Source: Halovivax cerinus
Lineage (GTDB): Archaea; Halobacteriota; Halobacteria; Halobacteriales; Natrialbaceae
Assembly: GCF_024498195.1 (NCBI RefSeq)
Contig: NZ_CP101824.1
Coordinates: 1,550,001 to 1,614,000, forward strand
Reading direction: 5' to 3'
Length of the DNA: 64,000 nucleotides
A program made the translations under genes and the position numbers. How positions within the stretch are numbered: the first letter of the stretch is position 1; each line of letters begins with the position of its first letter. Positions 1 to 64,000 of this stretch are shown in pieces. Under the pieces are notes generated by a model. The model searched no databases, had not been told where the DNA came from, and worked only from the letters and a program-made list of their open reading frames with translations.

Positions 1-1467
1 GGCGTCACCGATCCGGGGAGCGTCGCCGGCTCCCTGACGCCGGTGGCCGTCGCAGCGAGGGAGACGCTTGGGGGGGTCGGCGAAATCGTCGTCGTCATCG
101 CGGCCATGCTCGCGCTCGTCTCGACGGCCAACGCGGGTATCCTCTCGTCGTCGCGATACCCGTTCGCCATGAGTCGCGACCAGTTGGCGCCACCGACGTT
201 CTCGTCGGTGAGCGATCGGTTCGGGACCCCCGTCGCCTCGATCACGCTCACCGGCGCGGTGCTATTAGTGCTCATCGCGGTCGTCCCCCTCCAGAACATC
301 GCGAAACTCGCGAGCGCGTTCCAGATCCTCGTCTTCGCGCTGATCAACGTGGCCGTGATCGCGTTCCGCGAGGGCGAGGGGGCGTACGACCCCGAGTTCC
401 GGTCGCCGCTGTATCCGTGGGTGCAGGTCTTCGGCGCGGTCTCGGGACTCGTCCTATTGACACAGATGGGCCGGGACGCCTTCCTCGGGGCCGTCCTCAT
501 CATTGTCGGGAGCGTGGCCTGGTACGCCTACTACGCCCGATCGCGCGTCGACCGCGAGGGCGCGGCGACGGACGCGGTTCGCCGGCGTGTCGGCCAGGAA
601 GCGCTCATGGAGACCGAATCAGCGGTGAACGAGACGCCGCGGGAGGTCCTCGTCTCGCTCACGAAAGGGCTCGACGCGGACCGGGAACGGTCGCTCGTCG
701 CCATCGCGGCCGACCTCGTTCGTGCGGACGACGGCCGCGTCGTCGTCGCGCGGTTCGAGGAGGTGCCCGACCAGGTTCCGCTGACCGACGAGGTGACGGT
801 GCAGTCCGCCGCGGACCGCTCGTTCGAGTCACGGATGGACGACCTCTCGGCGGACCTGGACGTCGCGATCGAGGCCGACGAGATCGTCAGCCACGACACG
901 AAACACGCGGTCGTCAACCTCGCCGCGGACCGGGGCGTGGACGCGATCGTCGCCGAACACGAACCGCTGCGGCTTCGCTCTCGACTTCTCGGCGATCCGG
1001 TCGACTGGATCGTTCGCCACGCTCCCTGCAACGTCGTCCTCGTCGACAATCTCGGCTACGACGATCCGGATCGCGTCGGCCTCGCCGGCGATCGCGGGCC
1101 GTTCCCGCCACTCGCAGTGACCGTCGCCGAGTCCATCGCCGGCGAGAACCGCGGTGCCGTCTCGCTCTGGCAACCCACCGATCGCGACGGGACGGAACAG
1201 TACGAGCGGACGATCGAGGACTACCAGGCGGAGCTTTCGGAGTTGCTCTCCGTGCCGGTTCGTGCCGAGCCCATCGGTGCCGACACGCTCCAGTCGTCGG
1301 CCCCCGACGTGGTAATCCGTCGCGGCACCGACGACACGCTCGCCTCGCAGGTGTTAGACGACAGTCCGACCGTTCCCCACCCCGGTTGTACGACGATCTC
1401 GGTCTATCCGCACGCGTCGCGCCGGCCGCGGTTTACGCGCCGACTACTGGAGCGCCTCACCTTCTGA
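1..1467 (+). CDS. APC-family amino acid permease, C-terminal part, with universal stress domains (5' truncated)
   Basis: The reading frame is open from the first base, so the N-terminal part of the gene lies outside the window. The visible 488 residues begin with about five hydrophobic segments (roughly residues 20-190), including a short ...STANAGILSSSRYPFAMSRD... loop typical of the APC amino acid/polyamine/organocation superfamily. From about residue 214 there are two soluble modules with universal-stress-protein character (REVLVSLTKGLD..., then APCNVVLVDN). Permease-USP fusions are common in haloarchaea; the USP part is thought to sense nucleotides and regulate transport. The substrate cannot be read from the fragment. 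Family call is firm, substrate unknown. Confidence 0.85.
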   Translation, partial: GVTDPGSVAGSLTPVAVAARETLGGVGEIVVVIAAMLALVSTANAGILSSSRYPFAMSRDQLAPPTFSSVSDRFGTPVASITLTGAVLLVLIAVVPLQNIAKLASAFQILVFALINVAVIAFREGEGAYDPEFRSPLYPWVQVFGAVSGLVLLTQMGRDAFLGAVLIIVGSVAWYAYYARSRVDREGAATDAVRRRVGQEALMETESAVNETPREVLVSLTKGLDADRERSLVAIAADLVRADDGRVVVARFEEVPDQVPLTDEVTVQSAADRSFESRMDDLSADLDVAIEADEIVSHDTKHAVVNLAADRGVDAIVAEHEPLRLRSRLLGDPVDWIVRHAPCNVVLVDNLGYDDPDRVGLAGDRGPFPPLAVTVAESIAGENRGAVSLWQPTDRDGTEQYERTIEDYQAELSELLSVPVRAEPIGADTLQSSAPDVVIRRGTDDTLASQVLDDSPTVPHPGCTTISVYPHASRRPRFTRRLLERLTF

Positions 1468-1584
1468 CCGACGACGTTCCGATCGCCGTTTTCGACGACC
1501 GATGGTGCCGGCCGATGGCGTTCCGAGCGACTGGCGAGGTCCGAGCGACGACTCTCCTCGCACGACGCCGTCGACGAGCCGCGG

Positions 1585-1833
1585 TCACTCGGACGCTCCG
1601 GCTCGCAGATCGCCCAGCGAGTAGATGATCACGCCGACGATGACGACGTAGAGCGCGACGAGCAACAGCGCCGCGGCGCTCGCTTCCGTCGGCGGGAGGA
1701 AGTCGTAGAGCCAGTCTGTGGCGAGCCAGACCAGCCAGCCGCCGGCGACGATGACGCCGGCCAGGCCGAAGACCAGGATGATCGCGCCGATCGCCGCGAT
1801 GCCGCGTCTGAGTACGTCGAGTACGTCTACCAT
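1585..1833 (-). CDS. small two-helix membrane protein
   Basis: An 82-residue protein starting MVDVLDVLRRG. It has two clear hydrophobic segments, about residues 12-40 and 50-73, separated by a short loop with DFLPPTEAS, and a short charged C-terminus. It lies convergent to the permease gene. No catalytic motif is visible and I do not recognise a family; it looks like one of the many small haloarchaeal integral membrane proteins. The coding sequence avoids stops and keeps hydrophobic character throughout, which supports a real gene, but no clear TATA box was found. Confidence 0.65.
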   Translation of the reverse strand: MVDVLDVLRRGIAAIGAIILVFGLAGVIVAGGWLVWLATDWLYDFLPPTEASAAALLLVALYVVIVGVIIYSLGDLRAGASE

Positions 1834-2059
1834 GTTTTCTCACGCCGGGGCCGTCGCCGACCCCGCGGCGCCCGACCCAGCTAGGGGAGTCACCGAAATG
1901 GGCACGGTCCCGGCGGATGCAGGTCGTAGAATTGTGGTCCTCCACTCGACGCCGCGTTCGGCCGTCGGGCGATCGCGGAGACGAGCTGAAAGGCGAAGGC
2001 CGATCCCGAGCTAGCAGCGTCGGGAACCCGATCGAGAGCGGAGGGGTGACGGGTACCGA

Positions 2060-2145
2060 ACACACCAGCTGTAAGAACACACCTGCTCTAAGAACACACC
2101 TTCAAACACACCTGCTCTAAGAACATACACCTGCTCTAAGAACCC
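2060..2145. repeat. imperfect short tandem repeat, unit around CTGCTCTAAGAACACAC
   Basis: The motif CTGCTCTAAGAAC recurs three times, with one diverged copy (CAGCTGTAAGAAC) and a truncated CTTCAAACACAC unit, over about 85 bp. Units are 12-19 bp and imperfect. No open frame explains them; slippage-generated intergenic repeat is the simplest reading. Confidence 0.7.
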
Positions 2146-2185
2146 ACTCCCGCTGTACGGTTCGTACACACGCGGCCGGTTCCAA

Positions 2186-2223
2186 CTGGCCGATCGAAAC
2201 GAAGCTGGTCGATCGAAACGAAG
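2186..2223. repeat. two 19-bp tandem repeats upstream of the old yellow enzyme gene
   Basis: CTGGCCGATCGAAACGAAG is followed directly by a second copy that differs only by C to T at position 5. They lie about 65-100 bp upstream of the start codon of the flavin oxidoreductase gene and just upstream of a candidate TATA box, so a tandem regulator-binding site is possible. Confidence 0.6.
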
Positions 2224-2286
2224 ACAGACCCGGTGAATATCACCGCTGCCCGGACCCCGATAGCCGCGCGTATGGTATCCAGGATG

Positions 2287-3387
2287 ATGACTGACGATGC
2301 CTTCTCGTCGCTCGAGATACGGGACACGACGGTTCGAAATCGGTTCGCCATGTCTCCGATGTGTCAGTATTCCGTCGACGCTCGCGACGGTCTCGCGACC
2401 GACTGGCACCGCGTTCATCTCGGCTCTCGCGCCGTGGGCGGCGCCGGTATCGTGCTGACAGAGGCCACCGCCGTCGAGGAACGCGGCCGTATCACGCCCG
2501 AAGATCTCGGCGTTTGGAGCGACGACCATCGCGACGTACTCGCCCCTATCGCCGAATTCGTCGCATCTCAGGGCGCGACGCCAGGAATCCAGCTCGCCCA
2601 CGCCGGTCGAAAGGCGTCGAAGACGCGACCGTGGGAGGGAAGCGAGCCCCTCCAGCCCGTCGATGGCGGCTGGGAAACGGTCGCGCCGAGCGCCGTTCCG
2701 TACCCGTACGACGACGAATCCCCCGTGACGACGCGGTTGGACGGAGACGGGATCGCCGACGTGGTCGACTCGTTTCGGGCGGGGGCGCGCCGCGCTCGGG
2801 AGGCCGGCTTCGAGATCGCCGAAGTCCACGCCGCGCACGGCTATCTCCTCCACGAGTTCCTCTCTCCGGTCACGAACCGCCGCGAGGACGAGTACGGCGG
2901 CAGCTTCGAGAATCGCACCCGAATCCTCCGGGAAGTCACCGAGGCCGTTCGCGACGAGATGGGCGACGAGCGCCCCGTTTTCGTTCGGATCTCTGCGACC
3001 GACTGGCTCGACGACCGTCGCTCCTGGGACGTCGAGCAATCCGTTCGGCTCGCGGACGACCTCTCCGACGCCGGTGCCGACCTCATCGACGTCTCTTCGG
3101 GTGGTATTCACCCGGATCAGGCCATTGAGTGGGTCGGCCCGAACTATCAGCTCCGGTTCGCCGAACGTATTCGGAACGAGTGCGAGACCGACGTGAAGAT
3201 CGGCACCGTCGGTGGGATCAGGGCCGCCGAACAGGCCGACGCAATTATTCGCAACGACCGCGCGGACCTCGCCATCGTCGGCCGACGGTTCCTCTCTGAT
3301 CCCTACTTCCCGCTGCACGCTGCCGTCGAACTCGGCCGCGAGGACGCCGTCGACGTCCCCGTCCAGTACCAACGCGGGTTCGAGTGA
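2287..3387 (+). CDS. NADH:flavin oxidoreductase, old yellow enzyme (YqjM type)
   Basis: A 366-residue FMN-dependent ene-reductase of the OYE family, which reduces activated C=C bonds with NAD(P)H. Starting at the second of two adjacent ATGs, residues fall where the Bacillus YqjM class has them: Cys26 and Tyr28 (MCQYS), His105 and Lys109 in HAGRK, and H181-A-A-H184-G-Y186 as the substrate-binding His pair and Tyr. The later ENRTR stretch is also typical. This numbering supports 2287 over in-frame ATGs at 2284, 2272 and 2233. It stands alone; the physiological substrate is unknown. A cytosolic stress or detoxification role is known for the family but is only inferred here. Confidence 0.92.
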   Translation: MTDDAFSSLEIRDTTVRNRFAMSPMCQYSVDARDGLATDWHRVHLGSRAVGGAGIVLTEATAVEERGRITPEDLGVWSDDHRDVLAPIAEFVASQGATPGIQLAHAGRKASKTRPWEGSEPLQPVDGGWETVAPSAVPYPYDDESPVTTRLDGDGIADVVDSFRAGARRAREAGFEIAEVHAAHGYLLHEFLSPVTNRREDEYGGSFENRTRILREVTEAVRDEMGDERPVFVRISATDWLDDRRSWDVEQSVRLADDLSDAGADLIDVSSGGIHPDQAIEWVGPNYQLRFAERIRNECETDVKIGTVGGIRAAEQADAIIRNDRADLAIVGRRFLSDPYFPLHAAVELGREDAVDVPVQYQRGFE

Positions 3388-3769
3388 ACGGTAGCGTTCG
3401 TATCGACTCCACCAAACATCTCGCGCGACCCTCGACGGGAGATCAGCGCACACGGAGCCGGACTCGTCCTCGCCCGGCGCTCACGAGCGTGTCCACCTCG
3501 TCTCGATCCGGTTCGTTCCGTCACCTCGCCCACTCGACGGACAGTCGTGGTCGACGACCCGCTCGTGACGCCGTTCAGTTCGATCGCGGTTTCGTCGGTC
3601 GGACCCTGTCGTGAGACGATGCGTCCGATTCCGGGTGCGTCCATCGAGGACGCCTGGAATCCGGAACGTGCCGGCCGAACGCTAGAGCGGTCGGGCCAGC
3701 GCGACCGGCCGTGGCCGCGGTGGACGGCCGATTCGGACCCCGTTGTGCCGGGCCTCTCTTCTCGCCGTG
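3388..3769. other. 382-bp region without a recognisable gene
   Basis: Lies between the convergent oxidoreductase and the small gene on the minus strand. Open frames exist on several strands because of the GC content, but none has a coherent protein-like composition. I see no repeat or RNA gene in it. Confidence 0.5.
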
Positions 3770-4180
3770 CTACTCGTCGACCGGCGTCGCCCCGTCGCTA
3801 ATCTCGATGACGGTCCCTTCCGCCGTCGCGTCGTCGCGACCCAGCACTCCGTCGAGGCTGCGCTCGGCCTCGCGGTTGACCGCGTAGGCGAACTGGAACG
3901 CGCGCTCGACGCCGCCACCGACGTCGGGGCCGGGCAGTCGGTCTCGCGAATAGTCCGCCATGCTGTACGCGCCTTCGGGGTGAAGGTACTGCAGCGGGTG
4001 ATCGGTCGGTACTTCGCGGAGGTCGACGTCGATCGACCACAGGAGCGCCAGCGCCTGCAGGGCGTAGCCGTTGGGCTTCGGCGCCCGCCGGCTGGCCGCG
4101 GTGAGGGCCGTGGTGACCACCGTCGTCTTCGCGTCGGTGTCGTAGTATACGCCGGGAACGCCCGGAACTGAAAGTCGCAT
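3770..4180 (-). CDS. hypothetical protein, 136 aa
   Basis: Starts MRLSVPGVPGVYYDTDAK and ends GTVIEISDGATPVDE. The protein is soluble, acidic toward the C-terminus, with a segment rich in small residues (TTALTAASRRAPKPNG) and no transmembrane helix or cysteine. A CCCTTTCGG element about 26-34 nt upstream of the ATG may serve as the basal promoter. I do not recognise a family. The next gene upstream on the same strand is a FilR1-like regulator, 126 bp away, but there is no evidence of cotranscription. Confidence 0.6.
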   Translation of the reverse strand: MRLSVPGVPGVYYDTDAKTTVVTTALTAASRRAPKPNGYALQALALLWSIDVDLREVPTDHPLQYLHPEGAYSMADYSRDRLPGPDVGGGVERAFQFAYAVNREAERSLDGVLGRDDATAEGTVIEISDGATPVDE

Positions 4181-4306
4181 ACGGGAGCAAGCGGGGCTGG
4201 CCGAAAGGGTTCGGTCCTGGCAGGTGCCGGCGTGGTAATCGAGTCCGGTCGTTGGGGGGAATCCGGCCGGACGTGCCTGGCGGACGACCCCCGACGATCC
4301 GTTCGG

Positions 4307-5092
4307 TCACGCGATCGCGTCGACGGTTGCGGCCGTGACCGCGGTTGCCTCCTGGCGGTACCGGTGGTAGAGCCCCTCTGCCCACTCCAGGGCCGCCCGG
4401 TCGTCCGTCGCCGCCGTCACGACGGGGAGCGTCGTCTCCTCGTCGAATCCCGAGAGGATCACGGTCTCGTCGAAGAGACTCATCGTGAACGGCAGCTCGG
4501 GGTGCGAGTAGAGCGTGGCGGTGTCGCCGCCGGCGATCGACTCGAACGCCTCCTCGTTCGCGTTTCGGTCGGCCTGTAGTGCGAGCGGGGTACAGATCAC
4601 TTCCATGTTGATGCCCGCCTCGACGTTCCGTGTTCCCTGACGGGTGACGGCCTGCGGGCACCCGGTGACGACGAACCCGCGGAAGCGGTCGGTCGACGCG
4701 AAGTACTCCAGCCAGTGCTCGATCGGTCGGTTCGGATTCGACGGCGAGGCGACCGAGACGTCGGCGTCTGCGAACAGGTCCACGTGTCGCGTGAGTTCGG
4801 GCGCCGAGACCGTCTGGAGAAGTGGTTCGAGCCGTTCGGCGGCCGCGACGGAGCGCTCGAACCGATCGACGGCGTCGGCGACGGCGCCCCCGGCTCCGGT
4901 CGTTCGGTACCCGTCGTGCGTGCGTTCGAGCAGGTTTCGCTCGGCGAGGGCGGTCGTCCAGCGGTAGGCAGTCGCCCGCGAGACGTCGAGTTCCGCCTGC
5001 AGCGTCGCCCGATCGGCCGTCGTCCCGCGGGCCGCCTCGAGTAACGCGGCCTGGTTCAGCAATCGGCCCCGGTCGTCGTCGTGCTGGTTCAT
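4307..5092 (-). CDS. winged-helix transcriptional regulator with FilR1-like effector domain
   Basis: A 261-residue protein. Residues about 10-65 form a helix-turn-helix (LQAELDVSRATAYRWTTALAERNLL) followed by a wing. The remainder matches the pattern of the archaeal FilR1/methanogenesis-regulator-like effector domain: an F.DADV segment, a central CTPLAL strand, then late strands and ALEWAEGLYHRYR near the end. Such proteins are common in haloarchaea and usually bind DNA near their own or adjacent genes; the ligand is unknown. A perfect palindrome sits about 20-34 nt upstream of the start, where the promoter is expected, which suggests autoregulation. Confidence 0.8.
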   Translation of the reverse strand: MNQHDDDRGRLLNQAALLEAARGTTADRATLQAELDVSRATAYRWTTALAERNLLERTHDGYRTTGAGGAVADAVDRFERSVAAAERLEPLLQTVSAPELTRHVDLFADADVSVASPSNPNRPIEHWLEYFASTDRFRGFVVTGCPQAVTRQGTRNVEAGINMEVICTPLALQADRNANEEAFESIAGGDTATLYSHPELPFTMSLFDETVILSGFDEETTLPVVTAATDDRAALEWAEGLYHRYRQEATAVTAATVDAIA

Positions 5093-5111
5093 GCCCTCCA
5101 GTCACGTATAA

Positions 5112-5126
5112 AAACACTAAGTGTTT
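5112..5126. promoter_or_regulatory. perfect 7-bp inverted repeat over the regulator promoter
   Basis: AAACACT-A-AGTGTTT: 7-bp arms with a one-base centre. It is centred 27 nt upstream of the ATG of the FilR1-like regulator on the minus strand, at the expected TATA position, and next to a TTTTTATAC run. This is the arrangement of an autoregulatory operator. Confidence 0.55.
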
Positions 5127-5218
5127 CGGTGCGTCCTCGTCGCGGTTCGCCGGTTGATCGGATCGAGGCGGCCCCTCGGGGCGAATCTCACGCCGTGAAA
5201 CATCGTTTCGTCCAGTGA

Positions 5219-5226
5219 CTATACGC
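5219..5226 (+). promoter_or_regulatory. TATA box for the GLUG surface protein gene
   Basis: ACTATACGC lies 25-32 nt upstream of the ATG at 5251. This spacing fits a leaderless haloarchaeal transcript and decides that start against the upstream GTG at 5215. Confidence 0.5.
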
Positions 5227-5250
5227 CGACGAGAACCGAACGGCGAGGCG

Positions 5251-8229
5251 ATGGACGACGGACTGGGTATCTCGAGGGAGGGGTGGCTGCGACTCGCGGT
5301 CCGGGTAGTGGCGCTGGTCGCACTCGTGGCGATCTGCGGGCCCGGATTCGCCGGTGTGATGGCCGACGGGGCGACGAATCAGGCGACGATCGAGGGGATG
5401 ACCGGGAACGGCACGAGCGACGACCCCTACGTGATCACGAACGCCACGCAGTTGCAGGCGATGGAGGAGGACCTCGGCGCTCACTACGAACTGGGCAACG
5501 ACATCGACGCCTCGAACACCACAGAATGGAACGACGGGAAGGGCTTCGAGCCGGTCGGCAACGAGTCCGACCCCATCGACGGCAACGCCGGATTAGACGG
5601 TCGCGGGCACACGATAGACGGGCTGACGATCGACCGGCCCGACGAGGACAACGTCGGCCTCATCGGGTACACCAGTGGAACGACGTCCGAAATCGAGATC
5701 AGCAACGTCACGGTGACGAACGCGACCGTCGTCGGTAACGACCGCGTCGGGATCCTCGCCGGATACCCGTACTTTGGTCCGGACATCTCGAACGTCCACG
5801 TGCAGGGATCCGTCACCGGAACCGACTACGTCGGCGGCGTGGTCGGCCAGATGTACGTCGGGGACCTGACTGACGTGTCGGTGAACACCACCGTGACGGG
5901 CAGGAACGACGTCGGCGGTCTCGGCGGGTTCGTCAGGACGGACGGGCAGGACATCTCCGTCGAGAGCACCGTCGACGGGAAGAATCGCGTCGGCGGCGTT
6001 TTCGGGACGACCGAGAATCCAACGTCGAACGTTTCGGTGACGACCGACGTCACCGGGACCAGCGACGTCGGCGGGCTCGCGGGCTTCACGTCACGGTCGT
6101 ACGACCAGACGCGGAACGCCTCGGCCAGTGGTACCGTCACCGGGACCACGAACGTCGGCGGGCTGGTCGGTCAGACCACGGTCACGGACGTCGTGGATTC
6201 CTCCGCCAGTGCCACCGTCCACGGCGGGCAGAACGTCGGCGGACTCGTCGGCAACGTCAGTGACGCCGATCGGGACGGGGCACTCCGGGCGACGGTCCGA
6301 AACTCGACGGCGACCGGCGACGTGCACGGTGAGCAGTACGTCGGCGGGCTCGTCGGCGTGATCAACGGTGGCGACTACTTCGGCGGCGAACTGAGCCACG
6401 GACTGGTCACCGACAGTTCCGCGACCGGCGACGTCTATGCAGCCAACGAGCACTACGATGGGGACGAATACGTCGGTGGACTCGTCGGGATCATGCGCGA
6501 CAGCCCCGACGGCGACGCCTCGCCCCACGTTCAGGACTCCTGGGCGAGCGGTACGATCGCCGGCGACGGAACACAGCCGGTCATGGCCGGCGGGCTCGTC
6601 GGCTCGGTCGACACTGGCACCGTCGCCCGCTCTTCGGCGGTCGGCGACGTCGACGGCAATATCGAGGTGGGCGGACTGGTCGGCAACAACTCCGGGACGA
6701 TCACCACGTCGAGGGCCAGCGGCCACGTCGACGGGAACGAAATCGTGGGCGGACTCGTTCCGGTAAACACGGGGACGGGAACCGTCGAGCACTCGTCGTC
6801 GACGGCACGGGTCGATGGTGGCCCCCAATGGGATACCGGCGGGGTCGTCGGGTTGAACTTCGGCGGCGAGGTGACCGACTCCTGGGCGGCTGGTTCAGTG
6901 TCCGGTGGCGGCGATCTTGGAGGCGTGGTAGGAGACGACCGAGGAACGGTCACCGACTCCTACTGGGACGTCAACGTGACCGGCCAGTCCGGCGGCGTCG
7001 ACGGCGATCCCAACTACCCCGGCGTGACCGGACTCGCGACCGCCGAGATGACCGGTCCAGCCGCCGAAGGCAATATGACCGACCTCGAGTTCCCGGGGAC
7101 GTGGGAGACGACCAACCGCTACCCACACCTCGCGTGGCAACCGGCCTTCGACGTCGTCGTCGAGGACGCCGACACGTCCATCACCGCCGGTGAGACCATC
7201 ACCGTGACCGTCACGGTCACCAACACCGGCGAGATGGCCGACGGACAGGAAGTCTGGCTCACCGACACCGGCTTCGAGGATCGGGAACGGGACTCGACGA
7301 CGGTCGCGCTCGAACCCGTCGAGTCGACGACGGTGACGCTCGAGTGGGCGACCGACGCCGGCGACGTGGGCGACGGCGCCGTCACGGTCTCGACGCCGGA
7401 CGACGAGGCGACCGAGACCGTGACCGTCGACGATCCGGCGCCGGCACCGGGGCCGCTGCCACCGCCCGCCCCCGCCGATGCGCCGTCGCTGGTCCTCGGA
7501 GGCCACGCCGGGCCGATCACGGTCGTTCCTGGAGAGACCGCGACCGCGTCGACGACGGTCGGGAACGACGGTGGCCGGAGCGCCACGGGGGCCGTCCGCC
7601 TGGTCGTCGATTCCGAGGACGTGGACGCGAACCGTCGCGACGCGTTCGAAGACGCGTACTCGCTCGCCGACGAGGGGTTCGTCCTCGCGAACGAGACCGT
7701 CTCCCTCGACGCCGGCGAGGAAACGACCGTCGCTCTCTCGATCGACGCCGTCGACGGTTTGCCACCCGGAACGTACGAGTACGCGATCCGAACCGCCGAC
7801 GACGCGTCGAGCGGTACGCTCCGCGTTCGCGAGGCGTCCGAACCCGACTGGGACCTCTCGGTCGAGACTCGCCCTGCAGACGGGGATTCCCGGGCGGCGA
7901 TCGAGGCGACCGTCACGAACGTCGGCGACGCCGAGGGCTCGGTCGTCGTCGCCTTCGACGCCGGCGAGGCCTCCGACGAGGAATCGATCACCCTCGCCCC
8001 CGGCGATTCGACGACCGTCGCGTTCGACGGGCTGGACGCCTCGGCGGCCCCCGAGATCGAGTGGGTCGTGACCGTCGGCGACGCCAGCGAATCCGGAACG
8101 CTCACCGCGGAGGACCTCTCGACCGCCGCGCGAGGCGACGGGGACGGCGTCCCCGGGTTCGGACCGATCGCGACCCTCGTCGCCCTCGCGGCGGCCGTCT
8201 CGGTCACCCGTCGGCGTCTCCGGGGGTGA
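5251..8229 (+). CDS. secreted GLUG-repeat surface protein with CARDB-like domains and PGF-CTERM anchor
   Basis: A 992-residue exported protein. After a short N-terminus, a hydrophobic helix (LAVRVVALVALVAICGPGFAG) forms the signal peptide. From about residue 40 to 600 there are many GLUG-like repeats of the form VGGLVG...A.G.V.G, a beta-helix motif known from bacterial adhesins. Two beta-sandwich regions with CARDB character follow (about 640-720 and 750-950), separated by a Pro-rich linker (APAPGPLPPPAPAD). The C-terminus is a PGF motif, a hydrophobic helix and RRRLRG, the PGF-CTERM signal processed by archaeosortase and lipid-anchored. A role in cell-surface adhesion is inferred; the ligand is unknown. 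Confidence 0.85.
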   Translation: MDDGLGISREGWLRLAVRVVALVALVAICGPGFAGVMADGATNQATIEGMTGNGTSDDPYVITNATQLQAMEEDLGAHYELGNDIDASNTTEWNDGKGFEPVGNESDPIDGNAGLDGRGHTIDGLTIDRPDEDNVGLIGYTSGTTSEIEISNVTVTNATVVGNDRVGILAGYPYFGPDISNVHVQGSVTGTDYVGGVVGQMYVGDLTDVSVNTTVTGRNDVGGLGGFVRTDGQDISVESTVDGKNRVGGVFGTTENPTSNVSVTTDVTGTSDVGGLAGFTSRSYDQTRNASASGTVTGTTNVGGLVGQTTVTDVVDSSASATVHGGQNVGGLVGNVSDADRDGALRATVRNSTATGDVHGEQYVGGLVGVINGGDYFGGELSHGLVTDSSATGDVYAANEHYDGDEYVGGLVGIMRDSPDGDASPHVQDSWASGTIAGDGTQPVMAGGLVGSVDTGTVARSSAVGDVDGNIEVGGLVGNNSGTITTSRASGHVDGNEIVGGLVPVNTGTGTVEHSSSTARVDGGPQWDTGGVVGLNFGGEVTDSWAAGSVSGGGDLGGVVGDDRGTVTDSYWDVNVTGQSGGVDGDPNYPGVTGLATAEMTGPAAEGNMTDLEFPGTWETTNRYPHLAWQPAFDVVVEDADTSITAGETITVTVTVTNTGEMADGQEVWLTDTGFEDRERDSTTVALEPVESTTVTLEWATDAGDVGDGAVTVSTPDDEATETVTVDDPAPAPGPLPPPAPADAPSLVLGGHAGPITVVPGETATASTTVGNDGGRSATGAVRLVVDSEDVDANRRDAFEDAYSLADEGFVLANETVSLDAGEETTVALSIDAVDGLPPGTYEYAIRTADDASSGTLRVREASEPDWDLSVETRPADGDSRAAIEATVTNVGDAEGSVVVAFDAGEASDEESITLAPGDSTTVAFDGLDASAAPEIEWVVTVGDASESGTLTAEDLSTAARGDGDGVPGFGPIATLVALAAAVSVTRRRLRG

Positions 8230-8476
8230 CGCCCGGGCGAACGTCTCTCGTCTCCGCGACCGCTTCGGCCGGGATCCTCGCCGGTGTCGTATCGTCGCGC
8301 TGACTACGGACTCGGGAGCGACGGAGGTGGCCGGAGGGCGGTGAACGGATCGTGAGGACCGTCGCGCGGCGCGTCTGGAGGTGGAGAGAACCGCCGAGGC
8401 GGCGGTCTAGCACCTTATTCGTCCTGATTCCCACGCCGGCGCGCGCCGAAGTACTCGGTTCCGCGACGAGCGTCGA

Positions 8477-9997
8477 TCAGAGGTCGTACAGTTCGGTGAA
8501 CTTCTCGTCGACGTAGTCGAGGAAGTACTCGGCGGTCAGGGGCTCGCCGGTGGCCACTTCGATCAGCTCGTCCGTCGGGTAGCGCTGGCCGTGGCGGTGG
8601 ACGTGCTCGCCCATCCACTCGCGGATCGGGTCGAACTCACCCTCGCGGACGAGCCCGTCGACGTCCAGATCCTCGCGCACGGCGGCGTTCAACTGGGCGG
8701 CGAGGACGCTGCCGATCGTATAGCCGTGGAACGACGCGAGCCCCATCGACCAGTGGATATCCTGGAGACAGCCCTCGGCGTCGGTCTCGGGGCGGACGCC
8801 CAGGTACTCCTCCATCTTGTCGTTCCAGACTTCGGGGACGTCCTCGACGTCGAGCTCACCGCGGACGAGGGCGCTGTCGATCTCACAGCGGAGGATGATG
8901 TGCATGTGGTAGGTGAGCTCGTCGGCCTCGACGCGGATGAGGTTCTCCGGGTGGATGCGGTTGACCGCGGCGTAGGCCTCGTCGGCGGTCAACTCGGAGA
9001 GCGACGGGAAGTGTTCTGTGACCGTGGGGAGGAACAGCTCCCAGAAGGGCTTCGTCCGCCCGACGTGGTTCTCCCAGAAGCGCGACTGGGACTCGTGAAT
9101 CCCCGACCGCGACTCGCCGAGCGGCGTTCCGTAGGCATCCTGCGGTAACCCGAGCTGGTAGGAGGCGTGCCCGAACTCGTGGATGGCGGCCGTCAGGCCG
9201 GCGAGCGGGTTCGACTCGTCGTACCGCGTCGTGACGCGGGCGTCGAACTGCGTGCTGGCGTGAAACGGGTGCGGCGCGGTGTCGAGACGGCCGCGATCCC
9301 AGTCGAACCCCAGCGTGGTGAGCACCTCACGACAGAGGTCGTCCTGTGTCGCTTCGTCGTACGTCCCCGCCGGGATTTCCGGGAGCTCGCGGCCGTCGGT
9401 CCGAATACGCTCGATCAGCGGGACGAGGTGTTCGCGCAACTCGTCGAAGATGTCTTCGACGCGATCGAGCGCCAGGTAGTGCTGGCTGTCCTCGTACTGG
9501 ACCTCGTACGGGTCGCGGTCGGGGTCGATTGCGGCCGAGCGCTCGCGTTCGAGTTCGACGAGGCCATCGAGTCGCGGGGCGAAGGCGTCGTAGTCGTCTG
9601 CGGCTTTCGCCGCTTCCCAGATGCCGCGACTCTCCGTTCGATACGCGGACAGGTCCGACGCGAGATCGTTCGGGACGGTCGCCGTGCGGTCGTACTCGCG
9701 GCGTATCTCCCGGACGACCGCACGCTGGTCCTCGTCGAGTGTCGCCTCGCCGTTCGCCTCTGCCTCCTCGATGCGTTCGATGAGGTCGCCCGTCTCTGCT
9801 GCCGCCAGGACGTCGTTTCCGGCCGCCGAGACGGCTCCGAACTGGTCCGCGCGCGCCGGTGCGCCTCCCGCCGGCATCGTCACCTGCTGGTCCCACTCCA
9901 GCAGCCGTTCGACGTGCCGGAGGTTGCTGTATCGTTCGTACCGCTCGAGTAACGCGTCGTACGCGGCGGTGCGCTCGCGATCGGCGGACTCAGCCAT
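8477..9997 (-). CDS. M32 family metallocarboxypeptidase (carboxypeptidase Taq type), copy 1
   Basis: A 506-residue cytosolic zinc carboxypeptidase that removes C-terminal residues from peptides. The HEXXH motif is HEFGH at residues 273-277. The third zinc ligand of the family, Glu302, lies in the conserved [11 protein letters not shown] segment. Other family signatures are visible ([23 protein letters not shown] just before HEFGH). The length matches the family's usual 500 residues. A second M32 gene lies 1.8 kb away on the same strand and is about the same length but clearly diverged, so this is an old paralogous pair and not a recent duplication. Confidence 0.95.
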
Positions 9998-10291
9998 GTA
10001 GTCGCTCCGGTGTGCGCGTCGCCCTCAAGGTTGGGGTACCGGCGACTCGCTCCCATCCGAAACCGGTCTATTTCGAGGGAGACCGCTCGGTCACGTTCGC
10101 GGGCCCGACTACCGCGTCCCGGACCCAGATCGCCGTCGAAAGGCCAGCTTGAACGGGTCGCACCCGGCGCAGTCTGGTTCCTTTCCCGACTCCGACGGTC
10201 GATACCGAGTCGCCGAACGGGTACGTATCGCCGCCCCTGAAGCTCTTGAACCATGAAAACTATTTTGGCTCCGTTCGTCCACTGATCGCGT

Positions 10292-10909
10292 ATGATTGGG
10301 GGGCCGGGGGCCCGACGGGCTGGGGGGTCCGTCGAGCGGGAGCGACTGGAACGTGCGCTGCGGGAGTGGGAGTACGGGACGTCGCCGACGGCGGCGGCGT
10401 CACTGGCGACGTACCTCGCGGATCGATTTCCCGACGCGACGGTCGACCGGCCGACCGGCGGCGCCGACGCGGACGTCGTGATCGACGACGTGGCGATCCT
10501 CTTCGCGAAGTCGTTCGGTCGCCGGTTCCGGACCGCGTTTCACGTCCTGCGAGAGCGCTACGGTGGGGTGTTCTGTTACTCGATCAGCGCCCACACCGAC
10601 GACCCGACGGAGTGGCGGGCGTTCGTCCGCCGCTACGGAGCCGACGACGTCCGCTTCGTCCGCCGGACGCTCCCCGAGCCGTCCGAACCGGGACTCGCCG
10701 GCCCGGCCGCCGTCGCGGCCGTCCCGCTCGTGATGGCCGCGATCACGATCGTCCTCGCCGCGTCGACCGGTCTCCTCTCTGCGGGGGCGACGCCGATCGC
10801 GGGGAAAGCCGGGCTCGTCCTCGCGGTCGTCGGCCTCGGCGCGCTGGCGACGTCGCTCGGACTCTTCGAGATCCTTCGGCGTCGCCAGGGCCCGCTCCAG
10901 GCCGCCTGA
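10292..10909 (+). CDS. membrane-anchored protein with possible degenerate nuclease-like N-terminal domain
   Basis: A 205-residue protein. Residues about 15-125 are soluble and contain ADVVIDDVAILFAKSFG (Asp61...Lys73), which resembles the D...(D/E)xK core arrangement of restriction-endonuclease-like folds but lacks the middle acidic-x-Lys pair; this is only a resemblance. Two transmembrane helices follow (about 139-160 and 170-194), then a short basic tail. The coding start carries an unusual G-run (ATGATTGGGGGGCC), so the true start could be a little downstream. A CTATTTTGG element lies about 25-32 nt upstream. Function unknown. Confidence 0.65.
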   Translation: MIGGPGARRAGGSVERERLERALREWEYGTSPTAAASLATYLADRFPDATVDRPTGGADADVVIDDVAILFAKSFGRRFRTAFHVLRERYGGVFCYSISAHTDDPTEWRAFVRRYGADDVRFVRRTLPEPSEPGLAGPAAVAAVPLVMAAITIVLAASTGLLSAGATPIAGKAGLVLAVVGLGALATSLGLFEILRRRQGPLQAA

Positions 10910-11017
10910 TTTCGTCGAAGTGGCGCCCCGCAGTCGTCCGAACCCGGCCGACATCGGCCACAACCTTCTTTCCCGAACTTCCACAATCGGGAGCCAGACC
11001 GTCCGGTCTAGACCCCC

Positions 11018-11401
11018 ATGACGACCTGGCTCGACGCGACGCCCCGCTACGACGAGTACTGGGACTGGGCAGCGATCGTCCTGTTTCTGTTTCTCACCCT
11101 CGACCTCCTCCTCTCGGTTTTCGCCGCCGGGACGGTCGGCTTCGCCTACGAACGAAACCCGCTCATGGCGTGGCTCTTCGGCCAGTCGGTCTGGCTGGTC
11201 GTAGGCGGTCACGTCTCCGTGCTCGTCGTTCTCGCGGGCTTCTTCCACGCGCTGTTCGCGATCGTTCGCGAGCTGCCCCAGGCGTATCGGGGTCCGGTCG
11301 CTCTCGCCGTCGAGATCTTCCTCGGCGTGTTACTCGCGGCTGGTTTCTTCCTGTTCGCGAACAACGTGGCCGTGATCGTCCTCGGCGAGGGACTGTTGTA
11401 G
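11018..11401 (+). CDS. small integral membrane protein, 127 aa
   Basis: Starts MTTWLDATPRYDEYWDW and has three to four hydrophobic segments (about residues 18-40, 53-85 and 100-122). The loop GFAYERNPLMAWLFG after the first helix resembles the E-x-NP loop of DUF5658-like membrane proteins, but I am not certain of that family. No enzymatic motif is visible. It follows the previous gene by 108 bp on the same strand. Confidence 0.7.
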   Translation: MTTWLDATPRYDEYWDWAAIVLFLFLTLDLLLSVFAAGTVGFAYERNPLMAWLFGQSVWLVVGGHVSVLVVLAGFFHALFAIVRELPQAYRGPVALAVEIFLGVLLAAGFFLFANNVAVIVLGEGLL

Positions 11402-11774
11402 CCGACGCTATCGCGGTGACACGGACTGCGTCGGGCCACCAGGCCACTTCGCGTCGGCTCGCGCCCAGGCAATCCCCGTCAGCGCGCCGACCGGACCGAC
11501 ACGGGTCGCGACGACGAAGACACTGGCAGCCGTCGAACCGGCCGTCCCGTGTCCACGACGGCGCTCGCCAGTGCGACACTCACCGCGTACCCGGTGGCGA
11601 GGTATGCGACGCCGACGAGAGCGGTTCGTGTTCGAGCCCGATAGCGGCGGAACCGACGCGGGGAGCCGGCCAATGACACTCGCCCCGACTCCGGTACCTG
11701 CCGGTGACTCCGGTTGGGCCCGTCGTGTACACGAACGCGGAGCGGCCGCGAGAACGGATCGACCGGGCCCGCCG
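11402..11774. other. 373-bp region with one weak small ORF
   Basis: Nothing well supported apart from a weak candidate GTG-started ORF on the minus strand, listed separately. No repeats or RNA genes seen. Confidence 0.4.
11479..11679 (-). CDS. possible 66-aa single-helix protein (weak)
   Basis: A GTG-started frame encoding one plausible transmembrane segment (TALVGVAYLATGYAVSVAL) between Arg-rich flanks. It lies in a gap between two real genes and has protein-like hydrophobicity, but the Arg/Ser-rich ends look like translated noise in GC-rich DNA. It may be spurious. Confidence 0.22.
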   Translation of the reverse strand: MSLAGSPRRFRRYRARTRTALVGVAYLATGYAVSVALASAVVDTGRPVRRLPVSSSSRPVSVRSAR

Positions 11775-13298
11775 TCAGAACGCCTCGAGGTCGTACAGGC
11801 GACCGTACTTCTCGGTCGCGTAGTCGATGAAGTAGTCGGCCGTGTAGCCCTCGCCGGTGGCTTCCTCGACGAGGTCGGGTGTCGTGTACGTCGCGCCGTG
11901 GCGGTGGATGTTCTCGCGGAGCCAGCCGTTCAGCTCGTCGAATTTGCCCTCGCGAACCTGGGCGTCGACGTCGCCGACGTCGTCCTCGGCGGCGGCGTAC
12001 AGCTGTGCGGCGAGCACGGAGCCGAGCGAGTACGTCGGGAAGTAGCCGAACGAGCCGTGGCTCCAGTGGATGTCCTGGAGACAGCCCTCGGCGTCGGTCT
12101 CGGGGCGGACGCCCAGGTACTCCTCGTACTTGTCGTTCCAGACCTCGGGGACGTCTTCGACGGCGAGGTCGCCCGAGATGAGCTCGCGCTCGATCTCGAA
12201 GCGGACGATGATGTGCATGTGGTAGGTCAGTTCGTCCGCCTCGGTCCGGATGAGGTTGTCGTCGTAGACCTGGTTGGCGGCCTCGTAGGCGTCGCGCGGG
12301 GAGACGTCGGAGAGCGCCGGGAACCGGTCGGCCGCGGTCGGGAGGAAGTGCTCCCAGAACGCCGCCGAGCGGCCGACGTGGTTCTCCCAGAGTCGGGACT
12401 GGGACTCGTGGACGGTGAGGTCGCGCGACTCGCCGAGCGGCGTGCCGTACTCCTCGTCCGGCAGGCCGAGGGTGTAGTTGGCGTGCCCGAACTCGTGGAC
12501 GGTCGAGGTGATCGAACCCAGCAGGTCTTCCTCGTCGAAGCGCGTCGTGACGCGGGCGTCGAACTGCGTCCCGGTCGAGAACGGATGCGGTGCGGTGTCG
12601 AGTCGGCCGCGATCCCAGTCGTATCCCAGCGCGTCGAGGACGTCACGGGAGAGTTCCTCCTGCGTATCGGCGTCGAACTCCCCGTCGAACGCGCCGCCCA
12701 GTTCGACGTCGCTCTCGGCGACGGCCTCGATCAGCGGAACGAGTTCGTCGCGCAGCCGTTCGAGGACGCGCTCGGCCGTCTCCAGGTCGAGGTAGGGTTC
12801 GTACTCCGCGAAGAGCACGGCGTACGGGTCGGCGTCGGGGTCGATGTGTTCGGCGTACTCGCGTTTTTGCTCGATGAGTGTCTCGAGCGTCGGCGCGAAC
12901 GTCTCGAAGTCGTCTTCCTCCTTCGCCTCCATCCAGACGGGATGGGCGTTGGCCGTCGTCTCGGAGATTGCCTCGACGAGTTCGGTCGGGACGCTCGTCG
13001 CCCGGTCGTACTTCCGGCGGATCTCGCGGACGACCGCCGACTGTCCCTGGTCGAGGTCGGCGTCCTCGAGTTCGTCCAGTAGCTCCCCCATCTCCGGGTC
13101 GGTCAGTTCCTCGTGGGAGATCGACGAGAGCGTCGAGAGTTGCTTCGCCCGCGCCTGTGTCCCGCCTTCGGGCATCACGACCTCCTGGTCCCACCGGAGC
13201 ACGCCCGCTCCGGCGGTGATGTTCGTGAGTCGTTCGACACGCGATTCGAGCTCCGCGTAGGCGTCCGCGACGGACGTCGCCGCCTGTTCCGGTGCCAT
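11775..13298 (-). CDS. M32 family metallocarboxypeptidase (carboxypeptidase Taq type), copy 2
   Basis: A 507-residue paralogue of the M32 enzyme at 8477-9997. The zinc-binding HEFGH is at residues 268-272 and the third ligand Glu298 is in HESQSRLWENH. The frame is open for about 100 further codons upstream, but those read as Ser/Arg-rich noise. The ATG at 13298 gives the same N-terminal layout as copy 1 (Y..LE.R...L.N...GVLRWDQEVVMPEGG); an in-frame ATG at 13325 is possible. Cytosolic peptide degradation is the family role. The two copies share most motif positions but differ widely elsewhere. Confidence 0.95.
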   Translation of the reverse strand: MAPEQAATSVADAYAELESRVERLTNITAGAGVLRWDQEVVMPEGGTQARAKQLSTLSSISHEELTDPEMGELLDELEDADLDQGQSAVVREIRRKYDRATSVPTELVEAISETTANAHPVWMEAKEEDDFETFAPTLETLIEQKREYAEHIDPDADPYAVLFAEYEPYLDLETAERVLERLRDELVPLIEAVAESDVELGGAFDGEFDADTQEELSRDVLDALGYDWDRGRLDTAPHPFSTGTQFDARVTTRFDEEDLLGSITSTVHEFGHANYTLGLPDEEYGTPLGESRDLTVHESQSRLWENHVGRSAAFWEHFLPTAADRFPALSDVSPRDAYEAANQVYDDNLIRTEADELTYHMHIIVRFEIERELISGDLAVEDVPEVWNDKYEEYLGVRPETDAEGCLQDIHWSHGSFGYFPTYSLGSVLAAQLYAAAEDDVGDVDAQVREGKFDELNGWLRENIHRHGATYTTPDLVEEATGEGYTADYFIDYATEKYGRLYDLEAF

Positions 13299-13500
13299 TG
13301 GTTGCACTTCTGTGCGGACCGACATCAACATCGTGGTATCGGATGGTGGGGCCGCTAGATCCCTCCGGCTGAGGTGCTGCCCTTCTTCGGCCTGAAGGCC
13401 GCTACCTTCTCGGCTGGGGGCCGCTAGATTCACGCTGTGGCTGGGCCTTTCTGCGGTCGAAGACGGGCGTCCCACGATTGGTGCGGCTGACTCCTCGCTC

Positions 13501-13935
13501 TCACTCGTTCCAGAGTTCTGTGAGTCGTGTTTCGACGTCTCCGAGGACGAAGCGCAGGACGTCGCGGTAATCGACCGGCCACGAGGCATCGTCACCGGGG
13601 GTGCTCGCTCCCGGTGGCGGGTGGAAGTGATCCCGGGAATTGTGGGAATTCGGATGGCGGTCCCACCGGCAGTCCCAGGTACGATCCTCGTGGGACTCTC
13701 GATAGTGCACGGAGAAGTCGTCGTTCGTGTCCCACCGAACGGACAGGGTCGCCTCGGTGACGGAGGCAGGGTAGTACGACGCAGAGAGGGTTACGTGGAG
13801 TTCGAGGTGTCCACTCGCGTCCGAGACGACCGCCTCAGCGACCTGCGCCGTCGCTTGCAGGTGCGTCTGGAGCGATTCCAGAATCGGCCGATCGATGGGT
13901 GCGGGGCTTGCCCCATCACCTGTTGGCGGTGCCAT
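13501..13935 (-). CDS. TumE-like protein of a putative toxin-antitoxin pair
   Basis: A 144-residue soluble protein with the pattern of haloarchaeal TumE-family proteins: SVRWDTNDDFSVHYRESHED, then CRWDRHPNSHN..DHFHPPPGASTPGDDA and a C-terminal VL..VE.RL.ELW. The cluster of Trp, Arg, His and Asp residues is the conserved part. It begins 8 nt after the stop codon of the winged-helix gene just upstream, so the two are almost certainly translated from one message. The toxin role is taken from the family name and genome context; it is untested for this group. Identification comes from memory of the family pattern. Confidence 0.7.
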   Translation of the reverse strand: MAPPTGDGASPAPIDRPILESLQTHLQATAQVAEAVVSDASGHLELHVTLSASYYPASVTEATLSVRWDTNDDFSVHYRESHEDRTWDCRWDRHPNSHNSRDHFHPPPGASTPGDDASWPVDYRDVLRFVLGDVETRLTELWNE

Positions 13936-13943
13936 CGACGCGG

Positions 13944-14477
13944 CTAGCCGGATACCCGTCCGGTCCCGGCACCGCTGCGTTGCTGGCGAGCGCGTTCGTG
14001 GCGCCGGCGCTCCTCGCGAGCGGTCTCCCAGTCGCCCAGATCGCTGTACACCTCGTCGATCGTCCGGTCATCGCTCGCCTCCGCAGCGGTGACGGCGTCG
14101 ACGGCGGCCGGATCTGTGGCGTCGTACGCGTCCTCGTACGCGTCGATCCGTGCCGTCAATTCCTGGACGCGTTGCTGGAGGGCGTCGACGGAGTGATCGG
14201 TTGCGAGCCGATCGATCCGTCGCCACTCGAAGTAGGTGTCGTTGCGCTCGTACGTGGCCGGCCGTCCATCGTGTCGCGTGACGATTCCGAGTTCGGTGAA
14301 CCACGTCAGGTACTTCCGGGCGGTTTTTGGGTCACAGCCGGCTCGTTCGGCAATTTCGCTCGCCGCCGTCGGGTCGCGAGTCTGGAGGATCGTTCCATAC
14401 ACGCGCTGTTCGACGTCGTCGCCGCCGAACGTGTCCTCGAAGGCGGGTGGACCACCCGATGGGTCGCCGTCGGCCAT
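13944..14477 (-). CDS. winged-helix protein of the DUF7342 type, partner of the TumE-like gene
   Basis: A 177-residue protein. Residues about 15-85 form a winged helix (AASEIAERAGCDPKTARKYLTWFTELGIVTRHDG, then RPATYERNDTYFEWRRIDRL). The rest is a predicted coiled coil (VDALQQRVQELTARIDAYEDAY) and an Arg-rich C-terminus. It is the upstream gene of a two-gene unit with the TumE-like ORF and probably acts as DNA-binding antitoxin and autoregulator. Upstream, AT-rich sequence (ATATCCGTTGC, AAAGAAAGAACT) could hold the promoter. Confidence 0.75.
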   Translation of the reverse strand: MADGDPSGGPPAFEDTFGGDDVEQRVYGTILQTRDPTAASEIAERAGCDPKTARKYLTWFTELGIVTRHDGRPATYERNDTYFEWRRIDRLATDHSVDALQQRVQELTARIDAYEDAYDATDPAAVDAVTAAEASDDRTIDEVYSDLGDWETAREERRRHERARQQRSGAGTGRVSG

Positions 14478-14565
14478 AGTAGTCCTTCCACGGCAACGGA
14501 TATAGTTCTTTCTTCGAGGAATAATTTCCTGAAGGTGTGCTGGGTACTCGTGTCGGCGATACGAC

Positions 14566-15750
14566 CTAACCGCTACGCAACCACGCCTGTGCCGTCGCCC
14601 GGTACACCGCCCGACATCGCTCCAGCACGTCGATCGAGACGCTCTCGTCTGCGGTATGGGCCTCGCCGGGTTCGGCCGGACCGACGATCACGCACTCGGT
14701 TCCGGCGCGGTCGGCGAGCCAGCCCGCGTCGGTCGCGTGCGGTTTCGTGACGTGGACTGGTTCCGGTTCGCCCCGCTGTTCGTGGACCTGGCGGGCGGCG
14801 TCGAGCACGGTGTCGGCGAACTCGTCGTCCTCACAGGCCATCGGCGGCAGGTCCTGATCGACGTCCCACTCGACGCCGTCGATCGCCTCGACGCGGTCGA
14901 GCGGCGCCCGTTCGCCAGGGACGGTGCGCTCGTCGACGGTGATCGTACACCGCTCCGGGACGACGTTCCAGGCCGACCCGCCGTCGATCTCCGTGACGAC
15001 GACGCTGCCCGACAGCGACTCACCCGCAATCGTCACCTCGGGAGCCGACAGCTCACGGACGACGTCGACCGCCTCGCTCGCCCGGTAGATCGCGTTCGTC
15101 CCCGCCTCCGGTTCGCTCGCGTGGGCCGCCTCCCCGTGGGCGGTGATCGTACTCGCCCGCCGACCCTTGTGTGCGACGGCGACGTCCGTCACGCCCGGCC
15201 GTGAGTAGTTCGTCGACCCCTCGCCGACGACGGCGACGTCCGGGGCGAACCCCTCGTCGATGGCGTGGCGGACACCCTCGCCGCCGATCTCTTCGCCGAC
15301 GAAACTCGCGAAGACGAGTTCGTCGCGGCCGTTCGACCGATCCCCGTCCGCCACCACGGTGGCGTCCCGAAACGCGAGCAGCATGGCGGCGACGGCACCC
15401 TTCATGTCTGCCGTTCCGCGGCCGTAGAGGCGTCCGTCGCGTTCTTCGACGACGTACTCGCCCGTGCGGTGGCCGTCCACGTGGCGGTCGTCCGCACCGC
15501 GGCCGTTCGCGTCCGCCGTCGCGACCTGCGACTCGTCCGGCGGGACGACGTCGTGGTGACCGACCAGCGCCAGCGTCCGTCCGTCGCCCGGTCCGCGCCT
15601 GGCGATCACGTTGCCGGCGTCGTCTCGCGTGATCGACGCGTCCGTCTCCGACCGGAGCCAGGACTCGATCCGATCGCCGGCGGCCGTCTCGTCGTCGTGG
15701 CTGGGGATCGACACCAGTTCGCGCGCGAGCGTGGCCACGTCCCGGTCCAT
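14566..15750 (-). CDS. M20 family peptidase (ArgE/DapE/ACY1 type)
   Basis: A 394-residue zinc-dependent amidohydrolase starting MDRDVATLARELVSIPSHDDE. Visible motifs are LVGHHDVVPP (first metal ligand region), YGRGTADMKGAVAAMLLAF (bridging Asp and general base region), SFVGEEIGGEG (Glu pair) and a C-terminal strand with PHATDAGWLAD. An acetylornithine deacetylase or succinyl-diaminopimelate desuccinylase-like role, or a dipeptidase, is possible; sequence alone cannot decide. The frame continues upstream through an Arg-rich run that is not protein-like, so the ATG at 15750 is chosen. It is divergent from the first STAND ATPase gene. Confidence 0.92.
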   Translation of the reverse strand: MDRDVATLARELVSIPSHDDETAAGDRIESWLRSETDASITRDDAGNVIARRGPGDGRTLALVGHHDVVPPDESQVATADANGRGADDRHVDGHRTGEYVVEERDGRLYGRGTADMKGAVAAMLLAFRDATVVADGDRSNGRDELVFASFVGEEIGGEGVRHAIDEGFAPDVAVVGEGSTNYSRPGVTDVAVAHKGRRASTITAHGEAAHASEPEAGTNAIYRASEAVDVVRELSAPEVTIAGESLSGSVVVTEIDGGSAWNVVPERCTITVDERTVPGERAPLDRVEAIDGVEWDVDQDLPPMACEDDEFADTVLDAARQVHEQRGEPEPVHVTKPHATDAGWLADRAGTECVIVGPAEPGEAHTADESVSIDVLERCRAVYRATAQAWLRSG

Positions 15751-15940
15751 GGCCGATCGTTCGCGCTCGGGGGCCGTGGTTCTGTGGGTGCCGGACGGTG
15801 AGTTCTGTGGGCTCCGGACGGTGGGGCGTTCCTGGCGACCGGAGCGGCGGTCCATCCGAACGGCCGCCCGGGCGCGTCGCCGTCGGCGCCGTCGCATTCC
15901 CCTCGAATCGGGGGACCCTCGTGACCGATCCGGCCAACAC

Positions 15941-15947
15941 CTATTAC
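15941..15947 (+). promoter_or_regulatory. TATA box of STAND paralogue 1
   Basis: The block GGCCAACACCTATTA occurs here and again before paralogue 2, each time with CTATTA 32 nt upstream of the ATG that encodes MDVPG. The shared sequence and spacing identify the promoter and fix both starts. Confidence 0.65.
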
Positions 15948-15972
15948 GGTGGCCTTCGCCTGTCTCGACTCA

Positions 15973-18900
15973 ATGGACGTTCCTGGCGTGGACGACCTCG
16001 TCCTGGTCGCGCTCGACCGGACGCCCGACGGGTCGGGCGGTGCGCTGACAGCGACCGAAATAGCGACACGGATCGATCTGGCGGAGACGGTGGCTGCTCG
16101 CGTCTCGTTGCTCTCCTCGCTGTCGTCGATGGAGGCTGAGGGACTCGTCGACCCGGTCGCCGACGACGGGACGACGGAGCGATACGCACTCACAGAGACC
16201 GGCAGTGACAGGGCCCGCGAGGTCTTCGACCGGTACGCGTCGGCCGACGTCACCGCCCGCAACGACGGAGAGATCGTCGAAGGAACGCTCGTCGACGTGG
16301 CCGCGGCGTTCGATCTCGATCCGGTGACGGCGATGGCCCGGCTCTCTCCGGGCGGGGAGGTGACCGTCGCCGAGACGCTCGACTCGGCGTTCGTCGACCG
16401 CTCGTCGGAACGAGATACGATCGAGAGCGCCCTCGAAACGGCCGAGTCGGGCGAATCGACGGTAATCGTCGTCGTAGGTGAGACGGGCATCGGTAAGACG
16501 TCGTTGTTCCGTGAGTGTCGCTCCCTGGCCGCCGATCGCGGCTTCGAAACCAGGATCGGTCGGGCCGATCCGGAGCGGACCGACCCGTACCACGCGCTCG
16601 CCGAGGCCCTCCCGCGGGCCCTCGATCACCTCGACCGGGCGACGGTCCCGGAGTCGCCGTCGGCGGCCACGAACCGGGCGCTCGACGATGCCGCGGCTAT
16701 CCGGTACGCCGCCGTCCGGGACGCTCTCGTCGAGCGCGCCGATCGGACGCCACTCCTCGTCGGCATCGAGGACCTGCAGTGGGCCGACGCCGCATCGCTG
16801 TCGCTGCTCGCCGCACTGCTCGGAGGCCTCGAAGACGTTCCGATCGCCGTTCTGGTGACCCTGCGGACAGACGAGTCGGGCGGGGCCGACGACTCCGTTC
16901 TCTCGGACCTCGTGGAAGCGGCCGCGTGCGAATCGACGGTCTGTCGCCTCGGCCCGTTCGATCGCGAGGCCGTCGGAGAGTTGATCGAACGGCGGGTGGG
17001 ACGCCGAGGTGTGCCAGAGGCCTGTCTGGACGCGATCTACGAACACACCGGTGGCGTCGGCCTGTTCGTCGAGGAGACGGTCGACGACCTGCTCGATCGG
17101 GGCGTGATCGACCCCCAGCGCGGGACGTATCCGGAGTCGTTGGCCGACGTTCCGCTGCCGTCAGTCATCGAATCGACGATTCGGGATCGGCTCGATCGCC
17201 TGGACGCGGGGACCCGCCGGCTTCTCGAGGTGGCGGCGGTCGCGGGGACGACCGTCGACGTGGAGACGCTCCGGGCAGTCCTGACGGGCGACTCGGCGCA
17301 CCTGCACGACCAGGCGCACCTCCTCGTGGATGGTCGGGTCTGGGAGCGCCTGGACGAGGAGCGGTACCGATTCGCGAGTCACGTCCTGCGGTCGACGGTG
17401 CTGGAGACGCTCGACCCGGATCGCCGTGTGTCGCTCGAACGGCGGGTGGCCGACCACCTGTCCGAACGGGCGGACCCGCCCCACGCCGAACTCGCCCGGC
17501 GGTACGACCGCGCCGGCGAGCTCGAGTGTGCGCTCGACCACGCGATGAATGCGGGTGAGTCGGCGCTCGACGTCTACGCCCACGAGGACGCGATCGACGC
17601 GTTCCAGCACGCGCTGGGGATCGCCCGCGATCTCGATCGTGAGACGGAGACGATCGAGGCACTAGAATCGCTCGCACTGGTCTACCGGCTCACTGGCGAG
17701 TACGAATCGGCCCACACCCACCTCGAGTACGTGCGCAACCACACCGACGACGTCGACCGAATCAGGCGCACCTACGCCTCCCAGGCGATCATGGACACCG
17801 ACGTCGGCGAGGTGGAGCGAGCGATCGAATTCGCCGACCGCGGTCTCGAACTCGACGGGCCGCGCTCGACGGCGTACGTCCAGTTGCTCGACGTCCTCGC
17901 GAGCGTGCAGTTCCAGCGCGGTGATTTCCGCGAAGCGGTCGCCACCGCGAGATACCAGTACGACCTCGCAGAGCGGCTCGACGATCCGCTGTCGATGGGA
18001 CGAGCGTCGTTTCACATCGGTCGGAGTCACCGCCAACTGGGGCGGGCCGAACGGGCCGTCGACTCCCTCGAAGCGTCTCGCGACCTGCTCGAACCGCTCG
18101 ACGAGCCCGTCCACCTGGGGGACTGCCTGAACGAACTGGGCATCTCGTACGTCACGACCGATCGATTCGACGCGGGCGTGGCTGCGATGGAGCGCTGCGA
18201 GGAACTCGCCGAGGAGACCGGTGAGGTGCGCCTGGCGATCCGCGCGCTCAACAACCTCGGCGTGCACGCGCTCAGCAACGGTGACTGGGAGGCGGCTCGC
18301 GAGCGCTTCGACCGGTTGCACGAGCTGGCCTCCCGCGTCGGCAACGACCGCATGCGCATCATCGCCCTCAGCAACGAGGGCGTCATCGACCTCGAGACCA
18401 CCGACGTCCGGACGGCCCGGGAGACGTTCGAGACGGCGCTCTCCCTCTCTCGGTCTATCGGCCACGATCACCAGTCCACGTTCGCCAGGATCAACCTGGC
18501 GCAGGTCGAGGTGCTGGCGGATCGACTCGACGAGGCCGACCGGTACGCGACGGAGGCACTGGAACGCGCGCAGGCGGACGGCTACGTCAGGACGGAAGCG
18601 GACGCGATGCGCATGCAGGGCGCGATCGCGCGCGAACGCGGTGACTTCCAGCTGGCAGTCGATCGGCAGCGCGAGGCCCTCGATCTCGCCCGGGAGAGCG
18701 AGAACAGCATGGAGATCTCCAAGGCGGCGCGCGACCTCGCGGAGTCGCTGGTGGCGACCGGCGAGACCGAGACGGCCCTGGCGCTGTGTGACGAAGCGGC
18801 GGAGTACGTTCCGGACGGCTTCCGCATCGACCGCGTCACACTGGAGGCGACCCGTGCTCGCGTTCTCTCGGCGGCCGGCGATCCCAGGGGTGGCGATGCG

Positions 18901-19167
18901 CTGCGATCGGTTCTGGAGGAGGTGACGGCGATCGATCTCGCGCAGGTCGAACTGCAGGTCCGTCGCGACCTGGCCTGGCTCGCGCTCGAGTCGGGCGATC
19001 GGAGGGTCGCCATCGACCACCTCGACCGCGGCTACGCGCTCGCCGAACGGATACGGAGCGCCCGCCACCGCGAGTGGTTCGACGCCGCGCTCCAGGCTGT
19101 CGAGTCCGGCTGTGCGGCCGACGCGTTGCGGCCACTCAGCGGTCCGTTCGAGACCACGGTGGTGTGA
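15973..19167 (+). CDS. STAND/MalT-like ATPase with N-terminal winged helix and TPR-like tail, paralogue 1
   Basis: A 1064-residue multidomain protein. Residues 1-90 form a winged helix (LTATEIATRIDLAETVAARVSLL, then a short wing). From about 140 there is an AAA_16/STAND ATPase with Walker A GETGIGKT at 169-176 and Walker B LLVGIED at 261-267 followed by LQWAD. A helical arm carries the YRFASHVLRSTVLE segment. From about residue 490 to the end there are tandem TPR-like helical pairs. Proteins of this architecture act as nucleotide-switched signal integrators, as in MalT. The ligand is unknown. The start is fixed by a TATA box 32 nt upstream. It is the first of four paralogues in this window. 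Confidence 0.88.
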   Translation: MDVPGVDDLVLVALDRTPDGSGGALTATEIATRIDLAETVAARVSLLSSLSSMEAEGLVDPVADDGTTERYALTETGSDRAREVFDRYASADVTARNDGEIVEGTLVDVAAAFDLDPVTAMARLSPGGEVTVAETLDSAFVDRSSERDTIESALETAESGESTVIVVVGETGIGKTSLFRECRSLAADRGFETRIGRADPERTDPYHALAEALPRALDHLDRATVPESPSAATNRALDDAAAIRYAAVRDALVERADRTPLLVGIEDLQWADAASLSLLAALLGGLEDVPIAVLVTLRTDESGGADDSVLSDLVEAAACESTVCRLGPFDREAVGELIERRVGRRGVPEACLDAIYEHTGGVGLFVEETVDDLLDRGVIDPQRGTYPESLADVPLPSVIESTIRDRLDRLDAGTRRLLEVAAVAGTTVDVETLRAVLTGDSAHLHDQAHLLVDGRVWERLDEERYRFASHVLRSTVLETLDPDRRVSLERRVADHLSERADPPHAELARRYDRAGELECALDHAMNAGESALDVYAHEDAIDAFQHALGIARDLDRETETIEALESLALVYRLTGEYESAHTHLEYVRNHTDDVDRIRRTYASQAIMDTDVGEVERAIEFADRGLELDGPRSTAYVQLLDVLASVQFQRGDFREAVATARYQYDLAERLDDPLSMGRASFHIGRSHRQLGRAERAVDSLEASRDLLEPLDEPVHLGDCLNELGISYVTTDRFDAGVAAMERCEELAEETGEVRLAIRALNNLGVHALSNGDWEAARERFDRLHELASRVGNDRMRIIALSNEGVIDLETTDVRTARETFETALSLSRSIGHDHQSTFARINLAQVEVLADRLDEADRYATEALERAQADGYVRTEADAMRMQGAIARERGDFQLAVDRQREALDLARESENSMEISKAARDLAESLVATGETETALALCDEAAEYVPDGFRIDRVTLEATRARVLSAAGDPRGGDALRSVLEEVTAIDLAQVELQVRRDLAWLALESGDRRVAIDHLDRGYALAERIRSARHREWFDAALQAVESGCAADALRPLSGPFETTVV

Positions 19168-19355
19168 TGGGGCCTGATCCGGCCGCTTCGATCGGGCGCA
19201 ATCGACAGGTTTCGGGACGGCGGTTGGGTCGGGTGGCGAGCGATGGCGGCTGGCTCGCCGACGGAGTGACGTGGTCGGCCTGCCCCGATCCGGTCGTCGC
19301 GGCCGGTCCGGTCGATCGAAGATCACACGAGCGCGCCGCGGTCGCGGGCCAACAC

Positions 19356-19363
19356 CTATTATG
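19356..19363 (+). promoter_or_regulatory. TATA box of STAND paralogue 2
   Basis: GGGCCAACACCTATTATG repeats the promoter of paralogue 1, with CTATTA 32 nt upstream of the ATG at 19388. An in-frame ATG inside this element (19361) is therefore not the start. Confidence 0.65.
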
Positions 19364-19387
19364 CAGACCCTCGAACTGTCGCCCCCA

Positions 19388-22300
19388 ATGGACGTTCCTG
19401 GCGTGGCTGACCTCGTCCTCGTGGCCCTCGAGCGAGCCGGTGCCGACGGCCCGTCGGCCGCGCTGACGGCGACGACGATCGCGGACACGATCGACCTGCC
19501 TGAGACGATGGCCGCTCGGGTCTCCCTGCTCTCGACACTGTCGACGATGGAGTCGGACGGACTCGTCGACCCGGTCTCGACCGATGGAGGCGATCCAGGT
19601 GCGTACGCGCTAACGGCGTCGGGTCGCGGCCGGGCACGAACGTCACTCGATCGCTACGAGTCGGCGTCGGTCACCGCACACGCTGGCGGCGAGCGCGTCG
19701 AGGGCTCGCTCACCGACGTCGCCGACCGCTTCGGACTCGATCTCGTGACGGCGATGGCGCGGCTCTCACCCGGCGGCGAGGTGACGGTCGAGGCGACGCT
19801 CGAGCCCGCGTTCGTCGACCGGGTGGCCGAACGTGAGGCGGTCGACCGACTGCTCGAGGCGGCCGCAGACGGCGAGCCGACGCTATTCGTCATCGAGGGC
19901 GAGGCGGGGATCGGTAAGACGACGCTCTTTCGCGAGTGTCGCTCGATGGCGGCCGACCGGGGGTTCGAGACGCTGGTCGGCCAGGCCGACCCCGATCGCT
20001 CCGATCCGTACCACGCACTGACCGACGCACTTCCGTGGGCGATCGAACACTTGGAGGAGGCGCCCGTCCCGACCTCGGATTCGGCGTCGGTGACGACCCA
20101 GTCGCTCGAAGACGCCGTCGCGATTCGGTACGGCGCGATCGGGGACGAGTTGCGCGACCGGGCGAGCGACCGGCCGATCTTCCTGGGCATCGAGGACTTG
20201 CAGTGGGCCGACGCCGCCACGCTATCGGTGCTCGCTTCGCTCCTCGAGGGAATCGAATCCGTCCCAATCGCCGTCGTCCTCACCGTGCGAAGCGACGCGT
20301 CCGCCGACGAATCCATCGTCGCGGCCCTCACTGACGCGGCCGCGTGCGAATCGACGGTCCGTCACCTCGACCCGTTCGGTCGCGAGGCCGTCGGGGAGTT
20401 GATCGAGCGGCGAGTGGGACGGCGCGGTGTCCCAGAGGCCTGTCTGGACGCGATCTACGAGCACACCGGTGGCGTCGGCCTGTTCGTCGAGGAGACGGTC
20501 GACGACCTGCTCGATCGGGGCGTGATCGACCCCCAGCGCGGGACGTATCCGGAGTCACTGGCCGACATCCCGCTGCCATCGGTCGTCGAATCGACGATCC
20601 GAGGCCGGCTCGACCGACTCGACGATCGCACGCGCGGCGTCCTCGAGGTGGCGGCGGTCGCGGGGACGACCGTCGACGTGGAGACGCTCCGGGTCGTCTC
20701 GGCGGACGCCTCGGCGCACCTGAACGATCAGGCGCACCTCCTCGTCGACGGTCGGGTCTGGGAGCGCCTTGACGAAGAGCGGTACCGGTTCGCGAGTCAC
20801 GTCCTGCGGTCGACGGTGCTGGAGACGCTCGACACGGATCGCCGTGCGTCGCTCGAACAGCGGGTGGCCGACCACCTGGCCGAGGCGCCTGACCCGCCCC
20901 ACGCCGAACTCGCCCGGCGGTACGATCGCGCCGGCGAGCCCGAATCCGCGCTCGAGCACGCGATGGATGCGGGCGAGGCGGCGCTCGACGTCTTCGCCCA
21001 CGAGGACGCGATCGACGCGTTCCAGCACGCGCTGGGGCTCGCACGCGACCTGGACCGAGACGCGGCGACGATAGAGGCCCTCGAATCGCTCGCGCAGGTC
21101 TATCAGATAGGCGGCGAGTACACGTCGGCCCACACCCACCTCGAGTACGTTCGCAACCACACCGACGACGTCGACCGCGTCAGGCGAACGTACGCCTCCC
21201 AGGCGAGGATGGACACCGACGTCGGCGAGGTGGAGCGAGCGATCGAATTCGTCGATCGAGGCCTCGAACTCGACGGACCGGTCTCGACGGCGTACGTCGG
21301 TCTGCTGGATGCGCTCGCGAGCGTGCAGTTCCAGCGCGGTGATTTCCGCGAAGCGATCGCCACCGCGCGATACCAGTACGACCTGGCGGACCGTCTCGAC
21401 GACGCCCGGATGAAGGGGCTCGCGTCGTTTCAGATCGGGCGGTGCCGGCGACAGGTGGGCCAGCCCGAACGGGCCGTCGAGTCCCTCGAAGCGGCGCGCG
21501 ACCTGCTCGAACCGCTCGACGAGCCGGTCGCCCTGGCGGATTGTCTGACCGACCTCGGCATCTCCTACATCACGATCGGCCGGTTCGACGAGGGCGTCGC
21601 CGCGATGGATCGCTGTCGGGACGTCGCCGAGGACGCCGGAGCCGTCGGCATGGTAATCAATTCACTCAACAATCTCGGCGTGCACGCGATCGGCCGAGGC
21701 GACTGGGAGCAGGCCCGCGAGCAGTTCGATCGGTTACACGACCTGGCCACTCGCGTCGGCAACGACCGAATGCGCATCATCGCCCTCAGCAACGAGGGTG
21801 TGATCGACCTCCTCAGCACCGACGTCCAGCAGGCCCGGGAGACGTTCGAGACGGCGCTCTCACTCTCCCGCTCGATCGGCCACGATCACCAGTCCACGTT
21901 CGGCAGGGTCAACCTGGCGCAGGCCGAGGTGCTGGCGGGCCGATTCGATCGGGCCGACCGGTACGCGACGGAGGCACTCGAACGCGCGCAGGCGGACGGC
22001 TACGTCAGGGCGGAGGCGGACGCGATGCGCATGCAGGGCGTCGTCGCTCGCGACCGCGGCGACGTCGAGCGAGCGGTCGAACGCATCCGCGATGGGCTCC
22101 AGCGAGCGCGAGAGAGTGAGAACACCGTGGAGATCTCCAAGGCGGCGACGGACCTCGCCAAGGCGCTGGTGGCGATCGGCGAGATCGAGGCGGCCCTGGA
22201 GCGCTGTGACGAGGCGGAAGCGAACGTCCCGGACGGCTATCGAATCGACCGCCTCGGTCTGAGAGCGACCCGTGCTCGCGCGCTCACGGCGGCTGGGGAC

Positions 22301-22585
22301 CCCGAGGGACCCGATGCGTTGCGATCGGTCCTGGAGGAGGCGATCGAGATCGATCACGCGCAGGTCGAACTGCAGGTCCGTCGTGACCTGGCCTGGCTCG
22401 CGCTCGAGTCGGGCGATCGGTCGGTCGCCATCGACCACCTCGATCGCGGCTACGCACTCGCCCAACGGACGCGGACGTACAGCGATCGCGAGTGGTACGA
22501 GGCCGCCATTCAGGCGGTCGAGGCCGGTTGTTCGGCAGCTGATTTACAGCCGCTCTGTGGACCGTTCGAGGCCAGTCGTGGGTGA
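19388..22585 (+). CDS. STAND/MalT-like ATPase with N-terminal winged helix and TPR-like tail, paralogue 2
   Basis: A 1065-residue close paralogue of the preceding gene, starting MDVPGVADLVLVALE. Walker A is GEAGIGKT at 171-178, Walker B is FLGIED followed by LQWADAATL. The TPR-like tail repeats the pattern of paralogue 1 almost residue for residue (SAHTHLEYVRNHTDDVDR, then MDTDVGEVERAIEF). Some stretches are nearly identical in DNA to paralogue 1, including synonymous positions, while others differ strongly, which suggests gene conversion or recent partial duplication. It has its own promoter, so the genes are probably transcribed independently. Confidence 0.88.
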   Translation: MDVPGVADLVLVALERAGADGPSAALTATTIADTIDLPETMAARVSLLSTLSTMESDGLVDPVSTDGGDPGAYALTASGRGRARTSLDRYESASVTAHAGGERVEGSLTDVADRFGLDLVTAMARLSPGGEVTVEATLEPAFVDRVAEREAVDRLLEAAADGEPTLFVIEGEAGIGKTTLFRECRSMAADRGFETLVGQADPDRSDPYHALTDALPWAIEHLEEAPVPTSDSASVTTQSLEDAVAIRYGAIGDELRDRASDRPIFLGIEDLQWADAATLSVLASLLEGIESVPIAVVLTVRSDASADESIVAALTDAAACESTVRHLDPFGREAVGELIERRVGRRGVPEACLDAIYEHTGGVGLFVEETVDDLLDRGVIDPQRGTYPESLADIPLPSVVESTIRGRLDRLDDRTRGVLEVAAVAGTTVDVETLRVVSADASAHLNDQAHLLVDGRVWERLDEERYRFASHVLRSTVLETLDTDRRASLEQRVADHLAEAPDPPHAELARRYDRAGEPESALEHAMDAGEAALDVFAHEDAIDAFQHALGLARDLDRDAATIEALESLAQVYQIGGEYTSAHTHLEYVRNHTDDVDRVRRTYASQARMDTDVGEVERAIEFVDRGLELDGPVSTAYVGLLDALASVQFQRGDFREAIATARYQYDLADRLDDARMKGLASFQIGRCRRQVGQPERAVESLEAARDLLEPLDEPVALADCLTDLGISYITIGRFDEGVAAMDRCRDVAEDAGAVGMVINSLNNLGVHAIGRGDWEQAREQFDRLHDLATRVGNDRMRIIALSNEGVIDLLSTDVQQARETFETALSLSRSIGHDHQSTFGRVNLAQAEVLAGRFDRADRYATEALERAQADGYVRAEADAMRMQGVVARDRGDVERAVERIRDGLQRARESENTVEISKAATDLAKALVAIGEIEAALERCDEAEANVPDGYRIDRLGLRATRARALTAAGDPEGPDALRSVLEEAIEIDHAQVELQVRRDLAWLALESGDRSVAIDHLDRGYALAQRTRTYSDREWYEAAIQAVEAGCSAADLQPLCGPFEASRG

Positions 22586-22703
22586 GCATCCGACGGACTG
22601 CCGATCGCCCCGATCCGACGTCGAAGCGGGCACCCGGCTCGGTCAGGCGAGCGTGCCGATCCGCAGGCCCGTCGGCTGCCGTCGGTAGCGCGTGCCTGAA
22701 CGG

Positions 22704-22710
22704 TTTTACC
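22704..22710 (+). promoter_or_regulatory. TATA box of STAND paralogue 3
   Basis: TTTTACC lies 24-30 nt upstream of the ATG at 22734, in the same relative place as in the other paralogues. It rules out the earlier in-frame ATG at 22692. Confidence 0.5.
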
Positions 22711-22733
22711 GCTCGCCGTTCAACCCCGGAGTG

Positions 22734-25700
22734 ATGACCGAGTACGGCGTCGACGACCTCGTCGTCCTCGCGCTCGATTCGACGGCCGATGGAGACGGGA
22801 GCGCGACGACGGTCGAACTCAGCGAGACGATCGCGTTCGGCGAGTCGTTGGCCGACCGCGTCCAGCTTCTCACCACGCTCGCCTCGCTGGCCCGTGCGGA
22901 TCTCGTCGAGGAGTCCGTCGACGAGCGCGACCGGACGCGCTACCGGCTGACGGATGCGGGTCGCGATCGCGCCGCGGAACTCCGGGCGGAGCTGGCAGCC
23001 GAACGAGTCACCGTCTCGGACGGAACCGACGAGCGTGAGTGCGCGCTGACCGACGTCCGCGACGTCGCCGGCATCTCGATCGCCGAGGCCCTCGTCCGCC
23101 GCTCGCCGTCGGGCGAGCTCGTGCTCGCGGACGCGTTCGACGCCGTCGTGAATCGTGAGGACGAGTTCGACAGGCTGACGACGACGTTCGACGCGGTGAC
23201 GGCGACCGCCGTCGATACCCGGTCGACCCACTCCGATACCCGGTCGACTGATTCCGACACCGCATCCGACGCCACCGAGCCCGCATCCGACGCCACCGAC
23301 ACCGCATCCGACGCCACCGAGCCCGCATCCGACGCCACCTGGTCCACAGCCGACGCCGACACCCCGCGCACGGTCGTCGTCACCGGCGACGCGGGCGTCG
23401 GGAAGACGACCCTGGTCGAGGCGTTCCTGGATCGCGTCCGCGACCGGTGTGGGGCCGTCTACGTCGGCCGCAGCCGGCCCGGTGGCGACGCGCCGTTCGA
23501 ACCGATCGCGGCCGCGCTCGACGCGGACGACGCGTCGCCGCCCGCCTTCGACGTCGACGCCGCGCTCGAGACGCCCGACGCCGAGGCCTACCGGGCCCAC
23601 CGGACGCGGCTCTACGACGACATCGCGTCCTGGCTCGAGACCCGTGCGGCCGACGGTCCGGTCGTACTGGTCGTCGAGGACCTGCAGTGGGCCGACAGCG
23701 CGACGCTCGACCTGCTCGCGCACCTCCACTCGTCGCTCGGGGAGGGGATTCTACTGCTGTGTACCTATCGGTCCGACGACGTGGACGAGACCGATCCGCT
23801 CGCCGAACGGGTACCGGCGGACGCCGTTCGACCGGTCGCCCTCCCGCTCGAATCGTTCGACCGCCAGACGACGGCGACGCTGGTCGAACACGAACTTCGC
23901 CAGCGGGGCGTCCCGACGGCTTTCACGGACGCCGTCTACGCGGTGACGGGCGGGAATCCCCTGTTCGTCGTCGAGACCGTCGCCGCCGCGCTCGAGGACG
24001 GCTCGCTCGACCCTCGCGTCGACCGGTACCCGACGAGTACGACGACCCTCTCCGCACCGGACGTGGTCGAGACGACGATTCGGCGTCGGTTCGACCGGCT
24101 CGACCCCGAGACGCGTGAACTCGTCGACACCGCGGCCCTCGCCGACGAACCGTTCGCGGTCGAGACCCTCGGCTCGCTCTGCTCGCTCCCGCCGGCGCAG
24201 TTGGGTGATCGCGTCGACCTGCTCGTCGACGCCGGTATCTGGCGGGAGACCGATGGGGGGTACCGGTTCCGGAGCCACGTGCTCCGGAGCGGTGCCCAAT
24301 CGGCGCTCGAACCCGATGCCCGCCGGGAGCGCCACCGGGCGATCGCGGCGCACCTTGCCGACGTCGAGGACCCCAACCACGCCCGAATCGCGACGCATCT
24401 GGACCGGGCCGGCGACGCGGCGACGGCCCTCGAACACTACCGGCTCGCGGCCGAGGACGCGGAAGAGACGTACGCCCACGACGTGGCGAGTTCGCACTAC
24501 GAACGCGCACTCTCGATCGCGCGCGAACTCGACCGCGACGACGACGTGCTGGCGCTGCTCGAATCGCTGGGCGACGGCTACTACACCCGCGGCGAGTTCG
24601 ACGAGGCGGACCGGTACTTCCGGTACGTACGCGAGGCCGCGGACGATCCGGAGCGGATCCGGCGCAGTTACTACTACCAGGCCCGCATGCACTTCGAGCA
24701 GAGCGAGTACGAGCGGACGGCGACGCTCGCCAGGCGCGGGCTCGACGCCGGAGGCGACGAGGTCACCGAGATGGTCTGCTGGCTGGTCGACTACCTGGGC
24801 AGCGCGCACATGAAACGAAGCGACCACGACGCGGCGATCGAGCAGTTCGAACGCCAGCGCGAACTCGCCGAGTCGATCGACTTCCGACTCTCGCTGGGGC
24901 GTTCCTATCAGAACCTGGCCACCGTCTCCCGCCGTACCGGCGCGATCGAGGACGCCGTCGCGTACGGTGAGCGAGCCGTCGCGTTGCTCGAAACCGCGTC
25001 GGCGGATCGCGAACTCGCCCGCTGTCTCAACGACGTCGCCCTCGTCTACCGGAGCGCGGGACGTACCGAAGACTACGTAGAGGCCTTAGAACGCTGCCAC
25101 GACCTGGCCGAGGAGACAGGCAACGTCCGGGCGCGCATCCTCGCGAAGAACAACCTCGGCGTCGCCGCTCAGAGCCGGGGCGACTGGGGGGACGCCCGAT
25201 CGTACTACGAGGACGTCGTCGCTCTCGCCGAACTGACCGAGGACACCGATACGGTCGCCCTCTCGCTGTGGAATCAGTCGATCGTCGACGTGGCACTCGG
25301 CGACCTTCCGGGAGCGATCGACGGGTTCGAACGGGCACTCTCCCTCGTCGAAGGGTCCGCGGAGATTCAAAAAGTAACGCACTTTCACACCAACGTGAGT
25401 CGGGCGTACCTCCTGGCGGGCGACGTCGACGCGGCTCGCTGGCACGTCGCGACGGGCCAGCGACTGGCGGTCGAACACGACCTTCCCCACCTGCGGGCGA
25501 CCAGCGCGATCAACGCTGCGACCATCGAACGGGAACGCGGGGCGATCGACGTCGCGCTCGAACACCTGCGATCGGCCCGCTCGGAGTTCGACTCGACCGA
25601 GGACGTCCGTACCGAAACGGCACTGCTCGACCAGTTCGCGCGGACCTACGTGGCGGCCGGGGAGCCGTCGACGGCGCTCGAGTACGCCCGCCGAGCTCAC

Positions 25701-26033
25701 GACGCGGCTCCCGACGGTACCCGGCAGGCGACGCTTCGGGCCGCGGTCACCCTGGGCGCGGCCCTTCGCGCCGCCGGGCGGCGAACGGACGCCCGAGACC
25801 ACCTCGAGTCGACCCTCGCGGACGCACAGACCATCTCTCGTCAGTCGACGATCCGCGCCCGTCGCGAACTGGCGCGCCTCGAACGTGACCTCGGGAACGC
25901 CGATCGCGCCCGCGAACACTACGCCACGGGCATCGACCTCGCCCGGTCCGCGGGGATGACACTGTACGTGACACAGCTTTCCCACGAATCGTCGCGACTC
26001 GACGAAAACGCCGCCGTCGCCGACGACCGGTGA
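22734..26033 (+). CDS. STAND/MalT-like ATPase with TPR-like tail, paralogue 3
   Basis: A 1099-residue member of the same family, more diverged from paralogues 1 and 2. It begins MTEYGVDDLVVLALD, has a winged helix in the first 90 residues, Walker A GDAGVGKT at 218-225 and Walker B VLVVEDLQWADSATLDLL. The extra length is a low-complexity linker (about residues 160-205) of DTRSTDSDTASDATEP-type heptads, encoded by a 21-bp minisatellite, between the winged helix and the ATPase. TPR-like repeats follow from about residue 540. The stop codon lies 9 bp from the stop of the histidine kinase gene on the other strand. Confidence 0.87.
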   Translation: MTEYGVDDLVVLALDSTADGDGSATTVELSETIAFGESLADRVQLLTTLASLARADLVEESVDERDRTRYRLTDAGRDRAAELRAELAAERVTVSDGTDERECALTDVRDVAGISIAEALVRRSPSGELVLADAFDAVVNREDEFDRLTTTFDAVTATAVDTRSTHSDTRSTDSDTASDATEPASDATDTASDATEPASDATWSTADADTPRTVVVTGDAGVGKTTLVEAFLDRVRDRCGAVYVGRSRPGGDAPFEPIAAALDADDASPPAFDVDAALETPDAEAYRAHRTRLYDDIASWLETRAADGPVVLVVEDLQWADSATLDLLAHLHSSLGEGILLLCTYRSDDVDETDPLAERVPADAVRPVALPLESFDRQTTATLVEHELRQRGVPTAFTDAVYAVTGGNPLFVVETVAAALEDGSLDPRVDRYPTSTTTLSAPDVVETTIRRRFDRLDPETRELVDTAALADEPFAVETLGSLCSLPPAQLGDRVDLLVDAGIWRETDGGYRFRSHVLRSGAQSALEPDARRERHRAIAAHLADVEDPNHARIATHLDRAGDAATALEHYRLAAEDAEETYAHDVASSHYERALSIARELDRDDDVLALLESLGDGYYTRGEFDEADRYFRYVREAADDPERIRRSYYYQARMHFEQSEYERTATLARRGLDAGGDEVTEMVCWLVDYLGSAHMKRSDHDAAIEQFERQRELAESIDFRLSLGRSYQNLATVSRRTGAIEDAVAYGERAVALLETASADRELARCLNDVALVYRSAGRTEDYVEALERCHDLAEETGNVRARILAKNNLGVAAQSRGDWGDARSYYEDVVALAELTEDTDTVALSLWNQSIVDVALGDLPGAIDGFERALSLVEGSAEIQKVTHFHTNVSRAYLLAGDVDAARWHVATGQRLAVEHDLPHLRATSAINAATIERERGAIDVALEHLRSARSEFDSTEDVRTETALLDQFARTYVAAGEPSTALEYARRAHDAAPDGTRQATLRAAVTLGAALRAAGRRTDARDHLESTLADAQTISRQSTIRARRELARLERDLGNADRAREHYATGIDLARSAGMTLYVTQLSHESSRLDENAAVADDR
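23214..23345 (+). repeat. 21-bp coding minisatellite in the linker of STAND paralogue 3
   Basis: Six 21-bp units in frame. The last four begin GCATCCGACGCCACC at 23262, 23283, 23304 and 23325. The first two begin GATACCCGGTCGAC at 23214 and 23235. They encode heptads such as ASDATEP and vary by whole units, so the linker length can change without a frameshift. Confidence 0.9.
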
Positions 26034-26042
26034 TCCGGGCGA

Positions 26043-27146
26043 TCAATCGGCCCGCTGGAGCGTCACGCCGAATCGGGCGCCGCCGAGCGGCGAGTCGCCG
26101 ACGGTGAGGTCGCCGCCGTACGTGTCCGCGATCTCCGCGGCGAGGTGGGTGCCGAGACCCGTCCCGCCGGAGTCGCCGATCGAGACGCCGCGGTCGAAGA
26201 TGCGGTCGCGGTCCTCGCGGTCGATGCCCGTGCCGTCGTCGTCGACGTAGATGGTCACCGCCTCGTCGGTCGCGGTCGTGTGAATTCGGATCTGCGAACC
26301 GCCGGAGTGGACGAGCGCGTTCTCGAGTACGTTCGCGAAGAGCTCCTTGAGCAGCGTGCCGCCCTCGACGCGCAGGTCGTCGACGTCGGTCTCGACGTCG
26401 AAATCGTGCTGACTCGCGAGGTCGGCGTGTCGGTCCACGGTCTCGCGGATCACGCGCGGGAGTCCGACGGGTGAGAGTTCCTCGTCGGCCTCTAGCTGGT
26501 GGAGCGTCCGGACGTTCTCGATGAGGTCGATCGCCTCGGTGACGCCCTTCTCGGCGTAGCCGTGGTACTCACGTTGCTCCTCGGTGAGGTCGCCTTCGGC
26601 GAGCAGGTCGAGGTAGCCGTCGATGACGGTGAGCTTGTTGCCGAGGTCGTGTCTGAGCACGGAGTGGAGGAACTCGGCGCGCTCCTGGGCTTCGGTTCGC
26701 TCGGTGGTGTCCGTCGCGACGCAGACGATCCCTTCGACGCTCCCCGAGTCGTCCGTCATCACGGACGCGGAGAGGCTGGTCGGGATGGCCTCACCGTCGG
26801 CGGTCTCGAAGTAACTCTCGAGGTCGGTGACGCTCCCCTTTCGCAGGAGGTGTTCGATGAGCTCCCCGGAGTGAAGCATCGAGGAGAGCTCGGCGTTGCG
26901 GTCCGGATCGGCGAGGACGTAGTCGATCGGTTTTCCCTCGAGTTCGTCGGGCTCGTAGCCGAGCATGTCGCGAACGGCCTCGTTCGCCAGGCGGATCCGC
27001 CCGTCGGGGCCGAGTTTGACGAGCACGTCGACCATCGTGTCCATCAGGTTCTCGAGGTCGGCCGTGCGCTTTCTGACCCGTTCGGCCAACTCCGATCGGG
27101 AGAGGATCGTCAGTTCCTCGTCCCCGTCGATCCCGGTATCGTCCAT
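26043..27146 (-). CDS. PAS domain sensor histidine kinase
   Basis: A 367-residue soluble kinase. Residues 1-34 form a charged coiled coil, about 35-150 a PAS domain (VLVKLGPDGRIRLANEAVRDMLGYEPDEL). The phosphoacceptor is His166 in LRHDLGNKL, the N box is FANVLENALVH (270-280), the G1 box DDDGTGI (302-308) and the G2 box GGTGLG (327-332). It therefore has all catalytic parts. There is no membrane segment and no response regulator gene next to it, as is common in haloarchaea. It sits in reverse orientation between STAND paralogues 3 and 4 and shares a divergent promoter region with paralogue 4, so joint signalling is possible but unproven. Confidence 0.93.
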   Translation of the reverse strand: MDDTGIDGDEELTILSRSELAERVRKRTADLENLMDTMVDVLVKLGPDGRIRLANEAVRDMLGYEPDELEGKPIDYVLADPDRNAELSSMLHSGELIEHLLRKGSVTDLESYFETADGEAIPTSLSASVMTDDSGSVEGIVCVATDTTERTEAQERAEFLHSVLRHDLGNKLTVIDGYLDLLAEGDLTEEQREYHGYAEKGVTEAIDLIENVRTLHQLEADEELSPVGLPRVIRETVDRHADLASQHDFDVETDVDDLRVEGGTLLKELFANVLENALVHSGGSQIRIHTTATDEAVTIYVDDDGTGIDREDRDRIFDRGVSIGDSGGTGLGTHLAAEIADTYGGDLTVGDSPLGGARFGVTLQRAD

Positions 27147-27170
27147 CCGGTCGACATTGGGTCGGCCCGT

Positions 27171-27179
27171 AATTAATAC
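27171..27179 (-). promoter_or_regulatory. TATA box of the histidine kinase gene
   Basis: Reading the minus strand, GGTATTAATTACG lies 25-34 nt upstream of the ATG at 27146, consistent with a leaderless transcript. Confidence 0.55.
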
Positions 27180-27301
27180 CCCCGCTCGCCGATCGGCTAT
27201 CCACCGGCAACGACGCCGACGCGGACGACCGCGCGACTGGCGGCGATCTGGCGTCGCGTTCGCGCCGCCGTTCGGCGGTCAGTCGTCTCACGGTCACGCA
27301 G

Positions 27302-27310
27302 TTTTATGTG
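27302..27310 (+). promoter_or_regulatory. TATA box of STAND paralogue 4
   Basis: TTTTATGTG lies 23-31 nt upstream of the ATG at 27333. It is 123 bp from the divergent kinase TATA box. Confidence 0.55.
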
Positions 27311-27332
27311 AGTTCGCGGCCACATTCGGTCG

Positions 27333-30300
27333 ATGACGGCGTATAGCGTCGAGGACCTGGTCCTCCTCGCCCTTCGCGAGCAGTGCGGTGCCGACGAATG
27401 CACGGCGGGGGCGACCGTCTCGGAACTCGGCGACGTGATCGGGCTCTCCGGGACCGTGGCCGACCGGCTGACGCTCCTCTCGGCCCTGTCGACGCTCACG
27501 GGGAACGGGCTGGTCGACGAGACGACCGGCACCGTCGCGGACCGGTCAGGCGAGCGGAGCCTGTATCGATTGACGGGTTCGGGTCGACGACGTGCGACGG
27601 AACGGACGGACGCGGTGGGCGAACTGCCCGTGACGGTTCACGAACGTGATGAAACCGCCGAGTGTCGCCTCGGCGATGTTCCCGAGCGGTTCGATCGCTC
27701 CATCGCCGAAGCGCTCGTCAGACGCGCCCCCTCCGGCGACCTGTATCTGCCGGCCGAGTCCGACGACATCGTCGACCGGTCCGACGAACGCTCCCGCCTC
27801 CGGAGCACCTTCGAGAAGACGCTCGACGGCGAGCCAGCGACCGTGATCGTCTCCGGAGAGGCCGGCGTCGGCAAGACGACACTGGTGGAGGCGTTCGCCG
27901 AACGGGCTCGCGAATCGGGCGCGGACGTGCTCGTCGGGCGGAGTACTCGAACCGGAGCCGACGCGTACGGACCCCTCCGGGACGCGATCGAGGGCGCGAT
28001 CGGCGCCGCGGACGAGTCGCCGTTCGCCGACGGGTGGGCGAAAGCGGCGGACGCCGAGATGTACCGGACCCAGCGCGCCGCCCTCTACTCGACGGTGTCG
28101 GCGACACTCGCCGATCACGCCCGGAACACGCCGACGGTACTCGTGATCGAGGATCTGCAGTGGGCCGACGCCGCGACGGTCGACCTGCTCGCGCACGTCT
28201 GCGAGGAGCTCTCGGACGTTCCGGTGCTCCTCGTCGCCACCTACCGCCCGTCTGGGGTCGCGGACGAGACGCCACTGGACCGGCGACTCGCGGAGCGAGT
28301 GGCGATGGACCACGTCGTCGAACTCGCGCTCGACCCCTTCGACCGGGAGCGAACCGGCGAGCTCGTCGAGGCCGAAGTAACCCGCCGGGGCGTCCCCCAA
28401 TCGTTCGTCGACGCCGTCTACGAGCGAACGGGCGGGAACGCGCTCTTCGTCGTCGAGACGGTCGCGGCGTTGCTCGAGTCCGGCGCGCTCGATCCCCGCG
28501 TGGATCGCTACCCGGACGCGGTCGACGACGCCGAGATTCCGGACGTGGTCGAGACGACGATCGACCGGCGCTTCTCCAGACTCGACGACGAGACGTACGG
28601 GGTGGTGGCCGTCGGCGCGGTGCTCGACGACCCGATCACCATCGACGGGCTGCTCGCGATCTCGTCGCGTCCGGAGCCGACGGTTCGCGAGCGGGTCGAC
28701 CTCCTCGTCGACGGTGGCATCTGGGTCCGGGACGACGACACGCTTCGATTTCGAAGCGAGGTGCTCCGGTCGACGGCCCTCGCCTCGATCGCCGACGACC
28801 GGCGGCAGTCGCTCCACGAGGGGGCCGCTGCGTACTTGGCCGATGACGAGTCGACTCCGCCGGCTACCGTCGCGTCGCACTACGAGCGGGCCGGTGACGC
28901 CGATCGCGCCCTCGAGTGGTACCGACGCGCGGCCGGGGACGCGACCGAGGTGTACGCACACGACGTGGCGGTCGAACACTACGAGCGAGCCCTCTCCCTC
29001 GCCAGGGAACTCGACCGGGAGGCGGCCGTCCTGGATCTTCTCGAGGGGCTCGGCGACATCCACGCCACGCGGGGCGAGTACGGCGAGGCGGATCGACAGT
29101 TTCGGTACGTCCGTGAGCGGACCGACGACCCGGAACGGATCCGTCGCAGCTACCGGTACCAGGCGAAGATGGCCTTCGAGAGCAGCCGGTACGACGACGC
29201 CGAAGAGTACGCCCAGGCGGGGCTCGCAGTCGGCGAGGACGACGTCACGCCGGAAGTCTGTCGACTCACGGACTACCTCGGGAGCGCGTACTTCGGTCGC
29301 GGACAGTACGAGGAGGCGATCGCCCACCACGAGCGGTTGCGCGACCGCGCCGCCGAGATCGACTGCACCGTCTCGCTCGGCCGGGCGTATAAGAATCTCG
29401 GGACCTGTTACACGAAACTCGGCGAGTTGGACCGGTCTGTCGGACTCAACGAGCGTGGCGTCACGTTACTCGAGGACACTGGCCACGCGCGGGAACTGGC
29501 GAGCGCGCTCAGCGATCTCGCCATCGCGTACGGCCGAACCGGGGACTACGACCGGGCCGTCGACGCGCTGGAGCGCTGCGACGAACTGGCCGAACGGACG
29601 GGGAACGTCTCGGCGCTCGTCCTCTCGAAGATGAACCGCGCGGTCTTCGCCCAGTGGCGAGGTGAGTACGGGACGGCGCGCGAACGGTACGCCGACGTTC
29701 GCGAGATCGCCGAGCGCATCGACGATCGGGACGGGCTGGCGCTCGCCATCTGTAACGAGAGCCTCATCGATCGAGAAGTCGGCCGTCTGGAACCCTCGAT
29801 AGCGGGGTTCGAACGAGCGCTCGACCTCGTCGATGGAACCGAGGTCACGAATCGAATCACGCTCGTCGAGTGGGGTCTCGGGGAGGCACACTTCCTCGCC
29901 GCCGATTTCGACCGCGCCGAGACGCACCTCGATCGGGCGCTCGACCTCGCCGTCGAACACGACTTCACGCGACACATCGGGGCCTGCAAGTCGGTCATGG
30001 GGGCCGTAGAACGGGAACGTGGCGAACTGGATCGGGCGATCGAACTGGGTCGGGCGGGGCTGGATCTCGTCCCGGACTCCGAGACCCAGCGGGTCCTGTA
30101 CCTCCGGATGAACCGTCTCGCGCAGACGCTGTTGGCGGCGGGAGACGTCGACGAAGCGCTAGAACTCTGTCTCGAGGGCAGAGAGACGATCCCGGAGCAC
30201 GTCACGGTCACCGAGGTCAAACTCGCCGCCACGCACGGTGCGGCGCAGGTGGCTGCTGGCGAACTGCAATCCGCCCGTGAGACCCTCGAATCGACGGTCG

Positions 30301-30524
30301 ACCGTGCCCGCGGTCTCACGACCGAGGCGCTGCTCGTCGCGCTGTGCGAACTCGGTCGCCTCGAACACGAAGCGGGCGACGCGTCGACCGCTCGTGACCA
30401 CCTCACGGAGGGTCGTCGGATCGCGACGGACGCCGGCTTTCGCGTCTTCGTGCCCCGCTTCGACGAGGTACTCGCCGAGATCGACGGTGGTGACCGGTCC
30501 GACGGGTGCGTCGACGGCGTCTGA
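27333..30524 (+). CDS. STAND/MalT-like ATPase with TPR-like tail, paralogue 4
   Basis: A 1063-residue paralogue starting MTAYSVEDLVLLALREQC. N-terminal winged helix (TVSELGDVIGLSGTVADRLTLLSALSTL), then a P-loop ATPase with Walker A GEAGVGKT at 175-182 and Walker B VLVIEDLQWADAATVDLL, then YRFRS-like arm (TLRFRSEVLRSTAL) and TPR-like repeats to the end. It groups with paralogue 3 by eye (shared GGNALFVVETVAALLESGALDPRVDRYPD-type segment). It is divergently transcribed from the histidine kinase gene. The ligand and the regulated target are unknown. Confidence 0.87.
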   Translation: MTAYSVEDLVLLALREQCGADECTAGATVSELGDVIGLSGTVADRLTLLSALSTLTGNGLVDETTGTVADRSGERSLYRLTGSGRRRATERTDAVGELPVTVHERDETAECRLGDVPERFDRSIAEALVRRAPSGDLYLPAESDDIVDRSDERSRLRSTFEKTLDGEPATVIVSGEAGVGKTTLVEAFAERARESGADVLVGRSTRTGADAYGPLRDAIEGAIGAADESPFADGWAKAADAEMYRTQRAALYSTVSATLADHARNTPTVLVIEDLQWADAATVDLLAHVCEELSDVPVLLVATYRPSGVADETPLDRRLAERVAMDHVVELALDPFDRERTGELVEAEVTRRGVPQSFVDAVYERTGGNALFVVETVAALLESGALDPRVDRYPDAVDDAEIPDVVETTIDRRFSRLDDETYGVVAVGAVLDDPITIDGLLAISSRPEPTVRERVDLLVDGGIWVRDDDTLRFRSEVLRSTALASIADDRRQSLHEGAAAYLADDESTPPATVASHYERAGDADRALEWYRRAAGDATEVYAHDVAVEHYERALSLARELDREAAVLDLLEGLGDIHATRGEYGEADRQFRYVRERTDDPERIRRSYRYQAKMAFESSRYDDAEEYAQAGLAVGEDDVTPEVCRLTDYLGSAYFGRGQYEEAIAHHERLRDRAAEIDCTVSLGRAYKNLGTCYTKLGELDRSVGLNERGVTLLEDTGHARELASALSDLAIAYGRTGDYDRAVDALERCDELAERTGNVSALVLSKMNRAVFAQWRGEYGTARERYADVREIAERIDDRDGLALAICNESLIDREVGRLEPSIAGFERALDLVDGTEVTNRITLVEWGLGEAHFLAADFDRAETHLDRALDLAVEHDFTRHIGACKSVMGAVERERGELDRAIELGRAGLDLVPDSETQRVLYLRMNRLAQTLLAAGDVDEALELCLEGRETIPEHVTVTEVKLAATHGAAQVAAGELQSARETLESTVDRARGLTTEALLVALCELGRLEHEAGDASTARDHLTEGRRIATDAGFRVFVPRFDEVLAEIDGGDRSDGCVDGV

Positions 30525-30651
30525 CGTCCGATCGAGTCGCTGGTCCGATCTCGAACTGCGGGTCGCCAGTCTCCGTAGCGCGGATTCTCCGGCCTCGACC
30601 CCGGGCGCGTCGGTTCGGCACCGTCCGGTTCGCTTCGGTGGTTCTTCCGCA

Positions 30652-30660
30652 CGTTTTTAC
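30652..30660 (+). promoter_or_regulatory. TATA box of the PIN-ATPase gene
   Basis: GTTTTTACCC ends 26 nt upstream of the ATG at 30686 and fixes that start against the open frame reaching further upstream. Confidence 0.5.
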
Positions 30661-30685
30661 CCGTCCGAGGCGAACGGTCTGGTAT

Positions 30686-32572
30686 ATGCACGTCGTCCCG
30701 GACACCAGCGTGGTCATCGACGGCCGCGTCTCCGCGTCGGTCGAGGACGGGTCGTTCGCGGAGGCGACGGTATCGGTTCCCGAAGCCGTCGTGGCCGAGC
30801 TGGAGGCGCAGGCGAACGACGGCCTCGACAGCGGTTGGGAGGGGCTCTCGGAACTCGACCGGCTCGCCTCGCTGGCCGAGGACGGGCGGATCGACCTCGA
30901 GTACGTCGGTGAGCGCCCGACGGCCGGCGAGCGCGGCCGCGCCTCGGAGGGCGAGATCGACGCACTCATTCGCGATCTGGCCGAGGAACGCGACGCGACG
31001 TTCGTCACGAGCGACGTCGTCCAGGCCGAGGTCGCGAAGGCGAAGGGCCTCACTGTCGAGTACATCTCGCCGAAATCACGCGACGTCGGGGCACTCACGA
31101 TCGAGGACTTCTTCGACGACGAGACGATGAGCGTCCACCTCAAGACGGACACGATTCCGAAGGCCAAGCGAGGCGCGCTCGGCGAGATGCGATACGAGGA
31201 GATCGCAGACGAGCCGACGGACGAGGCGACGATGGACGAGTGGGCACGCGATGTGGTCGACGGCGCCAAGGAGTCCCCCGACGGCTTCATCGAACTCTCG
31301 GAGCCGGGGATGAAGATCGTCCAGTTTCGCGACTACCGCATCGCGGTCGCTCGGCCGCCGTTTTCCGACGGCATCGAGATCACGGCCGTGCGCCCGATCG
31401 CCCAGACCGACCTCGAGGACTACGACCACGCCGACGAGCTGAAAGAGCGCTTGCTCGAACGTCAGCGAGGCGTCCTCATCTCCGGCTCGCCGGGCGCTGG
31501 GAAGTCGACGCTCGCACAGGCCGTCGCGCGCTACCTCGAGACACACGACAACGCGGTGAAGACGATGGAGAAACCGCGAGACCTCCAGGTCGGCCCGGAG
31601 ATCACGCAGTACACGGCGCTTGGCGGCCGAATGGACAAGACGGCCGACGCCCTCCTGATGGTCCGGCCGGACTACACCATCTACGACGAGGTCAGGAAGA
31701 CCGACGACTTCGAGGTCTTCGCGGACATGCGCCTGGCCGGCGTCGGGATGATCGGCGTCGTCCACGCGACGCGTCCGATCGACGCGCTCCAGCGCCTCGT
31801 CGGTCGGGTCGAACTCGGCATGATCCCGCAGATCGCCGATACGGTGGTCTACGTCGATGCGGGTGCTATCGACACCGTCTACGACGTCCGGACGACCGTC
31901 AAGGTTCCTGCGGGCCTGACCGAGGAGGACCTCGCACGGCCGGTCATCCAGGTGACGGACTTCCAGACGGGCGACCCCGCCTACGAGATCTACACGTTCA
32001 ATCGACAGGTCGTCACGGTCCCACTCGACGACGAGGAAGATGGTCCCGGCGCTCGCGATTCGGGGGTCGACCGCATCGCCAAAGGCGAGATCGAACGCGA
32101 GATCCGCTCGATCGCCCGGGGCTACGTCGACGTCCGTCTCAAGAGCCAGAACAAGGCCGTCGTCTACGTGGAGGAGGACGACATCTCCTCGGTCATCGGC
32201 AAGGGTGGCGGCCGGATCACCGACGTCGAGAACCGACTCGGGATCGACATCGACGTCCGCACCCACGACGAGAACCCCCACTACGGAGACGGCGGCGGGG
32301 CCGGTGTCGATGAACCCACCTCCGGCGGTGGTGGCCCATCCGGTGGGCAACCCGACGGCCAGCTCGTCCAGCCCGAGATCACCTCCCGACACGTCGTCAT
32401 CCCGGTCGAGGGTCACGACGGCGAAACCGTCGAAGTCCAGGCCAACGGCGAGTACCTCTTCACCGCGACGGTGAGTCGCGGCGGTGAGATACAGGTCTCG
32501 CGCGGGAGCGCGATCGCAGACGAACTCGAGGACGCGATCGATCACACGGAGCCGATTACTGTTGTGTCGTAG
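30686..32572 (+). CDS. PIN domain-VirB11-like ATPase-KH domain protein
   Basis: A 628-residue archaeal-specific three-part protein. Residues 1-140 form a PIN nuclease-like domain (MHVVPDTSVVIDGR with Asp6, later EGEIDALIRDLAEERDATFVTSD). The middle is a PilT/VirB11-like ATPase with Walker A GSPGAGKS and the motifs DYTIYDEVR and GVVHATRPIDALQRL. The C-terminus has a KH domain with VIGKGGGRI, then a Gly/Pro-rich linker and a final beta domain. Proteins of this architecture are conserved in archaea and are linked to RNA metabolism, but a precise role is not established. The frame is open upstream with non-protein-like composition. Confidence 0.92.
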   Translation: MHVVPDTSVVIDGRVSASVEDGSFAEATVSVPEAVVAELEAQANDGLDSGWEGLSELDRLASLAEDGRIDLEYVGERPTAGERGRASEGEIDALIRDLAEERDATFVTSDVVQAEVAKAKGLTVEYISPKSRDVGALTIEDFFDDETMSVHLKTDTIPKAKRGALGEMRYEEIADEPTDEATMDEWARDVVDGAKESPDGFIELSEPGMKIVQFRDYRIAVARPPFSDGIEITAVRPIAQTDLEDYDHADELKERLLERQRGVLISGSPGAGKSTLAQAVARYLETHDNAVKTMEKPRDLQVGPEITQYTALGGRMDKTADALLMVRPDYTIYDEVRKTDDFEVFADMRLAGVGMIGVVHATRPIDALQRLVGRVELGMIPQIADTVVYVDAGAIDTVYDVRTTVKVPAGLTEEDLARPVIQVTDFQTGDPAYEIYTFNRQVVTVPLDDEEDGPGARDSGVDRIAKGEIEREIRSIARGYVDVRLKSQNKAVVYVEEDDISSVIGKGGGRITDVENRLGIDIDVRTHDENPHYGDGGGAGVDEPTSGGGGPSGGQPDGQLVQPEITSRHVVIPVEGHDGETVEVQANGEYLFTATVSRGGEIQVSRGSAIADELEDAIDHTEPITVVS

Positions 32573-32576
32573 ACAG

Positions 32577-33000
32577 CGCGGTTCGGAACGAGCGAAGCGA
32601 GTGAGAACCGCGTAGTAGCGAACGGGGAGCGAAGCGACCCGTGAGGAGAGGCGCGCGGTTCGGAACGAGCGAAGCGAGTGAGAATCGCGTAGTAGCGAAC
32701 GGGGAGCGAAGCGACCCGTGAGGAGAGGCGCGCGGTTCGGAACGAGCGAAGCGAGTGAGAATCGCGTAGTAGCGAACGGGGAGCGAAGCGACCCGTGAGG
32801 AGAGGCGCGCGGTTCGGAACGAGCGAAGCGAGTGAGAATCGCGTAGTAGCGAACGGGGAGCGAAGCGACCCGTGAGGAGAGGCGCGCGGTTCGGAACGAG
32901 CGAAGCGAGTGAGAATCGCGTAGTAGCGAACGGGGAGCGAGGCGACCCGTGAGGAGAGGCGCGCGGTTCGGAACGAGCGACGCGAGTGAGAACCGCGGAG
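32577..33000. repeat. 77-bp tandem repeat array, five full copies and a partial
   Basis: Units start at 32581, 32658, 32735, 32812, 32889 and 32966, exactly 77 bp apart. Full units are almost identical; the first has GAACCGC where the others have GAATCGC and the last two differ at one base each. Each unit carries GAGCGAAGCGAGTGAG and a second GAGCGAAGCGA, and the sequence GCGGTTC...GAACCGC can fold back on itself. The array lies directly behind the PIN-ATPase gene and 37 bp from the next gene. The unit is not a multiple of three; long open frames on the minus strand across it are repeat artefacts. Confidence 0.97.
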
Positions 33001-33037
33001 TGTCTCTCTGGACTGCCACTCACGGGTGACGGGGTGT

Positions 33038-33469
33038 CTACCGACCGCGACCGTCGTCACCGGTCTGAAAGTAGAGGTCCGAATTGCGCACGTAGAACAG
33101 GGCCCACCCGGCGAGCAGGCCAGCGAGCATAGCGAGTAGTTCGGTCGGGAGTCTTGGGAGGCCGGTCTCTGCGAGTGAGAGGAGGACGATCGACGCGCCG
33201 ACGAGCGTTCCGAGGACGACGAAGACGACGTCGCTCGCGACGCGGAGTCGATCGTGGGACCAGTACGAGCGCTTGTCCTCGTCGTGCCACACGTCGACGT
33301 AGACGATCACCGGGGCCATCGACGCGATGACGGTGACGGCGCTGTAGGCGACGGGTAGCCCGAGTGGGTAGAAGACGAGTACGTTGAGCACGTTCGAGAC
33401 GAGAGCCATCACGACCAGACCGGCGGTCATCCAGCCCCAGCGCGGCAGTCGGTCCGGATCGAGGTTCAT
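33038..33469 (-). CDS. four-helix integral membrane protein, 143 aa
   Basis: Starts MNLDPDRLPRWGW. It has hydrophobic segments at about residues 13-35, 38-58, 80-100 and 108-127. Two charged loops lie between them (WHDEDKRSYWSHDRL and AETGLPRLPTEL), and the tail is short and hydrophilic. No family is recognised. Its stop codon is 38 bp from the end of the 77-bp repeat array. A conserved haloarchaeal membrane protein is likely. Confidence 0.7.
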   Translation of the reverse strand: MNLDPDRLPRWGWMTAGLVVMALVSNVLNVLVFYPLGLPVAYSAVTVIASMAPVIVYVDVWHDEDKRSYWSHDRLRVASDVVFVVLGTLVGASIVLLSLAETGLPRLPTELLAMLAGLLAGWALFYVRNSDLYFQTGDDGRGR

Positions 33470-33628
33470 GTTCTGTGGCCGGCGGGCCGCCCGGTTAACT
33501 GTACCGCCTTTCCCGTCTGTTGCTGGTGCTGTCGAGTGGCCGATCGTGGGACTCGAAGCCGTTCGCTTCGGTCGGCTCGTCGGAACAGCAGAAATCGGGG
33601 GGTCGGGAGCAGTCGAGACGAGCGCGCG

Positions 33629-33919
33629 TTACTCCGCGCAGCAGGCGTCTTCGGTCGTACTGCCGTCGAGGCCGCCGTCCGCTGCGACGGGTTCTTCGAG
33701 TCGGTAGAGGCTCTGTCGGGCGTCGGCGAAGTAGATGTCTTCGTCGACGAGGCCGATCTCCTCGAGTCGTTCGAGCGCGTAGCGGACGGTTCGGGCCGAT
33801 AGCATCGATTCTTCGACGATCTGCTTTTGCGTGAGCGGCCCGTCGTACTCCAGTACCTTGAAAACGAGTTTGGCGCTGGGGGGACAGTCACCGAGTTCGG
33901 TCGATTCCTTCGCTTCCAT
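33629..33919 (-). CDS. MarR/TrmB-like winged-helix regulator, 96 aa
   Basis: A single-domain DNA-binding protein. Residues about 10-75 form a winged helix: AKLVFKVLEYDGPLTQKQIVEESMLSARTVRYALERLEEIGLVDED, then a wing ending in SLYRL. The C-terminus is short and ends DACCAE, with two adjacent cysteines that might respond to redox or metal. An upstream in-frame GTG would add six residues; the ATG at 33919 fits the TATA box better. Confidence 0.85.
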   Translation of the reverse strand: MEAKESTELGDCPPSAKLVFKVLEYDGPLTQKQIVEESMLSARTVRYALERLEEIGLVDEDIYFADARQSLYRLEEPVAADGGLDGSTTEDACCAE

Positions 33920-33944
33920 CGTTACGATTCGAAACACTCCAGAG

Positions 33945-33954
33945 CCTTAAAAGT
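33945..33954 (-). promoter_or_regulatory. TATA box of the winged-helix regulator gene
   Basis: On the minus strand ACTTTTAAGG lies 26-35 nt upstream of the ATG at 33919. Confidence 0.6.
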
Positions 33955-34182
33955 TGACCATCTCGACCCGTTTTCCTGTTAGATTTGAAAGCTATATCGG
34001 GTAATACTACCGAGTCGTACGCATCGGTGCAGCCGAGCCGGGTCAGGTCGGCCACGGCTCTGGCACACTATCGCTTCCTGGTCGGGTCACTCCTGTAACT
34101 GCCTGATGCAGTGATGCATGTATCACAACGTGGAGTCCAGTGGGGTCCCGGTGAGTCCCAGTGCCCCGGCACGGCGGTGGGG

Positions 34183-35346
34183 CTAGAGTTGTCGCCAGGC
34201 GTCTTCGTCGTCCGGATCGATGTCGGTGGCCATGTCGGCCGGTGGCCCGTCGCCCACTCCCGTGGCGGCCTCTGGCGCCGACGGAGGCGCGCCGCTCGGT
34301 GGCTCCGGTCCGCCTGCGTCGTCGTCCAGGTCGATGGAGGGCCAGGCGGTCTCTTCCCAGAGTCCGCGGTCCGTATAGTAGTAGACGACGTCGTCGGTGA
34401 CGACCGCGAACAGGCCCCGCTGGCGGTCGTGGACGACGCGCTCGCTGGTGTCGATGGCGACGTCGACGACGTCTTCGAGCGTGTCAAGCGCGATGTGGTG
34501 TTCCCCGAGCCACATGGGAATGGACCCGCGTGAGATCCACTCCGCGTAGCGTCGCTCGTGGACGGCCCGCCGCGCCGCCGTCTCGTCGATCGGCTGGCGC
34601 CGACCGAGACCCCAGGCGCCGGCGAGCGAAATCGTTCCGACGAGGGCGAAGAGACCAGCGAGGGCCGTCCGTGGTTCCGTTTCCGTGACCTGGACGTGCT
34701 GGGGGTGTGTTCGCTCGTCGCTCGGCACTGGCTGGTCGAGCCAGAACGCTCGTTCGGTCACGCCGATCCTGGATTCGATCGTGAACGAGTCCGCGTTCGT
34801 CCCCGTGTCGTAGCGCGTCTCGACGGCCACGACGGCGTCGACGCTCCCCACCCCGGCGAGTTCGCGTTCGATTTCGTCGAGGCGCTCGCGGACGGATTCG
34901 ACGTCGACGTCGACACTGCTTCGGGCGATTCCGTCGGTCACCGTGGGCGACTGCCTGGTGAGCGGTTCGGTTTCGTTCCAGAACGTGGTGTCGTCGCGCG
35001 TCGCTTCGTACCGGAGGGTGACGTCGTGGCCGACGGTCGACTCAGCCGTCGGCACGGTCGTCTCGGGCCTGAGCGTCACCGTGCTCGTCGCGTTCGTGAG
35101 GTAGACCGGTTCGTTCTCGAGGACGGTCCCTTCGGACCAGAGCCCGTCGCTCTCGACGACCGCTTGCGTGCCGACGGTCGTCGAGACCCGTTCGGTGTCG
35201 GCCACTTGTGTGGTCGTAGTCGTCTCGGGCGATGCGACGGCCCAGCCGCTCACCGCGAGCGCGAGCACGCCACAGACGGCGAGCGCGATGACGAGCGTTC
35301 GCCCGTGTCTGGCAACGAGCAGGTCGATGCGTGGATTGTCGATCAT
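34183..35346 (-). CDS. DUF5305 family membrane protein
   Basis: A 387-residue protein. A signal anchor (about 15-38, VIALAVCGVLALAVSGWAVA) is followed by an extracytoplasmic beta-rich domain with LTNATSTVTLRPETTV, GHDVTLRYEATRDD and FTIESRIGVTERAFWL segments. A second transmembrane helix (about 231-250, ALAGLFALVGTISLAGAWGLG) leads to a cytoplasmic domain with ERRYAEWISRGSIP and a disordered acidic tail. This arrangement fits DUF5305, often found beside archaeal signal peptidase I and SipW-type exported proteins, as here. An accessory role in export or fibre assembly is inferred. Confidence 0.85.
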   Translation of the reverse strand: MIDNPRIDLLVARHGRTLVIALAVCGVLALAVSGWAVASPETTTTTQVADTERVSTTVGTQAVVESDGLWSEGTVLENEPVYLTNATSTVTLRPETTVPTAESTVGHDVTLRYEATRDDTTFWNETEPLTRQSPTVTDGIARSSVDVDVESVRERLDEIERELAGVGSVDAVVAVETRYDTGTNADSFTIESRIGVTERAFWLDQPVPSDERTHPQHVQVTETEPRTALAGLFALVGTISLAGAWGLGRRQPIDETAARRAVHERRYAEWISRGSIPMWLGEHHIALDTLEDVVDVAIDTSERVVHDRQRGLFAVVTDDVVYYYTDRGLWEETAWPSIDLDDDAGGPEPPSGAPPSAPEAATGVGDGPPADMATDIDPDDEDAWRQL

Positions 35347-35486
35347 TGTCCATCCCCGTCGGGACTCGTACCGTCACGAGTCCGTACCCCGGTTCCCAGC
35401 CGGGACCCCCGACGTGGGAACGTATACGAACTTCGAACTGATAACCGTACTGGCCTCTTGGCTCCGAACCCAGCGAAATCGGGCGG

Positions 35487-36668
35487 TCAGTCCAGCCACT
35501 TTTCGAGTTTCCGACGGATTCGTCTCGAGAACGGGACGTGCGATCCGGGGTTTCGCACCCTGATGTCGCCGGTGCCGAACAGGGCGAGGATCGCGAGGAC
35601 GCCGACACCGACGACGACCGCGTCGACGGCTGTGACGGCGAGATACGGGTGTACCCCGTGGAGCCACCCGAGAAGCACCGGTGGTAGGACGAGCAGGTAG
35701 CGGTACTCGCTGACCGTTCGAAGGGACGTTCCCTGACGCTCGGGAGCCGAGAGCGTGATGGTCGTCTCGCCGTCGGACCGGCCGCCGACCACCTGTCGAT
35801 CGGGTTCGGCGGTCACCCCGTCGCTCGCGGGTTCCGTGACGACGACGATCGGCGCGTATCCTGCGTTGTCGACGGTACGGGTGAGGTCGGCGCTCGCCCC
35901 CGGTTCCATCACCTGCGGTTCGTCGCTCGGGTCGTCGGTACTCACCACCTCGTAGGCCGTCGTTCCCGACGGAACGACCATCGCCGCGGTCGCAGCCGTC
36001 GCGAGGACGAGGAGGACGATTCCGACCACGGACCAGATGGCGATCACGTTCCGGCGCGTCGTCTGGCGGAACCGGTCGCGCTTTGGCGGCTCCGCCCGGT
36101 CGAAGACGACACCGAACCCGAGCAGCCCGACGCCGAGCCCGACGAGGAGTGCACCCGCCCCGTCGGCGTCGACGCCACCTTGTCCGCTTTCCAGGCCGAG
36201 CGCGCCGGCGACCGCACCGAGGACGCCAAGCAGCACCGATCGAACGCCCATCACGACCGTTCCGAGGTGGGGGATCGTCACGACGGTTCCGTGAACCTGG
36301 AGTGCCGTGGCGACTACCTGTCCGTCGGTCACGTACGGTTCCCCACCGTCCTGGTCGGTGAACGGGTTCGCGTCCCCTTTCGTCACGTATCCCTCGTCGG
36401 TCTCTTCGATCACGCGGTGGGTCGTCAGTTCGCCGTCGTTGACCTCGCGGGCCTCGTAGACGATCACGTCGCCGTCGGAGACCTCGCCACCGAGGCCGGC
36501 CGGCACCGCGACGAAGCCATCGCCGGTGTCCATCGCGGGCTCCATGCTTCCGGAGGCGACGTACCCGAGCAGGATCGGCTGACCCAGAACCTGCCCGAGG
36601 ATCAGCGCGGCTACGACGATCGCGAACACCGTGCCGAGGGCGCGTCGCCCCACGTCTGCGTCTATCAC
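35487..36668 (-). CDS. archaeal signal peptidase I (SipW/S26B type) with extra C-terminal domain
   Basis: A 393-residue membrane protease. Residues 10-35 are the N-terminal anchor. The catalytic Ser41 lies in ASGSMEPAM and the catalytic histidine, His86, in TTHRVIE, the Ser-His arrangement of ER/archaeal and SipW-type enzymes rather than the bacterial Ser-Lys. KGDANPFTDQD supplies the conserved Asp region. More hydrophobic segments follow, and the C-terminal half holds a beta domain between two more helices, longer than simple signal peptidases. It lies 43 bp behind the CARDB protein gene on the same strand and close to two SipW-type exported proteins, which are its likely substrates. Confidence 0.92.
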   Translation of the reverse strand: MIDADVGRRALGTVFAIVVAALILGQVLGQPILLGYVASGSMEPAMDTGDGFVAVPAGLGGEVSDGDVIVYEAREVNDGELTTHRVIEETDEGYVTKGDANPFTDQDGGEPYVTDGQVVATALQVHGTVVTIPHLGTVVMGVRSVLLGVLGAVAGALGLESGQGGVDADGAGALLVGLGVGLLGFGVVFDRAEPPKRDRFRQTTRRNVIAIWSVVGIVLLVLATAATAAMVVPSGTTAYEVVSTDDPSDEPQVMEPGASADLTRTVDNAGYAPIVVVTEPASDGVTAEPDRQVVGGRSDGETTITLSAPERQGTSLRTVSEYRYLLVLPPVLLGWLHGVHPYLAVTAVDAVVVGVGVLAILALFGTGDIRVRNPGSHVPFSRRIRRKLEKWLD

Positions 36669-36711
36669 GAGTTCCCCCGTCCGTCGAGTTCGACTGTCGA
36701 CCGGGACATCC

Positions 36712-37569
36712 TTACCGTCTTCGGCCCCTCACGGCTCGCCCCAGAACGAGGAGTGAGAGGCCGGCCGGCGGCGCGACGGCCGCCGTCAACGGCGAGGAGA
36801 GGTCGATCGATTCGAACGACGGTCCCGTCGCGTCGGAGACGGCGACGGTTCCGGCCGACGCGTTCCCGACGCTGACTCCGTAGACGCCGGCGTCCTGCGG
36901 CGTCCACGAAAACTCGACTGTCCGTTCCCCGCCGGGCGAAAGACGCACTCGCCGATCGTCGACGGCCATCCCATCGATAGCGATGTCGATCGTGTCGGTC
37001 GTGGGGATGGTGCCGGGGTTGGTGACGGTCGCGGTCACGGTCACCGGCTCGCCGACGGTCGCGTTCGTGGTCGAGACGGACGCGTTCGTGACCACGAGCG
37101 GGCCTGGCGTCGGTGCGGCCGCGTCGGTTTCGTCGGTGGTGACGACGACGGAGAACGTCTCCGTCCCCGTCGGCGCGTCGTGCGTGTCTATCGAGACGCC
37201 GACCGTGACCGACTCGCCTGGATCGACGACGAGCGGTCTCCTGGCGTCGATCTCGTTCGCCGGCTCGCCGTCCAGGTAGAACGTTACCCCCGGCAGCTGG
37301 TGGGCGATCCAGATCCGTTCCGCCGACGCGTCGTGAACCGTTATCTCGAAGGCGTCGTCGACGTTCGTCGTCGCGGCGGCGTTGAGACGGTCGAAGTCGA
37401 GCGCGAGCTCGCCGTCTTCGACGCTGGCGTACGAACTCGTCGGGTCGAGTTCGACGGCCGAAGTTGTATCGGTGGTATCGGTGTCGTCGAGCGTGACGGC
37501 GGCTGTCGGGGCCGCCAACAGGACCGAGAGGATGGCCAGTGCAGCCAGTGACCCGAGCAGCCGGTTCAT
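36712..37569 (-). CDS. exported protein with CARDB-like domain and C-terminal anchor
   Basis: A 285-residue protein starting MNRLLGSLAALAILSVLLAAPTAAV, a Sec signal peptide. The first domain (about 25-150) has SVEDGELALDFDRLNAAATTNVDDAFEI, resembling DUF1102-like exported proteins. The second (about 155-240) is a CARDB-type beta sandwich (VGEPVTVTATVTNPGT). A hydrophobic segment and a basic tail (LSLLVLGRAVRGRRR) end the protein as a membrane anchor. It precedes the signal peptidase gene in the same operon. An in-frame start 12 codons earlier exists but the chosen one places the signal peptide directly at the N-terminus. Confidence 0.82.
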   Translation of the reverse strand: MNRLLGSLAALAILSVLLAAPTAAVTLDDTDTTDTTSAVELDPTSSYASVEDGELALDFDRLNAAATTNVDDAFEITVHDASAERIWIAHQLPGVTFYLDGEPANEIDARRPLVVDPGESVTVGVSIDTHDAPTGTETFSVVVTTDETDAAAPTPGPLVVTNASVSTTNATVGEPVTVTATVTNPGTIPTTDTIDIAIDGMAVDDRRVRLSPGGERTVEFSWTPQDAGVYGVSVGNASAGTVAVSDATGPSFESIDLSSPLTAAVAPPAGLSLLVLGRAVRGRRR

Positions 37570-37829
37570 GTGTTTCTCGTATTTTCGTGCGCGTTCGTCC
37601 CGCAATTCTCTCTCTCTCTGCTGTCGATCGACGGTATCCGGTACCGCAGTTTCGAGCGTCGATCACGAGACAGCCCGGTCTGTGAGTCCGTTCGGAGTGC
37701 AGGCTTCACACCTGACCGGTCCGCGATCTCGCCAGCCGGTCACCTGTCGCTCGTCCGTGTGCCTACGGACTCGGCTCATCACGCCGGAGTGTACCCGATT
37801 CGCGGGAGTTGTCGGACCTCCTCGCGCGG

Positions 37830-38330
37830 TTAGGCCGTGTTCGTCGCCGTGATCGTCAGCGTCACGTCGAACGTGGCGTCGGTCGCTGCGCCGCTCGTAT
37901 CGACCTCGAGATCGAACGATTGCTGGTCCGAATCGTCACTCGCGGAGGCCTGGAGGCTCGCAGTCGATGGCGTCAGCGTCAGGCCGACGTCCGACCCGTC
38001 GTCGCTGAACGAGATGTCGACGGGATCGTCGCTGTTGTTCTCGACCGTGAACGCGTCAGTGATCGTGATCGTCGCGTCGCTGTTGACCCCGCTGGCGTCG
38101 TTCCAGTTGCTCCCACTCAGATCGATCTGCAGGAGACCGTCCCCGTCGGTCGTGACCATGCTAGACGAGCCTTCATTGAGCGCGATGAGCGCCGAGGCGT
38201 CGCCGGCCGTGTCGACCGTGACCGTTCGCTGTGCTTCGACGGTGCTAAACGCGCCCGTTCCCAGTAGTGCGCCGCCACTCGCTACGATGCCACCCAGTCC
38301 GACCAGTACGTTTCGTCGATTCATTCTCAT
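37830..38330 (-). CDS. DUF1102 SipW-type exported protein (CalY/TasA-like)
   Basis: A 166-residue protein starting MRMNRRNVLVGLGG. The signal region ends with LLGTGAFSTVEAQRTV, the GTGAFS signature of SipW-dependent signal peptides. The mature part is a beta-rich domain with DASALIAL, then GLLQIDLSG and a C-terminal FDVTLTITATNTA strand. In Bacillus, proteins with this signature are processed by SipW and form TasA/CalY fibres; in haloarchaea the function is not established. The frame is open upstream but the first plausible signal peptide begins here. It is divergent from the DUF7344 regulator. Confidence 0.87.
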   Translation of the reverse strand: MRMNRRNVLVGLGGIVASGGALLGTGAFSTVEAQRTVTVDTAGDASALIALNEGSSSMVTTDGDGLLQIDLSGSNWNDASGVNSDATITITDAFTVENNSDDPVDISFSDDGSDVGLTLTPSTASLQASASDDSDQQSFDLEVDTSGAATDATFDVTLTITATNTA

Positions 38331-38509
38331 TGGTATGTCCCCCACGTCCCTCGCGGGCCGGCCCCGCTCGACGCGGTTCTCGTTCGTCATCAGCCACCCT
38401 ACCCACATTGTATTGAGCAACCGGAACGGTCGAACGGTTTCCCAGAACGTGCTTCAAGCGGGTCTTGAACGCCAATATCTGAAGCTGAGGTGCGTATCGG
38501 CCCAAACAC

Positions 38510-38518
38510 ATTAATATC
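38510..38518 (+). promoter_or_regulatory. TATA-like box upstream of the DUF7344 gene
   Basis: CATTAATATC lies about 50 nt upstream of the ATG at 38569, so the message would have a leader of about 20-25 nt. The leader contains GGGGGAAGGG, a possible ribosome-binding stretch. Confidence 0.4.
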
Positions 38519-38568
38519 TACGAGACCTATCTTTCTCTCGATACCTTCGGGGGAAGGGTGAGCGACGA

Positions 38569-39096
38569 ATGACAGCGTCACAGGTGAGTCGCGGGGACGT
38601 CTTCGACCTGTTGAGCAACCGCCGTCGGCGGTACACGATCCACTACTGCAAACAGGTGGACGAACCCGTCGAACTCGGCGAACTCGCAGAACAAGTCGCC
38701 GCGTGGGAACTCGACAAGGACGTCGCCGAGCTCACGTCTGCGGAACGAAAGCGCGTCTACACCGCGTTGCAACAGACGCACCTGCCGACGCTGGAGCGAG
38801 CCGACGTCGTCGAGTTCGAGAACCACACGATCGAACTGACCGCGGAGGCCGACGCGCTCGAAATCTACCTCGACATCGTCCCGCCGGACTCGATCCCGTG
38901 GGGCGTTTACTACCTGGGCGTGTCGATCCTCGGTTTCGCCGTCCTGGCCGGCGTCTGGGCCGACCTCGTCCCAACCGAACCGATCACGCCGCTCGGGTGG
39001 GCCGCACTGGTGCTCGGTGTCGTGACGGTTTCGGCGGCCGCGCACGTCCTCACGAGCCGGCGGTACCGCCTCGGCGAGATGGAGCGACCGCCGTGA
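38569..39096 (+). CDS. DUF7344 winged-helix membrane protein
   Basis: A 175-residue protein. The first 90 residues carry the DUF7344 winged-helix pattern (DVFDLLSNRRRRYTIHYC, then ELTSAERKRVYTALQQTHLPTLERADVVEF). Two transmembrane helices follow (about 113-130 and 138-158) and a short basic tail (TSRRYRLGEMERPP). DUF7344 proteins are haloarchaeal DNA-binding proteins, often near surface structures. It is divergent from the DUF1102 gene and close to another exported protein, so it may regulate the cluster. Confidence 0.88.
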   Translation: MTASQVSRGDVFDLLSNRRRRYTIHYCKQVDEPVELGELAEQVAAWELDKDVAELTSAERKRVYTALQQTHLPTLERADVVEFENHTIELTAEADALEIYLDIVPPDSIPWGVYYLGVSILGFAVLAGVWADLVPTEPITPLGWAALVLGVVTVSAAAHVLTSRRYRLGEMERPP

Positions 39097-39135
39097 GCCG
39101 CGAACACGCATGACGGGTTGGCAGGATGAACGCGT

Positions 39136-39981
39136 ATGACAGGGAGAACACTACGGACGCTGGGGCTGGTGCTGGTGGTCGCTGGAGCCGTGCTCGTAAC
39201 CGGACCCGCGTTCGGCTTCTCCACGCTGTCGGCGGATCGTGGTGTGTCGGTCGGGACGGCACCCATCGATTCGGCACTACTGGCCATCGAGCCGACGGGC
39301 GAGACGCCGAGCAATCAGAACGATGCGGTAGTGATCGAGATCACGAACAATGGGAACGAACAGTTCGATCCGCTGTCGGCGCAGGCCGTCATCGTGGACG
39401 ATACGAAGGGTGCACTCGCGATCAGTAGCAGCTTCGACTCCGTCCTCGATCCGGGTGCGACCACCGGCCTCGAACTCACCTGTTCTGGCGGCGGTGACGG
39501 CACGGCGACGGTCGCGGTGACCGCCGACGCCGCGGCCTCATCGTTTTCGATCGGGAATGTGTCGTACACCTATACGTTCTCCTACAGCTGTACGGGAGGC
39601 GGTGGTGGCGGAACCGGTCCGGCTCAATTCGAGGCGAGCGACGTCTCGGCGGCCGAGCAGCGACAGACGTTCACGCTCGACGGTACCGCACTCAAAAACA
39701 AAGACCAGTTTACGATCGACCTGACGGATCCGCAGGAATCGGGCCAGGTCGACTACTCGGGACTGACGGACGCCGACGTGACGGTGGTCCAGGGGTCTGC
39801 GAGGAGTGTCGGATACGACGCGGCAACGAACGCGATCACCTACGAGGCACAGGGGAACCAGCAGGGACCGATCGAGATCGAAATTTCGAATATCGACGTT
39901 CTCGGTATGGGGGGCGGCACGATCACGTATGAAGACACGACGGGTCGAACCGACAGTGATGACTTCGATAGCACCCCGTGA
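39136..39981 (+). CDS. exported protein with SADRGVSV-type signal region
   Basis: A 281-residue protein starting MTGRTLRTLGLVLVVAGAVLV. The sequence FGFSTLSADRGVSVGTA after the hydrophobic helix matches the signal-junction pattern of haloarchaeal SipW/DUF1102-type exported proteins. The mature protein has two beta-rich parts joined by a Gly-rich linker (SCTGGGGGGTGPAQF): one with NDAVVIEITNNGNEQF and a pair of Cys (LTCSGG, SYSCTGG), the other with LDGTALKNKDQFTIDLTD. It is probably secreted and processed by the signal peptidase nearby. Function is not known. Confidence 0.8.
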   Translation: MTGRTLRTLGLVLVVAGAVLVTGPAFGFSTLSADRGVSVGTAPIDSALLAIEPTGETPSNQNDAVVIEITNNGNEQFDPLSAQAVIVDDTKGALAISSSFDSVLDPGATTGLELTCSGGGDGTATVAVTADAAASSFSIGNVSYTYTFSYSCTGGGGGGTGPAQFEASDVSAAEQRQTFTLDGTALKNKDQFTIDLTDPQESGQVDYSGLTDADVTVVQGSARSVGYDAATNAITYEAQGNQQGPIEIEISNIDVLGMGGGTITYEDTTGRTDSDDFDSTP

Positions 39982-40176
39982 TCGGTGAGGATGGACCCGT
40001 ATTAACCCACTGACACCGGTACTGGCGAGGGTCGCGTCCAGTTGCTGGGTCGGCACGATTGCTGAACTCTTTCCGGGGACGTATCGGCATCGGGATACAC
40101 GGACCGTACTCTCGTCGTCACGATGCACCGACGTCACTTCGAACGGCTTTTGCCCACGCATCACGGACACCACCGT

Positions 40177-40494
40177 ATGTCGACAGCAACGCTCAGCGAT
40201 CGAGGGACCCACCTCCGCTCGATCGGGGTTACCTCCTCCAGCGCACTCCTGGGGGTCGTCGCCGGCTACCTCTCGTACGTGCAAGTAGGGGCGACGGAGG
40301 CGGCCGCGTCGGACACGATGGCGTTTGCGTTCGTGCTCGGAGCCATCCTGGTGGAGATGGCGGTGGTCCAGCTCTCGGGGATCTACGACGAGGACGAACT
40401 CGGGTTCAAACACTACCTGTTCATCTCCTTCATGATCTTCTCGTTCTGGTTCGTGACGTGGGGAATCCTGCTGACGGAGATCGCCCTCTACTGA
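40177..40494 (+). CDS. EMC6-like small membrane protein
   Basis: A 105-residue protein with three hydrophobic segments (about 15-35, 45-65 and 82-104). It matches the pattern of archaeal EMC6-like proteins (LRSIGVTSSSALLGVVAGYLS, then AVVQLSGIYDEDELGFKHYLFISFMIFSFWFVTWGILLT). Archaeal EMC6 homologues are thought to assist membrane protein insertion. It ends 1 nt before the start of rli1, so the two are cotranscribed; linking an insertion factor with the ribosome recycling ATPase makes biological sense. Confidence 0.8.
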   Translation: MSTATLSDRGTHLRSIGVTSSSALLGVVAGYLSYVQVGATEAAASDTMAFAFVLGAILVEMAVVQLSGIYDEDELGFKHYLFISFMIFSFWFVTWGILLTEIALY

Positions 40495-40495
40495 C

Positions 40496-42364
40496 ATGGC
40501 CGACGATAGCATCGCCGTCGTCGATCTGGATCGCTGCTCGCCAGACCGGTGTAACTACGAGTGCAAGAACTACTGCCCGCCCAATCGCACGGGCAAGGAG
40601 TGCATCACACTGCGCGGCGAGGACGCAGACGAGGGCCAGCCCGACCAGGTACGCATCTCCGAGGAGATCTGTCTGGGCGAGACGTGCGGTATCTGTGTCG
40701 AGAAGTGTCCCTTCGACGCGATCGAGATCATCAACCTGCCCCAGGAGTTACAGGACGATCCCGCCCACCGCTACGGCGAGAACGCCTTCTCGCTGTACGG
40801 CCTGCCAGTCCCCCAGGAGGGCCAGGTCACGGGGATACTCGGACCGAACGGCATCGGGAAGACGACCGCCGTGCGGATCCTCGCCGGCGAACTCGAACCC
40901 AACCTGGGGAACTACGGCGACCCGCCGGGCTGGGAGGCCGTCCTCGACGCCTACCGTGGGACGGAACTGCAGGACTACATCGCGGACGTCCGCGACGGCG
41001 ACGTGACCGTCGCGCGCAAACCCCAGTACGTCGATCAGATTCCTAATCAGTTCGACGGCAACACGCGGCAATTACTCGAACGCACCGACGAGCGCGGCGA
41101 ACTCGACTACCTCGTCGATCGCCTCTCGATTCGTCCCGTCATGGACCAGGCCATCGACGACCTCTCCGGTGGGGAACTACAACGGGTCGCCCTCGCGGCA
41201 GCACTCGCGCGCGAGGCGGACTTCTACTTCCTGGACGAGATCACGCCATATCTGGATATCGGCCAGCGTGTGACTGCGGCGCGGCTCGTGCGCGAACTCG
41301 CGGAGGAGGAAGGCAAGTCGATGCTGGTCGTCGAGCACGACCTCGCGATCCTCGACCTGCTCTGTGACACGCTCCACGTCGCCTACGGTGAACCCGGCGC
41401 CTACGGTGTGATCACCGACCCCAAATCGGTTCGTAACGGCATCAACGAGTACCTCAAGGGCTACCTCGAGAACGAGAACATGCGCATCCGGCCCGACCGG
41501 ATCGAATTCGAAGAACACGCCCCGCGGACCGAGAGTCGCGGCGACACCCTCGTCTCCTATCCCGACCTCCGAAAGTCCTACGGCGAGGGCGAGTTCGCAC
41601 TCGACGTCGAGGGTGGCGAGATCCGCGAGAACGAGGTGCTCGGCATCGTCGGCCCGAACGGCATCGGGAAGTCCACCTTCGCGAAGCTGTTGACCGGCGA
41701 CCTCGAGCCCGACGCGGTCGGACCGGACGCGGGCGTCACGGCCGGCGACGCGACCGAGGGTGGCGCGATCGACGACCTGGACCTGGATCTCGACATCTCC
41801 TACAAACCGCAATACGTCACCATCGACCAGCCGATGCGCGTCGACGTCTTCCTCTCGTCGATCACCGACCAGTTCGGCTCGTCGTACTGGAACACGGAGA
41901 TCGCGAAGCCGCTGCAGCTAGAGCGGATCATGGAGCAGAACCTAGACGATCTCTCCGGCGGGGAGCGCCAACGCGTCGCCATCGCGGCGTGTCTCTCCGA
42001 CACCGCGGATCTCTACCTCCTCGACGAGCCCTCCGCCCACCTGGACGTCGAACAGCGCGTGCAGGCGACGCGCGCGATCCGCCGATACGCCGAACAGCAG
42101 GACGCCACCGTCCTCGTCATCGACCACGACATCTACACGATCGACCTGCTGGCCGACCGCCTGATGGTCTTCGACGGCGAACCCGCCGCACACGGCCGCG
42201 CCGGCCGGCCCCAGTCGATGCGCGGCGGCATGAACGATTTCCTCTCGAACTTAGAGATCACGTTCCGCCGGGACGAGCGCACACAGCGCCCGCGGATCAA
42301 CAAACCCGACTCGCAACTCGACCGCGAACAGAAACGCGAGGGCGAGTACTACTACGCGCCGTAA
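40496..42364 (+). CDS. rli1: ribosome recycling ATPase Rli1/ABCE1
   Basis: A 622-residue essential ABC-type ATPase that splits ribosomes after termination, together with aRF1/Pelota. The N-terminal Fe-S domain has two clusters of cysteines (CSPDRCNYECKNYC, and CLGETCGICVEKCPF). Nucleotide-binding domain 1 has GPNGIGKTT and LSGGELQR, domain 2 GPNGIGKST and LSGGERQR, with a hinge between. It ends ...EGEYYYAP. The last 57 bases of this gene are repeated in degenerate form at 48410-48466 and, more weakly, at 53313-53356. The gene itself is intact. Confidence 0.98.
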   Translation: MADDSIAVVDLDRCSPDRCNYECKNYCPPNRTGKECITLRGEDADEGQPDQVRISEEICLGETCGICVEKCPFDAIEIINLPQELQDDPAHRYGENAFSLYGLPVPQEGQVTGILGPNGIGKTTAVRILAGELEPNLGNYGDPPGWEAVLDAYRGTELQDYIADVRDGDVTVARKPQYVDQIPNQFDGNTRQLLERTDERGELDYLVDRLSIRPVMDQAIDDLSGGELQRVALAAALAREADFYFLDEITPYLDIGQRVTAARLVRELAEEEGKSMLVVEHDLAILDLLCDTLHVAYGEPGAYGVITDPKSVRNGINEYLKGYLENENMRIRPDRIEFEEHAPRTESRGDTLVSYPDLRKSYGEGEFALDVEGGEIRENEVLGIVGPNGIGKSTFAKLLTGDLEPDAVGPDAGVTAGDATEGGAIDDLDLDLDISYKPQYVTIDQPMRVDVFLSSITDQFGSSYWNTEIAKPLQLERIMEQNLDDLSGGERQRVAIAACLSDTADLYLLDEPSAHLDVEQRVQATRAIRRYAEQQDATVLVIDHDIYTIDLLADRLMVFDGEPAAHGRAGRPQSMRGGMNDFLSNLEITFRRDERTQRPRINKPDSQLDREQKREGEYYYAP

Positions 42365-42538
42365 GTTTCCTCATCCGTGTCGACCGCTGGGGATCGTTTT
42401 CCTCGCTCCGCTCCAGGCCTCTCGTGAAAAATCTGAACTATTTTGACTGAGCACAAAAACAGAACTACACTCGTTAGTAGAAACGGTTTGTTGGGTGGCA
42501 CTTCCCGGAAGTTTTGATGAATAAATCTAATGGTGCAG

Positions 42539-42568
42539 TATATTTTAACATTCCAAAACATTATATGC
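42539..42568 (+). promoter_or_regulatory. conserved promoter of cassette 1
   Basis: TATATTTTAAC at about 42539 and TTATATGC at 42561-42568, the latter 22-29 nt upstream of the ATG. The same two elements with the same spacing stand before cassette 2, separated by a conserved CCAAAA. Sequence around them is otherwise diverged, so this is a selected promoter. Confidence 0.65.
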
Positions 42569-42589
42569 TATCGTTATTCAAATTGTGCC

Positions 42590-44275
42590 ATGGGGAAAAA
42601 TAGCAGTGAAGTGAACAGACGCTCCGTCTTGCGATCTCTCTCAGGGGCTGGAATCGCGGTCGCCGGGACCGGAACCGGACTCGCCGCGACCGGCTCGGCC
42701 GAGGTGAACTCCGACGTCGGGATCTTACCGTATACCGATTGTACGCCAAACTTCGGCGAGGAATTCGGCGATGATGACAACGGTATTGGCCATTGCGACG
42801 ACCTACTCCCCCAGGCTACCACTCCGGTATGGTCCGTAATGGACTACACCTTCGAAGAGGAGAGGAAATGCTCACAGCAGGTGCTGAGTTACTTCGGCGC
42901 TCGATACCTCCCTGGCGAGGATGAGTGGGCTCATCGGTTTACCCTCCAGGGGCACCAGGTTGCAGCGAGTCTTTCGAGTGACTATGGATACGCCCCCGAC
43001 TACACCTGCCCGATGGATAATACGAGTAGTTTATATACAAAAAATCATGCTTCAATCGATATCGAGAGTGATACCGGGTCGTTATTAATCGAACACGATA
43101 CTGATTCGATGGGGTTCTATGATTTTGCTACGTTTGTAAATCACTACGAGCAGGAACACGGCGAACTCGAAGACCCTCGGACGGTTGATGGATGTTCTCG
43201 GATCGATGTCGAAGAGGAGGGCAACGACTACTTCTACGACACGCCTTCCCCATTTTCTGACGAAGAATCGATGGCGTTTCGGTCACTCTTCGACCCTGAC
43301 GCTCCCGACGAACCGATTACCGACAGGGCTATCGATCTCACCGACGAGATACAGGCCAATACGCCATTGCTAGAGGACCCAGTGAACGACGATTTCGCCG
43401 TCGATTTGATGCTCGCTATGATCGGAACAGCCGGTACTGGAATCGGCGTAGCGGCTCCACAATTCGGAGCGGCCGTTTCGATCGGAGTGACGATGGTCGA
43501 TCTGTTCGCAGGGATCGATTGGAAGGATAATGACGACGAAAGAGGGGTCGAACGGCCTGGTGGGGAGAACGCATGGGACGCCGGATACGAACCATCTACG
43601 ATCGGAACGCCTGCCGGTCACTTCGTACACTTTGAGGTCCACCTCGATCCAGATACTCATACGGAACCGATCGACGTCGCCGTCCAATCGACGTTACTGG
43701 ACGAGGAACACTCGATGACGGTAACCCTCCAACCGCTCGGACAGCCCGACAGAGCCCCCGATCCAGCTCTGGGACGGTATAGTTTCGTGGGCAACGACGC
43801 TGCCGTCCCGCCATCGGATGGCGTGTACGACATCTTCGAACGGCCGGAGGGCGGCACCGACCCGATCATCGAAGAGGTTCACTGTCCGTCTCTCGTCGCG
43901 CCCGACGAATCGTTCGAGTGTTCGGCCGTCGTTAATTCCGCCAGCACTCGAGACATCGCCTACTATGCTTGGGCAAACGACCACTCGGTGGAGGACGACT
44001 CCCAACAAGATACCCTCCAGTGGTGTAACACGACCGACTCCGGCGTACCGAACTGGGAACACTGTGGCTTCCAAGATCCAGGCGAGGCCGAAATCACGCT
44101 CGTCGTCGGCGACGAGGCCGGGCTCTTCGACTACGAAACCGTCACGATGGTCGTGGGCGAGCCTGAGGAAGGTGAGATGTTACCGACAGGCGGCCCGGGA
44201 GATCAGGTTCTCGGTACGTCGGAAGCGAGTGGATTGACGGTTCCGAACGGGACTAATCAGTGGGTGGGGGCCTAA
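42590..44275 (+). CDS. Tat-exported protein of cassette 1, unknown function
   Basis: A 561-residue protein starting MGKNSSEVNRRSVLRSLSG. The twin-arginine motif RRSVLRSL and the Ala/Gly-rich helix (GIAVAGTGTGLAATGSA) indicate Tat export. Then come a Cys-containing domain (SDVGILPYTDC), VWSVMDYT, SQQVLSYFG and FVNHYEQEHGELEDPR, all kept in the cassette 2 paralogue. Residues 270-309 form a Gly/Ala-rich hydrophobic stretch (LMLAMIGTAGTGIGVAAP) in the middle of an acidic protein, which could insert into a membrane. The C-terminal part has an Ig-like fold pattern with paired cysteines. The gene is 1 nt upstream of the precursor gene. I know no family for it. Confidence 0.85.
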   Translation: MGKNSSEVNRRSVLRSLSGAGIAVAGTGTGLAATGSAEVNSDVGILPYTDCTPNFGEEFGDDDNGIGHCDDLLPQATTPVWSVMDYTFEEERKCSQQVLSYFGARYLPGEDEWAHRFTLQGHQVAASLSSDYGYAPDYTCPMDNTSSLYTKNHASIDIESDTGSLLIEHDTDSMGFYDFATFVNHYEQEHGELEDPRTVDGCSRIDVEEEGNDYFYDTPSPFSDEESMAFRSLFDPDAPDEPITDRAIDLTDEIQANTPLLEDPVNDDFAVDLMLAMIGTAGTGIGVAAPQFGAAVSIGVTMVDLFAGIDWKDNDDERGVERPGGENAWDAGYEPSTIGTPAGHFVHFEVHLDPDTHTEPIDVAVQSTLLDEEHSMTVTLQPLGQPDRAPDPALGRYSFVGNDAAVPPSDGVYDIFERPEGGTDPIIEEVHCPSLVAPDESFECSAVVNSASTRDIAYYAWANDHSVEDDSQQDTLQWCNTTDSGVPNWEHCGFQDPGEAEITLVVGDEAGLFDYETVTMVVGEPEEGEMLPTGGPGDQVLGTSEASGLTVPNGTNQWVGA

Positions 44276-44276
44276 T

Positions 44277-44876
44277 ATGTCCACTCAAGGATCAATATGG
44301 ATTGACGGTGATTCGTTACGCTTCGTGGATGGAAACGACACGGTGTGGGAATACGTGGGTACTGAGGTATCAGATTCGTCCAACGAGGAACCGGGGACGA
44401 TCTGGATCGAGGGATCGTTCATCTACTATATCGACGAAGCCGGCACCAAGCGGCAGGCTCCCGCTGATGTTGGCGAGCCAGTCGAAGAAGCGGTTGAAGG
44501 CTCCGTCTGGATAAACGATTCCAAGATAATCTGGATCAATGATGACGGTAAAAAGACAAAAGGAACTGCCGACAACTTGAATTATACCGACGGCGGGTAT
44601 GCCGACTCTGGGTATTCGGACACTGGATACACGGACGACGGATACACGGACTGGAACTATCAGGACTCGGGATACTCGGACGCTGGATACGATGACGGGC
44701 CCTTCTATATAGACGGCGGGTACTTTGACGAGGGCTACCTCGACGATGGGTACAGTGACGACCCATACGATGACCTGAGCTATTACGATGCTGGGTATTC
44801 CGACTCCGGGTACTCTGACTCCGGGTATTCGGATTCCGGATACGGTGATTACGATGATATGCCCCAGCAGGTGTGA
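44277..44876 (+). CDS. putative RiPP precursor with Tyr-x-Asp repeat tail
   Basis: A 199-residue peptide. Residues 1-95 consist of three related WI-hairpin repeats: GSIWIDGDSLRF, GTIWIEGSFIYYID and GSVWINDSKIIWIND. From 103 to 194 the tail holds some 19 Y-x-D motifs, nearly all at 5-residue spacing (103, 108, 113, 118, 123, 128, 133, 138, then 144 to 189 in fives), as in GYSDSGYSDSGYSD. The only aromatic residues outside the motif in the tail are few. The gene lies between the exported-protein gene and a radical SAM/SPASM gene, 6 nt before the latter. By analogy with radical SAM cyclophane systems the first part would be the leader and the tail the modified core; this is inference. Confidence 0.82.
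   Translation: MSTQGSIWIDGDSLRFVDGNDTVWEYVGTEVSDSSNEEPGTIWIEGSFIYYIDEAGTKRQAPADVGEPVEEAVEGSVWINDSKIIWINDDGKKTKGTADNLNYTDGGYADSGYSDTGYTDDGYTDWNYQDSGYSDAGYDDGPFYIDGGYFDEGYLDDGYSDDPYDDLSYYDAGYSDSGYSDSGYSDSGYGDYDDMPQQV
44580..44860 (+). repeat. 15-bp coding repeats for GYxDS pentapeptides
   Basis: The tail of the precursor is built of 15-bp units such as GGGTATTCGGACTCC, with synonymous and non-synonymous variation between units. Near the end (44800-44845) three units are almost identical, which points to recent unit duplication. Confidence 0.85.
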
Positions 44877-44882
44877 TAATCG

Positions 44883-46277
44883 ATGACGCTACACGTTCAA
44901 GCAACGACGGGCTGCAACCTGGGATGCTCCTATTGCTACGAGAATCCCGACAGAGAACGAAAGCAGGAGTGGGTTGATCGCCAGTACGATCTCGACGAGA
45001 TCTTCGACCGACTGAACGAGTTTGGTCACCGATACGACGAAGTTCCCGGACTTCACGGCGGTGAACCCCTCCTAATGCGAACGGAGGACATCGAAGCCAT
45101 CTTCGAGTGGGTCTACGAGCGCTACGACCGGGGACCAGCGATACAGACGAACGGAACGCTCATCGACGACAAGCATATCGAACTCTTCAGAGACTATGAT
45201 GTCCACGTCGGCGTGAGCTGTGACGGCCCCGCCGAACTCAACCGTGAACGACAGGCAGCAGGTGAGCGCGAAACCGATCGAACGAACGCGACGGACTCCA
45301 TGACGGGCCGAACGGTCGATGCGATCGAGCGGATGATCGAGGAAGGGATTCCCTGTAGCGTGATTACTGTCGTTCACGAGACGAACGCCGGGACGGACGA
45401 GCGCCTCGAGAAACTGCTTGACTGGATCGACTGGCTCTGTCGAAACGGTGTCACCGGCCACTACAACCCGGCTATTCCGTACGACGACATTCAGAACGAC
45501 GTCTCCGTCGGCCCGGAACGCCTCAAGGAGGTGTATCTTCGAACCTGGGAGTGGATGAAAGCCGAGCCGTATCGATCCTGGAACCCGATGGAGCAGATGG
45601 TCGACAACCTGATCGGGAACGGAACCGGCGGCTGTGTCAACCGCAGGTGTGACGTCTTCAACACGCGCGACGCGAAGTCGATCAAGGGCAACGGCGAGTC
45701 GAGCGGCTGTGGGAAGACATGGAGCGCCGTCGGTGACGGCGTACCGTTCCTCCAGGGCCCGACGACCGACAACGAGTACGAACACTCGAACGAGCGCTAC
45801 GACGTACTCAAGAACACGCCCGGACCACATGGAGAAGAAACCCCTGACATGGGCGGCTGCAAGGGCTGTACATATTGGAACGTCTGTCAAGGGGGCTGTC
45901 CCTCTGCGGGGATCAACGACGACTGGCGCAACCGGTCGATCTGGTGCGAAGCGAAGTACGCCCTCTACGAGAGGATCGAACACGATATCCGTGCAATCTT
46001 CCCAAACGTTACGCTGGTGACCGATTTCCCGTGGGACGCCGAACTGTCCCGCTCGGATATGCGCAAGCACGACTGGAGCGGAGACTTCAAACCGTTTTCC
46101 GCGGTGCGGCCTGGAACGCGGGGTCCGAGCTCGGCTAGCAGGGCCGCTGCTGACCCGGCTGGGCCCGCTCTGGATCGGGTCCCCAATCGCGTGCTGCCGG
46201 ACCGACTCCGTTCCCAGAAAAGCGGTCAATCGACGTCGACTGGGTGGCGGACGGTTACGGAGTTCGATACCGAATGA
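44883..46277 (+). CDS. radical SAM/SPASM peptide maturase of cassette 1
   Basis: A 464-residue enzyme. The N-terminal cluster motif is CNLGCSYC (Cys11, Cys15, Cys18) and LHGGEPLL at 57-64 is the SAM-binding GGEP region. The C-terminal SPASM/twitch domain holds Cys251, Cys256, Cys276 and the group CKGCTYWNVCQGGC (Cys326, 329, 335, 339), then Cys355, enough for two auxiliary clusters. SPASM radical SAM enzymes next to repeat peptides are typical RiPP maturases. Residues after about 398 are Pro/Ser/Arg-rich and not shared with the cassette 2 enzyme, which may show a frame change. The stop overlaps the next start as ATGA. Confidence 0.93.
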   Translation: MTLHVQATTGCNLGCSYCYENPDRERKQEWVDRQYDLDEIFDRLNEFGHRYDEVPGLHGGEPLLMRTEDIEAIFEWVYERYDRGPAIQTNGTLIDDKHIELFRDYDVHVGVSCDGPAELNRERQAAGERETDRTNATDSMTGRTVDAIERMIEEGIPCSVITVVHETNAGTDERLEKLLDWIDWLCRNGVTGHYNPAIPYDDIQNDVSVGPERLKEVYLRTWEWMKAEPYRSWNPMEQMVDNLIGNGTGGCVNRRCDVFNTRDAKSIKGNGESSGCGKTWSAVGDGVPFLQGPTTDNEYEHSNERYDVLKNTPGPHGEETPDMGGCKGCTYWNVCQGGCPSAGINDDWRNRSIWCEAKYALYERIEHDIRAIFPNVTLVTDFPWDAELSRSDMRKHDWSGDFKPFSAVRPGTRGPSSASRAAADPAGPALDRVPNRVLPDRLRSQKSGQSTSTGWRTVTEFDTE

Positions 46278-47164
46278 TAGAGCCAAAGTACGCAGACACT
46301 GACGTCAACGGGGACGACCTTTCCGCTACGGAGCGTCAGTGGATCCGTGACGAGACTAATCGCTTCTTCCCGGAGGAGTATGTGAAACGAAACTGGAAGA
46401 CAGGCCCGGGACGAGACCAGTGGTGTGACGTCCTCGAACGGGCGAAGCGTGGAACGTCACTGGCTGAGTGGCTGAGCGTCGCGGACGACCGCTCGGATCG
46501 GCAGGCGATCAGTGTCGAACTGAACGAGCAAACCGTCCCGAATTGGATGGAACGCATCAGTGAATACGATTTGCACTTCTATCAGATAGATGATCAATCA
46601 CGAGGGATCGTTGCGGCCAATACCGACGTCGCGGACGCAGTCCTCGAAGCCGAAACCGAGTTGGAGGGGGAAGACCGCGACGAAGTCCTCGGGGATCTGT
46701 ATGGATATCCTGACTGTTGTCGCGAGTTCTACGTCGACAGGGTTAGACAGGACGACCGGCGCGATCCACTGTACGAAATCGCGTGTAACTCGGACTCGGT
46801 GTCGCCAATCGACGGGGATCGTGAACGACTGCTGGCGGAGGGAGTGGAGCCATGGGCGAACGTACTGTACCGACAGTTCGGTTGGACCTTTATCTCCCAT
46901 CTTCCCTGTAGCTTCGACTGCGAGCGTAGCTTCGACGTAGGCGAAACGAGGGGCGAGATTATGGCCGACCACGGGTTCCGCGACGCCGCAAACCATCTCT
47001 GGGAGTGGCTACAACTCCCGATGACGTGGACGGCTTTCAAAGCCCTCTCGCACGTTCGTAACAGGTACTTCATCGGATCAGCTTCCACAAGCTGCTACTG
47101 GAGTGAGAAGGAGATCGTCTGGAAGCGACCACACCAGGCGGGTGGGCAGATCGTCGACGAATGA
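46274..47164 (+). CDS. DUF483-like Cys-rich protein of cassette 1
   Basis: A 296-residue protein whose ATG overlaps the maturase stop (ATGA), so the two are translationally coupled. The middle has GYPDCCREFY (Cys148, Cys149), the signature of DUF483-like proteins, and later FGWTFISHLPCSFDC (Cys212, Cys216). These four cysteines are kept in the cassette 2 paralogue and look like a metal or cluster site. The C-terminal part shares ALSHVRN..FIG....YWSE with the paralogue. DUF483 has no established function to my knowledge; its place behind the maturase suggests a second modification or a partner step. An upstream in-frame ATG (46244) would overlap the maturase by 34 nt and is less likely. Confidence 0.82.
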   Translation: MIEPKYADTDVNGDDLSATERQWIRDETNRFFPEEYVKRNWKTGPGRDQWCDVLERAKRGTSLAEWLSVADDRSDRQAISVELNEQTVPNWMERISEYDLHFYQIDDQSRGIVAANTDVADAVLEAETELEGEDRDEVLGDLYGYPDCCREFYVDRVRQDDRRDPLYEIACNSDSVSPIDGDRERLLAEGVEPWANVLYRQFGWTFISHLPCSFDCERSFDVGETRGEIMADHGFRDAANHLWEWLQLPMTWTAFKALSHVRNRYFIGSASTSCYWSEKEIVWKRPHQAGGQIVDE

Positions 47165-47364
47165 TTTACAACCAAGATGTGTGGCCGGACCATCGTGACT
47201 CACCGTGGCACCCAGAACGAATCGAAGGCCGTAACGGCGACGTACCGTCACTATTAGATGGGTGTCGATGGGACGTTCGCTACGAATTCCTATCGAAGCG
47301 GGACGAACGTGACGCTCGCCGCTCAGGGATACTGGGACGGGAGCGTTGTGTACGAATGAAATGA
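47161..47364 (+). CDS. small coupled ORF, 67 aa, unknown
   Basis: Starts MIYNQDVWPDHRDSPWHPER and overlaps the stop of the DUF483-like gene as ATGA, the same coupling as at the previous junction. It is hydrophilic, rich in Arg and Asp, with no recognised motif. There is no counterpart in cassette 2. The coupling supports translation; the composition leaves open that it is a decayed gene. Confidence 0.4.
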   Translation: MIYNQDVWPDHRDSPWHPERIEGRNGDVPSLLDGCRWDVRYEFLSKRDERDARRSGILGRERCVRMK

Positions 47365-47376
47365 GTGTGACTACCC

Positions 47377-48159
47377 GTGGAACCCATAGACACCTTCGAT
47401 CGGCCGATTCCGTTCGACGAATCGTTCGCCGCCACATTTGATCCCGAGGAAGCGACCGAACCGGTTTCAGTCATCTCCAATCAGGAGTACGATGTCGTCT
47501 ACGTAGAATCCGATACGGCCGGAGCCTACGTGCGCCGTTACAACAACACTGACTGGACAGAACGACGGTACGCCCGATACCGTACGACGTATGAGCTTAG
47601 CGTGTTACTCGGCGGGAGTGCACCCGCCCACGCGTTCGGAGATAAATGGATAGCATCACGTGCGTGTTGCGCCCCGGACGGAGCTCACGAACACGACTTC
47701 AGGACTATTGAGATGAGCCCTGACGAATATATCCGCCAACTCGCAAAACATATCGTTCTCTCCGACATCGATCGTACGTTGACGAACACGATCACCGAAA
47801 ACGGATGGATCTACTTTATTGACCAGGAGCCGATATCCAATTGGGATCGACACGAACGAGTCTCCTCATTGATCTCCCGTATCGAGAATACGTACGATAA
47901 CATATCGAGACGGAGTGGCTGGAGCCAGAAACACTCGTTCAGGAATCGTCTCGGCGTAGAATTACATGACATAGCGACGAATATTTCTACATCCGACACT
48001 TTTCAGTCAGCACTCGATGAGTTAGCATCCCGTTCGGAAGTGTACGCCGAAACGGTCGCCTATCGACGGACCAATATCGATCGTATCTTGGCGGATCGTG
48101 TTCCGGGCATTGAAATTGGACGCACATTGTCTGAGAGCGGCACGTGGTCACTCTTATAG
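47377..48159 (+). CDS. protein with kinase-like catalytic pattern, cassette 1 only
   Basis: A 260-residue protein with a GTG start. Residues 60-80 (ERRYARYRTTYELSVLLGG) and 130-149 (SDIDRTLTN, then IYFID) recall the core of aminoglycoside/HipA/PI3-kinase-like folds: Asp132 and Asn137 in the D-x-x-x-x-N catalytic loop, and Asp149 as the metal-binding Asp after a hydrophobic strand. A conserved phosphate-binding loop at the N-terminus is not obvious. The fold call is a resemblance, not a firm match. No homologue in cassette 2. It is 12 nt behind the small ORF, so it belongs to the same operon. Confidence 0.6.
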   Translation: MEPIDTFDRPIPFDESFAATFDPEEATEPVSVISNQEYDVVYVESDTAGAYVRRYNNTDWTERRYARYRTTYELSVLLGGSAPAHAFGDKWIASRACCAPDGAHEHDFRTIEMSPDEYIRQLAKHIVLSDIDRTLTNTITENGWIYFIDQEPISNWDRHERVSSLISRIENTYDNISRRSGWSQKHSFRNRLGVELHDIATNISTSDTFQSALDELASRSEVYAETVAYRRTNIDRILADRVPGIEIGRTLSESGTWSLL

Positions 48160-48409
48160 TACTATACTGTCCATTATTCAGAGCAGTTTACTCGAACACT
48201 TGCCACGTCTCGACCGATAGGGATCGGCAGCTTTTCGCCGAATGCGGGATTCGCTGTGACCGAATCGAGTTGACTCGTTCGTCTCAACGTCGTACAGAGA
48301 CGCGCTCTCACCGTTCGAATCGTTGAGGCTGATCGTATCGGTGTCCAGGTATTCTCCCGAAAACGAACCGTTGCGTGGGGAGGTCGCCTCATATCTGGGC
48401 GGCGTGGTT

Positions 48410-48466
48410 GACTCACAACTCGATCGCGAACAGAAGTGCGAGGGCGAGTACTGCTACGCGCCGTAG
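48410..48466 (+). repeat. degenerate copy of the last 57 bases of rli1 (inner junction)
   Basis: Differs from 42308-42364 at only about six of 57 positions, without indels. Translated in the rli1 frame it gives DSQLDREQKCEGEYCYAP and a stop, against DSQLDREQKREGEYYYAP in rli1. The sequence upstream of it is not rli1-like, so this is an isolated 3'-end copy, as expected of an attachment site. Confidence 0.92.
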
Positions 48467-48634
48467 GGTTCGTCGTCGCGACGACGTCGGTGGACCGGTA
48501 TCCACGCCTAAAAATGACTACTGAGAATAATATAACCACTCACTGATGAGTGAAACCAATCACAGAATCGTTTCTAGGCACAGAATTGATGCTTAAGTCC
48601 CGTGGTACTTTGGAGAGTGCATAGGACATCTGGA

Positions 48635-48665
48635 TATATTTTAATAACCAAAATATTATATACTA
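48635..48665 (+). promoter_or_regulatory. conserved promoter of cassette 2
   Basis: TATATTTTAATA at 48635 and ATTATATACTA ending about 20 nt before the ATG at 48685, matching the cassette 1 promoter in order and spacing. Confidence 0.65.
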
Positions 48666-48684
48666 CTGCCAGTATTGCTGTTTC

Positions 48685-50370
48685 ATGGGTGGAAATAGCA
48701 ACGAAGTGAATAGACGGTCCGTCCTCCAAGCGCTCTCGGGGGCCGGACTCGCGATCGCCGGAACCGGAGCCGGACTCGCCGCTACTGATCCGAGCGTGTC
48801 GAGTTCCGATATCGGGATTCTGCCGTACGAGGGGTGTGAAACCCAGGAGACGAGTGGTCCGAAGTGCGATACACTGATCCCCGATGCCACCTATCCAGTG
48901 TGGTCCGTGATGGACTACACCGTCACTGAATCGGACGCATATAAACAGAAACGCTCACAGCAGGTGCTGAGTTACTTCGGGACTGGATACGATACTGAAT
49001 CCGATAAATGGGTTCACCGATTCGCACTCCAGGGTCACTATATAAAAAGCGATCACGTTGTTGATCACGATTGGCACGCGATCAACTACACCTGTCCCAT
49101 CGATAACGTGGAAGAAACAGATACTAAAAATCGAGCTGCCATCGAGATCGAGGGCGAAGACGCAACCTTAAAAGTAGATGAAAATCAAGATACGCTGGGA
49201 TTTTACGATTATGATACGTTCGTAAACCACTACGAACAGGAACACGGAGAACTCGAGGACCCCAGAATCGGGACGGGATGCTCTCCAATAAACTCTCTCG
49301 ACGACTACGACAAGAACGATTTCTTCTACGATAAACCCTCCCCGTTTTCCGAGGAAGAATCGAGGGCGTTTCGGTCACTCCACGACCCCGATATTCCCAA
49401 CGAACCGCTTACCGACAGCGCACTCGAGATTACCGACGCGGTCCAGGCCAATTCACCAGTACTGCAGAATCCGGATGGTGACGATGATATCAATCTCGAC
49501 ATGATGCTTGCAACGGTCGGTATGGTGGGTACCGGTGTTAGCCTCGCTGCTCCTCCACCCTACGGGGCAGCTGTGTCTGTCGGATTATCGATAATCGACA
49601 TGATCGCAGGGGTCGATTGGGACGAAGAGAACCCTGAGGAAGTCACACGGCCTGGGGGAGACAACGATTGGGGACCCGTCGGATACGAACCAGACACCAT
49701 CGGCACCCCTGCCGGCCACTTCGTCCATTTCGAGGTCGAACTCGAACCTACTACCGATGGGGAACCGACCGACGTCACCGTCCAATCGATGTTACTGGAC
49801 GAGGAACACTCGATGACGATATCTCTCCAACCACTCGGACAGCCCGACAGAGCGCCGCATTCGAATCTTGACGGATATAGCTTCTCGCGAAACGATGCCG
49901 CTATTCCCCCATCGGACGGCGTGTACGACGTTTTCGAACGGCCGGACGGTGGCACTGACCCGATCATCGAAGAGATTCACTGTCCGTCTCGCGTCGTAAC
50001 CGGAGAAGAGTTCGAGTGCTCAGCCGTCATTAACTCTGCCAGTACTCGCGATATCAACTATTATGGCTGGGGACGCGAACACTTTGGGGAGGGAGATATT
50101 GAAGAGAAAAATAAGAAATGGTGTGGAACGACTGACACCATCGTACCGAACTGGGAACGCTGTGGCATCAACGTCCCCGGAGAGGTCGAGATCACGCTCG
50201 TCGTCGGCGACGAGGCCGGACTCTTCGACTACAAAACGACCACGGTGCTCGTTGGTGAACCCGAGGGAGAGACGCTTCCCATTGGCGACCCAGGTGCCCT
50301 GACGCTCGGCACGTCGGAAGCGAGCGGTATGACCGTTCCAACTGGATCTATCCAGGGGGTGGAGGCCTGA
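48685..50370 (+). CDS. Tat-exported protein of cassette 2, unknown function
   Basis: A 561-residue paralogue of the cassette 1 exported protein, the same length. It starts MGGNSNEVNRRSVLQALSG with a twin-arginine signal. Shared blocks are SSDIGILPYEGC, VWSVMDYT, SQQVLSYFG, FVNHYEQEHGELEDPR, GTPAGHFVHFEV and LLDEEHSMTISLQPLGQ. The hydrophobic segment LDMMLATVGMVGTGVSLAAP and its continuation to IIDMIAGVDW are kept, as are the cysteines of the C-terminal Ig-like part. The whole chain is conserved, so it probably works with the modified peptide, as carrier, target or co-toxin; none of these is shown. Confidence 0.85.
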   Translation: MGGNSNEVNRRSVLQALSGAGLAIAGTGAGLAATDPSVSSSDIGILPYEGCETQETSGPKCDTLIPDATYPVWSVMDYTVTESDAYKQKRSQQVLSYFGTGYDTESDKWVHRFALQGHYIKSDHVVDHDWHAINYTCPIDNVEETDTKNRAAIEIEGEDATLKVDENQDTLGFYDYDTFVNHYEQEHGELEDPRIGTGCSPINSLDDYDKNDFFYDKPSPFSEEESRAFRSLHDPDIPNEPLTDSALEITDAVQANSPVLQNPDGDDDINLDMMLATVGMVGTGVSLAAPPPYGAAVSVGLSIIDMIAGVDWDEENPEEVTRPGGDNDWGPVGYEPDTIGTPAGHFVHFEVELEPTTDGEPTDVTVQSMLLDEEHSMTISLQPLGQPDRAPHSNLDGYSFSRNDAAIPPSDGVYDVFERPDGGTDPIIEEIHCPSRVVTGEEFECSAVINSASTRDINYYGWGREHFGEGDIEEKNKKWCGTTDTIVPNWERCGINVPGEVEITLVVGDEAGLFDYKTTTVLVGEPEGETLPIGDPGALTLGTSEASGMTVPTGSIQGVEA

Positions 50371-50372
50371 TC

Positions 50373-50993
50373 ATGTCCGACGAAGGCTCCATCTGGATCG
50401 ACGGGACTAATCTCCACTTCACCGACGGCGACGGTGAAGAGTGGTATTACCTTGGCGAACTGACGGGAACTGACGACCGGACATCCGGGAAGATCTGGAT
50501 CGAGGGTGACGTCCTCTACTACGTTGACGAGTACGGACAGGAGCGAACGTTGCCGACGAACATAACTGACAACTCGGTGACGGGCGTGAAGGGGTCCGTC
50601 TGGATCGAGTCCTCGAAGATCACGTATGTCTCCGCGGAGAAGAAGGAGGTCGAAGCAGCTGGCACGGTCGGACAGAATACCGGTTCGAACGATCACACCG
50701 ATCACAACGACCACGATAACACCGGTCACAGCGATTCCCACGACAACGAGTTCAGCGACCACGCGGACGACCCGCACGAGGACTCACACCAGGACGATCA
50801 CACCAACAGCATCTACGATCCGATCGAGGGCGGCCACAGCGACCACGCTGACGACCCGCACACCGATTCCCATAGCGACGGGGACATTCATTCGAATACC
50901 CACGACAACTCCCACGAGAATCACACCGATCACGACGACTGGGGGCACGACGACCACGAAGACTGGGAGATGGACGTCCCGAAGAAAGCATGA
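50373..50993 (+). CDS. putative RiPP precursor with His-x-Asp/Asn repeat tail
   Basis: A 206-residue peptide. The first 95 residues match the cassette 1 precursor (GSIWIDGTNLHFTDG, IWIEGDVLYYVDE, GSVWIESSKITYV). From 108 to 197 the tail holds about 20 H-x-D or H-x-N motifs (HTD 108, HND 111, HDN 114, HSD 119 and so on to HED 195) and one FSD at 127, so nearly every aromatic residue is followed at +2 by Asp or Asn. This replaces the Tyr of the cassette 1 tail. The stop overlaps the maturase start as ATGA. A His-rich metal-binding protein is an alternative, but the maturase linkage and the parallel with cassette 1 favour a modified peptide. Confidence 0.82.
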   Translation: MSDEGSIWIDGTNLHFTDGDGEEWYYLGELTGTDDRTSGKIWIEGDVLYYVDEYGQERTLPTNITDNSVTGVKGSVWIESSKITYVSAEKKEVEAAGTVGQNTGSNDHTDHNDHDNTGHSDSHDNEFSDHADDPHEDSHQDDHTNSIYDPIEGGHSDHADDPHTDSHSDGDIHSNTHDNSHENHTDHDDWGHDDHEDWEMDVPKKA

Positions 50994-52414
50994 CGATTCA
51001 CGTCTCTGCCAACTCGGGGTGTAACCTGGGGTGTTCGTACTGCTACGAGGAACCGGATCGCCAGCACTCCCAGGCCGACATCGACGCCGAGTACGACATC
51101 GAGGAGATCATGGCGCGACTCCGGCAGTTCGAGGCGAAGTACGACGAGGTGCCGGGGATGCACGGCGGGGAGCCGCTGCTCGTCCGCGACGAGCATCTCG
51201 AACGGATCTTCTCGTGGATCTACGAGACGTACGACCTCGAGGAGACGGGGCGCCACACGCACATCCAGACCAACGGGACCCTCCTGACCGAGGAGCACGT
51301 CGAGATGTTCGAACGGTACCGCGTCAGCGTCGGTATCTCCTGTGACGGTCCCGCCGACCTCAACGACAACCGCCTCGCACGATCGGAGATGGACGGGGAA
51401 CTGCGAGACGTCACCGAACGGATGACCGAACGGACGCTCGACGCCATCGACACCCTCAAAGAGTCCGACGTCGGCGTCGGCGTCATCGTCGTCCTCACGA
51501 AGCAAAACGCCGGTACCGACGAGAGACTCGACCGGCTCCTGGAGTGGATGGACGATCTCACCCGCCACGACGTCGGCGGCCACTACAACCCGGCGATCCC
51601 GTACGAAGACGTCCAGGAGGACGAGTCGCTCTCGCCGGAGCGACTGAAAGAAGTGTATCTCCGGACCTGGGAGTGGATGAAAGCCGAACCGTACCGCCAC
51701 TGGGGACCGATGGGGGATTACCAGGACAACCTGCTGGGCAACAAACTCTCGAACTGCGTCAACAACACCTGCGACGTGTTCAACGCGGGTGCGGCGAAGA
51801 TCGCCACGGGCGACGGCGCCACGACCGGCTGCGGCAAGACCTGGGCCGCCGCCGGCGACGGCAACGCGTTCCTCCAGGGCGACTCGACCGGCAACGAGTA
51901 CAACGACACCGAGGAACGCTACGAGATGCTCAAACAGGTTCCCGGTCCGCACACTGACGATGAAGACGACCACGGCGGCTGTAAGGGCTGTCGATACTGG
52001 AACGTCTGCCAGGGCGGCTGTCCTTCGGCGGGAATCGAGTACGACTACCGGAACCGAACCCGGTGGTGTGCGGCCAAGTACGCCCTGTACGAACGGATCG
52101 AAGACGACATGCGATCGATGTTTCCCGGACTCAGGCTGGTCACCGACGCGCCGTGGGACGCGCCGCTGGCCGAGGAAACGAGCCGCAGGAACGTCGACAT
52201 CAAGCCGTTCGCGGGCCTGCACTTCGGCCAATCGTCGAACGGGAAACCGACGGTCAGAGGCGGTGCTCACGACGAATCCGACGTCTGGAGTCTCGCCCAC
52301 GACTCCCTGTCGTTCGACGAGGTCGTCGAGCAGTATCGCGATCGGTACGACGAGGAACACCTCACCATCGACCGATCTCGCCAGTCCGTTCACGCGGACA
52401 GTGATTCCCAGTGA
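50990..52414 (+). CDS. radical SAM/SPASM peptide maturase of cassette 2
   Basis: A 474-residue paralogue of the cassette 1 maturase. It starts MTIHVSANSG, with CNLGCSYC at 11-18 and MHGGEPLL as the GGEP motif. The SPASM region has CVNNTCDVFN, TGCGKTW, CKGCRYWNVCQGGC and RWCAAKYALYERIE. Its C-terminus is acidic and ordered-looking (SFDEVVEQYRDRYDEEHL), unlike the low-complexity end of the cassette 1 enzyme. It is coupled to both neighbours: ATGA with the precursor, GTGA with the DUF483-like gene. Confidence 0.93.
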   Translation: MTIHVSANSGCNLGCSYCYEEPDRQHSQADIDAEYDIEEIMARLRQFEAKYDEVPGMHGGEPLLVRDEHLERIFSWIYETYDLEETGRHTHIQTNGTLLTEEHVEMFERYRVSVGISCDGPADLNDNRLARSEMDGELRDVTERMTERTLDAIDTLKESDVGVGVIVVLTKQNAGTDERLDRLLEWMDDLTRHDVGGHYNPAIPYEDVQEDESLSPERLKEVYLRTWEWMKAEPYRHWGPMGDYQDNLLGNKLSNCVNNTCDVFNAGAAKIATGDGATTGCGKTWAAAGDGNAFLQGDSTGNEYNDTEERYEMLKQVPGPHTDDEDDHGGCKGCRYWNVCQGGCPSAGIEYDYRNRTRWCAAKYALYERIEDDMRSMFPGLRLVTDAPWDAPLAEETSRRNVDIKPFAGLHFGQSSNGKPTVRGGAHDESDVWSLAHDSLSFDEVVEQYRDRYDEEHLTIDRSRQSVHADSDSQ

Positions 52415-53238
52415 CGTCGATCGATCCAACACGCCATACGCCAGATGCCTCCCTCGACCTCCCGGCGGTCGAAAAGCACAACTGGAAGTCACAAGAGCAT
52501 CGTGACGCCTGGGACGGGCGTCTCGGTCGCTTCTCAAGCGCGTTTGACCGGGCGATGGAAGCGGCGCTGGTCGACGATGAGCACCCGCGAACGGGACTGC
52601 GACGGACGCTTCCCACCGACGATGCGATCGACCTCGTGGCGCGCGTGTCGGACGCCGTCGACATCGCACGGAAATCGGGCGACCGAACGACGACTGTCGG
52701 ACTCACAACGCCGGCGTGTGACGTCGACGCGGACGCACTGTTAGACGGCGTTGAAAGCCAGGAGATAGAGCGGTCGATTCGGGGTATCCCAGAGTGCTGT
52801 GCGGACGCTCACCGAGACGCGCGCGAGGCCGGTTTCGACGATCCGATCGCCGAAATCGCTCGAAACACGCCGAGGTCGACGGAACGTGGCGGTGAACTCG
52901 TCGTCGAGGATCCCCATCCGGTACTCAACCGCGCGTGGGCGTACCTGGGATGGCGTTTCGTCGACTTCCACCCGTGTTCGTTCGAGTGCGACGCGGCTCG
53001 CGAGGTCGCCATCCAGAACGGCCGACTCCTCCGCGAAACCGGTCACGGAGAAACGGCCGACGCGATGTTCGAGTTCCTCGCCAGTCCGACCTACTGGTCC
53101 GGGTACCACGGACTCGCCCACGTCAAGAACGGGTGGTGTATCGGTGAATACACGACGGACGACTACTGGTCGGAGGAAGTCGTCCGGTTCAACGGCTACC
53201 ACGACTCGCTGGCAGGGTCTTCGTCCGAGGGTTGTTGA
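52411..53238 (+). CDS. DUF483-like Cys-rich protein of cassette 2
   Basis: A 275-residue paralogue of the cassette 1 protein, with a GTG start that overlaps the maturase stop by four bases. GIPECCADAH (Cys129, Cys130) and FHPCSFEC (Cys189, Cys193) preserve the four cysteines. GLAHVKNGWCIG and YWSEEVVRF are also shared. The first 100 residues are not alike in the two proteins. It is the last gene of the cassette; the rli1 remnant lies 75 bp further on. Confidence 0.82.
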   Translation: MTSIDPTRHTPDASLDLPAVEKHNWKSQEHRDAWDGRLGRFSSAFDRAMEAALVDDEHPRTGLRRTLPTDDAIDLVARVSDAVDIARKSGDRTTTVGLTTPACDVDADALLDGVESQEIERSIRGIPECCADAHRDAREAGFDDPIAEIARNTPRSTERGGELVVEDPHPVLNRAWAYLGWRFVDFHPCSFECDAAREVAIQNGRLLRETGHGETADAMFEFLASPTYWSGYHGLAHVKNGWCIGEYTTDDYWSEEVVRFNGYHDSLAGSSSEGC

Positions 53239-53312
53239 GGGAACGACCGATCTCCCGTACTCCGGGTGCCGGTTCATTTCGTGACGACGAGATCGTCTCG
53301 GAGTCACCCCGG

Positions 53313-53356
53313 CACGATCGCGACAAAAAGGCGAAGACGAGTACTACACGCCGTAA
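53313..53356 (+). repeat. second degenerate copy of the rli1 3' end (outer junction)
   Basis: Resembles the last 48 bases of rli1 with one single-base and one three-base gap. In the closing frame it reads RQKGEDEYYTP and a stop, against REQKREGEYYYAP in rli1. It is more decayed than the inner copy, as expected for the original end displaced by insertion. Confidence 0.75.
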
Positions 53357-53403
53357 CAGGGACTGTGTACCGTCGATATCAGCGTCGCCCACCCGCTTCT
53401 TCG

Positions 53404-53640
53404 TCACTCCGTCGATCGGACGGTCTCGACGCCCTCTTGTCCCCGCGAGCGCCACTCCTCGATCCGGGTCTTCGCTCCGATGCGACTCTCGCCGACGAAC
53501 GCGCCGATCAGCGCGCCGACGGCGGCGCCCGAACTCGCGGCTCTCCGGCTGAACAGTCCGCCGAGACCGCCGCCGATCGCCGCGCCCGTCGCTGCATATC
53601 GTGCCCGGCTGAGCGCCAGGGTGAGTGCGTCTCGTACCAT
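53404..53640 (-). CDS. small glycine-zipper protein
   Basis: A 78-residue protein. Residues about 14-50 contain glycine-zipper-type spacing (AATGAAIGGGLGGLF, then GAAVGALIGAFVGE), followed by a charged tail (RIEEWRSRGQEGVETVRS). It is likely to sit at or in the membrane. No family name is certain. It is the first apparently chromosomal gene past the island. Confidence 0.65.
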   Translation of the reverse strand: MVRDALTLALSRARYAATGAAIGGGLGGLFSRRAASSGAAVGALIGAFVGESRIGAKTRIEEWRSRGQEGVETVRSTE

Positions 53641-53714
53641 CTTCCCGTGCTACGACGGGAGACGGGATAAGCGTACTGTTCGCTAACACGTCCGTCGGCC
53701 GCGGAGTGCCCACG

Positions 53715-54470
53715 TCACGCCGACCAGACGAGGAGCGCGATTCCGAGACCGACGAGGAGGACGCCGGGCAGGGCGGCGAGGATGCCTGCGGAGACGGCGG
53801 CGGGACCCGCTATCGAGAGCCACGTGCCGCCGGCTGCGACGAGGGCTGCGCCGACGGCCGCGAGCATCGTTCCGAGGAGGACGGTCGCCGCGCCGGCCGC
53901 CTGCGTGCGCGAGAGCCGCGGTCGAGTCCGGGCCGCCACGCGGTCGCGCGGATCGACGAGTCGCCACTCGGCTGCGGTCGTAACCTCGAGGTCGAACCGC
54001 TCGCCCATCCGGGTGAACAGCGCGACGCCGAGTTCGCTCGCGGTCGCCGACCACCACGACGCTGGTTCCTCGGCGTCGTCGACCCGCTCGACGGCGACGG
54101 ATTCGCCGACGACGTGATCGATCGAGGCCGCCCGGTACCCCAGGTCCTCGACGATCCGCGCGAGGAGGAACTCGCGCGACCAGGGGATCGGTTTCGCCAG
54201 GTCGAACGAGGTCGTCCGATCGTGGGGAAGCCGGACGTCGAGCCGGACGGTTCGGTCGTCCACTTCGGTCAGGTCGGTGATCGTCCCCTCGACGTGGCCC
54301 TCCGGCGTGGTCCGGACGTCGATCCGACCGAGTTCGTCGGCGAGCGCACGCCCGGAATCGGAGCGATTCACACGTGCCGCGTTCCGCTCGTCGGGTGGTT
54401 CGCTGGTCGAAGATCGCTCTCGCTCCGTGCGCCCGTCATCGTCGATCTCGACCTCACCGTCGTCACTCAC
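53715..54470 (-). CDS. two-helix membrane protein with acidic N-terminus
   Basis: A 251-residue protein with a GTG start. The first 40 residues are disordered and acidic. A soluble beta-rich domain follows (about 42-170, with HVEGTITDLTEVDDRTVRLDVRLPHD). Two hydrophobic segments (about 186-208 and 214-249) end the protein. A 33-codon ORF overlaps its start (GTGA), so translation is probably coupled. No family is recognised. Confidence 0.7.
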   Translation of the reverse strand: MSDDGEVEIDDDGRTERERSSTSEPPDERNAARVNRSDSGRALADELGRIDVRTTPEGHVEGTITDLTEVDDRTVRLDVRLPHDRTTSFDLAKPIPWSREFLLARIVEDLGYRAASIDHVVGESVAVERVDDAEEPASWWSATASELGVALFTRMGERFDLEVTTAAEWRLVDPRDRVAARTRPRLSRTQAAGAATVLLGTMLAAVGAALVAAGGTWLSIAGPAAVSAGILAALPGVLLVGLGIALLVWSA

Positions 54471-54568
54471 GACGTCCCCTCCGCCAGTCGTCGCGCTTGC
54501 CGTGAGCGGTCGATCACTCCGTTCGTCGACCGATCCCGTGCGTCGCGTCCGACCTGGCTGTCGCCCAT
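54467..54568 (-). CDS. small 33-aa upstream ORF coupled to the membrane protein gene
   Basis: Reads MGDSQVGRDARDRS and ends RRLAEGTS. Its TGA overlaps the GTG of the next gene by four bases. ATTTATC (minus strand, about 54592-54598) lies 24-30 nt upstream of its ATG, so it would be the first codon of a leaderless message and the downstream gene would depend on it for translation. Too short to judge by composition. Confidence 0.45.
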   Translation of the reverse strand: MGDSQVGRDARDRSTNGVIDRSRQARRLAEGTS

Positions 54569-54730
54569 GCTACACGAATCGGGACCGATCGATAAATCGT
54601 TGTTCGTCACAGACTCACCGTCGCGGCCGGTCGCCTCGTCCATCGGATGGTTTCGTGGGTTGGAGTCGGTCGTGCGGTGTCGAATCCCGGTCGCAGGCGG
54701 CCTGGCAGTGAGCTCGACGGGTCTGGGTCG

Positions 54731-55252
54731 TCAGTCGAGGCGGCGCTGGCAACTCCCACAGAGGTTCTCCGATTTGATATCGACTCGCTGCACGGTCCGC
54801 GAGAAGTTCATCACGCAGCGGTTGTTGGTACAGTGTTCGAGGCCGTAGGTGTGGCCGATCTCGTGGACGACCTCCTTGCGGACGCGATCGTCGACGATCT
54901 CGCTCGCGGGTTTGCTCGAGACGCCGCCGTCGGAACTGGTCTGGAGGCGGTAGGTCGAGACGACGCTCCCGCTGCCGTCCAGGTAGGCCAGCCCGAAGAC
55001 GTAGTTGCGCCGCCGGTAGAAGATGTCTTCGGGGGTGATGGCGATGTTCTTGTCGCCGCGGCCGACGCGCTCGGCCAGCTGGATGAAACTTTCCGCGCTG
55101 TACTGGTCCCGGCCGGAGTCGTACGCGCCGGTGGGGATCGACTGGCCGTCGCCGACCGTGATGTCGCAGTCGTAGATCGAGCGCAACGCCGATGAGGCCT
55201 CTCGCTTGACCCGCGCTGAGACCTCGCCGACCGGGACGATGTCGACGTGCAT
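54731..55252 (-). CDS. amzA: archaemetzincin zinc protease
   Basis: A 173-residue metalloprotease. HEIGHTYGLEH (130-140) is the long zinc motif, followed by the family-specific Cys pattern CTNNRCVMNF (Cys141, Cys146, with Met148 as the Met-turn) and SENLCGSCQRRL (Cys165, Cys168), which binds a second zinc. The start at MHVDIVPVGEV matches the family; the open frame upstream is not protein-like. TTTATGCC on the minus strand lies about 25-32 nt upstream. Physiological substrate unknown. It is divergent from UPF0146 by 39 bp. Confidence 0.95.
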   Translation of the reverse strand: MHVDIVPVGEVSARVKREASSALRSIYDCDITVGDGQSIPTGAYDSGRDQYSAESFIQLAERVGRGDKNIAITPEDIFYRRRNYVFGLAYLDGSGSVVSTYRLQTSSDGGVSSKPASEIVDDRVRKEVVHEIGHTYGLEHCTNNRCVMNFSRTVQRVDIKSENLCGSCQRRLD

Positions 55253-55291
55253 GGCAACGGCTAAGACTGCCCCCGGCATAAACGTCCCGCC

Positions 55292-55702
55292 GTGGCCCGA
55301 TCCGAACGGACGACCGCGCTCGTCGACCGCCTCGCGGAGTACGACCGACTCGTCGAAGTCGGAGTCGGTCGTCGGACCGACGTGGCCGGCACACTCGCCC
55401 AGCGAGGCCGATCGATCACCGCGACCGACGTCCACGACCGGCCCGTCCCCGACGGAGTGGCCTTCGTGCGAGACGACGTCGTCGACCCGGACCCGTCCGT
55501 CTACGCCGACGCCGACGCCGTCTACGCGCTGAACCTCCCGCCGGAGCTACACCGGCCCGCGGCGGACGTCGCACAGGCCGCGGACGCCGACTTCCTGTTC
55601 ACCACGCTCGGTGCCGACCAGCCGCAGGTCCCGGTCGAGCGCGAACCCCTCCCGGTCGGGACTCTCTACCTCGCCACGACGGACCGCGCCGGTGGTCGCT
55701 AA
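55292..55702 (+). CDS. UPF0146 family protein
   Basis: A 136-residue protein with a GTG start ([35 protein letters not shown]). The pattern [34 protein letters not shown] and [13 protein letters not shown] fits UPF0146, a small archaeal family with a truncated Rossmann-like, methyltransferase-type fold. No catalytic function is known. It is divergent from archaemetzincin. Confidence 0.88.
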
Positions 55703-55859
55703 GTCGGTACTTCGGCGCCGGTCTGACGGGGAGGTCGGCCGGCGAAACGGTGCTGGTCTGACGGGGGGTTGGCCGGCCAATCGGTGTCAGGGTAGCGGGG
55801 CGACCGAACCGGGACGGGGAATCGCGGACTTTTACCCGCTGCCGAACCGATGGGCGAGC

Positions 55860-56882
55860 ATGCCCGACTCTCTCGCGGCCGACGCCGTCGTCCTCGACGT
55901 CGACGGCGTCCTCGTCGACGTGGCCGACTCCTACCGGCGGGCCATCGTCGAATCCGTCGAGCGCTGCTACGGCCGGACGATCGACCACGCGGCCGTTCAG
56001 GCGTTCAAAGATGCCGGCGGCTTCAACAACGACTGGGATCTGACTGACGCTGCCGCGCTGTACGTCCTCGCCTCTGGCGAGGGGTACGACGCGTCGGTCG
56101 ATGCCTACACGAACGCGATCGCCGAACGCGGGGGTGGCCTCGAAGCGGCGCAGGCCGTCGTGAAAGACGCCCTCGGCGCCCGGGCGTTCGAGCGGGTCGC
56201 GTCCCGCTTGGACCGCGAGCGCCTGCGGGAGGTGTTCCAGGGACTGTACCTCGGTGCGGACCTCTATCGCTCGATCGAAGGCGGCGAGCCCGACGTCCCT
56301 GCCCGACCGAGTTCGACCGACGTCGATCTCGATCGCAATCTAGACGGGACCGTGCGGGCCAGAAACGACGTCGACCCGATCGACGACGGCGACCCGATCG
56401 ACGGTGGAGCAGCGGCCGACGTCGACCCCGAGTCGGACCCGCTGTGCGGGTTCATCCACGACGAACCCGTACTCGTCACCGACGAGACGCGCCAGTGGCT
56501 CACGACGAACGTCGACGTCGGCATCCTCACCGGGCGACCGGACGCTGAGGCCCGGATCGCCCTCGGACGGGCCGCTCTGGACGGAATTCCCGCCGACCAC
56601 CGATTCACGATGGACGACTGGGATGCGGGCAAACCCGACCCCACCGCACTGACGACGCTCGCCGAGCGCATGGACGCCGAGACGGTCCTCTTCGTCGGCG
56701 ACACGCTCGACGATATCCGAACCGCGACGAACGCCGCCGAGGCCGATCCCCGTCGGGTCTATCACGGAGTCGGCGTCCTCACCGGCGGCCTCTCGGGCGA
56801 GACGGGCCGCACCAAATTCGCGAACGCCGGTGCGGTCGCTGTCTGCGAGTCGGTCAACGCGGTTCCTGACCTCCTCGAGTGA
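55860..56882 (+). CDS. HAD superfamily hydrolase (TIGR01548 type)
   Basis: A 340-residue protein. The HAD motif I is DVDGVLVD with Asp13 as nucleophile and Asp15 as acid/base. Motif II is [10 protein letters not shown], and motif [20 protein letters not shown] and [12 protein letters not shown]. The family TIGR01548, related to imidazoleglycerol-phosphate dehydratase-like HADs, is a likely match. A long acidic insertion (about 140-190, VDLDRNLDG...[11 protein letters not shown]) is unusual and probably disordered. The start at 55860 is chosen because the open frame upstream overlaps UPF0146 and is not protein-like. Confidence 0.88.
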
Positions 56883-56980
56883 TCAGGTCGAATCCCGCCT
56901 CGATCGGCGACCAGTCCTCCGATCTCTACTTTCACCGCGCTTGGCTGATCCCTTTATCGTCGTCCGTCGAACGACGGTCC

Positions 56981-57205
56981 ATGAGTGTCAATCTGCACCA
57001 GGTCTTGGAGTCCGCGGACGGCGAGTTCGAGGGCTCGACCGGCCGGGTCGACGCCGCCGTCTCCGCCGCCGTCGAACCCGGTGAGTCGATCACCCTCACG
57101 CTGGAGGCGGACGGACCGGGGACGAACTCGCGGTCGATCTCGGTCGACCTCTCGCACTCCGAGGCACGGTTGCTGGGCGGTCGACTGGTCGAACCGACGT
57201 CCTGA
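56981..57205 (+). CDS. hypothetical haloarchaeal protein, 74 aa
   Basis: Starts MSVNLHQVLESADGEFEGSTGRVDAA. A small acidic beta-rich protein with a repeat-like EPGESITLTLEADG strand and SVDLSHSEARLLGGRLV at the end. The frame is open upstream but those codons are not protein-like, and CTTTATCG lies 24-31 nt before this ATG. No family recognised. Confidence 0.65.
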   Translation: MSVNLHQVLESADGEFEGSTGRVDAAVSAAVEPGESITLTLEADGPGTNSRSISVDLSHSEARLLGGRLVEPTS

Positions 57206-57272
57206 CCGGCCCCGGAACGAACCCCGTGACCCACAAGGGGTATCCGCCACTTCGTGGTAGCTGCCCGCATCG

Positions 57273-58886
57273 ATGGTCGACGACGCTCCCGCTCCCGGGT
57301 CGCTCCCGGGACGCCACACGTCCCCCTGGCTCGCGAACACCGACGCGGAACCGCGATTCGAACCGCTCTCCGGCCCAACGACGACCGACGTGGTCATCGT
57401 CGGTGCCGGCATCGCCGGTCTCTCGACCGCGGCCGAACTCGCCGCCCGCGGCTACGACGCCGTCGTTCTCGAACGCGACCGCATCGCCGGCGGCACGACG
57501 GGCCGTTCGACCGCGAAGATCACCAGCCAGCACGGCCTCGTCTACGACGAGGTACGCGAGTCCTTCGGCGAGACGAGTGCTCGTCGGTACGCCGAGGCGA
57601 ACCAGGCGGCGATCGAGGCGATCGTCGAGCGCGTCGAGGCCGTCGACGCCGACTGCGGCTTGCGCCGCTGCCCGGCGTACGTCTACGGCGACGACCGCGG
57701 CGCGATCCGTCGTGAGGCAGACGCCGAGGCGGCCGCCGGGCTTCCGGCCTCGTTCGTCACCTCCGTCCCGCCGTTCGAGGCAGCCGACTGCGGCGTTCGG
57801 GTGGACGATCAGGCCTGCTTCGACCCACGACGGTACCTCCTTGCGCTGGCCGAATCCCTCGTCGAGTCGCCGTCCGAGAGCGGTGACTCCCGGTCCGTCG
57901 CCGTCCACGAGGAGACGCGCGTGACCGACGTTACGCCCGGCCGGCGGCCGCGCGTCGAGACGGAACACGGGTCGGTCGCAGCCGACCGGGTCGTCCTGGC
58001 TACCGGCTTCCCGCTGCTAGACCGCCTCGGTCTGTTCGCCCGCCTCGTACCGAAGCGGTCGTACGTCGTGGCGATTCGGATCGACGGGGAGCCGCCGGAC
58101 GGGATGTACTACCGACCGGCGGAGGGGAGTCGACCGTATCGATCGGTGCGGGCGCACGTCGGAGCTCAGTCGGACGATTTCGGGACCGAAGCCGGCGATG
58201 CGTCCGCCGGCTTCGACGGCCCGCTCGTCCTCGTCGGTGGCGAGAACCACAAGCCCGGCCAGGGCGGGTCGACGCGGGAGCGCTACCGCCGGCTCGTCGA
58301 GTGGGCCCAGGAGTGTTTCACGGTACAGGAGGTCGCCTACCGCTGGTCCGCGCAGGACTACGTCTCGGCGGATAGCGTCCCGCTCGTCGGTCCGGCCGGT
58401 CCGGGTGCGCGAAACGTCCTCCTCGCGACCGGCTTCGGCGGGTGGGGTATGACCGGCGGAACCGTCGCGGGCCGGCTCCTCGCCCGAACGATCGACGGCG
58501 AGGAGCCGCCGATCGCGTCACTGTACGACCCGCGTCGGTTCACACCGACCGCGTCGATCGGCCAGCTGGCCACGGAGAACGCGGACGTCGCCGGCCAGTT
58601 CGCCACGGACTGGCTGCGAACGGTCTTCGGATCGGGAGACGTCGCCGTCGAACCCGGCGAGGGGCGCGTCGTCAGACGCGACGGCCGGCCGATCGCCGTT
58701 TCGCGGGACGACGACGGTGAGTTGCACGCTGTCTCGGCCGTCTGTTCGCACGCCTACTGCGTCGTCGACTGGAACGACGGCGAGGGGACGTGGGACTGTC
58801 CCTGCCACGGCTCGCGGTTCGATCCCGACGGGCGGGTGATCGAGGGCCCGGCGACGGAGGGACTGTCGTCGCGAGACGACGCGTAA
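57273..58886 (+). CDS. FAD-dependent oxidoreductase with C-terminal Rieske domain
   Basis: A 537-residue two-domain protein. The N-terminal DAO-type FAD domain has VVIVGAGIAGLSTAAELAARG (dinucleotide-binding Rossmann motif, about 40-60) and later LLATGFGGWGMTGGT near residue 390. The C-terminal Rieske domain has Cys491-x-His493 (CSHAY) and Cys509-x-x-His512 (CPCH), the four ligands of a [2Fe-2S] cluster. Proteins of this fusion (YfhW-like) occur in bacteria and haloarchaea; the substrate is unknown. It follows a small hypothetical gene on the same strand. Confidence 0.92.
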   Translation: MVDDAPAPGSLPGRHTSPWLANTDAEPRFEPLSGPTTTDVVIVGAGIAGLSTAAELAARGYDAVVLERDRIAGGTTGRSTAKITSQHGLVYDEVRESFGETSARRYAEANQAAIEAIVERVEAVDADCGLRRCPAYVYGDDRGAIRREADAEAAAGLPASFVTSVPPFEAADCGVRVDDQACFDPRRYLLALAESLVESPSESGDSRSVAVHEETRVTDVTPGRRPRVETEHGSVAADRVVLATGFPLLDRLGLFARLVPKRSYVVAIRIDGEPPDGMYYRPAEGSRPYRSVRAHVGAQSDDFGTEAGDASAGFDGPLVLVGGENHKPGQGGSTRERYRRLVEWAQECFTVQEVAYRWSAQDYVSADSVPLVGPAGPGARNVLLATGFGGWGMTGGTVAGRLLARTIDGEEPPIASLYDPRRFTPTASIGQLATENADVAGQFATDWLRTVFGSGDVAVEPGEGRVVRRDGRPIAVSRDDDGELHAVSAVCSHAYCVVDWNDGEGTWDCPCHGSRFDPDGRVIEGPATEGLSSRDDA

Positions 58887-58986
58887 CCGACCGACGCGTC
58901 GGGTGGCGATCGACGCCCGATCGCCGACCCCGGCATCGCTGGCCCGCTCCAATCGATTTATCCGGCGGCCGTGCAATTTCGAAGGT

Positions 58987-59655
58987 ATGCGAATCGCACT
59001 ACTCGGCGGGACGGGCGATATCGGCGAGGGACTCGCGCTCCGCTTCGCGCGGGATACGGACCACGAACTTCTCATCGGGTCGCGCGATCCCGAGAAGGCT
59101 CGCGACGCCGTCGAGGGCTACGAGGAGCGCCTGGCCGACGTGGGCGCCTCCGGTGACCTCAAGGGCTTCGCGAACGAGATGGCGGCCGATCGGGCAGACG
59201 TGGTACTCCTCTCGGTCCCGCCGTACTACGCGGGCGACACCGTCGAAGCCGTCGCCGACAAACTCGATTCGGACACGATCCTCGTCACGCCCGCCGTCGG
59301 CATGAAAGGCGACGAGGACGGCATGCACTACCACCCACCGGGGACCGGCAGCGTGACGGAGTTAGTCGCCCAGCGAGCCCCCGACGACGTGTCGGTCGTC
59401 GGCGCCTTCCACAACCTCGCCGCCGGCAAACTCGCCGACCTCTCGACCGCGTTCGACCTCGACACGCTCGTCGTCGCCGACGACGCCGATGCGAAGGCAA
59501 GGGTGCGCCAGCTCGCCGACGAGATCGAGGGTCTCCGGGCGTTAGACGCCGGCCCACTCGCGAACGCGGCGGAGGTCGAGAGCGTCACGCCGCTGGTCAT
59601 CAACATCGCCAAGCACAACGACGACATGCACGACGTCGGTGTGAAGTGGATCTAG
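58987..59655 (+). CDS. npdG: F420H2:NADP oxidoreductase
   Basis: A 222-residue enzyme transferring hydride between F420H2 and NADP. It starts MRIALLGGTGDIGEGLALRFA, with the NADP-binding loop GGTGDIGEG, then IGSRDPEKA binding the NADP phosphate. DVVLLSVPPYYAGDT and VVGAFHNLAAGKL are family signatures. An open frame extends 28 codons upstream but this start begins exactly at the Rossmann strand. It is convergent with the next gene. Confidence 0.92.
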   Translation: MRIALLGGTGDIGEGLALRFARDTDHELLIGSRDPEKARDAVEGYEERLADVGASGDLKGFANEMAADRADVVLLSVPPYYAGDTVEAVADKLDSDTILVTPAVGMKGDEDGMHYHPPGTGSVTELVAQRAPDDVSVVGAFHNLAAGKLADLSTAFDLDTLVVADDADAKARVRQLADEIEGLRALDAGPLANAAEVESVTPLVINIAKHNDDMHDVGVKWI

Positions 59656-59665
59656 GTCGACGCGA

Positions 59666-59727
59666 TCACACACACTCTAACGCCACACACTCACTCTAAC
59701 GCACTCACACACACACTCTCTCTCTCG
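59666..59727. repeat. CA/CT-rich low-complexity tract between convergent genes
   Basis: Consists of CACACACTCTAACGC-type repeats ending in a (CT)n run, between the stop of npdG and the stop of the next gene. It may serve in transcription termination on one or both strands, but there is no clear T-run or hairpin. Confidence 0.7.
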
Positions 59728-59746
59728 ATTTCTACCTCGACCGTGC

Positions 59747-60718
59747 CTAGAGCGTCCGACCGTCGTAGGCTGCGAGGATCTCCTGCATTCGCGCTCGCAC
59801 CGTCTCTGCCCGTTCGGGGTCCGGACACGGAACGTCGGTCGGCGGCCTGTAGAGCCGGTTCATCACCCAGGTGAGCGCTCGGCCGATGGCGTCGTCGCCG
59901 ACCGTGCCCGCGTCCCAGGAGAGTTCGAGCGTGCCGTCCGCCCTGACCGACGCCGCCTGCAGGTTCGAGAGGCCGTAGCAGCTTCCGGGACGGCCGTCGA
60001 TGCGCTCGGCGCAGAGGTATTTACCTGCCAGGCGCCACCTGCGGTCGCCGTCGACCCAGGTCACGGCCGGCCCGGTCGGGACGAGACAGGCGGCGACGCC
60101 GGCGAGGTCGACGATCTCGTCGTCCGCGACCGTCTCACATCGGGTGGCGTCGAGCGAGGCCTGCGAGTGGTGCGGGACGGCGGACGCGAGCACCTCGTCG
60201 TCGCGCCGGAGTTGGATCTCACGAACGAAGTACGCGCCGACGACGCCGTCGGTGTGCGAGAGGAGTTCGAGAAGCGCGTCCCGTCCCTCGGCCGTCGTCG
60301 TCGGGCACCGCCAGACCGTTTCGGATTCGTCACCGTCGGCCACGCGTTCGAACCGATCGCGGATCGATTCCCACGCCGGGGCGGTATCGTCGCCCTCGAT
60401 GTCGAGCGACAGTTCGTCCTCGTCGAGGCGCACGATCGCCGCCGTCATCTCCTGACGGACCAGTTCGAAGACGGCGGCGAACGCCTCGCCGAAGCGATCG
60501 CACACGAGCGTGTGCGTCTGTGTCAGGTCGGGTTCTGCGGCCGACCCGTCCCGGGCGGAATCCGCCGGCGATCCGTCTCGTGCGGTGTCGCGGGTCGACG
60601 TCCGATCACGATCTTCGTCGCTCGTCATTGCTGCGTCCGGTTCTCCGTCGCTCGTCGTGGAGGCCCCCGAATCGTCGTCGGTGGTGGCGTCGTCCCTGCG
60701 GTCGTCGGTCGTCGTCAT
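59747..60718 (-). CDS. hypothetical haloarchaeal protein with acidic N-terminus, 323 aa
   Basis: The first 65 residues are a low-complexity acidic stretch (MTTTDDRRDDATTDDDSG...). A folded domain follows (about 66-320) with THTLVCDRFGEAFAAVFELVRQEMTAAI and AWESIRDRFERV, then WVDGDRRWRLAGKYLCAERI and a C-terminal helix. No catalytic motif is visible and I do not recognise the family. The start is uncertain because the acidic region contains other ATG codons. Confidence 0.7.
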   Translation of the reverse strand: MTTTDDRRDDATTDDDSGASTTSDGEPDAAMTSDEDRDRTSTRDTARDGSPADSARDGSAAEPDLTQTHTLVCDRFGEAFAAVFELVRQEMTAAIVRLDEDELSLDIEGDDTAPAWESIRDRFERVADGDESETVWRCPTTTAEGRDALLELLSHTDGVVGAYFVREIQLRRDDEVLASAVPHHSQASLDATRCETVADDEIVDLAGVAACLVPTGPAVTWVDGDRRWRLAGKYLCAERIDGRPGSCYGLSNLQAASVRADGTLELSWDAGTVGDDAIGRALTWVMNRLYRPPTDVPCPDPERAETVRARMQEILAAYDGRTL

Positions 60719-60871
60719 CTCGTTCGGTATCGGTATCTCACTCCGAAAGCGTTCGTCGCCGGTCTTGGTCGCTCATCGACTCGGTCCGCTCACGCGCCCA
60801 CAGCGCGGGCGGGACCTATACGCTGTGCGAACTGTGTCGGATAGAATTCGAGTGCGCGGCCCGTGCTCCGC

Positions 60872-61141
60872 CTACGCGCCGGCGGATTCGAGGGCGTCCT
60901 CGATGTCCTCGCGCTGTGTGACGCCGACGAAGCGGTCGACGATGCCGTCGTCGTTCTCGACGACGAGCGTCGGCAGCGACCGCACCTGGTACTCGTTGGC
61001 GACCTCCTGTTCCTCGTCGACGTTGACCTTCTCGACCTCGAAGCGGCCGTTCCAGTCGTCTTCGATCTCCTCCAAGATCGGGTCCTGGGTCTTGCAGGGG
61101 CCACACCAGTCCGCGTAGAAGTCTTTGAGCGTGACGGTCAT
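60872..61141 (-). CDS. thioredoxin family protein
   Basis: An 89-residue minimal thioredoxin. The redox motif WCGPC is at 12-16 and the cis-proline in SLPTLVV follows. It lacks the extended N-terminal beta strand of longer thioredoxins, so the actual start could be a little different, but the ATG is well placed. CTTATGCG on the minus strand lies about 30-38 nt upstream. Cytosolic disulfide reduction is the family role. Confidence 0.93.
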   Translation of the reverse strand: MTVTLKDFYADWCGPCKTQDPILEEIEDDWNGRFEVEKVNVDEEQEVANEYQVRSLPTLVVENDDGIVDRFVGVTQREDIEDALESAGA

Positions 61142-61273
61142 ATCGTATCTCGGGGTTCCCGCGCGTCGCGCATAAGGGTTTCCCAGTCAGAACAGGTTGC
61201 CGACAGGTCGGACGCCCTCACGGACGGCTGTGCGGGGAATTCCACCCCTCCGCAGACAAAAACCACTATACTG

Positions 61274-62182
61274 GTGGCGGTGCTGGACCCGGCCGTGGAC
61301 GAGCGCGCTCCGCACGAGTCGTTCGCGAAACTGGCCGACGAGACGCGCGTCGACATTCTGCGCGCCGTCGCCGTCGCCGAGCGTGATCGTGAGTCGGGAG
61401 GGGAGGAGCCGTACCTCTCGTTCTCCGAACTGCGCGATCGCGTGGAGGTCTCGAACAGTTCTCGCTTTGCGTACCACCTGGATCAACTCACTGGTACCTT
61501 CCTACACAAAGCAGACCGAGGCTACACCTTCACGTGGAGCGGCGAGCGTATCGTCCGGACGATTCTCGCGGGTGGCTACGGGACGCCGATCGAGTTCGAC
61601 AGCGTCCCGGTCGAGGGGGCGTGCCCCGCGTGCGGTGCGGACGCGCTCAGGGCCGGAGCGGAGAGGGTGATGATCCGGGTGCGCTGTGCGGACTGCGACG
61701 GACCGATCGCCTCGTTTCCCCTAACGCCTGGGCTCGCGGCCGATCGCGAGCCCGAGGCCATCGTGCAGGCGGCCGAGCGACGGACGCGGTCGGATTTCGA
61801 CGACATCTTCGCCGGCGACTGTCCGAAGTGCGCGGGTCGACTCGATCACGAGATCCGCGAGCGAGATGCGTTACCGGGTGATCCGTTCCTCACAATCAAT
61901 CGCTGCCGGGAGTGTCTGGCCCCGTTCGGGCTTCCGCTGTCGATGTGGGCACTCTCGCATCCGGCGACGGTGGCGTTCTACTGGAACCGCGGGATCGACA
62001 TCCGCTCGAAACCCATCTGGAACCTATTTGCGCACCTGAGCGACGGCGGGTGGACCGTCGAGGTCGAGTCGGAGCCGCGAACCTATCGGGTTACGCTCCG
62101 CGAAGATGAGGACGAACTCCGTCTCACGTTCGACGCCGACCTCTCGGTGACGGACGTCGCACGGCTGACGAGCGAGGCATGA
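61274..62182 (+). CDS. winged-helix regulator with zinc-binding C-terminal region
   Basis: A 302-residue protein with a GTG start (61274, or 61280 as alternative). Residues about 10-90 form an ArsR-like winged helix (FAKLADETRVDILRAVAV, then YLSFSELRDRVEVSNSSRFAYHLDQL and TGTFLHKADRGYTFT). The remainder carries Cys pairs CPACGAD, CADCDG, CPKCAG and CRECLAPF, two zinc ribbons. The architecture is typical of haloarchaeal ArsR-type proteins with a C-terminal domain of unknown function. An ATG-started frame running 137 codons further upstream overlaps the thioredoxin gene on the other strand and is not protein-like. Confidence 0.82.
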   Translation: MAVLDPAVDERAPHESFAKLADETRVDILRAVAVAERDRESGGEEPYLSFSELRDRVEVSNSSRFAYHLDQLTGTFLHKADRGYTFTWSGERIVRTILAGGYGTPIEFDSVPVEGACPACGADALRAGAERVMIRVRCADCDGPIASFPLTPGLAADREPEAIVQAAERRTRSDFDDIFAGDCPKCAGRLDHEIRERDALPGDPFLTINRCRECLAPFGLPLSMWALSHPATVAFYWNRGIDIRSKPIWNLFAHLSDGGWTVEVESEPRTYRVTLREDEDELRLTFDADLSVTDVARLTSEA

Positions 62183-62352
62183 GTTGATCGGGGCGACCGG
62201 GTTCTGCGCGCGACCAATGGAGCCCCCTCTCGTCGAGATAAGTTGGCTCTCCAACACAATAGCTCTTGACCGATCCGTCCCGTTCGACGACCGAATCCGC
62301 CGTACCCGCCGCGATCTGCCGCATTCACTCAATATCGCTTTTGTTCTAGCCG

Positions 62353-62364
62353 TGACAAATGTCA
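62353..62364. promoter_or_regulatory. inverted repeat TGACA-AA-TGTCA upstream of the ABC exporter
   Basis: Five-base arms with two-base spacer, about 20 bp upstream of a CACTTATGG TATA-like box (62378-62386) and 76 bp upstream of the ABC ATPase gene. A regulator-binding site is plausible. Confidence 0.4.
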
Positions 62365-62439
62365 AAAACTCAATAACACTTATGGGCGTCCACCTCGCGA
62401 GGCCTCACTACAGCCGGGCATCGCCCGGGTGATACACCG

Positions 62440-63441
62440 ATGCACGCAATCAGCACGCACGAGTTGACGAAACGCTTCGGAGACGTTACCGCAGTGGAAG
62501 GTATCGACCTCGCCGTCGAGCGCGGCGAGGTCTTCGGCTTCCTAGGGCCGAACGGCGCCGGGAAGTCGACGACGATCGACACCCTGCTGGACTTCGTCCG
62601 GCCGACGGACGGCCGGGCGGAGCTCTTCGACCTCGACGCCCAGGCCGACGCCGACCGGATCAGCCGCCGGATCGGCGTCCTGCCGGACGACTTTTCCCTG
62701 TACGATCGACTCAGCGGGCGACGCCACGTCGAGTTCGCGATCGAAACCAAGCGAGCCGACGACGACCCGACCGAGATCCTCGACCGCGTCGGCATCGACC
62801 CCGCCGACGCCGATCGGCCCGCCGGCGACTACTCCAAGGGGATGGCCCAGCGCCTGGCAATGGGCATGGCCCTCGTCGGCGATCCCGACCTCCTTATCAT
62901 GGACGAGCCGTCCTCCGGACTTGATCCCCACGGGATCCGCGAGATGCAGGAACTGGTCCGCGCGGAGGCCGATAACGGGACGACCGTGTTCTTCTCGAGT
63001 CACATCTTAGAACACGTCGAGGCGGTCTGCGACCGCGTCGGCGTCCTTCACGAGGGGGACCTCGTCGCCGTGGACACTATCGACGGCCTCCAGGAGTCGC
63101 TGGGCGGCGGCGCGACGGTCCGTGTCGACCTCGATCGACCAGTCGCCGACGCGGTCGAACGGCTCTCGGGGATCGACGGTGTCTCGGAGGTGGTCGCCAG
63201 CGGCCGATCCGTCCAGGTGACCTGTCACACCGCGCGGGCGAAGGCGGTGGTCGTCCTCGAACTGGAGGGCACCGGCGCGACCGTGGAGGATCTGGCCGTC
63301 GAGACGGCCTCGCTCGAATCGCTCTTTACGACGCTGACCGAGACTGGCGGGTTGGACGCCGGCGGTAGGCGGTCGGGGTCGTCACCCCCCACCGGGACGA
63401 CCGACGATACCCGTCGGAGGGTCACGGAGGTGCGTTCATGA
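62440..63441 (+). CDS. ABC transporter ATP-binding protein
   Basis: A 333-residue ATPase of a NatA/ABC-2-type exporter. Walker A is GPNGAGKST at 36-44, the signature region YSKGMAQRL replaces LSGGQ as in this subfamily, Walker B is LLIMDEPSSGLDPHG, and the H-loop is FFSSHILEH. The C-terminal extension (about 215-333) is typical of exporters of this type and ends in a disordered region. The stop overlaps the start of the permease gene as ATGA. The substrate is unknown. Confidence 0.93.
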   Translation: MHAISTHELTKRFGDVTAVEGIDLAVERGEVFGFLGPNGAGKSTTIDTLLDFVRPTDGRAELFDLDAQADADRISRRIGVLPDDFSLYDRLSGRRHVEFAIETKRADDDPTEILDRVGIDPADADRPAGDYSKGMAQRLAMGMALVGDPDLLIMDEPSSGLDPHGIREMQELVRAEADNGTTVFFSSHILEHVEAVCDRVGVLHEGDLVAVDTIDGLQESLGGGATVRVDLDRPVADAVERLSGIDGVSEVVASGRSVQVTCHTARAKAVVVLELEGTGATVEDLAVETASLESLFTTLTETGGLDAGGRRSGSSPPTGTTDDTRRRVTEVRS

Positions 63442-64000
63442 GTACTGACGTCCGCTCCGACGGCGAGACCCTCGGCGATTCGACCGGAACAGACCGGCGC
63501 CGGTGGCGGTTCCGGACGGCCCTCGCGGTGGCTCGGAAGGACCTGGCCGACGTGGCCCGTTCGCGGATGCTGCTGACGATGGTCGCCCTGCTCGTCGGGT
63601 TCGTTGCGATCCTCTACGCGGCGTTCGGGTTCGTCGCGGACGACGGCACCGCTCTGGAGACACTGGCGTGGCTTGGGATGCCGATGCAGACCGTCCTCGG
63701 CGTCGCGGCTCTCGTCGTGGGCTACATGGCGATCGTCGGCGAGCGTCGGTCGGGCAGCATCAAGCTCCTGCTCGGCTTGCCGCCGAGTCGGCGGGACGTC
63801 CTCCTCGGGACGCTCGCGTCCCGGAGCGCGATCGTCCTGCTGGCCGTCGTCCCGGCCGCCCTGCTCGCCGCGGGGCTCAGCCTGGCCGTCTTCGGGACGC
63901 TCCCCGTCGCCGAGTGGCTCGTCCTGTCGCTCGCGACGGCGCTGTTCGGCCTGGCGTTCGTCGGCCTCGCGGTCGGCGTCTCCGCCTCGGTGTCGACTCG
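63438..64000 (+). CDS. ABC-2 type permease, 5' part (truncated by window end)
   Basis: Starts MSTDVRSDGETLGDS within the last codons of the ATPase gene (ATGA overlap), so the pair forms one transcription unit. After a cytoplasmic N-terminus with ALAVARKDLADVARSRML, helices appear at about residues 45-65 and 85-100, followed by ERRSGSIKLLLGLPPSRRDVLLGTL, typical of ABC-2 permeases, and two more hydrophobic segments. The reading frame is open at base 64000; the rest lies outside the window. Confidence 0.9.
   Translation, partial: MSTDVRSDGETLGDSTGTDRRRWRFRTALAVARKDLADVARSRMLLTMVALLVGFVAILYAAFGFVADDGTALETLAWLGMPMQTVLGVAALVVGYMAIVGERRSGSIKLLLGLPPSRRDVLLGTLASRSAIVLLAVVPAALLAAGLSLAVFGTLPVAEWLVLSLATALFGLAFVGLAVGVSASVST

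What the first reader, a model, noticed from the sequence alone, without database searches (positions are those of the whole stretch)
50373..50993. Precursor 2 swaps Tyr for His: about 20 His-x-Asp/Asn motifs
The second precursor keeps the leader-like N-terminal part but its tail is built of HTD, HND, HDN, HSD, HAD and similar triplets plus one FSD. Almost every aromatic residue in the tail has Asp or Asn at +2. So the constraint is on aromatic-x-D/N rather than on a particular amino acid, which argues for crosslinking at that motif in both cassettes, and against simple His-mediated metal binding.
Basis: partly seen in the sequence, partly recalled or inferred. Interest (0 to 1): 0.9.

Follow-up and report, generated by a model that had tools for sequence, protein, structure and literature searches.

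The report
Viral-type aromatic-x-Asp array with radical-SAM maturase
A haloarchaeal protein carries a tail in which every histidine is followed two residues later by Asp or Asn; it belongs to a widespread, essentially undescribed family of virus-tail and cell-surface proteins that appear to be stapled along their length by a dedicated radical enzyme, a chemistry so far known only from small peptides.

Summary
In the tail of the 206-aa protein at 50373-50993, 20 of 20 His have Asp/Asn at +2 (21 of 24 aromatics; 0 of 20,000 shuffles). The paralogue at 44277-44876 does the same with Tyr (19/20). Each gene overlaps or abuts a radical-SAM/SPASM gene and a DUF483-like gene. Homologues show a general system: phages, proviruses and bacteria of many phyla carry the trio, with arrays of up to about 138 motifs mixing His, Tyr, Phe and Trp with Asp/Asn at +2. 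In phages found by the enzyme alone, 30 of 31 close relatives have an array; 0 of 48 distant radical-SAM loci do. A haloarchaeal plasmid array mixes His and Tyr beside one maturase, bridging the two cassettes. The best reading is multi-site three-residue cyclophane (triceptide-type) crosslinking of a surface or tail-fibre protein. Crosslinks are inferred; no chemistry was measured. The rSAM module was noted in Thermus phages in 2024, with DNA modification guessed.

The parts
50373..50993 (+). Array protein B (His): N-terminal triple GSxWI(D/E)G domain (about residues 4-95) and C-terminal array of 20 Hx[DN] + FSD
   Evidence: homologous to Thermus phage phiMa_29/Cumys_13 (N-terminal part alone E 4e-12)
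50689..50972 (+). Hx[DN] array of protein B (first His at residue 108)
   Evidence: 20/20 His with D/N at +2, 0/20000 shuffles
50990..52414 (+). Radical SAM/SPASM maturase B, 474 aa; overlaps the array gene by 4 nt
   Evidence: PF04055; nearest curated families are cyclophane maturases but far below cut-off; nearest solved fold ChlB 9gm3, Z 30.7; all SPASM Cys conserved
52411..53238 (+). DUF483-like partner B, 275 aa (GTG start, overlaps the maturase by 4 nt)
   Evidence: family alignment A3; AF2 pLDDT 90, no solved relative found
48685..50370 (+). Tat-signal protein B, 561 aa, ends ...SGMTVPTGSIQGVEA; 2 bp upstream of the array gene; orphan
   Evidence: resembles the C-terminal [LV]xPVGTDxW ending of phage proteins upstream of arrays
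42530..44275 (+). Tat-signal protein A, 60% identical to B, ends ...SGLTVPNGTNQWVGA
44277..44876 (+). Array protein A (Tyr): same N-terminal domain, array of 19 YxD
44883..46277 (+). Radical SAM/SPASM maturase A, 464 aa (58% identical to B over 416 aa)
46244..47164 (+). DUF483-like partner A, 306 aa
   Evidence: PF04467 E 1.8e-4, below cut-off; family alignment
47377..48159 (+). Unknown 260-aa ORF between the cassettes; membership of the system not established
   Evidence: no family; low G+C like the rest of the island

Best explanation
The locus is a cassette for multi-site, radical-catalysed stapling of a structural protein. The SPASM radical-SAM enzyme (50990-52414), probably with its DUF483 partner (52411-53238), works in the cytoplasm on the array protein (50373-50993) and joins the ring of each His to the beta-carbon of the Asp/Asn two residues on, giving about 20 three-residue cyclophanes in a row; the sister cassette does the same on Tyr-x-Asp. 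The array is the distal part of a fibre: its N-terminal triple GSxWIEG domain is taken to attach to the C-terminal tip motif of the protein encoded just upstream. In phages that is a tail or baseplate-fibre protein; here it is a Tat-exported protein, so the host seems to use a virus-derived fibre at the cell surface. Stapling would make an otherwise disordered, acidic, aromatic-rich chain stiff and protease- and heat-resistant, for adhesion or receptor binding. Shown: motif, gene coupling, homology, co-occurrence, aromatic interchange. Inferred: bond type, role of DUF483, export with the Tat protein, function of the fibre.
For: 20/20 His with D/N at +2. Interchange of H/Y/F/W with a common +2 D/N over 2,476 motifs. 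Phage loci fetched by the rSAM alone: array in 30/31 close relatives against 0/48 distant rSAM loci; DUF483 in 29/31 against 0/48. A pattern-only scan for HxDHxD found no credible array without the rSAM; the rest were mostly out-of-frame collagen ORFs plus one imperfect Asp-rich ORF. Halomicrococcus plasmid array with 16 H, 8 Y and 1 F motifs beside one rSAM in a baseplate module, upstream gene ending VVLPVGTDRWA. Nearest curated families are the cyclophane makers AmcB, YhhB, DynA and OscB; fold nearest to RiPP maturase ChlB and anSME. Tyr-x-Asp, Trp-x-Asp/Asn and Phe-x-Asn cyclophanes, and His C2 to Ala/Arg C-beta, are established for other 3-CyFEs (PMC11002830). Tail context: fibre J/PF13550 (L172), LamG (L184), baseplate genes, provirus of G014. 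Cellular arrays begin with Tat signals, as suits export after cytoplasmic modification.
Against: No mass spectrum or mutant exists; a His-to-Asp cyclophane itself was not found in the papers read. No family member tested passes the cut-off of any characterised cyclophane maturase. Relatives in Nannocystis, Aquimarina and others have no detectable array nearby (28 of 64 genome loci), so the family's substrates may be wider. The G014 maturase lacks three SPASM cysteines and a Halorussus plasmid has rSAM + DUF483 without an array. The tip-motif match of the Tat proteins is short and by eye. Non-His aromatics obey the rule only 51-53% of the time.
Confidence: 0.68

Rival explanations
1. The rSAM acts on the motif but makes a different product: for example an ether or C-N bond, Asp beta-carbon desaturation, or a crosslink later methylated by the methyltransferase often fused to DUF483.
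For: 30 loci have a methyltransferase-like motif after DUF483 in the same ORF (Pfam Methyltransf_23/25 in several), so there may be more than one step. A related daropeptide enzyme also makes an ether bond (PMC9055067, abstract).
Against: The i to i+2 aromatic-to-D/N rule is the one seen in C-C cyclophane triceptides, and neither window cassette has the methyltransferase part.
Confidence: 0.17
2. The array is an unmodified metal- or proton-binding His/Asp chain, and the neighbouring rSAM does something else.
For: His and Asp are common metal ligands; the arrays are dominated by His.
Against: In cassette A all are Tyr, in L156 35 of 41 are Phe, L155 and L183 mix Trp and Tyr; D/N is tied to +2 only; co-occurrence with one rSAM family.
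Confidence: 0.08
3. The module modifies DNA (for example deazapurine-like bases), as suggested for Thermus phages.
For: Proposed for Cumys/phiMa because homologues lie near deazapurine genes in some cyanobacteria (PMC11437467).
Against: Arrays and tail genes are the constant neighbours in phages; bacterial chromosomes hold it beside Tat-signal array proteins; the enzyme belongs with peptide maturases. The paper does not mention the HxD array in the passages found.
Confidence: 0.03
4. It is a conventional RiPP: the tail is cut off and released as a small bioactive peptide, the N-terminus being a leader.
For: Precursor-maturase gene pair, as in RiPPs.
Against: No protease or transporter in the cassette; N-terminal domain is a conserved tail domain absent from cellular versions; arrays also sit inside 1,000-residue tail fibres.
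Confidence: 0.04

Closest known systems
Triceptides and their three-residue cyclophane-forming enzymes (XncB, OscB, YxdB, HaaB, YhhB, AmcB)
   Same: SPASM radical SAM enzyme; substrate motif aromatic-x-residue; Tyr-x-Asp and Trp/Phe-x-Asn/Asp are known crosslink sites (PMC11002830)
   Different: Scores far below every curated cut-off; substrates are virion or surface proteins with up to about 138 motifs, no recognisable leader, protease or exporter; DUF483 partner; Asp/Asn nearly obligatory and aromatics mixed in one array
rSAM module of Thermus phages phiMa and Cumys (rSAM + DUF483 + unknown protein; Viruses 2024, PMC11437467)
   Same: Same family: homologous array protein, rSAM and DUF483 in the same order
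   Different: There described as an unknown module possibly for DNA modification; the array and its likely modification were not recognised in the passages found. Here a chromosomal, duplicated version with a Tat-exported partner in place of tail genes
ChlB (9gm3) and anaerobic sulfatase maturase anSME
   Same: Closest solved structures of the maturase (Z 30.7, rmsd 3.2 over 336 residues, and Z 30.1)
   Different: 17-20% sequence identity; different substrates

Membership tests
Triceptide (three-residue cyclophane RiPP) system | Radical SAM enzyme with SPASM domain | tested here: met
   PF04055; CxxxCxxC and SPASM Cys invariant or nearly so in the family, all present in both window enzymes; fold like anSME/ChlB
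Triceptide (three-residue cyclophane RiPP) system | Aromatic-x-x motifs in the substrate, crosslink partner at +2 | tested here: met
Triceptide (three-residue cyclophane RiPP) system | Demonstrated aromatic-carbon to C-beta crosslink | not testable with these tools
   needs MS/NMR
Triceptide (three-residue cyclophane RiPP) system | Maturase falls in a characterised cyclophane-maturase family (NCBIfam cut-off) | tested here: not met
   best 102 bits against a cut-off of 450 (DynA), 96 against 445 (YhhB), 93 against 425 (AmcB); same for other family members
Triceptide (three-residue cyclophane RiPP) system | Leader peptide removed, with protease/exporter genes nearby | tested here: not met
   none in either cassette; N-terminus is a tail-type domain
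Phage rSAM module of phiMa/Cumys | Array protein, rSAM and DUF483 homologous and in the same order | tested here: met
Phage rSAM module of phiMa/Cumys | Location in a phage tail/baseplate operon | tested here: inconclusive
   no tail genes were recognised around the window cassettes, but the wider window was only read as ORFs, not scanned against families; met in G014 and Halomicrococcus
DUF483 (PF04467) | Pfam gathering score | tested here: not met
   partner A 21.9 against 25, partner B no hit; a family member in L167 passes at 32.4, so the window proteins are divergent relatives

The most novel reading that the evidence does not exclude
A previously unrecognised class of virion and cell-surface structural proteins in phages, archaeal proviruses, bacteria and haloarchaea that are polymerically stapled by a dedicated radical-SAM family at tens to more than a hundred aromatic-x-Asp/Asn sites, giving peptide-cyclophane fibres; a haloarchaeon has turned one such viral fibre into duplicated, Tat-linked surface systems with Tyr and His versions.
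Probability: 0.55. Interest if true: 0.93.

Novelty: new variant of a known kind. Interest (0 to 1): 0.86.

Why it matters
Cyclophane crosslinking is known from small secreted peptides. If it is used on tail fibres and surface adhesins at dozens of sites, it would be a new way of building rigid protein fibres, the first radical-SAM modification of a virion fibre known to me, and a source of enzymes that process all four aromatic residues repeatedly. It also gives a directly testable function to DUF483 and to a module that phage biologists had left unexplained.

Tried and rejected
1) The search for related loci with the single window maturase found nothing in viral or genome collections; too divergent, so I used phage homologues and alignments instead. 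2) HKDHKD-type arrays from the pattern scan are out-of-frame readings of collagen-like repeats (x nearly always Lys/Arg) and were excluded. 3) L142 (Met/Asp/His-rich ORF, 17 of 21 His) has no rSAM and D at many offsets; probably a different metal-binding or low-complexity protein. 4) Clade-specific aromatic preference: the 'mixed' label is no more clustered on the maturase tree than chance (127 of 500 shuffles as low), so a simple pocket difference between the cassettes is not indicated; I did not model the pocket. 5) Fold of the DUF483-like protein: no solved structure above Z 4.8 (2guk, 99 residues, rmsd 3.6); its role stays open. 6) No Rfam match in 42-54 kb and no tRNA in the window. 7) The Tat proteins have no relatives in phages or in 390 other class-level genomes. 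8) Literature: the JACS 2022 triceptide paper is not held; I relied on a review. Searches for rSAM-modified tail proteins gave nothing relevant.

Full report
WHAT IS THERE. The finding lies in a haloarchaeal chromosome (G000, one contig of 3.9 Mb). The ORF 50373-50993 encodes 206 aa. Its tail (residue 107 on) has 20 His and all 20 have Asp or Asn at +2; no other offset is above 11 of 19, and 20,000 residue shuffles of the same tail average 34% and never reach 100%. Including FSD, 21 of 24 tail aromatics fit. The paralogue 44277-44876 has 19 of 20 Tyr with Asp at +2. TRF finds only short imperfect repeats (periods 9, 15 and 24 bp) covering parts of the arrays, so copying of one DNA unit does not explain the rule. 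His and Tyr codons differ by one transition, so a swap is mutationally easy, but holding 20 sites to one residue is not.

THE CASSETTES. Both copies have the order Tat-signal protein / array protein / radical SAM / DUF483-like protein. In cassette B the array stop overlaps the maturase start by 4 nt and the maturase stop overlaps the DUF483 start by 4 nt. The region 42-50 kb has 53-57% G+C against about 68% around it, which suggests an acquired island. Array proteins A and B are 42% identical over their first 95 residues, maturases 58%, DUF483-like proteins 26%, Tat proteins 60%.

RELATIVES LEAD TO PHAGES. tblastn with the array protein finds Thermus phages phiMa and Cumys (E 4e-15); the N-terminal 106 residues alone, without the low-complexity array, still give E 4e-12, so this is homology and not composition. 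There the protein (343 aa, its tail almost entirely HxD repeats) lies behind baseplate and tail-fibre genes and before an rSAM and a DUF483 gene. Viruses 2024 (PMC11437467) noted this 'rSAM module' and suggested DNA modification; the passages found do not mention the array.

A LARGE FAMILY. Searching viral contigs with a maturase alignment gave 80 loci. Of 31 with a close maturase (profile score >150 bits) 30 carry an aromatic-x-D/N array and 29 a DUF483-like gene; of 48 with a distant rSAM none has either (Fisher 6e-21 and 1e-19; some loci are near-duplicates, so the p-values overstate independence). A pattern for the family's SPASM motif found 64 loci in many bacterial phyla; 36 have arrays within the fetched flanks, and DUF483 is adjacent or, in 21 loci, fused to the maturase. 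In Halobacteria it is rare: 4 of 391 genomes.

THE RULE IS AROMATIC-x-D/N. Over 78 array ORFs in 65 loci (2,476 motifs) D/N stands at +2 of 95% of His, 53% of Phe, 52% of Tyr and 51% of Trp, against 3-10% for all other residues. Regions were delimited by the motif itself, which inflates the aromatic values; the contrast of offsets (His 98% at +2 and at most 40% at any other offset) comes mostly from loci chosen by the enzyme and not by the array. Arrays may be nearly pure His (L141), Phe (L156), Tyr (window A) or mixed His/Tyr/Trp (L155, L183, G391). Pro and basic residues are rare at x. Aromatic make-up is not clustered on a 93-sequence maturase tree. A Halomicrococcus plasmid has one maturase beside an array of 16 His, 8 Tyr and 1 Phe motifs, behind a baseplate gene, bridging the two window cassettes.

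THE ENZYME. Both window maturases are Radical_SAM/SPASM with all cluster cysteines. The nearest curated families are cyclophane makers (DynA, YhhB, AmcB, OscB) but at 78-102 bits against cut-offs of 310-450, so it is not a member of those. The AF2 model (pLDDT 78.5) is closest to ChlB and anSME (Z 30-31, 17-20% identity). Established triceptide chemistry includes C3(Tyr)-Cb(Asp) by YxdB, Trp-Cb(Asn/Asp) by OscB, C4(Phe)-Cb(Asn), and C2(His)-Cb(Ala) or Cb(Arg) by HaaB/YhhB (PMC11002830). His-to-Asp is therefore a small extension, and Tyr-to-Asp would be identical in kind. Many maturases end in their own HGDxHGDHxD tail; this goes with the presence of arrays (39 of 65 against 4 of 35), perhaps self-modification or a substrate-like lid.

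THE SUBSTRATE IS A FIBRE, NOT A RiPP PRECURSOR. The N-terminal triple GSxWIEGxxLHYIDxxGxEWR domain recurs in most phage array proteins. The gene just upstream very often ends in a tip motif [LV]xPVGTDKW; the two Tat proteins of the window end in SGLTVPNGTNQWVGA and SGMTVPTGSIQGVEA, plausibly the same motif (by eye; not tested statistically). Other arrays are the end of fibre J (phrog_31, PF13550, L172) or of a LamG protein (L184). In bacterial chromosomes several array proteins instead start with a Tat signal, some with a lipobox-like Cys (L234, L257, L259, L263, L269). Tat export fits a protein modified in the cytoplasm. Since the triple domain is missing there, it is unlikely to be the recognition leader. 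Neither cassette has a protease or exporter gene.

DUF483. The partner has an invariant Cys and a near-invariant Cys-Cys pair, a confident model without solved relatives found, fusions to the maturase (21 loci) and, in about 30 loci, a methyltransferase-like extension. It may help recognise the substrate or do a second step; this stays open.

CONCLUSION. Best supported: multi-site cyclophane stapling of a virus-derived surface fibre (0.68). Shown: motif, coupling, homology, co-occurrence and aromatic interchange. Inferred: bond, role of partners, surface function. Novelty: a new variant of a known kind (triceptide-type chemistry on structural proteins); the module itself had been noticed in two Thermus phages without this explanation.

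Noticed in passing
L002/L301 (genome G014): The G014 maturase keeps the radical-SAM cysteines but has Met, Thr and His in place of three SPASM cysteines conserved elsewhere; it may have lost an auxiliary cluster.
   Followed up: partly
L306 9001-11206 (Halorussus aquaticus plasmid): Maturase 71% identical to window B plus the DUF483-like gene, but no array gene nearby: a possible orphan pair acting in trans.
   Followed up: partly
C-termini of most phage maturases, e.g. L032 7026-8273, L129 10391-12070, L139 3722-5740: Maturases carry their own PHGD..HGDHTD tails, up to about 25 motifs; L129 and L139 have two maturases in tandem.
   Followed up: partly
L105, L141, L158-L182, L254 and others, DUF483-like ORF: A methyltransferase-like domain is fused behind DUF483 in about 30 loci, suggesting a further modification step.
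   Followed up: partly
L241, L243, L249, L268, L271, L279, L284, L294: Nannocystis, Plesiocystis, Aquimarina and Dokdonia members of the maturase family have no clear array nearby; their substrates are unknown.
   Followed up: no
window 47377-48159: Low-G+C orphan ORF of 260 aa between the two cassettes, no family match.
   Followed up: no
window 15949-30524: Several successive ORFs of about 1,000 aa on the + strand (15949, 19271, 22692, 27333) with similar N-termini; a tandem paralogous family not examined.
   Followed up: no
L034 12807-15296 (Thermus phage phiLo): Two array proteins with about 81 and 50 motifs lie on the strand opposite to the maturase; both are annotated as hypothetical.
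   Followed up: partly
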